DNA of 47,643 bases from an uncultured beta proteobacterium. Its GTDB lineage: Bacteria > Pseudomonadota > Gammaproteobacteria > Burkholderiales > Rhodocyclaceae. This document shows positions 1 to 47,643 of the stretch, in pieces (the stretch's first letter is position 1; each line of letters opens with the position of its first letter). A model generated the notes under the pieces. The model was not told the DNA's origin. It saw only the letters and a list, made by a program, of their open reading frames with translations, and did no database searches. The position numbers were made by a program, and so were the translations under genes. The stretch lies in NCBI GenBank assembly GCA_903959855.1, contig CAJBYR010000130.1:1-47643 (forward strand), written 5' to 3'.

Positions 1-394
1 CCGGCATCGAGGTGAAAGCCACGCGATGGCTCTTGTCGCCGGAGAGCACGACCTTGTTGATGCCTTTGGCATCAGCATTCATCCATTTGGTCAGCAACTG
101 GCCGGTGGGACTGTCGACCAGGCCCTTGACGGCAGGATCACTTTCCTTGAGGTCGCGCCACTTGGCGTTGCCCATGCCGGCGAGCGGACCGGCGGCATTT
201 GAATCCTTTACCGCTTTCACGATCAACGGATCGGCGGCCCATGCAACCGCCTGCTTCTTGTAGGCATCGATCTTCGGCTGCATCTTTGCCGTCACGTCGC
301 CGGCGAGGGCGGCACCGCTGCCGGCCAGCGCCAGGCAGCAAACAGCAAATTGAACCATCGTCCGCGAAATGGACTGAAGCAACGTAGCGTGCAT
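1..394 (-). CDS. Exported PDC/Cache-like sensor-domain protein (3' end cut by window)
   Basis: Reading from an ATG at 394 the protein begins with a basic N-terminus and a hydrophobic segment ending in Ala-rich sequence (…GSGAALAGD), a plausible Sec signal peptide cleaved near residue 30. The mature part (MQPKIDAYKKQAVAW onward) is helical and then runs toward a region resembling small single-domain PDC/Cache sensor proteins exported to the periplasm; this family assignment is from memory of similar sequences and is tentative. A strong Shine-Dalgarno sequence (GGAGGAGG at 401-408, minus strand) lies 6 bases upstream of the start. The stop lies left of the window, so about 131 codons are visible. 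It is divergent from the Crp/Fnr-type regulator and could be its target, but this is inference only. Confidence 0.6.
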   Translation of the reverse strand, partial: MHATLLQSISRTMVQFAVCCLALAGSGAALAGDVTAKMQPKIDAYKKQAVAWAADPLIVKAVKDSNAAGPLAGMGNAKWRDLKESDPAVKGLVDSPTGQLLTKWMNADAKGINKVVLSGDKSHRVAFTSMP

Positions 395-530
395 GATGAC
401 CTCCTCCGGTTGTCCAACTCAATTGTCCGACGGAAAAGCGCGCTGCCGGCCCCGTCGTCCCGTAGCCAGGAGCTCTGCCTTGCGCTCCTTGCACCACGTG
501 ACTAGTATTCGCCCCTGAGAACACCCTGTC

Positions 531-546
531 TGTCGGCCAGCCGACA
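531..546. promoter_or_regulatory. Perfect 7-2-7 inverted repeat upstream of the Crp/Fnr gene
   Basis: TGTCGGC-CA-GCCGACA is a perfect palindrome in the divergent intergenic region between the exported small protein (start 394) and the Crp/Fnr-type regulator. It does not match the FNR (TTGAT-N4-ATCAA) or CRP (TGTGA-N6-TCACA) consensus. Its position 48 bases before the preferred start would suit an operator, possibly autoregulatory. Function is inferred from position and symmetry only. Confidence 0.35.
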
Positions 547-593
547 TTCGGCAATTTAATCGAATGGTTTGGTGCATTGATATGGGAGGCGGC

Positions 594-1295
594 GTGGAGT
601 CGAACCAAGCACAAGCGGCTCCCCAATCCGGACCGGTGGACTTCCTGTCGCGCCTGAGCGCCGCGGACGCGGACGATCTGGTGCGGGCCAGCCAGCGCAA
701 GCTGTTTGCGAAGAACGAGTTCATCTTCAAGGCCGGCGACGCCGGGCGCCACGTCTATTTCCTGCAACGCGGCCGGGTCAAGATCTACCAGCCGGCGCCG
801 GAAGGCAAGGACGTCATCCTCTGGTTCTGCTTCCCCGGCGACATGTTCGGCATGGCCGAAGTCGCCCGCGGCGGCGGCCGCGTGGTCCATGCCCAGGCCT
901 GCGAAGCCAGCGAAGTGCTGGTCCTGTCGCAGACCGAACTCACCGAGTACCTGCAGACGCATTCGGCCGCCGCGTTGCTGATCATGCAGGTGCTGTCCAA
1001 TCGCCTGCGCGCACTGGGCGACGTCGTCGTCAACCTGATCAACGACGACGCCCAGACCCGCATCATCAAGCTCATCCTGCGGCTGGCCACCCGCTACGGC
1101 GTCCGGGTGGACCAGGACATCCACCTCAGCATCCAGCTCACGCACCAGGAGATCGCCGACATGGTCGGCGCCACGCGGCAGACGGTGACCAGCGTGCTCA
1201 GCCAGTTGCAGCGGCAGGGACTGATGCGCCTGGAGAACCGGCGCATCCGCATCGAGAGCATGGAGTCGCTCGACGAGATGACCAACCAGGGCTAA
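594..1295 (+). CDS. Crp/Fnr family transcriptional regulator
   Basis: A cytoplasmic regulator with an N-terminal cyclic-nucleotide-binding-type beta-roll (about residues 15-125, including GDAGRHVYFLQRGRVKIYQ) and a C-terminal winged helix-turn-helix with the Crp signature LTHQEIADMVGATRQTVTSV, so it should bind a palindromic DNA site as a dimer. It lacks the N-terminal cysteine cluster of FNR, so it is probably not an oxygen-sensing [4Fe-4S] protein; the ligand is unknown. I chose the GTG at 594 because GGGAGG sits 4 bases upstream; ATGs at 564 and 582 are in frame but have no ribosome site. The gene ends at a strong hairpin terminator shared with pntB. Its target may be the divergent gene at 1-394 or the gene itself. 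Confidence 0.88.
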   Translation: MESNQAQAAPQSGPVDFLSRLSAADADDLVRASQRKLFAKNEFIFKAGDAGRHVYFLQRGRVKIYQPAPEGKDVILWFCFPGDMFGMAEVARGGGRVVHAQACEASEVLVLSQTELTEYLQTHSAAALLIMQVLSNRLRALGDVVVNLINDDAQTRIIKLILRLATRYGVRVDQDIHLSIQLTHQEIADMVGATRQTVTSVLSQLQRQGLMRLENRRIRIESMESLDEMTNQG

Positions 1296-1305
1296 TCCAC
1301 TCCCC

Positions 1306-1347
1306 CCAAGCAAAAACGCCACGGCAAGCCGTGGCGTTTTTGCTTGG
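1306..1347. terminator. Bidirectional rho-independent terminator
   Basis: A perfect 20-bp inverted repeat (1306-1325 and 1328-1347) is separated by only two bases (AA), so the real loop would open a pair or two. The stem carries AAAAA on one side and TTTTT on the other, giving a U-run for either direction. It lies between the convergent ends of the Crp/Fnr gene (1295) and pntB (1362) and can terminate both. Confidence 0.88.
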
Positions 1348-1361
1348 AGCAACGACCAAAA

Positions 1362-2774
1362 TCAGCTCTTCAGCGCCACCAACACTTCATCCAGCATCTT
1401 CTTCGCGTCGCCGAACAACATGCGGTTGTTCTCCTTGTAGAAGAGCGGATTGTCGACGCCGGCGTAGCCCGAAGCCATCGAACGCTTCATCACGATCGAG
1501 GTCTTGGCCTTCCAGACTTCCAGCACCGGCATGCCGGCGATGGGGCTGGTCGGGTCGTCCTGCGCCGCCGGATTGACGATGTCATTGGCGCCGATCACCA
1601 TGGCCACGTCGGTGGTCGGGAAGTCGTCATTCAACTCGTCCATTTCCATCACGATGTCGTACGGTACCTTGGCTTCGGCCAGCAGCACGTTCATGTGGCC
1701 GGGCATGCGCCCCGCCACCGGATGGATGCCGAAGCGGATGTTGACGCCCTTCTCGCGCAGGTGCTTGGTGATTTCGTACACCGTGTGCTGAGCCTGGGCC
1801 ACGGCCATGCCGTAGCCGGGAACGATGATCACGCTCTTGGCATCCTTCAGCAGTTCGGCGGTCTCGGTGGCGCTGATGGGCACCACTTCACCGGCCGGTG
1901 CTGCCGCTTCACCCTTGGGCGCAGGCGTGCCGCCGCCGGTGCCGAAGCCGCCGGCGATGACGCTGATGAAGCTGCGGTTCATCGCCTTGCACATGATGTA
2001 CGAAAGAATCGCACCCGAGGAACCCACCAGCGCGCCGACCACGATCAGCAGGTCGTTGGAGAGCATGAAGCCGGTCGCCGCCGCCGCCCAGCCGGAGTAG
2101 CTGTTAAGCATGGAGACCACCACCGGCATGTCGGCACCGCCGATCGCCATCACCATGTGGATGCCGAACAGCAGCGCAATCGCCGTCATCACGATCAGCG
2201 GCAGCATGCCGTCGCTGATCGAATGCGAACGGATGAATTCGCCGCCGAACCAGATCACCACCAGCAGGCCCGCAAGGTTCATCCAGTGGCGCCCCGGCAG
2301 CAACATGGGCGAACCGCCGATCTTGCCGTTCAGCTTGCCGAAGGCGATCAGCGAGCCGGAGAAGGTCACCGCGCCGATCAGGATACCGACGTAGATTTCC
2401 AGCTCGTGGATGGTCTTCTCGGCGCCGGTGAGCGGAGCCGAGGTGTCGATGTAACTGGCGAAGCCGACCAGGCAGGCCGCCAAACCGACCAGGCTGTGCA
2501 TCAGCGCGACCAGTTCGGGCATCTGCGTCATCTTGACCACTTTTGCCGCGTACAGGCCGATGGCGCCGCCGACCACCATGGAACCGATGATCCAGGGCAT
2601 GCCGGCCGCCGTGACGCGCGGACCGAATACGGTGGCCAGCACCGCGATGGTCATGCCGATCATGCCATAGAGGTTGCCGCGCCGCGAGGTCTCGGGGTTG
2701 GACAGCCCGCCGAGGCTGAGGATGAAAAGAATGATTGCTCCGATGTAGGAGACGGTTGCCAGATTTCCAGACAT
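1362..2774 (-). CDS. pntB: NAD(P) transhydrogenase subunit beta
   Basis: This 470-residue membrane protein is the beta subunit of the proton-translocating transhydrogenase, which uses the proton gradient to reduce NADP+ with NADH. The first two-thirds are a series of hydrophobic helices (domain II); the last ~180 residues form the NADP(H)-binding domain III with a glycine-rich [11 protein letters not shown] and the conserved [20 protein letters not shown] and [11 protein letters not shown] segments. Length agrees with E. coli PntB (462). It follows pntA by 15 bases with an AGGAG site, so the two are cotranscribed. A Pro/Ala/Gly-rich stretch near residues 280-290 links the membrane and NADP domains. 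The downstream hairpin at 1306-1347 ends the operon. Confidence 0.97.
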
Positions 2775-2789
2775 GTCGTGTCTCCTGGG

Positions 2790-4373
2790 TTATTTGCGGA
2801 ACATGTCCAGCATGCGCTGGGTCACGGCGAAACCACCGAACATGTTGACTGCGGTAAGGGCGATGCCGCCCACGGCCAGCCAGCGTATCCACGGGTCCGG
2901 CGGCAAGCCGCCGGCCAGCGGCGGCGCAATCTGCACCAGGGCGCCGATGCAGATGATGCTGGAGATCGCGTTGGTCACGCTCATCAGCGGCGTATGCAAT
3001 GCCGGTGTCACGTTCCACACCACCATGTAGCCGACGAAGCAGGCCAGCACGAAGACCGTAAAGTGGGCGAGGAAAGCGGCCGGTGCATTGGCGCCGACGA
3101 ACCAGAACAGCACGGCGGAAACGGCGAACATGATGGCCAGCTTGTTGCCCGCCATGGGTTCACTGGCGGCGCCGTGACCATGGCCCTTCTTGGCCTGTAC
3201 CACGGGTGCCGCCGCCGGCTTGGCCGGTGCCGCCGCCTGCTTGAGCGGCGGTGGCGGCCAGGTGATGCTGCCTTCCTTGATCACCGTCAGGCCGCGGATC
3301 GCATCGTCCTCCATATTGACGTCGATGATGCCGTCCTTGGTCTTGCACAGCTCTTCGCTGAGGCGGAACAGGTTGGTGGCGTACAGCGTCGAGGACTGCT
3401 TGGCCAGGCGCGAGTTGAGATCGGTGTAGCCGACGATGGTCACGCCGTGCTTGACCACCGTTTTGCCGGCCTCGGACAGCTCGCAGTTACCGCCGCGCTC
3501 GGCCGCCATGTCAACGATCACGCTGCCGGGCTTCATGCTCTGCACCATCTCGGCGGTGATCAGCCGGGGCGCGGGCTTGCCGGGGATCAGCGCGGTGGTG
3601 ATGATGATATCCACCTCGCGCGCCTGCTTGGCGTACATCTCGCGTTGAGCCTGCAAGAAGCCCTCGCTCATGACCTTGGCGTATCCGCCGCCGCCGGAAC
3701 CTTCTTCTTCGTAATCGACCTTGACGAATTCGCCGCCGAGCGACACAACCTGGTCGGCCACTTCGGCGCGCGTGTCGTTGGCGCGCACGATGGCGCCCAG
3801 GCTGGCTGCCGTGCCGATCGCAGCGAGACCGGCGACGCCGGCGCCGGCGATGAAGACCTTGGCCGGCGGCACCTTGCCCGCAGCGGTGATCTGGCCGTTG
3901 AAGAAGCGTCCGAAGGCGTTGGCCGCCTCGATCACGGCGCGGTAGCCGGCGACACCGGCCTGGGAGGTCAGCGCATCCATCTTCTGCGCGCGGGAGAGCT
4001 GGCGCGGCAGGGAATCGATGGCCAGCACGGTGGCCTTCCTGGCCGCCAGTTGCTGCATCAGTTCGGGATTCTGCGCCGGCCAGACGAAGCCGATCAGGGT
4101 GCCACCTTCGCGTAGCAGGCCGACTTCATCGCTGGTTGGCACGCCGACCTTGAAGACGATGTCCGACGCGGCCCACAGCGCCGCGGCGCCGTCGATAACC
4201 TGGGCGCCCACGGCACGGTAGCTTTCGTCATCGCAATTCGCTGCGGCGCCGGCGCCGGATTCGATCGCCACGGCAAAGCCCAGCTTGATGAGCTTTTCGA
4301 CGACTTCGGGTACGGTGGCCACGCGTTTCTCGCCCGCCAGCGTTTCCCGGGGAACTCCAATTGTCAGCGCCAT
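2790..4373 (-). CDS. pntA: NAD(P) transhydrogenase subunit alpha
   Basis: This 527-residue protein carries the NAD(H)-binding domain I (residues ~1-390; starts [19 protein letters not shown], with [18 protein letters not shown] as the dinucleotide fold and an RAND-type motif) and a C-terminal hydrophobic part with about four membrane helices contributing to the proton channel. It is the fused E. coli-type alpha subunit rather than the split alpha1/alpha2 form. Between the parts is a long Pro/Ala linker with a short His-rich patch (KKGHGHGAA). The start at 4373 is preceded by GGGAG; an upstream ATG at 4388 and a longer open frame to 4613 are less likely because that extension has no family similarity and would overlap corA. 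With pntB it supplies NADPH. Confidence 0.96.
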
Positions 4374-4503
4374 GATTCTCCCATTCATTTGTATTTCGAA
4401 TTTTTTGGAAGGACGGTATCTGCCTGCTCCCGTCCGGGCCAGTTCGCACCTAGCCGGCGCCAAGACCCTACCGGCGTTATGATACCGCCTTTCACCCGCC
4501 ATC

Positions 4504-5604
4504 ATGCCGAATTCCAAGCCGAGTCGAGCCCGCGCCCGCACCGCCAAACGTCTCTCCAATGCCGCCAAGATAGGCATGGCGCCGGGGGCGCTGATCCACC
4601 TCGGCGAGCGCAAGACCGAGCAGGCTGCGATTACGCTGATCGAATACGGTCCCGGCGAAATTGTCGAAACCCAGTTCAGTTCCCTGGCCGATTCCCGGGC
4701 CTACCAGTCGCGACTGCCTGTGCTGTGGCTCAACGTGCACGGATTGCACGAGCCCGAGGTCATGGCCGAGATCGGCCGCCGCTTCAACCTGCACCCCCTG
4801 GTGCTGGAAGACATCCTCAATACCGATCAGCGGCCCAAGGTCGATGACTACGGCGACTACCTGTTCATGGTGGCGCGCTTCTTCGAGATCGAGACCGAGT
4901 CCGGACAAACCGGATCGGATCAGGTCAGCATCATCCTCGGCATGAATTTCGTCCTCACCTTTCAGGAGCGGCCCAGCGGCCGCTTCGACCCGATCCGCGA
5001 ACGCCTGCGTCAGGACCGCGGACAAATCCGCAAACTGGGTGCGGACTACCTGGCCTATTCGCTGCTCGACACGGTGGTCGACCGCTACTTCACCATCCTC
5101 GAGCACATCGGCGAGCGCACCGAGGAGTTGGAGGACATCATGCTGGACCGGCCACGTCCCAACGCGCTGCAGCTGGTGCACCAGCTCAAGCGCGAGACCC
5201 TCGATCTGCGGCGGGCAATCTGGCCGCTGCGCGAGATGATCAACAATCTGGCCCGCGCCGACGACCGCTTCTTCCGTCCCGAGACCCGGCCCTACCTGCG
5301 CGACGTCTATGACCACACGGTGCACGCAATCGAATCACTGGAAGCCAACCGCGACGTGATTGCCGGCATGCTCGACATCTACCTCTCGGCGGCAAGCAAC
5401 CGCGTCAATCAGGAAGTAAGGGCGCTCACCGTCGTCGCCATCATCTTCATGCCGGCGACCTTGATCTCGGGCATCTTCGGCATGAATTTCAAATTCATGC
5501 CGCTACTTGACTGGCCAAACGGATTCTTCGTCGCCATCGGCCTGATGGCGACCGTCGCCACCACGCTGTCCTTCATCTTCTGGCGCCGGCGCTGGCTGAA
5601 GTAG
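4504..5604 (+). CDS. corA: CorA-family magnesium/cobalt transporter
   Basis: A 366-residue inner-membrane divalent cation channel. The long N-terminal cytoplasmic domain has the characteristic alpha/beta and helical stalk (…[25 protein letters not shown]), and two C-terminal helices are joined by the signature GMN at residues 326-328 (GIFGMNFKF), which forms the selectivity entrance in this family. The end is Arg/Lys-rich (WRRRWLK), consistent with an inside C-terminus. Alternative internal starts exist near residue 25 because the first ~20 residues are basic and poorly conserved. It is divergent from pntA (130 bases between starts) and converges with the small gene at 5608, three bases away; no terminator is visible between them. 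Confidence 0.93.
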
Positions 5605-5607
5605 CAC

Positions 5608-5853
5608 TCAGGAAACTGGCGTTCCCGAACTGTGGAACACCCGCTTGGCCGCCGCCACCAGCACGAATACCTCCTGCGCCGTCAGCCCCGGGAATTGCTC
5701 GTGCAAGGCGCGGTAGGCCAGATGTTCGTGGGTCTGTCCGCCCCAGTCGTTGGCCGGATCAAAGAAGGGCTTTAGCAGGTCGTAGGCCTCGACAAAGACA
5801 GTGCGCAGATGCGGGTTGCTGCGGCGTTCGGCGCCACCGGCGGGGTCGGTCAT
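5608..5853 (-). CDS. Small conserved-looking hypothetical protein
   Basis: An 81-residue soluble protein I do not recognise. It has no signal peptide or membrane helix; the central region (VEAYDLLKPFFDPANDWGG then EHLAYRALHEQFPGLTAQEVFVLVAAAKRVF) looks like three short amphipathic helices. It starts 16 bases after the acyl-CoA synthetase stop and is probably the last gene of that operon. A role linked to the synthetase is possible from position only. Confidence 0.62.
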   Translation of the reverse strand: MTDPAGGAERRSNPHLRTVFVEAYDLLKPFFDPANDWGGQTHEHLAYRALHEQFPGLTAQEVFVLVAAAKRVFHSSGTPVS

Positions 5854-5869
5854 GGTCTCGCTTTCAGTT

Positions 5870-7555
5870 TCAGGATCCGCTGCGTTGCCGCAGCAGGCGG
5901 CGCTGTACTTTGCCGGTGGTGGTCATCGGCAAGGCGTCGATGAACTCGATGATTTTTGGATACTCGTAAGGTGCCAGGTATTTTCGCACATGGTCCTGTA
6001 GCGACGCCTCCAGATCAGCCGAAGGATTCTGTCCGGGCTGCAGCACGATAAACGCCTTGACCACGGTACCACGGGTCGCGTCGGGTACGCCAATGACGGC
6101 CGCATTCAACACCGCCGCGTGCTTGACCAGGCAGTTCTCGATCTCGCCCGGGCCGATGCGATAGCCGGCGCTCTTGAACATGTCGTCGCTGCGGCCCTGG
6201 TACCAGAGCACGCCGTCCTCATCCATCTTCGCCAGGTCTCCGGTGCGGCCCCAGGCCTGCGGGTCGGAGATGCCGTCACCGAAAAACTTCTCCTGCGTCG
6301 CCTCCGGATTCTTCCAGTAGCCGAGCATGAACACCGGGTCCATCTCGCCGTTGCAACTGCGCTGCACGCAGACCTCGCCCATCTCGCCGGGCGCCACCGG
6401 ATTGCCCTCGTCGTCGAGCATCCCGAGCCGGTGTCCGGGATAGCCGCGGCCCATGGCGCCAAACTTCGGCGGCGTTACCGCCGCACAGTTGCCGACGATG
6501 TAATTGATCTCGGTCTGCCCGTACATTTCGTTAACAGTCACGCCCAAGGCCTCGTGCGCCCAGCCGCATACAGCCTCGCCGACCGTCTCGCCGGCGCTCA
6601 TGATCGAACGCAGGGCGAGGTCGAACTTCTCCTTCGGCTGTGGCACCGCCTTCATCATCATCTTCAGCGCCGTCGGGAAGAGGAAGGCATTGCGCACGCC
6701 ATATTTCTCCATCAGCCAGAAGGACTTTTCCGGGTCGAAACGGCCACGGTAGCCCAGTATCGGCTGGCCGAAATTCCAGGCCGGCAACAGCGCATCGAAC
6801 AGGCCGCCGGTCCAGGCCCAGTCGGCAGGTGACCAGAACATGTCGCCGCGCTGCGGATAAAAATCGTGCGAGCAGACGAAGCCCGAGAGGTTGCCAAGCA
6901 GGCTGCGCTGGGCGATCAGCGCGCCCTTGGGATTGCCCGTCGTACCGCTGGTGTAGATGATCATCGCCGGATCGTCGGCAAACGTGTCACGCGCCACGTA
7001 GCGCGACGACGCCAGCGGCAGCAGCGTGTTCCATTCGCGCACCCAGGATTCCCGTGCGCCATCGACACCGATCACATGCTTGAGGCCGGGCAGCTTCTCG
7101 CGCACGGCGCCGAGCTTTTCCAGGCCGCCCTGGTCGACGATGGCAATGCGCACCTCGGCATGCGCGAGCCGGTATTCCAGGGCGTCGGCGCCGAACAGGT
7201 GCGAGATCGGCAAGGCGATCGCACCCATCTGGTAGCAGGCCATGTGGGCGATGCCGGTTTCCGGTCGTTGCGGCAGGATGATGGCAACGCGGTCGCCGGC
7301 CATTACGCCCATGGCACCGAGCACATTCGACAGCCGGTTGGCGGCCTGCTGCACGTCCCAGAAGCTCCAGGCTTCGGTGTGACCGGATTCGTCCTCGTAA
7401 TACAGGGCGAAGCGGGAACGATCTTCGGCCCAGCGACCGCAGCAGGCACGGGCGATGTTGTAGCGTTCGGGAACGTTCCAGCGGAACGTCGAATGCAGCG
7501 TGTCCCAGTCGCGCGCCGTGGCGTCGAGAAACATGCCCATCGCGTCAGCCGGCAA
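5870..7555 (-). CDS. AMP-dependent acyl-CoA synthetase (acetyl-/medium-chain acyl-CoA ligase type)
   Basis: A 561-residue ANL-superfamily adenylating enzyme that would activate a carboxylate with ATP and then form the CoA thioester. Visible motifs are the P-loop-like IIYTSGTTGNPKG (199-211), the MYGQTE motif, GRTGDLA with its ATP-ribose aspartate, the hinge/A8 region GRSDDMFKSAGYRIGPGEIE, and the A10 lysine in TTGKVQRR (K549). Overall layout resembles acetyl-CoA or medium-chain acyl-CoA synthetases; the substrate cannot be read from the sequence. Its first codons overlap the end of glcF by 11 bases (ATGs at 7540 and 7534 are alternatives), so it is translationally linked to the glycolate operon. 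That neighbourhood hints at a short hydroxy- or oxo-acid substrate, but this is conjecture. Confidence 0.9.
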   Translation of the reverse strand: MPADAMGMFLDATARDWDTLHSTFRWNVPERYNIARACCGRWAEDRSRFALYYEDESGHTEAWSFWDVQQAANRLSNVLGAMGVMAGDRVAIILPQRPETGIAHMACYQMGAIALPISHLFGADALEYRLAHAEVRIAIVDQGGLEKLGAVREKLPGLKHVIGVDGARESWVREWNTLLPLASSRYVARDTFADDPAMIIYTSGTTGNPKGALIAQRSLLGNLSGFVCSHDFYPQRGDMFWSPADWAWTGGLFDALLPAWNFGQPILGYRGRFDPEKSFWLMEKYGVRNAFLFPTALKMMMKAVPQPKEKFDLALRSIMSAGETVGEAVCGWAHEALGVTVNEMYGQTEINYIVGNCAAVTPPKFGAMGRGYPGHRLGMLDDEGNPVAPGEMGEVCVQRSCNGEMDPVFMLGYWKNPEATQEKFFGDGISDPQAWGRTGDLAKMDEDGVLWYQGRSDDMFKSAGYRIGPGEIENCLVKHAAVLNAAVIGVPDATRGTVVKAFIVLQPGQNPSADLEASLQDHVRKYLAPYEYPKIIEFIDALPMTTTGKVQRRLLRQRSGS

Positions 7556-8786
7556 GGCGTTCGTCTATCAGTTCGATCCAGTGCCGCACGGGGATTTCAG
7601 CGGCGCTGCCGAGGTGACCGATGCAGCCGACATTGGCACTGGCAATCGCCGCCGGACGGCCGGCCGTGAGGGCATGTAGCTTGTTCTGTTGCAATCGCTG
7701 AGAGATCTCCGGCTGCAGCACCGAGTAGGTACCGGCCGAGCCGCAGCACAAGTGCGAATCCGCCACCGGCGTCAGCGTATAGCCGGCCGCCGTCAGCAGG
7801 GCCTCGATCGGGCCGCGAATCTTGAGCCCGTGCTGCAGGCTGCAGGGCGAATGGAATGCCAGCAGGCGCTCGCTCTCCGGCAGGGGCGGGCGGGCCGCCA
7901 GCAAGACTTTCAGTGCCTCGACTTCGGCGATGACAACTTCGCTGACGTCGCGCGTCGCCAGTACCACGCGCGCTGACTTGATCGCATAGTCCGGATCCTC
8001 CTGCAACAGGTGGGCATAGTCGACCACCTGGGTGCCGCAGCCGGATGCCGTGATCACCACGTGTTCGGCGCCTGCTTCAAGCAGCGGCCACCAGGCGTCG
8101 ATATTGCGCCTCGCATCCTCGCGCGCGCCCTCGGCCTCGTTGAGGTGCATGCGCACCGCGCCACAGCAGCCGGCCCCGCTGGCCTCGATCATTTCGATGC
8201 CCAGCTTGTCCAGCACGCGCCGCGTCGCACCGTTGATGTTCGGGTACATGGAAGGTTGTACGCAGCCCGCCAGCGCGATCACCTGCCGCGCATGCTTGCG
8301 CTGTGGCCGCGGCCCCGCCGACGAAAGCGGCGGCACCTTGGCACGCAGAGCATCCGGCAGCATCATGCGCACCGACTGGCCCAGCTTCATCGCGGCGCCG
8401 AACAGGGTCGGGCGCGGCAACAGTGTCTTCAGCGCGCCGCGCATCAGGGCATCGCTGCCGCTGCGCGGCACCTTGTGCTCCACCACCGCGCGGCCGATGT
8501 CGAGCAGGCGCGAGTAATGCACGCCGGAGGGACAGGTGCTCTCGCAGGAGCGACAGGTCAGGCAGCGGTCGAGGTGCAGGCGCGTCTTCTCGGTCGGCTC
8601 GGCGCCTTCCAGCACCTGCTTGATCAGGTAGATGCGGCCGCGCGGCCCGTCCAGCTCGTCACCCAGCAACTGGTAAGTCGGACAGGTCGCGGTACAGAAG
8701 CCGCAATGCACGCAGCGGCGCAGGATTTCCTCGGCCTCGCGGCCGGCGGTGGTATGTCGGATGAAATCGGCGAGATGGGTTTCCAT
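7545..8786 (-). CDS. glcF: Glycolate oxidase iron-sulfur subunit
   Basis: A 413-residue cytoplasmic or membrane-associated electron-transfer subunit of glycolate dehydrogenase. Two ferredoxin-type motifs near the N-terminus, CVHCGFCTATCP (C25, C28, C31, C35) and CLTCRSCESTCP (C75, C78, C81, C85), bind two [4Fe-4S] clusters. Two CCG (DUF224) domains follow, marked by GCVQPSMYPNIN…GAGCCGA and HSPCSLQHGLK…HLCCGSAGTY. Length matches E. coli GlcF (407). The ATG shares one base with the glcE stop (TGATG). Electrons from FAD subunits GlcD/GlcE would pass through it toward the quinone pool. Confidence 0.96.
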   Translation of the reverse strand: METHLADFIRHTTAGREAEEILRRCVHCGFCTATCPTYQLLGDELDGPRGRIYLIKQVLEGAEPTEKTRLHLDRCLTCRSCESTCPSGVHYSRLLDIGRAVVEHKVPRSGSDALMRGALKTLLPRPTLFGAAMKLGQSVRMMLPDALRAKVPPLSSAGPRPQRKHARQVIALAGCVQPSMYPNINGATRRVLDKLGIEMIEASGAGCCGAVRMHLNEAEGAREDARRNIDAWWPLLEAGAEHVVITASGCGTQVVDYAHLLQEDPDYAIKSARVVLATRDVSEVVIAEVEALKVLLAARPPLPESERLLAFHSPCSLQHGLKIRGPIEALLTAAGYTLTPVADSHLCCGSAGTYSVLQPEISQRLQQNKLHALTAGRPAAIASANVGCIGHLGSAAEIPVRHWIELIDERLAG

Positions 8787-9838
8787 CAGAACTCCGGGTA
8801 CAAACGGCCGGGATTGAACACCCCGTAAGGGTCGAAGCTCTGCTTGAGCCGGCGATGGATTTCCATGAGGGCAGGCTGGAGCGGGGTAAACACGCCGGCC
8901 GACTTGTCGCCGCCACGGAACAGCGTGGCATGGCCACCGGCGCGTGTTGCAATTTCACGCATGCGCACAGCGTCGGCATCGCCCCGGGTCCAGCGCTGCG
9001 CGCCGCCCCATTCGATGAGTTGATCGCCGGGAATATCAAGTGGCGTAACGGCAGAAGGGACGGAAAGGCGCCAGAGCGGTGCCTCGCCGGAGAAGAATTC
9101 CGTGGCCTGCTCGCGCAAGCCCTGCCAGAAGGCAAGAGCCTCCGGCTCCGGGATCGACTCGCCACCCAATTTGACGCAGGCCGAGGAAACGGCGGCCTGG
9201 GCACCGGCAAGGCGCAGGGTCAGGACGCCGTCCTGCCAGCAGTTCGCCACCATCGGCAGCGGTTGGCCGGCCCAACGATTGAGCGCCTCCAGCGCCTTGT
9301 CCTGCGGCATCTCGAAACGCAGGCTGGCGTCGCCCGGCGGCACCGGCAACACCTTGAGCGAGACTTCAAGGATCAGGCCCAGGGTTCCCAGGCTTCCGGC
9401 AATCAGCCGCGAGACATCAAAGCCGGCGACATTCTTCATCACCTCGCCGCCGAAACGATGCACGCGGCCTTCGCCGTCCATCAGCTTCACGCCGAGAATG
9501 AAGTCGCGCAGGCTGCCGACCGCCGCCCGACGCGGCCCGGAAAGCCCGGCGGCCACCGCACCGCCCACGGTGGCCGCACCGAAGTGTGGCGGCTCGCAGG
9601 GCAGGCATTGTCGCCGTGCCGCCAGCGCCGACTCCAGTTCCGCCAATGGCGTACCGCAACGCGCCGTGATCACCAGTTCGGTCGGCTCATAATTGACGAT
9701 GCCGGCGTGCCCCGCCGTCTCAAGTACCTCGCCGCCATGCATGCCGCCGTAGAAATCCTTGCTGCCGCCACCGCGCAATCGCAGCGGCTTGCGTTCGAGG
9801 ATGCGGGCACGAAACGCATCGAGCCTGTCTTCACTCAT
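8786..9838 (-). CDS. glcE: Glycolate oxidase FAD-binding subunit
   Basis: A 350-residue flavin subunit of glycolate dehydrogenase. The N-terminal half is a PCMH-type FAD fold (LRGGGSKDFYGG, then PPHFGAATVGGAVAAGLSGPRRA and GEVMKNVAGFDVSRL), and the C-terminus ends in the usual SFDPYGVFNPGRLYPEF. Length equals E. coli GlcE (350). I use the ATG at 9838, which overlaps the glcD stop by one base (TGATG); a GTG directly before it at 9841 is also open. It is translationally coupled on both sides, as expected for a stoichiometric complex with GlcD and GlcF. Confidence 0.95.
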   Translation of the reverse strand: MSEDRLDAFRARILERKPLRLRGGGSKDFYGGMHGGEVLETAGHAGIVNYEPTELVITARCGTPLAELESALAARRQCLPCEPPHFGAATVGGAVAAGLSGPRRAAVGSLRDFILGVKLMDGEGRVHRFGGEVMKNVAGFDVSRLIAGSLGTLGLILEVSLKVLPVPPGDASLRFEMPQDKALEALNRWAGQPLPMVANCWQDGVLTLRLAGAQAAVSSACVKLGGESIPEPEALAFWQGLREQATEFFSGEAPLWRLSVPSAVTPLDIPGDQLIEWGGAQRWTRGDADAVRMREIATRAGGHATLFRGGDKSAGVFTPLQPALMEIHRRLKQSFDPYGVFNPGRLYPEF

Positions 9839-11340
9839 CACAGGCGCTCCAGTTCCGGAAATTTCAGATTACCGCCATGGACATGCATGCGTCCGAACTC
9901 GGCGCAACGATGCAAGGTCGGCACGCCCTTCTCGGGGTTCAGCAAGCCCTGAGGATCGAAGGCGCTCTTGACCGCGTGGAACAGGCGCAGTTCGTCGCTG
10001 CCGAACTGGTCGCACATCGAGTTGATCTTTTCATAGCCGACGCCGTGCTCACCGGTGATGGTGCCGCCAAGGTCGACCGACAACTTGAGGATCTCGGCGC
10101 CGAAGGACTCGGTGCGCTCCAGTTCGCCGGGCACATTGGCATCGTAGAGGATCAGCGGATGCAAGTTGCCGTCGCCGGCATGGAAGACGTTGATGCAGCG
10201 CAGGCCGTATTTCTTTTCCATCGCGGTGATGGCGGTCAGCATTTCGCCGAGGCGCTTGCGCGGAATGGTGCCGTCCATGCAGTAGTAGTCCGGCGAAATG
10301 CGCCCGGCGGCGGGGAATGCCGCCTTGCGCCCGGCCCAGAAGCGCAGGCGCTCGGCCTCGGAAGCCGAGACGCGGATCTCGGTGGCACCGCTGGTTTCCA
10401 GCACCGCCTTCATGCGGCCGATTTCTTCCGCCACTTCTTCCGCCGTGCCGTCGGATTCGCACAGCAGGATGGCGGCGGCATTCAGGTCGTAACCGGCCTT
10501 GACGTAGGGTTCGACCGCGGCTGTAGCCGGCTTGTCCATCATCTCCAGGCCGGCGGGGATGATGCCGGCGGCGATCACCGCCGCCACCGCCTCGCCCGCC
10601 TTCATGACGTCGTCAAAGCTGGCCATGATCACCTGCGCCAGCTCCGGTTTGGGCACCAGCTTTACCGTGACCTCAGTCACCACCGCGAGCATGCCCTCGG
10701 AACCGATGGCCAGCGCCAGCAGATCGTAGCCGGGTGCATCCAGCGCGGCATTGCCGATCTCGACGATCGTGCCGTTCATCAGCACGGCACGCACGCGCAA
10801 GACGTTATGCAAGGTCAGCCCATACTTCAGGCAATGCACGCCGCCGGAATTTTCGGCGACATTGCCGCCGATGGAACAGGCAATCTGCGAACTCGGATCC
10901 GGCGCGTAGTAAAGGCCCAGGGGCGCCGCCGCCTCGGATATCGACAGGTTGCGCACGCCCGGCTGCACCACGGCAACACGCGCCACCGGGTCGACATGAA
11001 GGATGCGTTTCATCTTGGCCAGGCTCAGCACCACACCCTGAGGATGCGGCAGCGCGCCGGCGGAAAGCCCGGTGCCGGCACCGCGCGGCACGATGGGCAC
11101 GCCGGCAGCGGCGCAGGCCTTGAGCACCGCAACCACCTGCGCCTCGGTTTCCGGCAGGGCCACGGCGATCGGCAACTGGTGGTAAGCGGAAAGCCCGTCG
11201 CATTCATAGGGCTTGAGGTCCTCGTCGACGTGCAGCAGGGAACTGGCCGGCAGGTGTTGCGCCAATTCGGCAATCAGCGCGGCGCGATCGATCCCGGAGA
11301 AATCCTGTGCAACGTCGGCAGAGTGTTCGCGCTGGTTCAT
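9838..11340 (-). CDS. glcD: Glycolate oxidase catalytic FAD subunit
   Basis: A 500-residue FAD-linked dehydrogenase (E. coli GlcD is 499) that oxidises glycolate to glyoxylate; D-lactate is a common alternative substrate in the family. The PCMH FAD fold is seen in PRGAGTGLSAGALP and SSQIACSIGGNVAENSGG, and the C-terminal cap carries the active-site region NVFHAGDGNLHPLI and GEHGVGYEK. The ATG at 11340 is chosen by family length; an extension to 11403 would run back into the upstream 104-bp repeat. The start has only a weak, distant GGAG. The repeat at 11359-11462 lies in its leader, so it could have its own control separate from the glycerate kinase gene. Confidence 0.95.
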   Translation of the reverse strand: MNQREHSADVAQDFSGIDRAALIAELAQHLPASSLLHVDEDLKPYECDGLSAYHQLPIAVALPETEAQVVAVLKACAAAGVPIVPRGAGTGLSAGALPHPQGVVLSLAKMKRILHVDPVARVAVVQPGVRNLSISEAAAPLGLYYAPDPSSQIACSIGGNVAENSGGVHCLKYGLTLHNVLRVRAVLMNGTIVEIGNAALDAPGYDLLALAIGSEGMLAVVTEVTVKLVPKPELAQVIMASFDDVMKAGEAVAAVIAAGIIPAGLEMMDKPATAAVEPYVKAGYDLNAAAILLCESDGTAEEVAEEIGRMKAVLETSGATEIRVSASEAERLRFWAGRKAAFPAAGRISPDYYCMDGTIPRKRLGEMLTAITAMEKKYGLRCINVFHAGDGNLHPLILYDANVPGELERTESFGAEILKLSVDLGGTITGEHGVGYEKINSMCDQFGSDELRLFHAVKSAFDPQGLLNPEKGVPTLHRCAEFGRMHVHGGNLKFPELERL

Positions 11341-11358
11341 GGCTGGGTTGTCTCCGCA

Positions 11359-11462
11359 GGGCCGCCCCAAGAATACAACATGACAATGACACGGAAGCCG
11401 CAACGCGGCTGAAACAGTGTCACCCCCTTCCTAGAGAAGGGGGCTGGGGGGAAGTTTGTCAT
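11359..11462. repeat. 104-bp two-hairpin intergenic repeat, copy A
   Basis: This stretch is related, without gaps, to 36800-36903. Shared blocks are the first 13 bases (GGGCCGCCCCAAG), an AGCCGC-N3-GCGGCT hairpin embedded in ACACGGA…GAA, a second hairpin built from C-rich and G-rich arms (CCCCCTT…AAGGGGG), a G-rich run, and the end TTGTCAT. The middle spacer differs. Both copies lie between two minus-strand genes. Here the outer end supplies the TGA stop of the glycerate kinase gene. It resembles REP/BIME-type dispersed palindromic elements; a structured leader for glcD is an alternative. Confidence 0.7.
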
Positions 11463-12739
11463 GGTTGTTCGATCAGGATGGCCCTGAAGTCATTGACGTT
11501 GGTGCGCGTCGGCCCGGTGACCACAAGGTCGCCCAGGGCAGAAAACACGCCATAGGCGTCATTGTCGACCAGCCGCGCGCGCAAATCAATTCCGTCGGCG
11601 GCAGCACGCGCCGGGGTGTCCGGCAGCAGCAGTGCGCCGGCATTGTCTTCCGACCCGTCGATGCCGTCGGTGTCGCCGGCAATGGCATGGATGCGCGCAT
11701 GGCCATTGAGCGTCAGCGCCAAGCCGAGCAGGAATTCCAGGTTGCGCCCGCCACGCCCCCGGCCCTTCACCGTCACCGTGGTTTCGCCACCAGAAAGCAG
11801 CACGCAGGGGCCGGCCAGCGGCACGCCATGCCCGGCGCAGGACAAGGCGATACCGCCCAGCACGCGCGCCACTTCACGCGCCTCGCCCTCGATGGCGTCA
11901 CCCAGCACCAGCGGCGTCAACCCCTGGCGGCGCGCCAGCTCGGCCGCCGCGGCGAGCGAGCCCTGGGCCGTGGCGATGATGTGCGATTCGCAGCGGGCAA
12001 AGCCCGGATCGCCCGGCTTGGGAGATTCGGCGGCGCCACTTTCCAGCGCGGCACGCGCCGCTGCCGGCAGGGCGATGGCGTAACGATCGACAATCTCCAG
12101 CGCATCGGCGCAGGTGGTCGGATCAGGCACCGTCGGCCCCGAGGCGATGGTCGAAAAGTCGTCGCCCGGCACATCGGAAATCGCCAGCGTGACTACACGG
12201 GCCGGTGCCGCCGCCAGGGCCAGCCGACCGCCCTTGATGGTCGACAGATGTTTGCGCACGCAGTTGATCTCGGCGATGTTGGCGCCGCAGGCCAGCAGCG
12301 CTTTGGTGAGCGCACGTTTTTCGTCCAGCGTGATGCCGGGCATCGGCGCCGCCAGCAGGGCCGAGCCGCCACCCGAGAGCAGCACCAGCACCAGATCATC
12401 GACGCCAAGCCCCTGCACCGCCTGCAGCAGCCGCTGCGCCGCCTTTTGCCCGGCGGCATCCGGTGTCGGATGCGAGGCTTCGACAACTTCGATGCGGCTG
12501 GTCGGCGCGCCGTGGCCGTAACGCGTGACCACGATGCCGGACAGTTGCCCGACATCGCCGCGCCAATGCGTCTCGACGGCACGCGCCATGGCCGCCGCCC
12601 CTTTGCCGGCGCCGACGATCACCGTGCGCCCCTTGGGTGGATCAGGCAGCCAGGCCGACAGGCAACGGGCAGGATCGGCCGCAGCGACGGCGGCATCGAA
12701 CAGATCGCGCAGCAGGGCACGCTGATGCAGAAAGCTCAT
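11459..12739 (-). CDS. ttuD: Glycerate 2-kinase, MOFRL/GckA-TtuD type
   Basis: A 426-residue cytoplasmic kinase of the GckA/TtuD (DUF4147 plus MOFRL) family, which phosphorylates D-glycerate, usually to 2-phosphoglycerate. Visible features are VGAGKGAAAMARAVE near the N-terminus, LLSGGGSALLAAP, the catalytic-region SDVPGDDFSTIASGPTVPDP, and the MOFRL part with LSGGETTVTVKGRGRGGRNLE and IAGDTDGIDGSEDNAGA. The start at 12739 overlaps the hydroxypyruvate isomerase stop by 4 bases (ATGA). With that isomerase it would carry hydroxypyruvate/tartronate semialdehyde carbon toward glycolysis; the semialdehyde reductase needed in between is not in the window. Its stop codon is provided by the edge of the 104-bp repeat, so the last codons may have been replaced when the repeat arrived. 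Confidence 0.92.
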   Translation of the reverse strand: MSFLHQRALLRDLFDAAVAAADPARCLSAWLPDPPKGRTVIVGAGKGAAAMARAVETHWRGDVGQLSGIVVTRYGHGAPTSRIEVVEASHPTPDAAGQKAAQRLLQAVQGLGVDDLVLVLLSGGGSALLAAPMPGITLDEKRALTKALLACGANIAEINCVRKHLSTIKGGRLALAAAPARVVTLAISDVPGDDFSTIASGPTVPDPTTCADALEIVDRYAIALPAAARAALESGAAESPKPGDPGFARCESHIIATAQGSLAAAAELARRQGLTPLVLGDAIEGEAREVARVLGGIALSCAGHGVPLAGPCVLLSGGETTVTVKGRGRGGRNLEFLLGLALTLNGHARIHAIAGDTDGIDGSEDNAGALLLPDTPARAAADGIDLRARLVDNDAYGVFSALGDLVVTGPTRTNVNDFRAILIEQP

Positions 12740-13512
12740 TGCCAGGGCGCCATCCAGGCAAAGCTGTCGCCGGTCGCGGCGCTCGGCTTGTATTCGCAGC
12801 CGACCCATCCGGCATAGCCGATGCGATCGAGGTGGTCCAGCAGGAACGGAAAATTGATCTCGCCGGTGCCGGGCTCGTTGCGCCCCGGATTGTCGGCCAG
12901 CTGGACGTGGCCGATGCGCGGCAACTTCTCCTGCAGGCTGCGGGCAAGGTCGCCCTCCATGACTTGTGCGTGATAGATGTCGTACTGCAGCTTCAGGTTG
13001 GCATGCCCGACTTTCTCGATCAGTTCGAGCGCGGCGGCGCTGGTGGCAACGAAAAAGCCCGGCGTATCGCGCGTGTTGAGCGGTTCGATCAGCAGTTCGA
13101 TGCCGGCGCGCTGCGTCACCGCAGCGGCGAAGCGCAGGTTCTCGACCAGGGTCTCGTGTGCCCGCTCGACGCGGACCTCCGGCGGCGCGATCCCGGCCAG
13201 GCAGTTGAGGCGCGGGCAGCCGAGCAGGCGGGCATACTCGAGGGCCAGCCCGACACCATCCTGGAATTCGGCAATCCGCCGCGGATGGCAGGCGATTCCG
13301 CGGTCCCCGGCGGCCCAGTCGCCGGCCGGCAGATTGAACAGGACCACCTCCATACCCGAGGTCAGCACCACCTCAGCCAGGGCGGCGCGATCGAAGGCAT
13401 AGGGGAAATGAAATTCGACGCCGCCAAAGCCTGCGGCCCGAGCCGCGCCGAAGCGTTCCAGAAACGGACGCTCCGTGAACAGGAAGGATAGGTTCGCGGC
13501 AAAACGGGGCAT
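12736..13512 (-). CDS. hyi: Hydroxypyruvate isomerase (TIM-barrel)
   Basis: A 258-residue xylose-isomerase-like TIM-barrel protein, exactly the length of E. coli Hyi, interconverting hydroxypyruvate and tartronate semialdehyde. It begins MPRFAANLSFLFTERPFLERF, and has the metal-site signatures IELLIEPLN, LQYDIYHAQVMEGD and GHVQLADNPGRNEPGTGEIN typical of the family. The open frame continues upstream to 13710, but that extension is encoded by palindromic repeat DNA and is rejected. As the first gene of the glycolate/glycerate operon its promoter must lie in or beyond the repeat array at 13525-13681. Confidence 0.94.
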   Translation of the reverse strand: MPRFAANLSFLFTERPFLERFGAARAAGFGGVEFHFPYAFDRAALAEVVLTSGMEVVLFNLPAGDWAAGDRGIACHPRRIAEFQDGVGLALEYARLLGCPRLNCLAGIAPPEVRVERAHETLVENLRFAAAVTQRAGIELLIEPLNTRDTPGFFVATSAAALELIEKVGHANLKLQYDIYHAQVMEGDLARSLQEKLPRIGHVQLADNPGRNEPGTGEINFPFLLDHLDRIGYAGWVGCEYKPSAATGDSFAWMAPWQ

Positions 13513-13524
13513 CGGGCGAGTATA

Positions 13525-13681
13525 TATGTCTCCGATGCTTCGCATCGGGGACGGTATCCCGGCGATATGTCCCGGCGCGCAAGCGTCGGGACGGTATCCC
13601 CTTGCGGGATATGTCTCCGATGCTTTGCATCGGGGACGGTATACCCTGTGGGGGCAGCCCCGAGAAAGGTCCGGGGAAGTA
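13525..13681. repeat. Tandem palindromic repeat array (three ~41-44-bp units plus tail)
   Basis: Three head-to-tail units begin with TATGTC at 13525, 13566 and 13610. Each holds one hairpin (CCGATGC-TTC-GCATCGG in unit 1, the same with TTT loop in unit 3, and CCCGGCGC…GCGTCGGG in unit 2), then GGACGGTAT and a second short hairpin of the form TATCCC…GGGATA. Unit 2 has a different stem that still pairs, allowing one G-T pair. After the last unit comes a tail with AAAGGTCCGGGGA. The same unit and tail recur at 19148-19222. The array fills most of the 282-base region between hyi and cytochrome b561; no gene is seen there. Confidence 0.8.
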
Positions 13682-13794
13682 CGGCGCCATTGTTGCAAAC
13701 GGGGCATCAATCATTTGAAGTCGCAGCTATTTCCCCATTGCCTTACGCCACGTAGAGTTGGGGGCTCGTCAATTCCATTGTTCCTGTCGGCTTT

Positions 13795-14370
13795 ATGAAC
13801 ACTCCGGCACACCCGCCTACCAGCTACACCCACACCGCCATCGCCCTGCACTGGTTGATCGCGATCGCGCTGACCGGCAGCTTCGGTCTCGGCCTCTACA
13901 TGCACGAACTGCCGCTTTCGCCGCAGAAGCTCAAGCTCTATTCCTGGCACAAATGGGCCGGCGTTACGATCTTCCTGTTCGTGATCCTGCGCCTGGTCTG
14001 GCGTCTCGGCCATCGCCCGCCGGCCTTACCCGTCCTGATGCCGGCCTGGCAACGCCTGGCGGTCGAGGCCACGCATGTGCTGCTGTACCTGCTGATGTTT
14101 GCCGTGCCGCTGTCCGGCTGGCTGATGAGCTCGGCCAAGGGCTTCCAGACTGTCTGGTTCGGCGTGCTGCCGCTGCCCGACCTGCTGAACAAGGACACGG
14201 AACTGGGCGACCTGTTGCAGCAGGTGCACATGATCCTCAACTTCAGCATGGCCGCTCTGGTGCTGGCGCATCTGGGCGCCGCGCTCAAGCATCACTTTCT
14301 GGAACGCGACGACGTGCTCACGCGCATGCTGCCGTTTCTTGCCAAGCCCACCATCGGAGTCCCTAAATGA
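13795..14370 (+). CDS. Cytochrome b561 family protein
   Basis: A 191-residue inner-membrane di-haem cytochrome b of the bacterial CybB type with four hydrophobic helices (about 15-35, 50-70, 90-112, 145-170). Candidate haem ligands are His in TAIALHW (H19), YSWHKWAG (H52) and the two C-terminal helices (QQVHMILNF, LVLAHLGAALKHH). Such proteins exchange electrons between ubiquinol and periplasmic acceptors. Its stop overlaps the first yceI start by 4 bases (ATGA), a common pairing in which YceI may carry an isoprenoid such as a quinone. Nothing in the sequence fixes the physiological partner. Confidence 0.93.
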   Translation: MNTPAHPPTSYTHTAIALHWLIAIALTGSFGLGLYMHELPLSPQKLKLYSWHKWAGVTIFLFVILRLVWRLGHRPPALPVLMPAWQRLAVEATHVLLYLLMFAVPLSGWLMSSAKGFQTVWFGVLPLPDLLNKDTELGDLLQQVHMILNFSMAALVLAHLGAALKHHFLERDDVLTRMLPFLAKPTIGVPK

Positions 14371-14930
14371 CTACCCGCCAAACCACGCTCGCACTGGGCG
14401 CACTGCTGCTCATTGCACCTGCCGCACACGCCATCGAATTCACCCAGTTCCAGCCGGCCAAAAGCTCGCTGTCCTTCGTCTCGAAGCAGATGAACGTGCC
14501 GGTCGACGGCCGTTTCAAGACCTTCCGCAGCAAGCTGGCCTTCGACCCGGCCAACCCCGCCGCCGCCAAAGCTGAACTCGAAATCGACCTCACCAGCATC
14601 GATGCCGGCTCCAGGGAGGCCAACGACGAAGTCGCCGGCAAACCCTGGTTCAACACCAGGGAATTTCCGGTCGCCAAATTCGTGTCGACCACCGTCAAGC
14701 CGCTGGGCGGCAATCGCTACGAACTCGCCGGCAAAATGAGCATCAAGGGCAAGACCCTCGATCTGGTCGCCCCGCTCACCGTAACGCAGGACGGCAACAG
14801 TGCCAGCTTCGACGGAGCGCTGGTGTTCAAGCGCGCCGACTACGGCATCGGCGACGGCGTCTGGGCCGACTTCGGCACCGTCGCCAACGAAGTCCAGATC
14901 AAGTTCCGCATCGTTGCCACCAGCAAGTAA
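14367..14930 (+). CDS. YceI family periplasmic protein (first copy)
   Basis: A 187-residue exported protein of the YceI lipocalin-like family, which binds polyisoprenoid-type lipids in an extended beta-barrel. It starts with a signal peptide (MTTRQTTLALGALLLIAPAAHA, cleavage about residue 22). The mature part shows the family pattern: FQPAKSSLSFVSKQMNVPVDGRF, AELEIDLTSIDAG, the strand FPVAKFVSTTVKPLG, and the end YGIGDGVWADFGTVANEVQIKF. It is translationally coupled to cytochrome b561 and followed 23 bases later by a second YceI. Its sequence is clearly different from the second copy, so they are paralogues rather than a recent duplication. Confidence 0.93.
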   Translation: MTTRQTTLALGALLLIAPAAHAIEFTQFQPAKSSLSFVSKQMNVPVDGRFKTFRSKLAFDPANPAAAKAELEIDLTSIDAGSREANDEVAGKPWFNTREFPVAKFVSTTVKPLGGNRYELAGKMSIKGKTLDLVAPLTVTQDGNSASFDGALVFKRADYGIGDGVWADFGTVANEVQIKFRIVATSK

Positions 14931-14953
14931 CCCAACCCACCCAGGAGAAACCC

Positions 14954-15520
14954 ATGAACAAGCTCATCATCGCCACCGCCCTTGCCGCGTTTTCCGCCAC
15001 CAGCCAGGCCGCGCCGGAAACCTTCGGCATCGAACCCACCCACACCTATCCGCGCTTCGAGTACAGCCATTTCGGCTATTCGAACCAGGTGCAGCGCTTC
15101 GACAAGACCAGCGGCAAGATCGTGCTGGATCGCGCCGCAAAGACCGGATCGGTCGATGTGACGATCGACGCCAAGTCGGTGAATACCGGCTATGCGCTGT
15201 TCAACCAGCACATCCAGGCCGAGGATTATTTCCATACCGAGAAATTCCCCACCATCAGTTTCAAGTCGACCGCCGTGAAATTCGACGGTGACAAGCCGGT
15301 GGCGATCGACGGCAACCTGACCATCAAGGGCGTGACAAAGGCGGTGACGCTGACCGTGACCAGCTTTCACGCCATGCCGCACCCGATGCTGAAGAAGGAC
15401 GCCATCGGCGCCAACGCGGTAACCAAGGTCAAGCGTTCGGATTTCAACATGGGCAAAAACGTGCCTTACGTCAGCGACGAAGTGACGCTTTCTATCTCCG
15501 TCGAAGCCGTCAAGGAGTAA
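14954..15520 (+). CDS. YceI family periplasmic protein (second copy)
   Basis: A 188-residue YceI protein with a signal peptide (MNKLIIATALAAFSATSQA, cleavage near residue 19). Family features are ETFGIEPTHTYPRFEYSHFGYS, VDVTIDAKSVNTGYALFNQHI, DYFHTEKFPTISFKSTAVKF, GNLTIKGVTKAVTLTV and the C-terminal FNMGKNVPYVSDEVTLSIS. An AGGAG site precedes the start. It is the third gene of the cytochrome b561 operon and converges with the unknown gene ending at 15540, with only 20 bases and no hairpin between them. Confidence 0.95.
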   Translation: MNKLIIATALAAFSATSQAAPETFGIEPTHTYPRFEYSHFGYSNQVQRFDKTSGKIVLDRAAKTGSVDVTIDAKSVNTGYALFNQHIQAEDYFHTEKFPTISFKSTAVKFDGDKPVAIDGNLTIKGVTKAVTLTVTSFHAMPHPMLKKDAIGANAVTKVKRSDFNMGKNVPYVSDEVTLSISVEAVKE

Positions 15521-15539
15521 GCCGCGCCTTCGCCCCGGG

Positions 15540-16562
15540 CTACAGGGCGATCGTGCCGACCTCGTGCGAGAGCGCCTCGATGGCGCTCTCGTCCATTTCG
15601 AGCAGGCGTTTGGCCAGTGCGAGGAAATGCGCCGCCCCGGCGCCGGCCACCTCGGCAATCGCCCCAGCACCGGCACCAGACGCATAGGCCGCCACCAGTC
15701 GCGGAAACATCTCGCGGCGCAAGCCGTCGAAGGTGGCGAACCAGAAGTGCAAGGAATCCTCGCCGTCACGCGCCAGCAAGCCGGGCAGCGTGACCAGGCA
15801 ATCGGCCAGGTTGTCCTTCACCGCGCGGGCGAAGATCTCGGCGCGCTTGCCGCGCAGGCCGGCGAGCTTTTCCGACCAGGCGCCGCCGAGCAGCTGGCCA
15901 GCCGCCAGTTCCCCCTCCTCGTGCAGGATCAGGGTTTCGATCTCGCCTTCGGTCATGCGCTCGATCGCAGCCTGCGGATCGACATCGAAGCCATAGGCCA
16001 GCAAGGCCGACTTCAGGGCGCCGTCCTGCTGCTTCAGGTTCCAGCCGTCGGCCTTTTCCCACAGCCACTGGCGCAAGGCTTCGCGGCGCACGATCACGGT
16101 GCTGCCCTGCGAGGCAGCCGGAATCGCCGCCACGTCGCGCGCATATTCGCAGCCGCAGACCAGCAGGCGCGCATCACCGCGCCGCTCGTCGCGCGCCAGT
16201 TCGCCAAGGAAGAAATGCGGCTTGTGGAAGCGGCCGATGCCGGCGCCATAGACCAGGCCGCTGCCGGCCAGCGCGGCATTCACCGCTTCCGCATCGAAGG
16301 GATCCAGCGTCCTGCCGGCCACCGGCAGGTCAATGAAATCGCCATCGGCCATTGCATCCCAACGCGCCTCGCGCGCGGCGATCCAGCGCCCCACCTCCTC
16401 GCGCGGCGGCGCCACGCCGAAGGGCAGCTGGTGCTCCCAGCGGAAATACTCGCGCATGCCAAGCAGGTAGGTGCACAAGCTGACATCGCGCGCCTGGCGT
16501 GCATCGGCGATGTCGCAATTGGTCTGTACCGCGCTGACCAGCTCGGCCATGCCCGCGATCAC
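15540..16562 (-). CDS. Conserved hypothetical protein, Sfum_1244-like
   Basis: A soluble protein of about 340 residues without signal peptide or membrane helices. The N-terminus (NCDIADARQARDVSLCTYLLGMREYFRWEHQLPFG) resembles what I remember as the Sfum_1244 family of unknown function; this is a recollection and not verified. Cysteines occur at the N-terminus and in LLVCGCEYARDVA, a possible metal or cluster site. The C-terminal half is helical and acidic. I use a GTG at 16562, which overlaps the upstream stop (GTGA) and has GGGAG just before it; an ATG at 16550 is the alternative. It is the last gene of a five-gene operon that begins with the HTH-ferredoxin-reductase fusion. No function can be assigned. 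Confidence 0.72.
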   Translation of the reverse strand: MIAGMAELVSAVQTNCDIADARQARDVSLCTYLLGMREYFRWEHQLPFGVAPPREEVGRWIAAREARWDAMADGDFIDLPVAGRTLDPFDAEAVNAALAGSGLVYGAGIGRFHKPHFFLGELARDERRGDARLLVCGCEYARDVAAIPAASQGSTVIVRREALRQWLWEKADGWNLKQQDGALKSALLAYGFDVDPQAAIERMTEGEIETLILHEEGELAAGQLLGGAWSEKLAGLRGKRAEIFARAVKDNLADCLVTLPGLLARDGEDSLHFWFATFDGLRREMFPRLVAAYASGAGAGAIAEVAGAGAAHFLALAKRLLEMDESAIEALSHEVGTIAL

Positions 16563-17008
16563 GTCGGATCTCCCGCGTGGCGCCGGCGCCCCTTCCAGGC
16601 CGCGATGCCTTTGACGATCTCGGAATAGGGCAGCGCCTCCAGCGCACCGCACTGTTCCTGCGCCAGGCGCAGCAGGCGACGCACGTTGGGCGCCAATGCA
16701 TCCGGATCGAAGACACGCTTCATGCCGTCGAGACCACCGCACTGGATTTTCATCAGCATGGCGTGGGGCAGGATGCGCCGGGTATCGGTGACACCCAGCG
16801 CGAAGGCTGACTTTGCCCGCAGCATTTCCGACAATCTCGCACAACCGGCATGGGCCGCCGGTTGGGAGCAGGCCACGGTTTCGCGCTCGGCGATCTGGTG
16901 GCTGGCGGCGAGTTCGCAGACCGCATGACGCGCCAGCAAGGCGCGCTCAAACACGCAAGGCAGGCGGTTGATTTCGCCTTTCGCGTTGCGGTAGGCGGTC
17001 TCGTCCAT
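16559..17008 (-). CDS. Small cysteine-rich hypothetical protein
   Basis: A 149-residue soluble protein. Its N-terminal half holds four spaced cysteines (CVFERALLARHAVCELA…ETVACSQPAAHAGCARL), a spacing that could bind zinc or an iron-sulfur cluster, followed by LSEMLRAKSAFALG. The C-terminal half has one further Cys pair-like spacing (KIQCGGLDGM, QEQCGALEAL). No family name is known to me. It overlaps the next gene by 4 bases and follows the 77-residue gene by 5 bases, so it is certainly cotranscribed. A redox or metal-binding role is inferred from the cysteines and from the ferredoxin-domain protein in the same operon. Confidence 0.68.
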   Translation of the reverse strand: MDETAYRNAKGEINRLPCVFERALLARHAVCELAASHQIAERETVACSQPAAHAGCARLSEMLRAKSAFALGVTDTRRILPHAMLMKIQCGGLDGMKRVFDPDALAPNVRRLLRLAQEQCGALEALPYSEIVKGIAAWKGRRRHAGDPT

Positions 17009-17013
17009 CAGCG

Positions 17014-17247
17014 TCAGTAGTCCTCTCCGGTCGTGAAGTCTTCCTTCGGGGGCTGGTTGAGCAGGTCTTCCGCTTCGAGTTCGTTGGCGGCGAACATGGT
17101 CTTGATTGCGTCGCCGGGGCCGAGTTCGGTTTCGCGACGCAGGCGCTTGGCCTCGTTCGACGCCTCCTTGAAGGCATCGAACTGGGTGATCTTGCTCAGT
17201 TGCCGGATCGGGCCGGTCTGGGTAATGCGATAGATGTAATAAGGCAC
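17014..17247 (-). CDS. Small hypothetical protein (77 aa)
   Basis: A 77-residue acidic soluble protein beginning MPYYIYRITQTGPIRQLSKI and ending with an acidic tail (PPKEDFTTGEDY). The middle (QFDAFKEASNEAKRLRRE) is a predicted helix. I do not recognise a family. It sits between the LexA-like gene (4 bases away) and the cysteine-rich gene (5 bases away) in the same tight operon, which supports it being a real gene despite its size. Confidence 0.66.
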   Translation of the reverse strand: MPYYIYRITQTGPIRQLSKITQFDAFKEASNEAKRLRRETELGPGDAIKTMFAANELEAEDLLNQPPKEDFTTGEDY

Positions 17248-17251
17248 GGGG

Positions 17252-17620
17252 TTAGTCCACGTAACGTTTGCTGGCCCGGCGGCGGCCGGGTTGGGATTTC
17301 TGGATGATCACGCCCTTGACGGCGGCCAGATCGGGAATGTCTGCCGGCGGGTAGGCGGGATTCAGGGCGCGCAACTGCCAGGCCCCGCCCGCTTTCGCCA
17401 ACTGACGGAAGATCCATTCGCCTTCGAGCTGTGCGAGTACGAAAGAGCCATCGGTAGCCAAACCTTCAGGCTCGATCAGGATCACTTCGCCTTCACGGAA
17501 TTCCGGCTCCATGCTGTCGCCCAGCACCATCAGCGCGAAGGGCTCGGCGGCGGCGCAGGCATCCAGCGCCGGGTCGGCCGCCTGGGGCAGGATGGGGATG
17601 TGACGTCGGGCTTCGGCCAT
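17252..17620 (-). CDS. S24/LexA-UmuD-like protein without DNA-binding domain, altered catalytic lysine
   Basis: A 122-residue protein corresponding only to the C-terminal peptidase domain of LexA/UmuD/phage-repressor proteins (family S24). The nucleophile region is intact (LMVLGDSMEPEFREGEVILIE, Ser in GDSM). The segment where the general-base lysine normally lies (pattern E-V-T-V-K-R-L) reads EWIFRQL, so an arginine seems to replace it. The following part (LRALNPAYPPADIP) is typical of the fold. The start at 17620 leaves 4 bases after the upstream stop; a longer frame to 17911 is an overlap artefact. It may be a non-cleaving sensor or dimerisation module; self-cleavage activity is doubtful. 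Catalytic mapping is by eye. Confidence 0.8.
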   Translation of the reverse strand: MAEARRHIPILPQAADPALDACAAAEPFALMVLGDSMEPEFREGEVILIEPEGLATDGSFVLAQLEGEWIFRQLAKAGGAWQLRALNPAYPPADIPDLAAVKGVIIQKSQPGRRRASKRYVD

Positions 17621-17624
17621 GGCG

Positions 17625-19100
17625 CTACACGGCTTCCACATGAAGTTGAGCGGCAGGCAGGCCGGTGGCGCGCAAGGCCGCCTCGGCCGGCGCCAGCAGC
17701 GCCGCCGGACCGGCAAGGTAAACATCGCTGCCGGCGAGCGTGCTGTCAGCCGCCAGGGCGGCTTCGAGCCCGGCCAGATCCAGCGGCCGGTAGCTGAACT
17801 CGTCAAGCGCTGCCGCCCAGGCGCGACACTGGTTGGGCAGGTACTGGCCACCGGCCTGCGTCGCTGCCCAGTAGAGCGTGATCGACTCGGCGGCATCGAC
17901 GGCAATGGCATGTTCGATCAGGCTGTTGATCGGCGCGAAACCCTGGTCGATGGCGACGAAGACCAGCGGACGCGTCGATTCGCGCTGCAGCACGAAGCGG
18001 CCCCAGGGCCCCCAGGCGGAAACTTCGGCACCGGGCTTTATCAGGCCGGCAAACAGGCAGGCGGTGAAGTCGCCCGCCGCCTCGACCTGAGAGTCGGCGC
18101 TGGTGCTACGGCGAACATGGAAGATCAGGTTGCGGTCGTCGCAGGGACAACTCGCCACCGGCAGTTCGGCATGCAGGTCATCGCTGCTGGCGACACCCGC
18201 GGAAAGCCCCAGCGTCACCCGCTGCCCGGCCAGAAAGCGCAGGCGGTTACTGCGCGGCGTCTGCAGGTGCAGGCGCATCATGTCCTCGCCCAGGACATCG
18301 ACGGCACGCACTTTGGTGACGATGCGCTGCTCGGGGATGTCCTCGGGCAGGCCGGCTTCCAGCACCTCGATAACGAGATCGGAACTGTGCGCCGTGCAGG
18401 TGCACATCAGCACATGGTTCTGCGCCTTTTCGGCTTCGGAAAAATGGTAGTCAGAAGGCACAACGGCGCGGGCTTCGCCCGACACCACGCGCGCCTTGCA
18501 CAGGCCGCAGTTGCCGTTGCCACAGCCATAGTTGGGTGACAGGCCGGCACGCAGCGCCGCCTTGAGCAGGGTCTCCGAGCCTTCGACGAAGAACTCGTGC
18601 CCAGAAGGTTTGACGGTGACGTGGGCCGACATGACCCTCAGCATAGCATCGAGCGCGCGCAGGTCTTCCTGCGGCGCCGGTACCGATATGGCGCGGGCCA
18701 GGCCCTCGTCGAGGATACGTCCCAGTTCGGCGGCCAGCGGCCGCGGCAGGCTGGCCAACCGCGCCCGCAAGTCCTCGACCAGGCGGTGGTAGCGGGTCAG
18801 CGTGCGCTGCAGTTCGGCCAGCTCCTGCCCTTGTGCGAACAGACGCTGGGCCAGTGCCTCCTGCGAGGGCAGCACGCGCTCGCGCAGGCGCTTGGCAAAG
18901 GCATCCTCGCGAATGGCGCGGGTCTTCTCGAAACTGCCCGAGGCATCGAGGTCCAGCTGCGGCCAGGCACGCTGCAGGTCCTCGGCGTCCACCATGCCGT
19001 CAAACGAGGGCAGGTCACCTTCGCGGATGCGCTTTTGCAGGGTCACGCGCGATATGCCGAGAATGTGTGCGGCGCGTGAAAGGGTCAGCCATTGGGTCAT
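17625..19100 (-). CDS. HTH - [2Fe-2S] ferredoxin - ferredoxin-reductase-like fusion protein
   Basis: A 491-residue protein with an unusual order. Residues 1-47 form a MerR/excisionase-like helix-turn-helix (LSRAAHILGISRVTLQKRIREG). Residues ~55-155 are charged and helical, a possible dimerising coiled coil. Residues ~158-250 are a plant-type [2Fe-2S] ferredoxin with ligands C193, C198, C201 (CGNGNCGLC) and C233. Residues ~250-491 resemble an FAD/NAD(P)-binding ferredoxin-NADP reductase module (FLAGQRVTLGL, GPWGRFVLQ, and FVAIDQGFAPINSLIEHAI where a glycine-rich nucleotide motif is normal, so NAD(P) binding may be altered). The C-terminal two domains alone look like CDP-deoxyglucose or phenol hydroxylase reductases. 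The start at 19100 is preferred over a TTG at 19118. It heads a five-gene operon and is preceded by a palindromic repeat. A redox-responsive DNA-binding role is my inference. Confidence 0.86.
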   Translation of the reverse strand: MTQWLTLSRAAHILGISRVTLQKRIREGDLPSFDGMVDAEDLQRAWPQLDLDASGSFEKTRAIREDAFAKRLRERVLPSQEALAQRLFAQGQELAELQRTLTRYHRLVEDLRARLASLPRPLAAELGRILDEGLARAISVPAPQEDLRALDAMLRVMSAHVTVKPSGHEFFVEGSETLLKAALRAGLSPNYGCGNGNCGLCKARVVSGEARAVVPSDYHFSEAEKAQNHVLMCTCTAHSSDLVIEVLEAGLPEDIPEQRIVTKVRAVDVLGEDMMRLHLQTPRSNRLRFLAGQRVTLGLSAGVASSDDLHAELPVASCPCDDRNLIFHVRRSTSADSQVEAAGDFTACLFAGLIKPGAEVSAWGPWGRFVLQRESTRPLVFVAIDQGFAPINSLIEHAIAVDAAESITLYWAATQAGGQYLPNQCRAWAAALDEFSYRPLDLAGLEAALAADSTLAGSDVYLAGPAALLAPAEAALRATGLPAAQLHVEAV

Positions 19101-19147
19101 GGCCACCAATATAGCCAAGCCGGGCGCCGCCGCGATTCCAAAATTTT

Positions 19148-19222
19148 TATGTCCCCAACCGAAGGGCGGGGACGGTATCCCCTTGTGGGGTATGTCCCCC
19201 TCGAACCGGCAAAGGACCGGGG
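19148..19222. repeat. Palindromic repeat, second locus (one full unit, one partial, tail)
   Basis: A unit begins with TATGTCC at 19148 and again at 19191, a 43-base period. It contains GTCCCC…GGGGAC as the main hairpin, then GGTATCCCCTTGTGGGGTATG as the second palindrome, and the tail AAAGGACCGGGGA, matching the tail of the array at 13525-13681 (AAAGGTCCGGGGA). The stem bases differ from the first array but the pairing is kept. It lies between the end of the TonB-like gene and the start of the HTH-ferredoxin-reductase gene, in the same orientation relative to the downstream gene as the first array has to hyi. Confidence 0.75.
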
Positions 19223-19227
19223 ATTTC

Positions 19228-19875
19228 CTACTGTGCTATCGGGGTCTTGATGGCCGACGGCGGCGTGGTCGGAGCGGCGCCGCGGCCGATGCCAAGCAAG
19301 CCGAAGACGTCGATCTCCTGCGTCAGCCGGGCCCCCTCGGACGAGGCATAAACCTGGCGACGAATGATCGCCTCCAGTTGCTCGAACTGCGGGGTGGTGA
19401 GCGCAGGCAGGGCATCCCAGTGAATCCCTTTGGGATGGCCGTCCGCGCCTATCACCAACAGAACATCAACCACGCCGGGACCACGGCTCGATGCCGTTCG
19501 GGTACTTCGACCACCACTCTCGGCGGCGCGCTCCGGCAGAGACGTCCGCTGCGGCGTACCGACACGGCTGGCGGCAGAAGGCGGCAATGGCTGCGGCTTG
19601 CTCGCAGGAAGCGGCGGCGGCATCGACTGTGCCTGAGTCATGGCGAGCGTTGCGGAAGGCGGTGCCGGCGGTGTCACCGGCGGCGGTGTGACGACCCCCG
19701 GTTTGTCATCGACAGATGCCGAAGCGCGAAAATTAACCGTCAGCGCGCCGGCGTAGCCGGACTTGCGCAAGGGTTCGACGCCCTTGACATAGCCCAGGAC
19801 CAGCACATGAAGCAGCAAGGAAGCGAGCAATGCATGGCCAAAGCGCTGCTCGTCCTCCTCGCTAACGAACCACAT
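19228..19875 (-). CDS. TonB-like single-span membrane protein at end of pilus operon
   Basis: A 215-residue protein with one N-terminal membrane helix (HALLASLLLHVLVLGY, ~14-29), a long Pro/Ser/Thr-rich periplasmic linker (~58-110, PPPVTPPAPPSATLA and PPPLPASKPQPLPP) and a small globular C-terminal region (VVDVLLVIGADGHPKGIHWDALPAL…FEQLEAIIRRQVY). This layout is that of TonB-type energy transducers, and the C-terminal strands fit a divergent TonB domain, but the usual YP and final strand motifs are not obvious. It starts 21 bases after the pilY1 stop, so it is probably cotranscribed with the minor pilins. A role in pilus assembly is possible from position only. Confidence 0.7.
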   Translation of the reverse strand: MWFVSEEDEQRFGHALLASLLLHVLVLGYVKGVEPLRKSGYAGALTVNFRASASVDDKPGVVTPPPVTPPAPPSATLAMTQAQSMPPPLPASKPQPLPPSAASRVGTPQRTSLPERAAESGGRSTRTASSRGPGVVDVLLVIGADGHPKGIHWDALPALTTPQFEQLEAIIRRQVYASSEGARLTQEIDVFGLLGIGRGAAPTTPPSAIKTPIAQ

Positions 19876-19896
19876 TCCCGGGCCGTGCCATCCGCA

Positions 19897-22800
19897 TCAA
19901 TAGGCCTCGAATTCGCGCCACAGCCCACGTTTGCTCTGGAAGGTGTTCGATACGGCGGCAGCGGCGGCGACGGGGACCGACAGGGTTTCCTGCTTGTAGT
20001 CTGAACGGGTAGCAATCGCCTTGTACTCACCCGAAATCAGGCGGATCACCGTCAGGCCCACCACCAACGCGCCCGAGACCTTGGTCGAGGCAAATTCCTC
20101 AATCGCCAGGCCCGTCGCTGCATCAACTGCGGTAAACCAGGCGTTGCCACCGACGGTGCAGGCACTTGCCGACGGAATGTTGGAGGCGAAGAGCAGTGTC
20201 CCGCTGACAATGCGCGGATCGACGTTGACGCGCTCGCCCGAATCCGGAGAAACTGGAGCCGGGAAACGTGCAAACCAGCCGCCATGCACCGAGTAGTCAA
20301 GGGCGGTGGTATCCGCGCCGGTACAGGTGTAGGTAAGGTTGGGTGCCGAACCCGAAGAAGTCACCGTTGGCGTCGATCCGGCGCAAATTTTGCGGTGGAC
20401 GCTGATCACCCCATAGGAGTCAGTATGGGTGATTGGGTCGTCGTTCTGATCGACACTGATCAGCTTGCGCTCAAGGAACATCGGCTTGGTCGCATCGCTC
20501 GGCAGCATATCGGTGGTCGGATTCCAGGTGGCCTGGCTCGCTCCGCCCTTGTTCGCCGCGCCCATGGTGTCCTTGATGGCATAGACGGCCTGGATATCGG
20601 TATTGAGCAGATCACTCACTTCGAGATACTTACCGGTACCCACCATGATCAGGCGTACATCGTCCTGCAGGCGTGTCAGCTCGGGCTTGGTAGTGATCGG
20701 TTGCGGGACGCCTGCGTTTTCCAGGTGGGCCAGCTTGAACACCGCGCTGCCTGTATGACCCGTACCCGTTGGGTCCATGTCAAAGCGCCAGAGATCGCCG
20801 TTGGTGTCGCCCGCATACACGAACTGGGTGGTGTTGTTGGTTGCCGGACTATCGGCCCAGGGAGTGATCTTGCCCAGGTTGCTCGGGCTGCCGCCGGTGC
20901 CGGACAGATTCGAGATCGGGAATCCGCTCATCAACGCCGCGGTCCGTGGATTGATCGCAAACAGATGCCCGCCACCATCGCCGCCATTGGCCGTGTTGTT
21001 GTAGCCGGAGCTGAACATCACCGTCCATTCGCCGGTATGCAGCTTGGTGATGGCGACATTGGAATAGGTCTTGCCCAGATTGGCATGGCTGAACTCCCAG
21101 AGATACTTGGGGTTGGTCGGATCGGTGATATCCAGCGCGTAGTAGGAGGAACCGCCAGAACCCAGGCCACCGACCAGGATGGTGCGCCAGTCGTTGCTGC
21201 CGAAGTCGACATCGCCGACCGCGATCAGGCCGTCAACCAGGAAGCGGTGGCTGTAGTTGGCGTCGGCCAGCCACTTCATGTTCGCCATGGCCTCGGTCGG
21301 CGCGAATGCCCACATCTCCTCTCCCGGTCCCACCGGCGAGCCATTTACGCTGACATTCCCGGCATAGGCGTTGAAGGCATGCAGCATGCCGTCCTGCGAT
21401 GACACCACGACCAGAGGCTTGCGGCTGGCCTGGGCGGTCTTGAACGCCGAATATCCGGTGTCGGTATACGCGGCGCTGGGCGCCTTGATGAAAATCGGCT
21501 GGGTATTGACGATATCGCCCAGCACACGCGCACGGTTGCGCCACACCTGGGCGTGTCCCAATTCGCCGTCCTGCTCGTATTCACGATTGCCGCGCAGGAA
21601 GTCCACCAGATTGCTCGTCGTCATCTCCGGTACCGAGGCGATGCCACCCAGCGGACAGTACTGGCTCAGGTTGGTCGTCGGGCTGGGGTTGGCGGCGCCG
21701 ACGCAGGCATCCGGCCCGGGATTGAAATAAGCCCGCTCGGCCCCGCTCAGGTTGTCGTAGGTGAAGGCGCGCAGCGGATCGCCGGACGTTCCCGAACTCG
21801 GCTTGACGTAGATGCGCCGGGCCGACCAGGTTGTCGCTTCGAGCTTGGCCTGCGCCGACCATTGGCAGCCGTATTTGAAGGTACCGCTGCCGGAGACCAC
21901 CCCGGTATTGACCTGCGAGAGCGTGACGCCAAGACCGGAGATGGCGGTTACCACGGCACCGGTGGCAATGCCGGTGCCGGTCACGGCGGCACCGACGACG
22001 AGGTCAGTCGTATCGCTAACCGTGATGGTGGTAGCGCCCGAGGCACCACTAATCGTCTTCTGCACCCCGATGGCAGCACAGTTTGTCTCGGGCGACACGT
22101 CGCCGGTGGCGACGTTGATCGAACGCGACTGCAGGTCACCGACCCAGTCCTGGGTCTGGTAGCTGGCAACGTAGGCGAAGTTATCGCCCGGCACCGGCTC
22201 AAGGTTCGACGTTGCCGCCGCGGCGGCGGAACCTACCCGGGCACCGATTTTGTTCAAAGCCTCGCGCAGGCCGGCCACCACGTTGGGCACGTTGCGCGCG
22301 CTGAAATACTTGCCGCGCCCATTCACTGTGGCATGCCAGAGGTCGTCCACACCCGTCGGATCGAGGTTGGCAACCGCCGGCCAGTTCACGCCGCCAATAC
22401 CCTTGAGAATCGAATAATAGTCGCCGATCGTGGCCGTCTGATAGTCGGAGCGGTAGGCCAGTTTGCCTTCAATGCCCAGGCCCATGGCGAAAAAGTTCAT
22501 GTGCTGGGCGAGGTTCTTGTCGTCCGCGGTGGTCAACACATTGTTGGCCGAGACATCGGTACCCAATGCCCCGTTGGCGTTACCCAGCGCCGAGGTGCGC
22601 AGGTCGGTGCTGTAGTAATGGTAGGTGATATCGGCCAGGGTGCGGCAGGACAACGCGCCAGATCGGGTTGTACCACTCGCCGGGGTCGTACAGGTCGTGG
22701 ACGCCTGCTCGCCGTCGTAATACGGCCGTGCTGCCGTCAAAATGTTGTTGTCGGTATTGTTTATATCAGAGCCATCCACCTTCTTGATCGCGGTACTTTC

Positions 22801-25800
22801 AACTTCATTCCAGTAGCCGTCGGTCACCAGCAGCATGTAATTCTGCTGGCAGGAGTACTCGATCGGGTCCGGGTGCGCGGTGCTCACTGTCTGCTTCCCC
22901 GCGAAGTATCGGCCGATCTTTGCGGTTTCCGCACGCAGCGGCGTGGCGCAGGCGGGCGCTGCTTTGGTCAGACTGGTCCACCACGCGGTGCGATTGGCGC
23001 CGGTGAACTGGTTCACCGGGTTATCAACGGTCGTCCCGGTAGCCTGGCAGATATTGTCGAAGCCGACCCGGTAATTGCCGTCAAGCTGGTTGAATGCCAG
23101 TGTAGTGGCGGACTTCATCAACAGCATGCGGGTGCGGTAGTAGCTGTACCAGTTGGCAAAGTTCTGCATCTCTTCGGTGTAGCTGCAGGAACCGCCGACG
23201 CAGTCCGTGCGCGTCGAGGCGCGGTTGAAAGTGCGCCCGTCGTTCACGATGTCGACACGCTTGAAGATGCCGACCCCGGTCCAGCGGTTCGAGCCCACCA
23301 CTGGGGCAGAACCACCGTCCAAGGCGAGGACATTGGGCGAGGTACCCGTGGCATTGGTCGGTACGGCGTTCGATGAGGCCACGCCGCCATTCATATTGGT
23401 CGTGAGGGTACTGATCGGTCCGACCGTGGTGCTGGTGATCGGAGTGATTGTCGTATTTTGGCTTGGCGCGCCGCCTGAGAAGGGACTTACAGTAAACAGG
23501 TAGGGCGCGAAATTATCAACGGCGGTCGTACCCGAGCTACCGTTGGACGTCGCCGCCACGCAGTAACGCTTGGTCGGCACCGAGCCCACATCGCCTGCAG
23601 CGGCGCCCCCTGTCATGCTGATCGTGCTGTCGTGTGCGATGCGCATTGAGCCGGCCGGACAATCAAAATCCGCCGCCGTACAGGCATTCACCCCGACCGG
23701 GCCGGTCACGGTGCACGTGGAGCTTGGGGTGGTGCTGGTGGCCGTGGTACAGGACACGGTATAACTATTGATGTCGTTGGCCATCAGCGAGGTGGTCAGG
23801 TTATTGATCCGCGAAGACACCGGGTCGGCAGCTGCGGCACCGGTATTCACAGTTTCGGTTGTGATGGTATTGACCCCGCCACAGGTAATGCTGTTGATCT
23901 TTTTGGACAAGGTTGTGGCGTCGTTGATGCGGAAGTACCAGGTGGCCGACGCCGCCGTGGTTGGTGCCGCGGGACAAGTCTGGGTGACCGAGCTCTTGTC
24001 GTTGATGTCGATTGCGCCGTCATAGTCGAAGCTCAGGTTGGTACAGTTGGCTGCGGCCACCGGGCCGGTCACCGTGCAGGTTGGCTTATCTACGGTGGTA
24101 TCGCAGTCATAGGTATAGCCGTTGGCCCCGTTAGCTTCCAGTCCCGTTGCCAGCGCCTTCCGTCGAGGGGTTTCGTTATTGTTGGAACCCGAGGAGACCG
24201 TATCCACGGCGATGGTATTGACGCCACCGCATTTGATCGAGGCAATCTTCTTGTTCTTTTCGTCGGCGTCATCGATGTAAAAGGTCCAGGTCGGCGCGCT
24301 GATCGCCGCACATCCGGGCGAGCCACTGGACGTCTTGTTGTAGCTGTCGATAGTGATGCCCGACTCGTACGTCCGCACCAAGTCACCGGTACAGGCGCTG
24401 GCTCCGCTTGGCCCGGTCACGTAACAGTCCTGATTGTTCTGCGACCCCGTGTCGTAGCTGCACGAATAACTATAGCCATTGATGCCGGCGCCATTGAGGC
24501 CATTGGCGAGCGCCGTTGTGCACGTGAGGTTGTTGGTTCCGCAACCGCTGGTGGTGCCCGTGCTGGCATCGCTGCTCACAGCGTAGGCGGCACTGCAGCG
24601 TACGTAGTCGATGAGCTTGCTGTCACTACTGGCACCATTGATGCCGAATGACCATATCGGGCTCGACGAGACTCCGCCCGGATCGGACGGCCCATCGTTG
24701 AAGGTGAATGAAAGACCATTGTTGGCCGTTCCTACCGGCGCCGTAACCACGATGTTGTAAGTGCCGTCCCCGTTAGCGGTCGGAGCTGCCGCGGTGAACC
24801 CGTGGGTGCCGGTGCCGTTGTTGATCGCGGTGCGAATAGAGGTCGCGTTGTTCGAGACTGACGTGCCGTTGGTGATCGTGCCGGAATTGATGGCGGGTGC
24901 AATCGTGGTCGCGCTGACTTGAATCGTGCCGAGGTTGGCGCCGTAAGCATGCGTGGTGCTCGTCACCTTCATCGTTGCCGTCGCTTGTGCGCTGTTGGAG
25001 ACCACCGCGAGCGCACCCGTACAACCCGTGATCGTGACGGTATCCGAAAGCCCCGGTGCGGACGCCGAGCATCCTCCATTGCCATTGATCTTCGCAGCCA
25101 GACTGTCGGCAATCGCCGCCTGTTGGGTGCCATCGGCAATCGACAGGGCCGGCGCCGTCATGATCGATACGCCAGCCAGCGTCACGTCGCTGATGCTTGT
25201 CGCGCCTGCGGTCGAGTTGATCTGGATCGCGCCGGTACTGATGGTCGCCGCCGCCGGCCCGGTGACGCTGATTGTGGCATTGTTGTCGGTGGTGTCCTTG
25301 ATCATGCGCTGGATCATCACATAGGCCACATCCGGCGCGTCGCAAGTACCCCAGGCAGGAAGCGCACCGTCAGTCCCGGAACGCGCGGTGTACAGACTCG
25401 CGTTCGCCGCATTGCCGACAATACCGTTACAGATGCGTTGCGCGGTACTGCGCTCGTTGCCATCCGCGGTGACCGGCGCCGCCAGCAGTTCGACCTCGCT
25501 GGTGTCGGCGCGCTGGATCTTGATCGAGGTGATGGACAGGCCGGTGGTCGCACCGCCCGGACTCACGCTGATCTTGCCCTCGGCATTTGCTGCGCCCAGA
25601 TTGATCGGTCCGAGGGCCAGTACCGGCAGGCCGTTCGAGGCTGTACCGACGGCGGCTGCCTGTATTGTGACGCGATTATTGCTCACCGAGCAGGCATAGC
25701 CCGTGGTCCCGGTATTGGCCTGGATCGCGGTACAGACATTGGTCGCGATGGTGTTTTGATCGCCCCCGGTCGAGGTGAAGGTCTGGCCGCCGACGATGTC

Positions 25801-27114
25801 GACGCCACCGACGGTAACGCTGTTCAGCTTGTTGCCTACAAGCGGGGCAGCATTCGTCCCGGGGGGATTCGGTCCGATGATCAGGTCCGCAGAGGCCTGG
25901 ACGCCGGCTGCAGCACCGCTGGCGCCGATCCATCCGCCAAGGTAATTCGGGATGTAGTGGTCCAGATCGCGCCGCCCCTGGCAACCGCCGAAGGTCTTGG
26001 AAACCGGGTTGTAATACGAACACCAGCGGTAGTACGAAGAGGTTACGTAATCAACGCCACCGACTTTGAACGCCGGCACCGCCGCCAGGGCCTGGGCGCG
26101 AGTAATGCAGTTCGTGAGATCCGTGCCCGAACAAAACTCGGACGCATCCATGGTGAAGTAGCTGGCCGGGCCGAAATATTTGTTTTTGTAGGTGTAGGTC
26201 GCGTTGGGATACAGATTGTTGTTGCTGGTATCGGTGTTCTCCTTGCATTGGAGGTGGGTGGCGATGTTGGCGGCAGTGACTGCCGGGCTCGGACTCAGGG
26301 TCGAGCACCAGATTTCGTGCTCGTAGTCAGTATTGAGGTTGGTGAACGTGGTCACCTGATTGGGCGCGGGAGTGAGGGTATCCTTGTAGGCGCCTGAGCC
26401 TGTCGAACTTACCGGGGCCAAGGTAATCGAAGCGGCGGCGTAGGAGCTGCCATCCGCCTTGATCGGCGGCAAATAGCGCACCGCGGGATCGTAGTACTGG
26501 TAGTTGATCCTGGAAGTCGAATAGGGCATCTGCGGACGCGCCGTGCAGGCCGGATTCGCGGAACTGTCCTTCGGCGGGCCACCTGTCGTTGTGGTACCCC
26601 AGCACATGCCCCAGCCCGAGGTCTTCAAGCCGCCGAGGAATGTGACATAGGTACCCGCCGCCGTATAGCCGGTTCCACCATTGTCGATCACCACCGAGGC
26701 GATGGTGCGATTGGCATTCATGGTCACGTGTGCCGCCGCGTTGATGCCGTCGCCCTGAATCAGCACCGTCGGCGTGGCATGCTGGTAAACATTGCCGCCG
26801 ACAGCACTGATCGCCGTGATGACCCCGCCGACGATGGTCTTGTTACCGATGTCGCCGGAGGACCCATTGGGGCCATACAGCGGATTTGTAGGGTCCGTGA
26901 TCGGATTGTCGTTGATATAGTCCGGCGTGTAATCCCAGGCCATGGACCCCGAATCGTCAAGCACGTACACCAGGTTCGGGCGCACCACCGTCGTCGTGGT
27001 CGCGGCCAATGGCGTTGGCGCCAGGGCCAGGCTGGCGGCCTGTACCAGTTGGGCATGGCCAAAACTGAAGATCAGGAACCAGGCAATGGACTTGCGCAGG
27101 GAATGGCTGTTCAT
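19897..27114 (-). CDS. pilY1: Giant PilY1-type pilus assembly/adhesin protein
   Basis: A 2405-residue exported protein, about twice the usual PilY1. A signal peptide (…FLIFSFGHAQLVQA) precedes a von Willebrand A beginning with the metal-site motif DDSGS (53-57). The rest of that domain (FANWYSYYRTRML, from residue 1319; then YMLLVTDGYWN) comes far later. The canonical YYDPAVRYLPP lies near residue 207. In between are seven related ~90-120-residue modules starting near residues 429, 528, 640, 727, 819, 943 and 1059, of the form I-x-S/T-I-x-V/C-x-G, several Cys-rich. The C-terminal beta-propeller (about 1865-2330: KPLVVVSSQDGMLHAFNAY) has a calcium-type loop DTNGDLWRFD (2103-2112). The start at 27114 follows from the signal peptide; 27144 is an upstream in-frame alternative. 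It is exported and would act at the pilus tip or in retraction control and adhesion. Confidence 0.95.
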   Translation of the reverse strand: MNSHSLRKSIAWFLIFSFGHAQLVQAASLALAPTPLAATTTTVVRPNLVYVLDDSGSMAWDYTPDYINDNPITDPTNPLYGPNGSSGDIGNKTIVGGVITAISAVGGNVYQHATPTVLIQGDGINAAAHVTMNANRTIASVVIDNGGTGYTAAGTYVTFLGGLKTSGWGMCWGTTTTGGPPKDSSANPACTARPQMPYSTSRINYQYYDPAVRYLPPIKADGSSYAAASITLAPVSSTGSGAYKDTLTPAPNQVTTFTNLNTDYEHEIWCSTLSPSPAVTAANIATHLQCKENTDTSNNNLYPNATYTYKNKYFGPASYFTMDASEFCSGTDLTNCITRAQALAAVPAFKVGGVDYVTSSYYRWCSYYNPVSKTFGGCQGRRDLDHYIPNYLGGWIGASGAAAGVQASADLIIGPNPPGTNAAPLVGNKLNSVTVGGVDIVGGQTFTSTGGDQNTIATNVCTAIQANTGTTGYACSVSNNRVTIQAAAVGTASNGLPVLALGPINLGAANAEGKISVSPGGATTGLSITSIKIQRADTSEVELLAAPVTADGNERSTAQRICNGIVGNAANASLYTARSGTDGALPAWGTCDAPDVAYVMIQRMIKDTTDNNATISVTGPAAATISTGAIQINSTAGATSISDVTLAGVSIMTAPALSIADGTQQAAIADSLAAKINGNGGCSASAPGLSDTVTITGCTGALAVVSNSAQATATMKVTSTTHAYGANLGTIQVSATTIAPAINSGTITNGTSVSNNATSIRTAINNGTGTHGFTAAAPTANGDGTYNIVVTAPVGTANNGLSFTFNDGPSDPGGVSSSPIWSFGINGASSDSKLIDYVRCSAAYAVSSDASTGTTSGCGTNNLTCTTALANGLNGAGINGYSYSCSYDTGSQNNQDCYVTGPSGASACTGDLVRTYESGITIDSYNKTSSGSPGCAAISAPTWTFYIDDADEKNKKIASIKCGGVNTIAVDTVSSGSNNNETPRRKALATGLEANGANGYTYDCDTTVDKPTCTVTGPVAAANCTNLSFDYDGAIDINDKSSVTQTCPAAPTTAASATWYFRINDATTLSKKINSITCGGVNTITTETVNTGAAAADPVSSRINNLTTSLMANDINSYTVSCTTATSTTPSSTCTVTGPVGVNACTAADFDCPAGSMRIAHDSTISMTGGAAAGDVGSVPTKRYCVAATSNGSSGTTAVDNFAPYLFTVSPFSGGAPSQNTTITPITSTTVGPISTLTTNMNGGVASSNAVPTNATGTSPNVLALDGGSAPVVGSNRWTGVGIFKRVDIVNDGRTFNRASTRTDCVGGSCSYTEEMQNFANWYSYYRTRMLLMKSATTLAFNQLDGNYRVGFDNICQATGTTVDNPVNQFTGANRTAWWTSLTKAAPACATPLRAETAKIGRYFAGKQTVSTAHPDPIEYSCQQNYMLLVTDGYWNEVESTAIKKVDGSDINNTDNNILTAARPYYDGEQASTTCTTPASGTTRSGALSCRTLADITYHYYSTDLRTSALGNANGALGTDVSANNVLTTADDKNLAQHMNFFAMGLGIEGKLAYRSDYQTATIGDYYSILKGIGGVNWPAVANLDPTGVDDLWHATVNGRGKYFSARNVPNVVAGLREALNKIGARVGSAAAAATSNLEPVPGDNFAYVASYQTQDWVGDLQSRSINVATGDVSPETNCAAIGVQKTISGASGATTITVSDTTDLVVGAAVTGTGIATGAVVTAISGLGVTLSQVNTGVVSGSGTFKYGCQWSAQAKLEATTWSARRIYVKPSSGTSGDPLRAFTYDNLSGAERAYFNPGPDACVGAANPSPTTNLSQYCPLGGIASVPEMTTSNLVDFLRGNREYEQDGELGHAQVWRNRARVLGDIVNTQPIFIKAPSAAYTDTGYSAFKTAQASRKPLVVVSSQDGMLHAFNAYAGNVSVNGSPVGPGEEMWAFAPTEAMANMKWLADANYSHRFLVDGLIAVGDVDFGSNDWRTILVGGLGSGGSSYYALDITDPTNPKYLWEFSHANLGKTYSNVAITKLHTGEWTVMFSSGYNNTANGGDGGGHLFAINPRTAALMSGFPISNLSGTGGSPSNLGKITPWADSPATNNTTQFVYAGDTNGDLWRFDMDPTGTGHTGSAVFKLAHLENAGVPQPITTKPELTRLQDDVRLIMVGTGKYLEVSDLLNTDIQAVYAIKDTMGAANKGGASQATWNPTTDMLPSDATKPMFLERKLISVDQNDDPITHTDSYGVISVHRKICAGSTPTVTSSGSAPNLTYTCTGADTTALDYSVHGGWFARFPAPVSPDSGERVNVDPRIVSGTLLFASNIPSASACTVGGNAWFTAVDAATGLAIEEFASTKVSGALVVGLTVIRLISGEYKAIATRSDYKQETLSVPVAAAAAVSNTFQSKRGLWREFEAY

Positions 27115-27145
27115 GATGGCACCTCGGTGCGGTTGCGGCTTCATG

Positions 27146-27904
27146 CTAAAAGATGAAGCCTTGGATGTAGCGGTTGTTCTGGCGCGGCCCGACTACCTTG
27201 ACCGTGATACGGTAGTAGACGGCCGCATTGGTGGCGGAACTGCTCGAAAGGATTGCCGCAGTCGCGTCCTGGGATGAACCGGTGTTGCTCGAATTCAGGG
27301 TGACCGCGGGAGCCAGGCAGCCGGCGGTCGGACAGGTGCCACAGCCGGCCACGCCACCGCCAGCAAGGCAGGCGGCCTCACTGGTGTTGGCCATGCGGTG
27401 GACCACGTAGTAGAGCGTGTAGCCGGCCGGGTTGCCGGAGACCCTGGCGGCGCAGGGAAAGCCATCACCGCCATTAATGGTTTCGCTGAATCGATACGTC
27501 GTCGGCGTGAAGGCGTCGGCCACGCCATCCTTCTTGCAGCCGGCATCGGCACCGTTCAAGGTGGCGTAGTAGCGCGCAGTGCTGGTCGCCGCCGTCGCAT
27601 CGACCGGGGCGATGTTGTTGTTGAGGGCCGTGGTCGAGCCGGCCATCTGCGTGTTCACCCATTGGAAGGCGCTGTCCACCGCCACGTCGGCGCTGCGCGT
27701 CGCCGCCTGGCGGAATGCGATGTTGGCCGAGGCGGAAATTCCGCCGCGCAGGCTGACTATCATGGCGATCGACGAAAGCGTCATGATGACCATGATGATC
27801 AGGGCGATGACCAGCATGAAGCCGCCCTGACCGGCTCGGCCATGGCCCTTGCGCGCCTGAAGAGCGGCACGCGTTGCGGTATTGACTGATTTCAGCGGCC
27901 CCAT
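27146..27904 (-). CDS. pilX: Minor pilin PilX
   Basis: A 252-residue type IV minor pilin with a long basic leader ending GQGG (prepilin cleavage after G28) and the hydrophobic N-terminal helix FMLVIALIIMVIMTLSSIAMI. Position +5 is not glutamate, which is characteristic of PilX/GspK-type initiators. The C-terminal domain is Cys-containing (AACLAGGGVAGCGTCPTAGC) and ends YYRITVKVVGPRQNNRYIQGFIF. Its start overlaps the pilW stop by 13 bases, and it is followed 31 bases later by pilY1. PilX with PilV, PilW, FimT and PilY1 would form the priming complex at the pilus tip. Confidence 0.93.
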   Translation of the reverse strand: MGPLKSVNTATRAALQARKGHGRAGQGGFMLVIALIIMVIMTLSSIAMIVSLRGGISASANIAFRQAATRSADVAVDSAFQWVNTQMAGSTTALNNNIAPVDATAATSTARYYATLNGADAGCKKDGVADAFTPTTYRFSETINGGDGFPCAARVSGNPAGYTLYYVVHRMANTSEAACLAGGGVAGCGTCPTAGCLAPAVTLNSSNTGSSQDATAAILSSSSATNAAVYYRITVKVVGPRQNNRYIQGFIF

Positions 27905-28938
27905 ATCACGTTCTTCAAGGGAATGATGGTGGAATAGGCGCGATAGCGCACCGTGGTGTTTGCCGCGGTGACGCTATAGGTCACCGCGGCGCCAATCTCG
28001 GTAACGCCCGAAAGAATCTGCGGCAGCACCGGAAACGAGCTGGGCTGGTCGATCGTCTCGGGGCCTGCGCTCACGCTGCGCGCGACCACACCCACACGGA
28101 CCGCCACCACGCAGTTCGGATGCACCGAGGGGCCAAGGCAATTGCTGCCGTCCAGCGTCGTCGCGCCACTGACCCAGCGCGAGACCGTTGCCGGGCTCCC
28201 GGTAATGGATCCGGCCAGGCCGTATTGCGCCTTCATGAACACGATGTTGTCCACCAGATTGCTGGTGACGAAGGCCGGGTAATCGGCAACCGTCAGGGCG
28301 CTGGGCCCGACCGCGTATTGACGATGCGTGAATTCTCCAGGCTGGCCGAAGTAGGCCAGATAGCCGGTGGCACTCGAGTTTGGCAGGGTGCTCGTGGTGT
28401 AGTTATAGCCGAGGACGGTGGCGGCCACGCTGTTGATGGGGGTCATGGTGCAGGTCTGAGTCGCGGCGACAATGTCATTAACACTGAAGCCGACGCTGGA
28501 GCGCACGTTGTACTGATTGCTGGTCATCGACGTGCCACTGCTGGTGTCGAGTTCCGTGCCGGGAATGCCGGACGCCGGATTGGCACCACGCACCGTGATC
28601 ACGTCCGAGGCACCGGTACCGCCATCCTGGACCTGAACCGGATAGGGAGCGAACGACGCGCTGGCGCCATTGACGATCGTTGCGCAGCCCTGTAGCGGGA
28701 GCAAGGCGTAGCCTGCCTGGCCAATATCGCGTTCCAGACGATACAGCGCCATCACGCCGTTGTCCTGGGCGCCAAGGGTCTGCGTGATGCTGGTGCGCTT
28801 CTTGGAAAAGTTCATCATCATCGTGGCGACGGCCGCCAGGCCCATCATGCTGATTACAAGGCCGATCATGAGTTCGATCAGGCTGAAGCCGCGGCCGCGG
28901 CGCATTGATCTCGGGCCGGTTGCCATGGGGTTTCTCAT
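27892..28938 (-). CDS. pilW: Minor pilin PilW
   Basis: A 348-residue minor pilin with leader ending RRGRG (cleavage after G17) followed by FSLIELMIGLVISMMGLAAVATMMM, with Glu at +5. The large C-terminal domain has the PilW pattern LYRLERDIGQAGYA and ends in VTYSVTAANTTVRYRAYSTIIPLKNVIW, typical of PilW. The start overlaps pilV by 4 bases (ATGA). Length is usual for the family. It belongs to the tip-priming set with pilV, pilX and pilY1. Confidence 0.95.
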   Translation of the reverse strand: MRNPMATGPRSMRRGRGFSLIELMIGLVISMMGLAAVATMMMNFSKKRTSITQTLGAQDNGVMALYRLERDIGQAGYALLPLQGCATIVNGASASFAPYPVQVQDGGTGASDVITVRGANPASGIPGTELDTSSGTSMTSNQYNVRSSVGFSVNDIVAATQTCTMTPINSVAATVLGYNYTTSTLPNSSATGYLAYFGQPGEFTHRQYAVGPSALTVADYPAFVTSNLVDNIVFMKAQYGLAGSITGSPATVSRWVSGATTLDGSNCLGPSVHPNCVVAVRVGVVARSVSAGPETIDQPSSFPVLPQILSGVTEIGAAVTYSVTAANTTVRYRAYSTIIPLKNVIWGR

Positions 28939-29381
28939 TGCGAGTTCCGCGTAATCATGCTGCTGGCCTGATAGCGGCGCGGATAGGTCGGGTCGCGACG
29001 ATCAGTCCAGGTGATAACCACCGTCACGGCCTGCGAGTTTCCGATGGCCACCGCCGTCCCGGATGTGGCGGCGGGGCAGAGATCGGCACCGCTGGTTGCC
29101 GTATGGTCGCAACTGGCCAGATAGACCAGGCCCGTGGCATCGGGCAACACGGATTGCAGGCGGGTATTCCAGGCCGTCACGTTTACGGTGCCACTGACCC
29201 ACATCTCGGACAGCAACTCGCCGACAAGGTAACTGGCATCGTTGCGCGACTTCGACTGCCCGACCTGATTGAGCGCCTGAGCCGAAAGCGACATCAGCGA
29301 GAGCAGCCCGACCGCGAACAGGATCAGGCTGATGATGGCCTCGATGATGAAGGAACCTTGCTGGGATTGGCGGAGCTTCAT
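28935..29381 (-). CDS. pilV: Minor pilin PilV
   Basis: A 148-residue minor pilin. The short leader MKLRQSQQG is followed by SFIIEAIISLILFAVGLLSLMSLSAQAL, so +1 is Ser instead of the usual Phe, while Glu at +5 is retained. The middle VGELLSEMWVS and the end VVITWTDRRDPTYPRRYQ fit PilV. It follows fimT by 12 bases and overlaps pilW. Confidence 0.92.
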   Translation of the reverse strand: MKLRQSQQGSFIIEAIISLILFAVGLLSLMSLSAQALNQVGQSKSRNDASYLVGELLSEMWVSGTVNVTAWNTRLQSVLPDATGLVYLASCDHTATSGADLCPAATSGTAVAIGNSQAVTVVITWTDRRDPTYPRRYQASSMITRNSQ

Positions 29382-29393
29382 GCGCTTACTCGC

Positions 29394-30092
29394 TCAGGTG
29401 CAGGGGCAGGCCATGGTGCATAGCCGCGTGTTGCCGCTGGAATTGACTTCAAGGCAATAACTTCGGCCGGTGACGCCGGTAGCCGGGGCAATCAATACGG
29501 AATAGGCCGGGGAGCCTGCCGGCAACGCGCCTTCGAGGTTGGCGAGCAGTTGCCCGAGCGCACCGAAGGTGACGACAAATCCGGCGGGCGTGCCCATGGT
29601 CGGTGTCGCGGTGACATTGATGTCGGGAACACGATCGGCCGGGCTCTTGTCGACAATAAACGGGTCGGTGACGCAACTCGCCGCGGTTGGCGGCGTCGCC
29701 GCTGTATTCACCGTATAGGCGGGCGTCGCCGGGCAGGGCTCTTCCTGGTCGGGCGGCGTATAGGCGGCAACATTGCAGCGGCCCGCCGGCACGCCGCGCG
29801 TGTTGGCCGGTGCGGTGAGGCCTACGTACTGGGTGACCACCCAGAGCCGCGAGGCGCCACTCGCGGTGCAGGTCGAGTCCAGCGTGCTAACCAACTGGAA
29901 ACGCATCGGTGCATTGCGGCTGATGGCCTCGGAGCGGGCTTTCACGAGGCCGATCTGAATGGATTCGGCGACACCGCGCGAGCGGCCATTGACCATGGTT
30001 TCCTGGAACGAGGGCACGGCAATGGCCAACGCAATGCCGGCGATGGCAAGCACCAACAGCATTTCAATCAGGCTGAAGCCGCGAGAGAGCAT
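29394..30092 (-). CDS. fimT: FimT/GspH-type pseudopilin
   Basis: A 232-residue pseudopilin with a very short leader (MLSRG) then FSLIEMLLVLAIAGIALAIAVPSFQETM. The following RGVAESIQIGLVKARSEAISRNAPMRFQL is the FimT/GspH signature. The C-terminal part is variable, with a Cys-rich end (LCTMACPCT). I take the ATG at 30092, which shares one base with the pilE stop (TGATG); a much longer frame to 30584 is pilE read out of frame. FimT is associated with DNA binding in some competent bacteria, which is family knowledge only. Confidence 0.92.
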   Translation of the reverse strand: MLSRGFSLIEMLLVLAIAGIALAIAVPSFQETMVNGRSRGVAESIQIGLVKARSEAISRNAPMRFQLVSTLDSTCTASGASRLWVVTQYVGLTAPANTRGVPAGRCNVAAYTPPDQEEPCPATPAYTVNTAATPPTAASCVTDPFIVDKSPADRVPDINVTATPTMGTPAGFVVTFGALGQLLANLEGALPAGSPAYSVLIAPATGVTGRSYCLEVNSSGNTRLCTMACPCT

Positions 30093-30541
30093 CAGCAGGT
30101 TCCTGCCTTGGCCTTGACCCAGCATGTCGCCGGCGAAGGCACTGTCCAGCCGGCGATCGGCGTCGAAGTCGCGGCGGTAGTCTTGGCGCCGGACTGATCC
30201 ACGGTAAATACGTAGCCGATGCCGGAGGTGGCTGTGGGGGTGGCGGTACAGGTGAAAAGCTGATTCGGGGTTGTTGTCGCGGAAGTGGTGCAGGTGCCTC
30301 CCCAGTATTGCCCGGCCACCCGCGGTGCCATGCCATTTACGTAAGCGCGATTGTCCTGGTAGTACTGCTCCTGGCGTAACTGCAACTCGGAGAGTACCGA
30401 CATGCCTTCGGCGAGACGGCCGCGGGCCACGTAGGAATCGTATTGCGGCATCGCAATCGCCGCCAGCGCGCCGATGATCAGCACCACCACCATGAGTTCG
30501 ACCAGGGAAAAACCGCGGCTTGTTGTCTTTCTGCTTTGCAT
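30092..30541 (-). CDS. pilE: PilE-type type IV pilin
   Basis: A 149-residue pilin with leader MQSRKTTSRG (cleavage after G10) and the N-terminal helix FSLVELMVVVLIIGALAAIAMPQYDSYVARGRLAEGM. The LSELQLRQEQYYQDNRAYV segment is typical of PilE, and C-terminal Cys residues in TCWVKAKAGTC would form the D-region disulfide. It is first in the operon, whereas many betaproteobacterial clusters have pilE last, after pilY1. It may be the minor PilE of the tip cluster rather than the major pilin. A GAGGTG ribosome site precedes the start; no sigma-54 -24/-12 promoter is evident upstream. Confidence 0.93.
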   Translation of the reverse strand: MQSRKTTSRGFSLVELMVVVLIIGALAAIAMPQYDSYVARGRLAEGMSVLSELQLRQEQYYQDNRAYVNGMAPRVAGQYWGGTCTTSATTTPNQLFTCTATPTATSGIGYVFTVDQSGAKTTAATSTPIAGWTVPSPATCWVKAKAGTC

Positions 30542-30762
30542 GATCTGACACCTCTATGTGCGTTTGCGGCGGGATTGCTACCAAATTCGGCGCCTGGAAA
30601 GCCCCCGGTTACGATCCAGAGTATAGGAAAGGCCACCGCCGGCAGCCATAGGGGATACCTGATACGGGCGGCGTGTTGCCCCGGCGGTGTGACATATTTC
30701 ACGCTGTCCGCCATCCGGGGGCAGTGCGATGCCGCACAAAGGCGGGGCAAGAGCGCCCTGTC

Positions 30763-30768
30763 TATAAT
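30763..30768 (+). promoter_or_regulatory. Candidate -10 element for the sensor kinase operon
   Basis: TATAAT occurs 38 bases before the kinase start in a GC-rich 259-base intergenic region (30542-30800) between pilE and the kinase. No good -35 hexamer is found at 15-19 bases upstream, so this is weak evidence. The rest of that region shows no gene. Confidence 0.3.
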
Positions 30769-30800
30769 CGGCCCACCACCTCACCGGGGAGTCGATCGCC

Positions 30801-32048
30801 TTGTCGCCAGCCCATGCCGCCGAGCAAATCACGGTTGCCTCGTCACGACAACTGACGCTGTCGGCCATGGTCCTGATCGCGGTGACACTGGCGCTGATGA
30901 CCGGCTTCGCCTTCTGGTCCTGGAGCCGGCGCCAGGGCCTGGCTGCGCGCCGGCGCCAGGCGGAAGCCGCGCTGCGCGCCTCCGAGGACCGCCTGCGGCA
31001 GGTGACGCGGCAGCTGCCCCTGGCGATCTTCGAGTACCTGCCGGCGCCGCTGCCACGTTTCCAGTCGATCAGCGAAGGCGTCGCCCGCCTGCTGCCGGGT
31101 GGCGCCGAGGAGATACTGGCGGACCCGGAGGTATTTTTTCGCGGCATCCATCCGGACGACCTCGGCGGCCTGGTCTGGCGCGACCCCGCTGCGCCGCCGC
31201 TGCTCGACTTCGAGTGGATCGGCCGCAGCCGGGCTCCCGCTACCGCCCCGCGCTGGCTGCAGATCCGCGCCACCACCGGCGTGACCGCAAGCGGCGAGCG
31301 GGCGATCCACGGCGCCATGCTCGATGTCACGGCACTGAAGCGGGCGCAGGAGGACCTCGAACGCTCGCGCGAGGAGTTGCGCCTCCTCGCCAGCCACCGT
31401 GAACAGCGGGTAGAGCAGGAACGCGCGCGCCTGGCGCGCGAATTCCACGATGAGCTGGGGCAGGTGCTGACCACCGCGCGCATGCACGCCCAACTGCTCG
31501 AACGCCAGTTGCCGGCCGATGCCACCGAGGCACGAGCCGCAGTGCAGGACATCGAGGCGATGATTGGCGAGGCCAGCCGCAGCGTCAAGGCCATCGCCTC
31601 GGACCTGCGCCCCGCCGCGCTCAATCTGGGGCTTTCCGCGGCGGTCGAATGGCTCGCCGCTCGCGTGCTGGCCCCCGCCGGTATCGGCTACTCGGTATCC
31701 ATCACCCCAAGCGCAGACCGGCTCGATGACAGCCACGCCATCGCCCTGTTCCGCATTGTCCAGGAATCGCTGAACAACGTCGTGCGCCACGCCGGAGCAC
31801 GCCACGTGCACATCACGCTCGGCAGCCTCGACCAGGAACTGAACCTGCTGGTCGAAGATGACGGCAAGGGCTTCGACCCGCTGGCCGTCGATCATGCGGC
31901 GCACTTCGGCCTGCTCGGCATCGCGGAGCGCGTCATGGCGCTGGGCGGCAGCGTGGAGATCGACAGCAGCCCCGGCGCCGGCGCCCGCTTGTCGGTGAGC
32001 CTGCCCCTGCCCCCGGTGCCGGCCGCCACCGACGGAGCCGGAGCATGA
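30801..32048 (+). CDS. NarL-family (HisKA_3) sensor histidine kinase with PAS region
   Basis: A 415-residue kinase. One membrane helix lies near the N-terminus (~22-40, MVLIAVTLALMTGFAFW), followed by a coiled segment and a PAS-like domain (~60-180). The dimerisation/phosphoacceptor region has H216 in REFHDELGQVLT, typical of the HisKA_3 family. The ATPase domain shows FRIVQESLNNVVRHAGA and DDGKGFDP and LLGIAERVMALGGSVEIDS. The start is a TTG at 30801 with GGGGAG nine bases upstream; ATG at 30867 is the alternative and would begin inside the helix. It overlaps the response-regulator start by 4 bases (ATGA), so the pair is cognate. The signal is unknown. Confidence 0.9.
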   Translation: MSPAHAAEQITVASSRQLTLSAMVLIAVTLALMTGFAFWSWSRRQGLAARRRQAEAALRASEDRLRQVTRQLPLAIFEYLPAPLPRFQSISEGVARLLPGGAEEILADPEVFFRGIHPDDLGGLVWRDPAAPPLLDFEWIGRSRAPATAPRWLQIRATTGVTASGERAIHGAMLDVTALKRAQEDLERSREELRLLASHREQRVEQERARLAREFHDELGQVLTTARMHAQLLERQLPADATEARAAVQDIEAMIGEASRSVKAIASDLRPAALNLGLSAAVEWLAARVLAPAGIGYSVSITPSADRLDDSHAIALFRIVQESLNNVVRHAGARHVHITLGSLDQELNLLVEDDGKGFDPLAVDHAAHFGLLGIAERVMALGGSVEIDSSPGAGARLSVSLPLPPVPAATDGAGA

Positions 32049-32677
32049 TCCGCATCATCACCGCCGACGACCACACCCTGTTCCGCGTCGGCTTGCGCCA
32101 GATGCTGCATTCCTTCGCCGGCCTCGAAGTGGTCAAGGAAGCCACCGATGCCGCCACCGCCCTCGCGGCGGCGAAGCGCGGCGGCGCCGACCTGATCGTC
32201 CTCGACCTGACCATGCCGGGCGCCACCGGAACCAGCCTGATCGAACAGATCCGCGCCGCCTGCCCCGCCCTGCCCATCCTGGTGCTGAGCATGCATGACG
32301 AGCCGGGCACGGTACGCCGTGCGCTGCAGGCCGGCGCCTCGGGTTACATCACCAAGGGATCAAGCCCGGACGTGCTGTTCCAGGCCGTCAGCCGCGTCGC
32401 CGCCGGGGAAGGCTACGTCGATCCAACGCTGGCCGAGGCACAGGCGCCGGCCGATAGCGCGGTGGGCCGCGACGATCCGCAGCAGGTGCTGAGCCCGCGC
32501 GAATGGCAGGTGCTGCGCCTGATCGCCCAGGGCCAGCCGCTGGCGCAGATTGCCGAGCAGCTGCACCTGAGCCCGAAGACCGTGACCACCCACAAGTCAC
32601 ACCTGATGGGCAAGCTCGGCATCGAAAACAATGCCGAGCTGATCCGCTATGCCATCGAGCAGAAGCTCGTCGGCTGA
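32045..32677 (+). CDS. NarL/LuxR-type response regulator
   Basis: A 210-residue DNA-binding response regulator. The receiver has the acidic pair D8-D9 and phosphoacceptor D54 (LIVLDLTMPG), and a conserved Lys in YITKGSSP. The C-terminal LuxR helix-turn-helix spans ~146-205 (LSPREWQVLRLIAQG then AEQLHLSPKTVTTHKSHLMGK). It is coupled to the kinase upstream. The lactate dehydrogenase-like gene starts 46 bases downstream and is a candidate target or cotranscribed gene, though not demonstrated. Confidence 0.94.
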   Translation: MIRIITADDHTLFRVGLRQMLHSFAGLEVVKEATDAATALAAAKRGGADLIVLDLTMPGATGTSLIEQIRAACPALPILVLSMHDEPGTVRRALQAGASGYITKGSSPDVLFQAVSRVAAGEGYVDPTLAEAQAPADSAVGRDDPQQVLSPREWQVLRLIAQGQPLAQIAEQLHLSPKTVTTHKSHLMGKLGIENNAELIRYAIEQKLVG

Positions 32678-32723
32678 CGCGGCAGCGTATCCGGCCGCCG
32701 GCAGCGCCACTGGAGGTACCTGC

Positions 32724-33893
32724 ATGAAATCCGATACCCGCGGCCTCCGCCTTGTGCCCGCCACCGCCACCGACTACCGCGAGCTGGCACGACGGCGCCT
32801 GCCGCGCCACCTGTTCGACTACATGGATGGCGCCGCCTACGACGAAGTCACCGCCGGCGAGAACCTGCGCGGCTTCAGCAGCCTAACTCTGCGTCAGCGC
32901 GTGCTGCGCGATGTGTCTTCACTGAAACTGTCGACCCGCGTGCTCGACCAGGACATCGCCATGCCCGTGGTGTTGGCGCCCATCGGCATCGCCGGCGCCT
33001 TCGCCCGCCGTGCCGAGGTGCAGGCGGCACGTGCCGCCGAGGCCGCCGGCGTGCCCTTCTGCGAATCGACGGTGTCGATCTGCTCGATCGAGGAAGTCGG
33101 CGCCCGGACCACGGCGCCGTTCTGGTACCAGCTTTACGTCATGCGCGACCGCGGCTTCGCCCGCGAACTGATGCAGCGCGCACAGGCCGCCGGCTGCCCG
33201 GTGCTGGTGCTCACCATCGATCTCGCGGTGATGGGCGCGCGCTACCGCGACATCCGCAACGGCATGGCCGGCGGCCTTGGGCTGGGCGGCAAGCTGTGCA
33301 AGGCATGGGACATCCTCTCCCATCCGGGGTGGCTGCTCGACGTCGCCATCAAGGGCAAGCCGCTGACCTTCGGCAACCTGACCCGGGCCGTGCCGGACGC
33401 GCGCAGCCTGCCGGAATTCAAGGCCTGGGTGGACAGCCAGTTCGACCCGGCCGTGACCTGGAAAGACATCGCCTGGGTACGCGAGAACTGGCCGGGCAAA
33501 ATCGTGTTGAAAGGCGTGCTCGATGTCGAGGACGCGCGCCAGGCGGCGAGCGTCGGCGCCGACGGCATCGTCATCTCCAACCACGGCGGGCGCCAGCTCG
33601 ACGGCGTCGAAGCCAGCATCACCGCCCTGCCGCGCATCGCCGATGCCGTCGGCGACCGCATCGACCTGCTGATGGACGGCGGGGTCAGGAGCGGCCTCGA
33701 CGTGGTCAAGGCACTGGCGCTGGGCGCCAAGGCCTGCATGATCGGCCGCGCCTGGGGCTATGCCGTCGCCGCGCGCGGCGAAGCCGGCGTCGCCCACGTG
33801 CTGGCGACGATGCGCAAGGAGATGGAGGTTGCGCTGGCACTCACCGGCACCACAGACGTTGCCGATCTGGGGCCGAATTCGCTGCTCGACTGA
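32724..33893 (+). CDS. lldD: FMN-dependent L-lactate dehydrogenase / alpha-hydroxy-acid oxidase
   Basis: A 389-residue TIM-barrel flavoprotein of the LldD/glycolate oxidase family, most similar in layout to quinone-linked L-lactate dehydrogenase, oxidising L-lactate to pyruvate. The active-site motif SNHGGRQLDG supplies H287 and R290; LTIDLAVMGARYRDIRNG and DGGVRSGLDVVKALALGAKACMIGR bind substrate and FMN. LPRHLFDYMDGAAYDE is the family N-terminus. I use the ATG at 32724 with GGAGG eight bases before it; the longer frame reaches back into the response regulator. Substrate preference (lactate, mandelate or another 2-hydroxy acid) cannot be fixed by sequence alone. It follows the two-component pair in the same direction. 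Confidence 0.9.
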   Translation: MKSDTRGLRLVPATATDYRELARRRLPRHLFDYMDGAAYDEVTAGENLRGFSSLTLRQRVLRDVSSLKLSTRVLDQDIAMPVVLAPIGIAGAFARRAEVQAARAAEAAGVPFCESTVSICSIEEVGARTTAPFWYQLYVMRDRGFARELMQRAQAAGCPVLVLTIDLAVMGARYRDIRNGMAGGLGLGGKLCKAWDILSHPGWLLDVAIKGKPLTFGNLTRAVPDARSLPEFKAWVDSQFDPAVTWKDIAWVRENWPGKIVLKGVLDVEDARQAASVGADGIVISNHGGRQLDGVEASITALPRIADAVGDRIDLLMDGGVRSGLDVVKALALGAKACMIGRAWGYAVAARGEAGVAHVLATMRKEMEVALALTGTTDVADLGPNSLLD

Positions 33894-34034
33894 CGCGGCG
33901 GCCGGTTCACGCCGGAATTCGCCGAAGCATCAGCGCCGACTTTCGGGATGCGGGGCGAACCTCGCAGGAAGACACGATTTACTTCTGATATCGAAGCAGC
34001 AAGGCCCTCCAAGCCATAAGGCAGGAGACTGGTA

Positions 34035-34337
34035 TTACTTCTTCCCGTAAGCTCCGTCGTGGTCCTGATGTAGGGCGGCAAAGCGCATCCACCCTCCTTC
34101 ACGAGTCGCAAGCGCACGGTACGACTGAGATAGTCGAATCGTATATTTTCCTGGCATGCTCCTGACCTCTTCCCAGTTCAGTCCTCGGTCCCGAAAGACC
34201 TCGTTCCAAGTGAGCCCCTTTAGCTTCTTCAGCGTCTTGAACACCTTCTTGACCTCCGGTGCATCGAGATCAAGCAAGTCGTCAAGGAAACCGGGGGTGT
34301 TCAGATCGAGCAGTACCTTGGCGTCGTTTCCGTTCAT
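34035..34337 (-). CDS. RelE/ParE-like toxin of a toxin-antitoxin pair
   Basis: A 100-residue protein. The C-terminal part (GKYTIRLSQSYRALATREGGWMRFAALHQDHDGAYGKK) has the strand pattern of RelE/ParE-superfamily toxins, where basic and aromatic residues cluster. The N-terminal part is helical and unusually long for the fold. It overlaps the antitoxin stop by 4 bases (ATGA) and lies downstream of it, the usual order. RelE-type toxins cut mRNA on the ribosome; ParE-type act on gyrase; the sequence does not decide. Codon use looks lower in GC than the neighbours, hinting at transfer. Confidence 0.72.
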   Translation of the reverse strand: MNGNDAKVLLDLNTPGFLDDLLDLDAPEVKKVFKTLKKLKGLTWNEVFRDRGLNWEEVRSMPGKYTIRLSQSYRALATREGGWMRFAALHQDHDGAYGKK

Positions 34338-34594
34338 GAACCCGAAGTGAGCTTGGATTCAAGTGCGTCCAGGTTGGTTTCGCGAGGTGGGTTCTGACGC
34401 ATCCACTCATCGGCGCGAGCGAGCTTTTCCTTCATGGCGGGCTCGTGCAACCAGCGCTCGTTCATGGGCACCACAACGGCACGTTTCAGCATGATGTCGC
34501 CGCTTGGCAATTCCTCCATGAGGAACTCCAGACCGGCGAGCGCCTTGCCGACCGAAATCTGGCCACTCTTACCGACAGTTTTGATGGAATGCAT
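34334..34594 (-). CDS. AbrB-like antitoxin
   Basis: An 86-residue protein. The N-terminal region (SIKTVGKSGQISVGKALAGLEFLMEELPSGDIMLKR) looks like an AbrB/SpoVT swapped-hairpin DNA-binding domain, with an acidic-to-neutral C-terminal tail that could neutralise the toxin. The ATG at 34594 is preceded by AGGAG; two upstream ATGs are poorer. It would repress its own promoter with the toxin. Upstream is an inverted repeat (34632-34644). Confidence 0.65.
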   Translation of the reverse strand: MHSIKTVGKSGQISVGKALAGLEFLMEELPSGDIMLKRAVVVPMNERWLHEPAMKEKLARADEWMRQNPPRETNLDALESKLTSGS

Positions 34595-34631
34595 GGAATT
34601 CTCCTTCATGCGGCATGATTGCATGATACGC

Positions 34632-34644
34632 TAGGTTTTTCCTA
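34632..34644. promoter_or_regulatory. Inverted repeat upstream of antitoxin, possible operator
   Basis: TAGG-TTTTT-CCTA is a short symmetric site 38 bases before the antitoxin start. AbrB-type antitoxins autoregulate at such sites. Also nearby is a short direct repeat (GCATGATTGCATGATA). Evidence is symmetry and position only. Confidence 0.3.
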
Positions 34645-34712
34645 ATCCGGTAGAAAATTGCGGGCCATTTTTCAACATCTTTGCGAAACGGCCAGGTTTT
34701 CGGCCCGACACC

Positions 34713-35225
34713 CTACTTCGCCCTGCGCACCGCCGCCAGGATGCCCTGCATCATCGCCAGCGGCGTCGGCGGGCAACCCGGCACCCGCACATCGACCGGC
34801 ACCACGTCGCTGACAGAACCGCAGCTGGCGTAGCTCTTGCCGAAGACGCCGGCATCACAGCCGCAGTCGCCGATCGCCACCACCAGCTTGGGATCGGGCG
34901 TGCACTCGTAGGCGCGCAGCAGCGCGTTTTCCATGTTCTTGGTCACCGGGCCGCTGACCAGCAGCATGTCGGCGTGGCGCGGGCTGGCGACGAACTTGAT
35001 GCCGCGGCCTTCGAGGTTGTAATACGGGTTGTTCATCGCATGCACTTCCAGCTCGCAGGCATTGCAGGAGCCGGCATCGACTTCGCGGATAGTCAGGGCG
35101 CGGCCGAGAATGCCGAGCAGCTCGTCATGCAGTCGCTCGACCTCCCGCTGCGGCCCGTCCGTGACGGGCAACTCCGGCTCGGTGAGGATGCCGGTGCGGA
35201 AGATGTGCCTGAGCAGCGGGATCAC
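34713..35225 (-). CDS. hyfI: Hydrogenase-4-like small subunit (NuoB/HyfI type)
   Basis: A 170-residue soluble subunit homologous to NuoB and the HyfI/HycG small subunit, which carries the terminal N2-type [4Fe-4S] cluster next to the quinone or hydrogenase site. Ligand cysteines are visible: C54 and C57 (GSCNACELE), C121 (in GDCGCD) and C151 (VPGCPPTP). The pattern ASCGSVSDVVPVDVRVPG is typical of the family. It overlaps hyfG by 4 bases and is the last gene of the hyf-like operon. N2 ligands are intact although the large subunit has lost its nickel ligands. Confidence 0.93.
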   Translation of the reverse strand: MIPLLRHIFRTGILTEPELPVTDGPQREVERLHDELLGILGRALTIREVDAGSCNACELEVHAMNNPYYNLEGRGIKFVASPRHADMLLVSGPVTKNMENALLRAYECTPDPKLVVAIGDCGCDAGVFGKSYASCGSVSDVVPVDVRVPGCPPTPLAMMQGILAAVRRAK

Positions 35226-36784
35226 AGATCGACTCCGGAATACGAGAGGTTGAAGGACTTGTTGATCAGCGGGAAATCGGGAACGATGTCGCGCAGCACG
35301 GCGAACTCCAGCGCCAGCCAGGCCTGCCAGGACGGATCATGCGGATGGACGCGCGCCAACCGGCCGGCGCCATCGAGTTCGACGCCGACTGCGACTTCAC
35401 CGCGCCAACCTTCGATGACGCCAAGGCCGGCACCGTTGGCCACTGGCGCGACCTCGACCCGAACCGCGCCGCCGGGTATGTCTACCGCCAGCAGGCGCAG
35501 CAGGCGCAGGGATTCGAAAATCTCGTCGAAGCGCACCGCGACGCGGGCGGCGACATCCCCGCGCTCGTCGGTGGCGGGGCGCACGCCCAGCCCGGTGTAG
35601 GGCGGCGGCGGTGTGTAGCCCTGGCGATGGGCACGGCCGTCGAGCAGCATGCCCGTAGCACGCGCCGCCATGCCGGAAAGCGAAAGCTCGCGCACCAGGT
35701 CGCTGTCGATGATGCCGGTGGTGACGAAACGGTCCTGCAGGCCGGGGTGTTCATCGTAAAGCTCGCGCAGTTCCCTGACGGCGGTTTCGATCGCGCCGCA
35801 CTGCTCGACGATGGCGGCCAGCCCCGCCGCGTCGATATCGCAGGCCACGCCGCCGGGGACGATGCGGTCGAACAGGAAACGATGGCCGAACAGCCTGGCG
35901 TTGAGCCGCACCCAGTCTTCCTTCAGGCGCAGGTAGTGCGTCAGGCCGAAGGCAAAGGCGGCATCGTTGCCCAGGGCGCCCAGGTCGCCGAGGTGGTTGG
36001 CGACGCGTTCGCGCTCCAGCATCAGCGCGCGCAAGGCCAGCGCCCGCGGTGGCGCGGCCGTTTCACAGGCGGCCTCGACCGCATCGGCATAGGCCCAGGC
36101 GTAGGCGCAGGCGGAATCGCCGGAAACGCGGCCGACCAGTTGCGCGCCGCGCGCGATGTCGGCGCCGATGAACAGCTTTTCCACGCCCTTGTGCTGGTAA
36201 CCCAGGCGCTGTTCGAGGCGCAGCACGCGCTCGCCGACCACCGAAAAGCGGAAGTGGCCCGGCTCGATGATGCCGGCATGGATGGGGCCGACCGGAATTT
36301 CGTGCGCGCCCTCGCCGCCGACCTTGACGAAGTCATAGTCGGTCGGCCGGTTGGCGAATTCGGGTACATCACCGGCATCGTGGCGCAGCGGATACCAGTC
36401 CGCCGGCCAGCCGCCGTGACGCAGCCACGGGCGCTGGTCGCCGCCGTCGATGCCAATGCCGACCATGTCGCGGGTGGCGCGCTGCATGCGGTTGGCGGCG
36501 GTGAAAATGTCAGCGAGATCCGGGTAGCTCGGCGCCTCGGCAGGCAGATCGAGGCTCACCCAGGCATGGCCGGCTTCGATCCCGAACACGCAATGCAGGC
36601 GGAAGCCCGGGCCCTGCGCGCGACAATCGGTGCCCCAGATCGCCGTGATGCGGGCGCCGACTTCTTTTGCCGCGAGGGCGAAATCGTGCAACTCGCCACC
36701 GCTGGATGCGCGACCGCGCCACACCGGTGCGCCGATGCCCGGCTGACGGTTGAAGGCGATCGCTTGGAAGGCGCAAAGTTGCAT
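35222..36784 (-). CDS. hyfG: Hyf-like large subunit (NuoC-NuoD fusion) lacking [NiFe] ligands
   Basis: A 520-residue fusion of a NuoC-like N-terminal part (~1-145) and a NuoD/hydrogenase-large-subunit-like part (PIHAGIIEPGHFRFSVVGE; LEQRLGYQHKGVEKL). In [NiFe] hydrogenases the next motif is RxCGxC…H; here it is RVSGDSACAY (219-228), so both cysteines are serine (S221, S224) and the His is Tyr. The C-terminal DPCxxC motif is also absent: the end reads NKSFNLSYSGVDL, and no cysteine occurs in the last ~100 residues. So it is unlikely to bind NiFe. It resembles the complex I 49-kDa subunit in this respect, but pairs with Hyf-type membrane subunits. Start at 36784 chosen because the upstream extension lies in the repeat at 36800-36903. 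Confidence 0.9.
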   Translation of the reverse strand: MQLCAFQAIAFNRQPGIGAPVWRGRASSGGELHDFALAAKEVGARITAIWGTDCRAQGPGFRLHCVFGIEAGHAWVSLDLPAEAPSYPDLADIFTAANRMQRATRDMVGIGIDGGDQRPWLRHGGWPADWYPLRHDAGDVPEFANRPTDYDFVKVGGEGAHEIPVGPIHAGIIEPGHFRFSVVGERVLRLEQRLGYQHKGVEKLFIGADIARGAQLVGRVSGDSACAYAWAYADAVEAACETAAPPRALALRALMLERERVANHLGDLGALGNDAAFAFGLTHYLRLKEDWVRLNARLFGHRFLFDRIVPGGVACDIDAAGLAAIVEQCGAIETAVRELRELYDEHPGLQDRFVTTGIIDSDLVRELSLSGMAARATGMLLDGRAHRQGYTPPPPYTGLGVRPATDERGDVAARVAVRFDEIFESLRLLRLLAVDIPGGAVRVEVAPVANGAGLGVIEGWRGEVAVGVELDGAGRLARVHPHDPSWQAWLALEFAVLRDIVPDFPLINKSFNLSYSGVDL

Positions 36785-36799
36785 TTTCAGGCCTTCGCC

Positions 36800-36903
36800 G
36801 GGCCGCCCCAAGGAGGCCTGCGGTCAGCAACACGGAAGCCGCTGGGCGGCTGAACCATAGTTACCCCTTTCCATGGGAAAGGGGACAGGGGAAAGGTTGT
36901 CAT
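36800..36903. repeat. 104-bp two-hairpin intergenic repeat, copy B
   Basis: Related without gaps to 11359-11462 (same length): GGGCCGCCCCAAG, then AGCCGC-N3-GCGGCT within ACACGGA…GAA, then CCCCTTTCC…GGAAAGGGG, a G-rich run, and TTGTCAT. It lies between the hyfF stop (36908) and the hyfG start (36784), in the same orientation relative to transcription as copy A. The middle spacers differ and the hairpin stems are kept. Confidence 0.7.
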
Positions 36904-36907
36904 AGTG

Positions 36908-38359
36908 TCAGCCCAGCATGCGCGAGGCTTCGTGGAACCAGCGCGTCAGGTAAGGAGGAATGTAGAGGCCCAGCATCAGCACGATGCCCAGATGCAGGAA
37001 CACCGGCATGATGGCCGGCGCATGTGGCAGGCGCCTGGCAGTAGTTTCACCGAAAACCATGGCCTGCACCTTGCCGAAGATGGACGCGAAAGCCACGCCC
37101 AGCGCCAGCAGCAGGATGGGCGTGGCCCAGGGGTAATGCTTCATGGCGTGGGTCAGGATCATGAATTCGCTGGCGAAGACGCCGAAGGGCGGCATGCCAA
37201 GGATCGCCAGGGTGCCCAGCATCAGGCCCCAGCCGATCAGCGGGTTGATCTTGATCAGGCCGCGGATGTTTTCCATCAGCTGGGTTTCGGTCTTCTGCGT
37301 GGCATGGCCGACGGCGAAGAAGATTGCCGACTTGGTCAGCGAATGCATGGTCATGTGCAGGAGACCGGCAAAGTTCGCGACCGGGCCGCCCATGCCGAAG
37401 GCGAAGGTGATGAGGCCCATGTGCTCGATCGACGAATAGGCGAACATGCGCTTGACATCCTTCTGCCGCGACAGGAAGAAGGCCGCGACCAGCAGGGTGA
37501 ACAGGCCGAAGCCGATCATCAGGTTGCCGGCATAGCCTTCCGGCAGGGCGCCGTCGGCCAGTACCTTGCAGCGCAGGATGGCATACAGCGCGACGTTCAG
37601 CAGCAGGCCGGAAAGTACCGCCGAGACCGGCGTCGGGCCTTCGGCGTGGGCATCGGGCAGCCAGTTGTGCAGTGGCGCCAGGCCGACCTTGGTGCCGTAG
37701 CCGACCAGCAGGAAAATGAAGGACAGCGCCATGATGGTCGGCTCAAGCTGACTTTTCACATCGACCAGGTGGGTCCATAGCAGGGCGTTGCCCGTCGCGC
37801 CCAGCACGCGCTCGGCGGCAAAGTAGAGCAGCACGGTGCCGAACAGGGCCTGCGCAATGCCGACGCCGCAGAGGATGAAGTATTTCCAGGCCGCTTCGAG
37901 GCTGGCCGGGGTGCGGTAGAGCGAGACCAGCAGCACCGTGGTCAGCGTCGCCGCCTCCATCGCCACCCAGAGGATGCCGAGGTTGTTGGTAGTCAGCGCC
38001 GCCAGCATGGTGAACATGAACAGCTGGTACATGCTCTTGTAGAGGCGCAGTCGCGGTTTGGTCAGGCGTCCGCGATCGCGCTCGATCTTCATGTAGGGGC
38101 CGGAAAAGATGCTGGTGGTCAGTCCGACGAAGGCCGTCAGCGCGACGAAGAAGACATTCAGGGAATCGATGAAGAACTGCTCGCCGAAGGCAAAGCGCGG
38201 CCCGTTGGCAACGATCTCGCCGGTCAGCCCGACCGCGGCGAGGAAGGTGCCGAGGCTGGCGACGACATTGAGGTTGGGCGCCCAGTCGCGCTCGCCCACG
38301 ATCGTCAGCAGCGCGCCGCTGACGAGGGGGATGGCAAGCATGAGGACGAAGAAATCCAT
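36908..38359 (-). CDS. hyfF: Hyf-like antiporter-type membrane subunit HyfF
   Basis: A 483-residue membrane protein of the NuoN/MrpD family with about 14 hydrophobic helices. Key proton-path residues are seen: Glu in WVAMEAATL and Lys in GYGTKVGLAPLHNWLPDAHAEGPTPVSAVLSG, as well as the later MFAYSSIEHMGL helix. HyfF is the fourth large subunit in Hyf operons. It is separated from hyfE upstream by a 172-base spacer and from hyfG downstream by the repeat. Confidence 0.94.
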   Translation of the reverse strand: MDFFVLMLAIPLVSGALLTIVGERDWAPNLNVVASLGTFLAAVGLTGEIVANGPRFAFGEQFFIDSLNVFFVALTAFVGLTTSIFSGPYMKIERDRGRLTKPRLRLYKSMYQLFMFTMLAALTTNNLGILWVAMEAATLTTVLLVSLYRTPASLEAAWKYFILCGVGIAQALFGTVLLYFAAERVLGATGNALLWTHLVDVKSQLEPTIMALSFIFLLVGYGTKVGLAPLHNWLPDAHAEGPTPVSAVLSGLLLNVALYAILRCKVLADGALPEGYAGNLMIGFGLFTLLVAAFFLSRQKDVKRMFAYSSIEHMGLITFAFGMGGPVANFAGLLHMTMHSLTKSAIFFAVGHATQKTETQLMENIRGLIKINPLIGWGLMLGTLAILGMPPFGVFASEFMILTHAMKHYPWATPILLLALGVAFASIFGKVQAMVFGETTARRLPHAPAIMPVFLHLGIVLMLGLYIPPYLTRWFHEASRMLG

Positions 38360-38531
38360 GGTTTAACTTGCAGGACGCTGCCGAGCGCCCCCGAATAATC
38401 TCGAGCGAAGCGAGCCGACCAATAGCCTTCCCGCGAGGGGAGGATGGGAGGGGCGGGCCAATTTGCGAGCCCGGGCGCTGACGAAGTTGCTCTGTTTCAC
38501 GATAAGTAGATGTATATCGAAGCCACGGGCC
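38360..38531. other. Non-coding spacer inside the hyf-like operon
   Basis: A 172-base gap between hyfE and hyfF interrupts an otherwise overlapping operon. It holds palindromic fragments (CTCGAGCGAAGCGAG and a CCGCGAGGGG-type C/G-rich stretch, GAGGGGAGGATGGGAGGGG). No gene is seen. It may be another repeat or a control region; no match to the two characterised repeat families was seen. Confidence 0.5.
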
Positions 38532-39200
38532 TTAACTATCCTTCAGCTTTTCCATGTGCCGGATGTCCAGGCTGTCGAACTGGTCACGGATCTGGAAGAA
38601 GAACACGCCGAGGATGATCATGCCGACCAGCACGTCGAGCGCGATGCCGAGTTCGACCACCATCGGCATGCCGTAGGTGGCGCTGGTCGCGGCGAGGAAC
38701 AAGCCGTTTTCCATCGAGAGGAAGCCGACCACCTGGCTGATGGCCTTCTGTCGCGTGATCATCATCAGGAAGGCCAGCATGATCACGGCCAGCGCGATGC
38801 CCAGGGTGCCGCGGGTGATGGTGTGGGAAAGCTCCGAAATCGGCAGCGCGACATTGAAGGCCACCATGACCAGGCCGATGCCGACCAGCATGGTGGTGGG
38901 AATGTTGATCAACGCTTCGACGTCGCCCTTGATATTGAGCTGGCGCACCAGGCGGTAGAGGATCCACGGCAGCGCCACTACCTTGAGCAGCAGGGTCAGG
39001 CCCGCCGAGAAGTAAAGATGCACCTGCCCGGTGGTGACCGCCGCCACCAGCGTTGCCAGGCACAACGCCAGCCCTTGCAGCGCGAACAGGTTGACCAGCG
39101 AATGCATGCGGCGTTGCGCCAGCATGGCAAAGGCCAGCAGCAGGATCACCGCGGCGAACAGGTTGATCAGTTGCGCCGACAGGGGGATCGAAGGTGTCAT
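38532..39200 (-). CDS. hyfE: Hyf-like membrane subunit HyfE (NuoK-like region)
   Basis: A 222-residue membrane protein with about seven helices, homologous to HyfE and including a NuoK-like part with the conserved glutamates in VGFLSMENGLFLAATSATYGMPMVVELGIALDVL. ATG at 39200 overlaps the hyfC stop by 4 bases (ATGA). Length fits E. coli HyfE (216). Confidence 0.92.
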   Translation of the reverse strand: MTPSIPLSAQLINLFAAVILLLAFAMLAQRRMHSLVNLFALQGLALCLATLVAAVTTGQVHLYFSAGLTLLLKVVALPWILYRLVRQLNIKGDVEALINIPTTMLVGIGLVMVAFNVALPISELSHTITRGTLGIALAVIMLAFLMMITRQKAISQVVGFLSMENGLFLAATSATYGMPMVVELGIALDVLVGMIILGVFFFQIRDQFDSLDIRHMEKLKDS

Positions 39201-40153
39201 ACCCTTACCTCCAGCAGCAGGCGCACCAGCAGGCCGAGCACGGCCAGCATGAAGGCGATGCCGAGAAACTCGGGGGCGCGGAAGATGCGCATCTTGGCGT
39301 TGATGGTTTCGATGCCGGCCAGCAGGAAGCCGCCAATGGCGAGCTTGAACAGCAGCAGCGGAATCGCCGCTATCAGGGCCAGGATGTCGTCGCCGGGGGC
39401 GATGCCCCAGGGGAAGAACAGCGCCAGCCCGAGGCAGGAATAGGCATACAGCTTGAGGCTCGCGGCCCATTCGATCAGCGCCAGGTGGCGGCCGGTGTAT
39501 TCGAGGATCATGGCCTCGTGGATCATCGTCAGTTCGAGGTGGGTGGCCGGGTTATCCACCGGTACGCGAGCGTTCTCGGCCAGCGACACAAAAGTGAAAG
39601 CCACGCCGGCGAAAGCCAGGCTCGGATAAATCACCGGTTCGCGGTGCGCCAGGGTCTCGACGATGGTAGCCAGCGAGGTCGACTGGGCGATCATCGCCAG
39701 GGTGAAGAACACCATCAGCAGCGCCGGCTCGGCGAGGAAGCCGATCAGCATTTCGCGCCGCCCGCCGAGGCTGCCGAAGGCGGTGCCGATGTCCATGCCG
39801 GCGAGCGCGATGAAAATGCGCGCCAGGCCGAAGATGCCGACCAGGGCCAGGGCATCTGCTGACGGCGCGAAGGGCAGGTCGGTAGACAAGGTCGGCACGA
39901 TGGCGCAGGCCAGCACCATGCAGCCGAAGATGACGAAGGGCGCGGCGCGGAACAGCGAGGAGGCGTTGTGCGCCAGCACCACTTCCTTGTTGAACAGCTT
40001 CTGCAACATGTAATACGGCAGCAGCAAGGGCGGCGCGCTGCGGCTCTGAAACCAGGCACGACACTGGCCAACCCAGCCGGACAGGAGTGGCGCCAGAACC
40101 AGCGCCAGAAGGATGGCAAAGGCCTGGCCGAGGAATCCCGAGACGCTGATCAC
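39197..40153 (-). CDS. hyfC: Hyf-like membrane subunit HyfC (NuoH type)
   Basis: A 318-residue NuoH/HyfC-type membrane subunit that docks the soluble arm. Family features are WFQSRSAPPLLLPYYMLQKLFNKE, a loop VSLAENARVPVDNPATHLELT, then MIHEAMILEYTGRHLALIEW. The start is a GTG at 40153 overlapping the hyfB stop (GTGA); the longer frame to 40285 runs through hyfB. Length fits HyfC (315). Confidence 0.93.
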   Translation of the reverse strand: MISVSGFLGQAFAILLALVLAPLLSGWVGQCRAWFQSRSAPPLLLPYYMLQKLFNKEVVLAHNASSLFRAAPFVIFGCMVLACAIVPTLSTDLPFAPSADALALVGIFGLARIFIALAGMDIGTAFGSLGGRREMLIGFLAEPALLMVFFTLAMIAQSTSLATIVETLAHREPVIYPSLAFAGVAFTFVSLAENARVPVDNPATHLELTMIHEAMILEYTGRHLALIEWAASLKLYAYSCLGLALFFPWGIAPGDDILALIAAIPLLLFKLAIGGFLLAGIETINAKMRIFRAPEFLGIAFMLAVLGLLVRLLLEVRV

Positions 40154-42159
40154 GGTCGCGCCACCATGAGAAGGACAAGCAAGGTGATGAAGCTGTACAT
40201 CAGGTACACGGCGATGCGCCCGCCCTGCAGGGTCACGATCATGGCCGAAATCCGGTTCGCCAGGCGCGCGATCGGCAGATAACACCAGTACCAGAAATGG
40301 TCCTCGACCTTGACGCTGTAGAAGGGCTGTTTGTCGCGCGCGGCGGGGAAGTGCCGCTGCATGCGGAATACCGGCTCGAAGATGCGGCGGATCGGCTGGC
40401 TGAAACCCTCGGCCGTGTCCTGGGCGCGCGGCCCCTCGAAGTGGTAGCCGCAGTCCCAGGGCGAGCTGCGCCGCACGCGACCGTGGAACAGCGTCCTGAC
40501 CAGCCAGCGTGCGAGCAACAACACCACGGCGATGGTGACCAGCACGATCAGCGGTTCATAGCTGGCGCGCTCGGCAGAGATGGGAGCCAGCATCCACCAG
40601 CCCTGCTCATTGAGCGTGTCGGACAGCCCGGCGCCGAGCAACTGGCGCGTCGCGGCATCCAGGCGCAGGATCACTGTCGAGGGCAACACACCGAGCAGCA
40701 GGGTGATCAGCGCCAGCCAGACCAGCCCCACCTTTTCCCAGGGGCCGGCATCGTGGGCATCCTTCAGCGCCGGATCGCGCATCTGGCCGAGGAAAATGAT
40801 GCCGTAGAACTTGACCATGGCGAATCCGGCCAACGCCGCTACCAGCACCACCAGCGCAGCGGCAACGGGCACCACCATGTTGAGCCAGGGATGGGGAAGC
40901 CCGGGCGAAAACAGGAAACCCTGCAGCAGCAGCCATTCGGAGACGAAGCCCGAGAGCGGCGGCAGGCCGGCGCCGGCGATGATCCCGGCCAGCGCCAGCC
41001 AGGCCACCCAGGGCATGGGATGGATCAGGCCGCCGAGCTTGCCGAGGTTGCGTTCCTTCGTCGCATGCAGCACCGAGCCGGTGCACAGGAACAGCAGGCT
41101 CTTGAAACCGGCATGCGCCAGGCAGTGGTAGAGCACCGCCGTCATGGCCAGCGCCGCCAGCGCATCCATGCCATAGGCGTGGAAGATCAGGGTCAGGCCG
41201 ATGGCCACGGCGATCAGGCCGATGTTCTCGATCGAGGAATAGGCCAGCAGGCGCTTCATGTCGTTTTGCACCGTGGCGTAAAGCACGCCGAACAGGGCGG
41301 TAACGAGACCGACAACGAGGGCGACCACGCCCCACCACCAGACCGTCGTGTGCAGCAGATCGAAACTGACGCGCAGCAGGCCGTAGATCGCCGTTTTCAG
41401 CATCACGCCGGACATCATCGCCGAGACCGGCGACGGCGCCGCCGGGTGTGCCTCCGGCAGCCAGACATGCAGCGGCACCAGGCCGGCCTTGGCGCCGAAG
41501 CCGGCCAGCGCCAGCAGGAAGGCGGCCGAGGTCCAGAACGGAGCCAGTTCCTGGGTGCGCATTGCAGCAAAAGAGTAGTCACCTGCGCCACCGGTCATGA
41601 CGCCGAAGCACAGCAGGATGCCGATGGCGCCGATGTGGGCGATCAGCAGGTAGAGAAACCCGGCGTCGCGGATTTCCTCGTGCTTGTGGTCCGTGGTGAC
41701 GAGGAAGAATGACGACAGCGCCATGCATTCCCAGGCCACCATGAAGGCGTAGGCATCATCGGCCAGCAGCACCATCAGCATGCTGGCAAGAAACACGTGG
41801 TATTCGAGGCAAAGCGTGCCCAGGCCGGCCACATCGCCCTTGCCGAAGTAGCCGGCGGAGTACACGGAAATGCCGGCGGAGGTGAGGCCCAGCAGGATCG
41901 CGAAGATCGCCGAGAGATTGTCGAGGCGCAGATGGAAAGGCAGGTCCGGCAGGCCGATCACCAGCACCGCGGTTTGCGGATCGCCGCCCAGCGCCGCGAT
42001 TCCCGTCACCCCGACCAGCAGGCCGACCAGCGCGCCCGCAGGGAACAGCACCTGACTGACCAGGGCCTGATTGCGCGAAGCGAAGAGTCCGATCAGGCCG
42101 AGCGCCAGCCACGCCGCAGCGGCGACCAGCAACAGGTCGAGGGACAGGAGGCCAGGCAT
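40150..42159 (-). CDS. hyfB: Hyf-like antiporter-type membrane subunit HyfB
   Basis: A 669-residue membrane protein of the NuoL/MrpA family (E. coli HyfB 672). The antiporter core has FMVAWECMALSSFF with the TM5 glutamate, GFGAKAGLVPLHVWLPEAHPAAPSPVSAMMSG with the TM7 lysine, and RLLAYSSIENIGL; a C-terminal extension holds WDCGYHFEGPRAQ, common in HyfB. It is first in the operon. The 115 bases upstream contain an AT-rich patch (TTTTAACGTTCAAAA around 42240) but no clear promoter. It should translocate ions coupled to redox in the soluble arm. Confidence 0.94.
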   Translation of the reverse strand: MPGLLSLDLLLVAAAAWLALGLIGLFASRNQALVSQVLFPAGALVGLLVGVTGIAALGGDPQTAVLVIGLPDLPFHLRLDNLSAIFAILLGLTSAGISVYSAGYFGKGDVAGLGTLCLEYHVFLASMLMVLLADDAYAFMVAWECMALSSFFLVTTDHKHEEIRDAGFLYLLIAHIGAIGILLCFGVMTGGAGDYSFAAMRTQELAPFWTSAAFLLALAGFGAKAGLVPLHVWLPEAHPAAPSPVSAMMSGVMLKTAIYGLLRVSFDLLHTTVWWWGVVALVVGLVTALFGVLYATVQNDMKRLLAYSSIENIGLIAVAIGLTLIFHAYGMDALAALAMTAVLYHCLAHAGFKSLLFLCTGSVLHATKERNLGKLGGLIHPMPWVAWLALAGIIAGAGLPPLSGFVSEWLLLQGFLFSPGLPHPWLNMVVPVAAALVVLVAALAGFAMVKFYGIIFLGQMRDPALKDAHDAGPWEKVGLVWLALITLLLGVLPSTVILRLDAATRQLLGAGLSDTLNEQGWWMLAPISAERASYEPLIVLVTIAVVLLLARWLVRTLFHGRVRRSSPWDCGYHFEGPRAQDTAEGFSQPIRRIFEPVFRMQRHFPAARDKQPFYSVKVEDHFWYWCYLPIARLANRISAMIVTLQGGRIAVYLMYSFITLLVLLMVARP

Positions 42160-42274
42160 TGCTTAGTGGTTTCTGCGCGGTGTGTTCCGGTTCTGGCGCC
42201 GGATTCCGGGTCGCGGCGAAGATGGTTGCATCATTGACATTTTAACGTTCAAAACCCCTGCCTGGCTCATGGCT

Positions 42275-44410
42275 TCACGCGAATCTCTTCTGCGGAAGCG
42301 GCAGCAGCGGGCTCGCCGCATGGTCCTCGCCACGCACGGCGGCTTCGGCGTGGATCGCTTCGAGGGCAGCATCGGCCGTGGCGAACAGGCGAGATTCGCC
42401 AATGAACTCAAGCAAACCGGTAGCCCGCATCACGTCGACAACCTGCTTTTTCAGGCCGGAAAATGCAACCTCGATGCCGGCGTCCCGCAAGTGTTGAACC
42501 ACGTGGTGCATCACCTCCTCGCCCGAGGCATCGATCTCGTTGATGCCCTCGCCGACCACCAGCACCGCCCGGGCTTCCGGATTGGCGGCGACGGCTTCGA
42601 GGATCGCATCCTCGAAATAGGCGACATTGGCGAAGTACAGCCGGCCGTCGAAACGTACCGCGGTGACCACTTTCGAAGGCGGCAGCTCATGCACGGCAGC
42701 GTCGCGCAGCGTGCCATCCGGATGGCGCCCCAGGATCGCCACGCGCGGCGTCATGGTGCGGTAGAGATACAAGCCGATGGCCAGCCCGGCACCGACCATG
42801 ATGCCCTTGTCAAGATGCGGCGCAAAAGCCAGCGTGGCGACGAAGGTCACCACCGCCGCCACGCCGTCGTGCCGATTGGCTTGCCAGGCATGCCTGACCG
42901 CGCCGAAATTCACCAGGCCGATGACGGCCATGATGATCACCGCGGCGAGCACCGCCTGCGGCAGGTGGTAGAGCAGCGGCGTGAGGAACAGCAGCGTGAG
43001 CAGCACAAATGCCGCCGTGATCACCGAAGACATTCCGGTCCTGGCCCCGGCATTGATGTTTACTGCCGACCGCGAGAACGAGCCCGACACCGGGAAGGAC
43101 TGGGTTGCCGCACCTACGAGGTTGGCAAGGCCCTGCCCGATCAGTTCCTGATTGGGATCAATTTTCTGCTTGGTCTTGGCGGCGATGGCCTTGGCAATCG
43201 AAATCGCCTCCATGAACCCGACCAGCGAGATCACGATCGCCGACGCCAGCAGGCTGCCGACCATATCCCAGGAAAACTTCGGCAGGCCGACCGACGGCAA
43301 GCCCTCCGGCACCTTGCCGACCACTTCGCCGCCCCCGGTAAGCTTCAGGCTGCCGCTGGCGGCACGGGCGATGTGCCAGTGCCGGCCATCGGATTGCGTA
43401 CCCGCAGGCAACCTCCCGGAGGCGAAGTATTTCGGTGGCTCGCCGGCGGCCCCGGGGACTTGCTCGAACGCCATGCTGCGCACGGCACGATTGCGACGGC
43501 GGTTTTCGTCCTCGCGGTCCTTGAGTTGCAATCTGAGCAATTCGACCTCGTAATTCAGCGTGGCGATTTCGTGCGCATGCTCGCCGCTGCTCTTTTGCAG
43601 CAGCTTCATTTCTCCAGCCTTGGCGATGATCTGCTGGTTGATTTCGCGAATCCGCGCCTCAGTGCGGATGAACTCGCCCAGCAGGCTTTGCGCTTCGGGG
43701 TCGGCAACCTGCTCCAGCACTGCGGTGGCATTGCGCTCATAGCCGATCTGCCATGACACCACCGTGGTCAGCGCCACGGCAATCAGCACGCCGGGAAGTT
43801 TCGGTGCCTTCTTGCGGATCACCCAGATCAGGGAAATCGCGGTGAAGCCCATCACCAGGGTTGGGAGATGGGATTCCCCGACGAGCTTTGCCACGCCCCA
43901 GATGTCGACCAGGAAGGATTCGGAGCGCCCCATGGGCACGCCGAGGAGCTTGTTGACCTGAGACAGCGCGATGATGATCGCGGCCGCATTGGTAAAACCG
44001 ACGATGACCGGATGCGAGAGAAAATTCACCACCACGCCGAGCTTGAACACGCCCAGCGTCAGCTGGATGAGTCCGACCAGCAAGGCCAGCATGATCGCCA
44101 GCGCGATAAAGCTCTCGGTACCGGGTGCTGCCAGCGGCGTCAATGCCGACGCGGTCAACAGCGAGGCCACGGCCACCGGCCCGGTACCAAGCTGGTTCGA
44201 CGAGCCCCACAGCGCGGCCACCGCCACCGGCAGGAAGGCCGCATACAAACCGTAGTAGGCGGGCATGCCGGCCAGTTGTGCATAGGCCATGGATTGCGGC
44301 ACCAGCACCAGGGCGACGGTCAGGCCGGCGAGAAAATCGGCGCGCAGGGTCGCCCCCCGGTAAGGGAACCAGCGCAGGAAAGGAAACAGGGCGCGCGGGG
44401 AGAGTTTCAT
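42275..44410 (-). CDS. SulP-family anion transporter with STAS domain and coiled-coil insertion
   Basis: A 711-residue inner-membrane transporter of the SulP/SLC26 family for sulfate, bicarbonate or dicarboxylate. The N-terminus has DFLAGLTVALVLVPQSMAYAQLAGMPAYYGLYAAFLP and SSNQLGTGPVAVASLL, typical of the family. A C-terminal STAS domain follows (VRFDGRLYFANVAYFED; DASGEEVMHHVVQHLRDAGIE), usually regulatory. Between residues ~225 and ~364 is an insertion not found in ordinary SulP proteins, with a charged helical section (~245-305, LLGEFIRTEARIREINQQ…EVELLRLQLKDREDENRRR) likely to form a coiled coil; family motif VGKVPEGLPSVGLP resumes after it. ATG at 44410 overlaps the UspA-like stop by 4 bases. 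Substrate is unknown. Confidence 0.92.
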   Translation of the reverse strand: MKLSPRALFPFLRWFPYRGATLRADFLAGLTVALVLVPQSMAYAQLAGMPAYYGLYAAFLPVAVAALWGSSNQLGTGPVAVASLLTASALTPLAAPGTESFIALAIMLALLVGLIQLTLGVFKLGVVVNFLSHPVIVGFTNAAAIIIALSQVNKLLGVPMGRSESFLVDIWGVAKLVGESHLPTLVMGFTAISLIWVIRKKAPKLPGVLIAVALTTVVSWQIGYERNATAVLEQVADPEAQSLLGEFIRTEARIREINQQIIAKAGEMKLLQKSSGEHAHEIATLNYEVELLRLQLKDREDENRRRNRAVRSMAFEQVPGAAGEPPKYFASGRLPAGTQSDGRHWHIARAASGSLKLTGGGEVVGKVPEGLPSVGLPKFSWDMVGSLLASAIVISLVGFMEAISIAKAIAAKTKQKIDPNQELIGQGLANLVGAATQSFPVSGSFSRSAVNINAGARTGMSSVITAAFVLLTLLFLTPLLYHLPQAVLAAVIIMAVIGLVNFGAVRHAWQANRHDGVAAVVTFVATLAFAPHLDKGIMVGAGLAIGLYLYRTMTPRVAILGRHPDGTLRDAAVHELPPSKVVTAVRFDGRLYFANVAYFEDAILEAVAANPEARAVLVVGEGINEIDASGEEVMHHVVQHLRDAGIEVAFSGLKKQVVDVMRATGLLEFIGESRLFATADAALEAIHAEAAVRGEDHAASPLLPLPQKRFA

Positions 44411-44814
44411 GGGTTGTTGCTTGCGCCAGGCTTTCTGGCTGGCGCAGCCGTCACCAGCGGACAGGCCAGACGCGCCCACGGGTCGCTGGCTCGGTCGGCG
44501 GCAACGGTCTCCCATCCTTCGAGGGAATCGATGATCACGCTCGAAATGCACTCGTGGTTGTTGGCGTAATCGACGATGTCGCGCCGACGCATTTCGGGCT
44601 TCTGGGTCAGGCTGTAGGGCAAGCCGGCCTCCCTCAATTCGCGGATGAAATCCTCCAGCTCGGCGGACAGCGTGTCCTTGCCGGTACGCACCAGGATGTC
44701 CAGCTCCGCATCCATGCGCTGGCAAAGACTGCGCGCCGAGGCCAGCAGGCGGGCATCGAGACAGCCTTCGCGCACGGCGAGCAGGATTTTGCGGGGTGAC
44801 TTGCGTGAGTCCAT
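44407..44814 (-). CDS. UspA-like small protein
   Basis: A 135-residue protein with features of the universal stress protein fold: KILLAVREGCLDARLLASARSLCQRMDAELDILV at the start and a later SSVIIDSLEGWETVA…LACPLVTAAPA, like the Usp end (…CPVLVV). It lacks an obvious ATP-binding G-2x-G-9x-G(S/T) motif, so it may be a non-ATP-binding type. Its end overlaps the SulP start by 4 bases, so it could report on or modulate the transporter. Start uncertain: an ATG at 44835 or further upstream is possible. Confidence 0.7.
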   Translation of the reverse strand: MDSRKSPRKILLAVREGCLDARLLASARSLCQRMDAELDILVRTGKDTLSAELEDFIRELREAGLPYSLTQKPEMRRRDIVDYANNHECISSVIIDSLEGWETVAADRASDPWARLACPLVTAAPARKPGASNNP

Positions 44815-45002
44815 GGGCCAAAGGCATCGCAGCATTCGTGCCACCGCCCTGACCAGACAGCATTCCTTATGAATCAATTTGTTGAAAGCAGCCAAGTTTG
44901 CGATCGCAAGCACAGGCGCTTCAAAGTGCAACAATGCCATTCTTTACCGCATTGCCCGGCCTCTGGCACAGGGAGTTTCTGGTGTTGCAGTACTTGATGT
45001 CA

Positions 45003-45021
45003 CAGTTGCATAATGCAACTG
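45003..45021. promoter_or_regulatory. Perfect 19-bp palindrome overlapping promoter/start region
   Basis: CAGTTGCAT-A-ATGCAACTG is a perfect 9-1-9 inverted repeat. It contains a possible -10 (CATAAT at 45009-45014), with a candidate -35 (TTGCAG, 44985-44990) 18 bases before it. A candidate ATG at 45013 lies inside the palindrome, which favours a start further on for the kinase. It could be an operator where a bound protein would block transcription. Confidence 0.55.
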
Positions 45022-45042
45022 ATGAGCTTCATCCCACTCCGC

Positions 45043-46496
45043 ATGGATTCCCTGCGTCGAAAGATCGTCATCGGCTACGGCGCGGTCGCGACGCTGGTCA
45101 TCGCGCTTTCGGCGTTCTCGCTGATCGAAACCCGCCTCCTCGCGGAACAGATCACCGGCGGCGAACGGGTGCACCAGTTTCTCGGCATCACCCTGGAGAT
45201 CCGTCGTTTCGAGAAAAACCATTTCCTCTACGGCCAGGAAGCGGATCGTGAAGAGAACCGCGCCTATGTCGCCGAAGGCCGTCGCATCCTCGCCGAGCAT
45301 GGTGCGAGCTTCGCCGCCGTGGCAAGCCCGCAGCGCATCGGCGCCATGCTCCTGGCGCTGGAGAATTACGACCGCCTGATGAGCGAGCGAGTGCCCGGCA
45401 AACGCGATACGGCCGGCGACGCGCGCCTACGCCAGGCCGGCAAGGAGATCGTCACCGTCGCCGAGGAATGGTCGCGCACCGAGCGCGGCATCCTCCAGCA
45501 ACAACTGGAGAGCCACCGTCGCGGGCTGTTGGGCTCGATTGCGGCGCTGGTGCTGCTGGTCGTCGCCGTCGGCCAGATGCTGGCCTGGCGCGTGGCACGG
45601 CCGCTGCGCGAACTGGAGGACAACATGACGGCGGTGGCCGAAGGCCGACTGGCCAAGCTCGACCTTGGCCTGCAGGACCGCGAGATCGCCTCGCTGACCG
45701 CCGCCTTCAACCATGTGCTGGAACAACTGGAAACCCGTCAGGGACAGTTGCTGCGTTCGGAAAAGCTCGCCGCGCTGGGTACCCTGCTCTCGGGCGTGGC
45801 CCATGAACTGAACAATCCCCTGTCGAACATCTCCACCTCCTGCGAGATCCTCGCCGAGGAGATCGCCGATTCGAAAGTCGGCGCTGACAGCACGGCGTTC
45901 GAGAAGGAACTGCTGGCCCAGATCGATGCCGAGACCTGGCGCGCACGCCGCATCGTGCGCTCGCTGCTCGATTACGCCCGCGACCGCGCCTTCCACCGCG
46001 AGGCCGTGCCTCTGGCGCCGCTGGTCGAGGAGAGCCTGCGCCTGGTGCGGGGGCGGATTCCTCCGCAGGTCGCCGTCGTGATCGACGCGGGCGCCGGGCT
46101 CGTGCTCACCGGTGACAAGCAGCGCCTGCAACAGGCGCTCTTCAACCTCGTCGGCAACGCCATCGACGCCCTCGAAGGCGCCGGCGAACTGCGCGTCGCG
46201 GCACGGCCGGCGCGGAGCGCCTATCCCGTCGACGCACTGGTCTTCGGCGCCCGCGGCGAGAGCACCCCACGCATCGAAATCGAAGTCTCCGACAACGGGC
46301 GCGGCATCGAGGCCGCAGTCCTGCCGCGCATTTTCGATCCCTTCTTCACCACCAAGGAAGTCGGCCAGGGCCTCGGCCTGGGCCTCTTCATCGTCTTCGA
46401 AATCGTCGAGGAACACGGCGGCAGCATCGCCGTGAAGAGCACGCCCGGCCAGGGCACGACCTTTCTCATCCGACTTCCCGCACAGGACACCCCAGC

Positions 46497-46500
<4 letters not shown>
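45043..46500 (+). CDS. Sensor histidine kinase, NtrB-like, membrane-bound with HAMP
   Basis: A 485-residue kinase from the ATG at 45043. Two membrane helices (~8-28 and ~163-182) flank a periplasmic helical region (~29-160), followed by HAMP (~183-235), the HisKA region with H254 (GVAHELNNPLSNI) and an ATPase domain with LFNLVGNAIDALEGAGE, SDNGRGIE, FDPFFTTKEVGQGLGLGLFIV. This is the NtrB/ZraS-like type that pairs with sigma-54 activators. ATGs at 45013 and 45022 are alternative starts, but the first lies in a likely operator. It overlaps the response regulator by 4 bases (ATGA). The signal is unknown. Confidence 0.92.

Positions 46501-47643
<1,143 letters not shown>

Follow-up and report, generated by a model that had tools for sequence, protein, structure and literature searches.

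Organization of the locus

The window analysed here, a stretch of 47,643 nucleotides from an uncultured member of the Rhodocyclaceae, has five co-directional ORFs, designated A to E, which run along the minus strand from 19100 to 15540 in its ORF listing. The features of the locus are:

19101..19155, minus strand: promoter-like region upstream of A, with CATAAAAATTTTGGAATCGC at 19132-19151 and GCTATA at 19110-19115
17625..19100, minus strand: gene A, 491 aa; HTH N-terminus, middle region, [2Fe-2S] ferredoxin domain and reductase-like C-terminus
17252..17620, minus strand: gene B, 122 aa; stand-alone Peptidase_S24 fold
17014..17247, minus strand: gene C, 77 aa; GTG start; no known family
16559..17008, minus strand: gene D, 149 aa; Cys-rich; no family
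15540..16562, minus strand: gene E, 340 aa; Sfum_1244 family / DUF6866

With gaps of 4, 4 and 5 bases at A/B, B/C and C/D and a 4-base overlap between D and E, the five-gene operon proposed in an earlier sequence-only reading is real. That reading also held that the spacing shows strict cotranscription. The tight gaps and the overlap stand, and cotranscription of A to E is better described as predicted, because of this packing and the one conserved promoter-like element before A. Twelve sequences from the window's genus carry a similar version of the CATAAAAATTTTGGAATCGC/GCTATA region ahead of A, whereas their flanks are not kept.

Conservation of gene order

Since simple ORF calling is crude in GC-rich loci, gene-order counts were taken from iterated profile searches. 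The order A-B-C-D-E is kept in 35 of the 61 loci examined, ten of them with an insert, and B-C-D-E is kept in 44 of the 61; C is present in 52 of 141 loci searched, the window counted. Judged by this gene order, A to E look like one system, as had been suggested earlier. The gene-neighbourhood comparison that had been put forward as a check finds that the linkage extends beyond the species group, since the set also occurs outside the window's family, in G246 (one of the 35 loci with the full order), in L164 and, without B, in L169.

In a wider scan, comprising the best 80 of 440 E relatives, biased to kin of the query and not extending to sulfate reducers, E stood without any of A to D nearby in 73 of the 80 loci; therefore, E either acts without A to D in these cases or the other genes sit elsewhere. 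Genome G484 (99% complete) keeps A-B-C-D and dsrA, with E absent. A was not matched at an E-value <= 1e-40 in three of the seven E-carriers tested (G480, G420 and G373).

Features of the encoded proteins

The product of gene A matches Fer2 at 51.9 bits (cut-off 21) and HTH_8 at 22.2 (cut-off 22), with HTH_17 at 25 bits slightly under its cut-off of 27, and profile search assigns its C-terminus to a divergent ferredoxin-reductase-like type. Among 27 sequences, the cysteines of the [2Fe-2S] motif (C193, C198, C201 and C233) are invariant, as is the stretch S317-C318-x-C320-D321-x-R323-N324-L325. The middle region, judged by eye, resembles a coiled coil. A shares the ferredoxin domain and reductase-like C-terminus with the BenC/MmoC-type [2Fe-2S] ferredoxin reductases; however, it has an extra HTH and middle part, and it scores far under the equivalog cut-offs (91.1 bits against 430 for BenC). 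Its flavin motif is also altered: RxYS is not kept, and NAD(P)H oxidation by A is therefore only putative.

B matches Peptidase_S24 at 67.1 bits, with weak LexA and UmuD matches, and aligns with the S24 autoprotease domain of LexA, lambda CI and UmuD across the catalytic Ser region. Unlike these proteins, it has no HTH half, Peptidase_S24 being the sole domain that the family search found in its 122 aa. Ser31 is conserved in 52 of 53 sequences, and Cys17 and Arg67 in all 53. Arg67 aligns with the catalytic Lys position of lambda CI and LexA; the Ser-Lys catalytic dyad of a LexA-type autoprotease is not present in B. The description of B as LexA-like thus holds for the fold and fails for the type of regulator.

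Profile searches returned no known family for either C or D. In D, C18, C31, C47, C56 and H82 are conserved in 50/50 sequences and C90 in 49/50, and a confident structure model gave no Foldseek match to solved structures at an E-value <= 0.001.

E is a full member of Sfum_1244 (NF045620; DUF6866), with 412.3 bits against a cut-off of 150 and coverage of profile positions 2-328 of 339. The family itself has no assigned function, our literature search found no paper naming it, and the "Sfum" of its name is presumably linked to Syntrophobacter. Residues invariant in 77 sequences include N15-C16, D20, C30, H214-E215-x-G217-E218, E242, R246, D250 and D254. The AlphaFold2 model of E (pLDDT 96.2) had no Foldseek match in the PDB at an E-value <= 0.001, and a sequence search of the PDB also gave no match. 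Relatives of E were not found among candidate stretches of viral contigs or on the plasmids searched.

Co-occurrence with dsrA

We took dsrA, standing for dsrAB, as the marker of Dsr sulfur metabolism and counted matches over the cut-off, given that at an E-value <= 0.001 all 35 genomes of one search match through other sulfite reductases. Among 297 genomes of the window's family, 55 have both E and dsrA, 4 have E only, 12 have dsrA only and 226 have neither, so that dsrA is present in 55/59 E-carriers versus 12/238 E-free genomes; of the 67 matches to dsrA, three are fragments that fall short of the cut-off. The four genomes with E only (G429, G486, G500 and G593) are 59-85% complete, and of the 12 with dsrA only, seven are at least 90% complete. 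By genus, all 15 genera with E are genera with dsrA, and E occurs in none of the 48 dsrA-free genera; two of the 15, g159 and g168, each also have one genome without both genes (G304 and G313). The association has p = 5.9e-43 by genome and 3.5e-11 by genus, relatedness being ignored in both values.

The same pattern was seen in the wider scan, from which 40 of the 80 loci were checked: dsrA was present in 36 of 40 E-carriers (34 over the cut-off) versus none of 16 E-free genomes of the same order, the controls being complete genomes and many of the 40 draft MAGs. We also considered soxB as the tracked pathway. It is present in 53/59 E-carriers of the family set; however, E occurs in just 2/59 genomes with soxB and no dsrA, compared with 4/7 genomes with dsrA and no soxB, and soxB was set aside as the weaker of the two (odds ratio 23 versus 259). 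The co-occurrence test covered E and, in 32 genomes, A; for the latter, a match starting at the HTH end was found in 9 of 19 genomes with dsrA versus none of 13 without it.

Position relative to the dsr genes

In G246, A-B-C-D-E lie directly after genes for Cas6-like, DsrC-like, P201 and P299 proteins, this group of four being transcribed divergently to dsrA, B, E, F, H, C, M and K. A TusA-like gene follows the operon there, together with genes that by eye are DsrE2-like and YeeE-like; neighbour gene names without family-search support, for example around G246, G597 and G484, were assigned in this way. Adjacency to dsr is the exception among the loci. DsrA was found in five of 140 (L037, of G246, and L118, L167, L174 and L175) and about 10 kb off in G375, with dsrA 6.1-10.2 kb from E in the last four of these loci and in G375. 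Where the two share a contig in G352, G315, G347 and G423, they are 23-180 kb apart, and the window's genome has its dsr genes on a different contig, C332. Within 3.5 kb of E, 19 of the 80 wider loci have a relative of P201, the protein from the dsr locus, with identities of 26-33%.

Possible role in reverse Dsr sulfur oxidation

Reverse Dsr (rDsr) sulfur oxidation ranks among the main routes by which sulfur is cycled, and work on its accessory genes is still in progress. The reference for comparison is the dsrABEFHCMKLJOPNRS cluster of Allochromatium vinosum, whose pathway co-occurs with E and is adjoined by A to E in G246. A to E lie outside this published cluster, and the portions of the dsr literature available to us contain no mention of them. 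Within the cluster, a passage of a 2011 paper called DsrL, DsrR and DsrS unresolved (PMC3368242), and DsrR was later said, in an excerpt of another, to participate in regulation (PMC11406059).

We propose that A to E probably serve rDsr sulfur oxidation as a helper set not described before, rather than forming a stress-response system. That the operon is linked to rDsr is very likely and well supported; gene linkage, dsrA co-occurrence, adjacency to dsr in several genomes, domain content and conserved residues are what the analysis shows directly. The full statement, of an accessory module with roles in electron transfer and in assembly, upkeep or repair, we regard as evenly balanced between right and wrong. 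The mechanism of electron supply and assembly is tentative, in that the transfer of electrons, the assembly or repair step and the target are all predicted: A would pass electrons via its [2Fe-2S] cluster to E and to Cys-rich D, and these two would assist in assembling or repairing DsrAB or its partners, or in keeping them reduced (siroheme/[4Fe-4S] sites, or DsrC thiols). B and C could be binding or regulatory partners, and the MoxR ATPase and VWA protein built into the operon in some genera would be a metal-enzyme maturation pair. A more specific version, somewhat unlikely as it stands, would make A to E, with MoxR, VWA, c10 and c20 where present, a machine dedicated to building or repairing the sulfite reductase of sulfur oxidation, with its siroheme and [4Fe-4S] sites, or the thiol partner of this enzyme; in it E, fed by A, would handle a metal or cofactor and have a fold absent from solved structures. 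With the link to rDsr, an operon of five role-less genes, at least four more that certain genera add to it, and the Sfum_1244/DUF6866 family are now tied to the pathway, which yields concrete candidate genes for rDsr work.

The HTH at the N-terminus of A, the conserved Cys of A and D and the S24 fold of B would also suit a redox-responsive regulatory cassette, with A as a DNA-binding [2Fe-2S] regulator switching dsr or related genes, B as a LexA-fold regulator without self-cleavage, and D and E as modulators, and the dsrA co-occurrence fits this equally well. However, the element upstream of A was not seen by eye in two dsr divergent intergenic regions, and the HTH of A could be structural. 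In addition, E is the most widespread member and its invariant His, Glu, Asp and Cys resemble an enzyme or metal site more than a regulator, while the MoxR/VWA insertion suggests maturation; we consider such a cassette rather unlikely. It is improbable that E and D are directly involved in the chemistry of sulfur carriers upstream of DsrAB, releasing or transferring sulfane sulfur with A as the reductase. The known carriers DsrEFH and DsrC and TusA-like genes are already encoded in the window's genome, and profile searches gave no sulfurtransferase family match for D or E, although the invariant Cys of E (C16 and C30) and of D, and the TusA-like, DsrE2-like and YeeE-like genes after the operon in G246, would agree with that chemistry.

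The suggestion of a stress response or general redox signalling, made earlier from the LexA-like and ferredoxin parts, gives way to Dsr sulfur oxidation as the co-occurring pathway. A general stress or DNA-damage/redox stress operon would explain the S24 and ferredoxin domains, yet it is very improbable: apart from the weak LexA/UmuD matches of B, no stress-response family appeared among the hits, and the Arg-for-Lys replacement in B, together with the near confinement of E to dsrA genomes, led us to reject it as the main role. Finally, the operon might belong with the glycolate-oxidation-like genes downstream of it (window 7545-13710; FAD oxidases, an Fe-S protein, a kinase and an isomerase), which share its strand and often lie downstream of it in the family (cluster 4 in 29/61 and cluster 6 in 23/61 loci). 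However, both sets are separated in the window by a cytochrome b561 gene and two YceI genes on the opposite strand, and by eye no such genes were noticed next to E in either G246 or G597. We rejected this assignment, the least credible of those considered, as reflecting neighbours within the family only.

Additional genes in the operon

Between A and B, some genera have genes that encode a MoxR ATPase and a DUF2201 VWA protein, plus two genes without known role. For example, related genera such as g2 and g198 have the MoxR/VWA genes inside the operon; they are absent from the window's own operon. MoxR AAA+/VWA chaperone pairs such as NorQ-NorD and RavA-ViaA have the same gene pair, and such pairs are described, in excerpts of the published accounts, as acting on metal enzymes.

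Another gene, c10, was found in 12 of the 21 genomes searched, and not in G000 or on the plasmids searched. A suspected identity of c10 with DsrS was not confirmed: in T. denitrificans RG (G594), which carries E at locus L163, about 80 kb separate c10 from dsrA, and in G219 the two are far apart, so that c10 was left without a name. In G597, the genome of L174, dsrAB, E, the MoxR and VWA genes and c10 all lie within about 17 kb.

Gene order of the operon and its conservation

The sequence-only reading had claimed five cotranscribed genes, here named A to E from the first transcribed, and all five ORFs are present in the window:

19100-17625, minus strand: A, 2Fe-2S ferredoxin domain, short HTH and reductase-like end
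17620-17252, minus strand: B, S24 fold only
17247-17014, minus strand: C, without family match
17008-16559, minus strand: D, without family match
16562-15540, minus strand: E, Sfum_1244/DUF6866 family

Along A-B-C-D-E, gaps of 4, 4 and 5 bases are followed by a 4-base overlap. In the family profile search, the reductase-like end of A scored far under the cut-offs of known reductases, and C and D had no family matches at all.

E (NF045620) was found in 59 of the 297 genomes of the window's family, Rhodocyclaceae, and in 4 of 299 genomes drawn from the phylum, the window's own genome being one of the four. Gene order was read in 61 loci (60 fetched neighbourhoods and the window) using iterated profiles seeded with the window proteins or, for insert genes, with proteins of loci L042 and L088. 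A-B-C-D-E was complete and ordered in 35 loci, 25 of them compact and 10 interrupted between A and B by an insert; B-C-D-E was ordered in 44, and E stood alone in 9, two of which (L043 and L080) have fewer than 50 bases upstream. The compact form is seen in each of the 12 loci from the window's genus. The full set also occurs in G246, a genome of another family, and, among the wider loci (the best 80 of 440 relatives), in L164, with A, C, D and E in L169. The neighbourhood comparison proposed from sequence alone thus finds the five-gene set kept, including outside the family. In 73 of these 80 wider loci none of A-D is near E, many of them being truncated by contig ends. In some genomes where E stands alone, A is found at another place (G219, G385, G416 and, split, G375); in G416, A-B-C lies at the end of another contig.

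Locus L215, from a 99% complete genome with dsrA (G484), retains A-B-C-D and has no E; an isomerase-like gene and a glcD-like gene follow directly.

Association with Dsr sulfur metabolism

The operon is real and conserved, and very probably tied to sulfur oxidation by reverse dissimilatory sulfite reductase (rDsr). An initial test covered 35 genomes: the Dsr marker dsrA exceeded the cut-off in 23 of 24 E-carriers versus 3 of 11 E-free genomes; in the remaining carrier, G368, dsrA is split over two contig pieces. Across the 297 family genomes, 55 had both genes, 4 only E, 12 only dsrA and 226 neither (by genus 15, 0, 5 and 48). The four genomes with only E are 59-85% complete, and 7 of the 12 with only dsrA are at least 90% complete. 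The marker of another sulfur route, soxB, was present in 119 of the 297 genomes and 53 of the 59 E-carriers; E occurred in only 2 of the 59 genomes that carry soxB but lack dsrA, and in 4 of the 7 where dsrA occurs without soxB. Of 40 E-carrying genomes from the wider scan, 36 had dsrA (34 over the cut-off); of 16 genomes in the window's order that lack E, 0 had it. When A was counted only if the match started at the HTH end with an E-value <= 1e-40, it was detected in 9 of 19 dsrA-positive versus 0 of 13 dsrA-negative genomes among the 32 tested. Matches in G446 and G375 were partial or split, and 3 of the 7 E-carriers in this test had no match to A.

The operon adjoins dsr in G246. There, one strand carries dsrA, B, E, F, H, C, M and K, with DsrK scoring 587 bits against a cut-off of 400; among the genes after them is one for an NAD(P)-binding protein at the place of DsrL. 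The opposite strand carries genes for Cas6-like, DsrC-like, P201 and P299 proteins, then directly A-B-C-D-E. Downstream of these is a gene resembling tusA, followed by others judged by eye to be YeeE-like, DsrE2-like and SoxY-like. Since dsrEFH of type I typically accompanies oxidative dsrAB, according to an excerpt of PMC13293266, the oxidative type is favoured for G246. Elsewhere, E lies 6.1 kb (L175), 7.7 kb (L167), 8.4 kb (L174), 10.2 kb (L118) or about 10 kb (G375) from the dsrA start, and other contigs with both genes have 23-180 kb between them. DsrA was found in 5 of 140 loci, and any of 12 dsr-region proteins in 24. The window's genome has its dsr genes on a separate contig, C332, where dsrABEFHCM diverges from Cas6-like, TusA-TusA, DsrC-like, P201 and P299 genes. 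P201, a 201-aa protein (L192 11827-12432) with no Pfam or NCBIfam matches, is beside dsr in this genome, G246, G366 and G375; among the 80 wider loci, 19 have a relative (26-33% identity) no more than 3.5 kb from E.

Other genes also accompany dsr. The Cas6/Cmx6 homologue on C332 (L192 13285-13974; TIGR02807, 130.9 bits against a cut-off of 98.85) and dsrA are divergent; the 10.8 kb surrounding the homologue held no direct repeats of at least 20 bases. Relatives stand beside dsrA in G246, G366, G375, G597, L118, L167 and L175; judged by title, none of the papers listed for Cas6 with dsrAB deals with this arrangement. A TauD-like protein is encoded at L192 10935-11834. A 970-aa molybdopterin oxidoreductase, its family confirmed, is encoded near dsr in G246 (L193 1095-4007), and a 957-aa look-alike was seen by eye upstream of A in L068 (G315); at a guess, these may be the sulfite-oxidizing SoeA.

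Protein features and possible role

Ser31 of B is present in 52 of 53 sequences, and Arg67 occupies the Lys position of the lambda CI alignment in all 53. These two positions are catalytic in lambda CI; because Arg67 replaces Lys, self-cleavage of B is unlikely. In D, four Cys and one His are invariant and a fifth Cys nearly so, plausibly a metal or Fe-S site. Residues of E that are invariant in 77 sequences include an HExGE stretch, more Asp, Glu and Arg, and two Cys. AlphaFold2 models (pLDDT 96.2 for E, 87.6 for D) gave no Foldseek matches to solved structures at E <= 0.001; remote folds can escape Foldseek, so that a new fold is no more than a possibility.

The insert, placed either between A and B or just upstream of the latter, encodes a MoxR-like ATPase of the AAA class, a DUF2201 protein that combines a putative metallopeptidase with a VWA domain, the 340-aa c10 and often the 82-aa c20. 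Genera g2 and g198 have it, as do single genomes of g159, g161, g170 and g202. MoxR, VWA and c10 recur near E in the wider loci L140 and L174, an independent link of E with this set. Excerpts of published work describe NorQ/NorD in iron insertion into nitric oxide reductase and RavA/ViaA as acting with fumarate reductase (PMC9976466, PMC13036017, PMC10585395).

Maturation or repair of a metal enzyme would fit this gene set: A as a probable electron carrier, D as a Cys-rich, perhaps metal-binding partner, E as a protein with metal-like ligands and no solved structural match, joined in some genera by the MoxR/VWA pair. DsrAB, with siroheme and Fe-S clusters, would be the obvious client, as we infer. 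Among open-licence papers searched by exact spellings, none found named Sfum_1244 or DUF6866 or joined rDsr with MoxR, and titles and abstract starts held no recognisable description of the A-E genes.

The strongest rival to maturation or repair has A as a redox regulator of dsr. Upstream of A, 12 sequences of the genus share in similar form an A/T-rich element of 20 bases and a GCTATA/GCTATG box, the flanks diverging; by eye, the A/T-rich element was seen in neither of two dsr intergenic regions.

An imperfect inverted repeat, GGTAGGT...TTACCT, was seen by eye upstream of dsrA near L192 14200 and in the matching stretch of G366 (L213/L214), and is a possible operator.

Other genes around the operon

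On the same strand after the operon (7545-13710) are genes for FAD oxidases and an Fe-S protein, which by eye resemble glcDEF, a DUF4147/MOFRL kinase gene and a xylose-isomerase-like gene, all frequent neighbours within the family. A 2415-aa ORF at 19897-27144 looks PilY1-like. Beyond E, at 13795-15520 on the plus strand, the window has one gene for cytochrome b561 and two for YceI, which occupy the same place in the 11 other loci of the genus.
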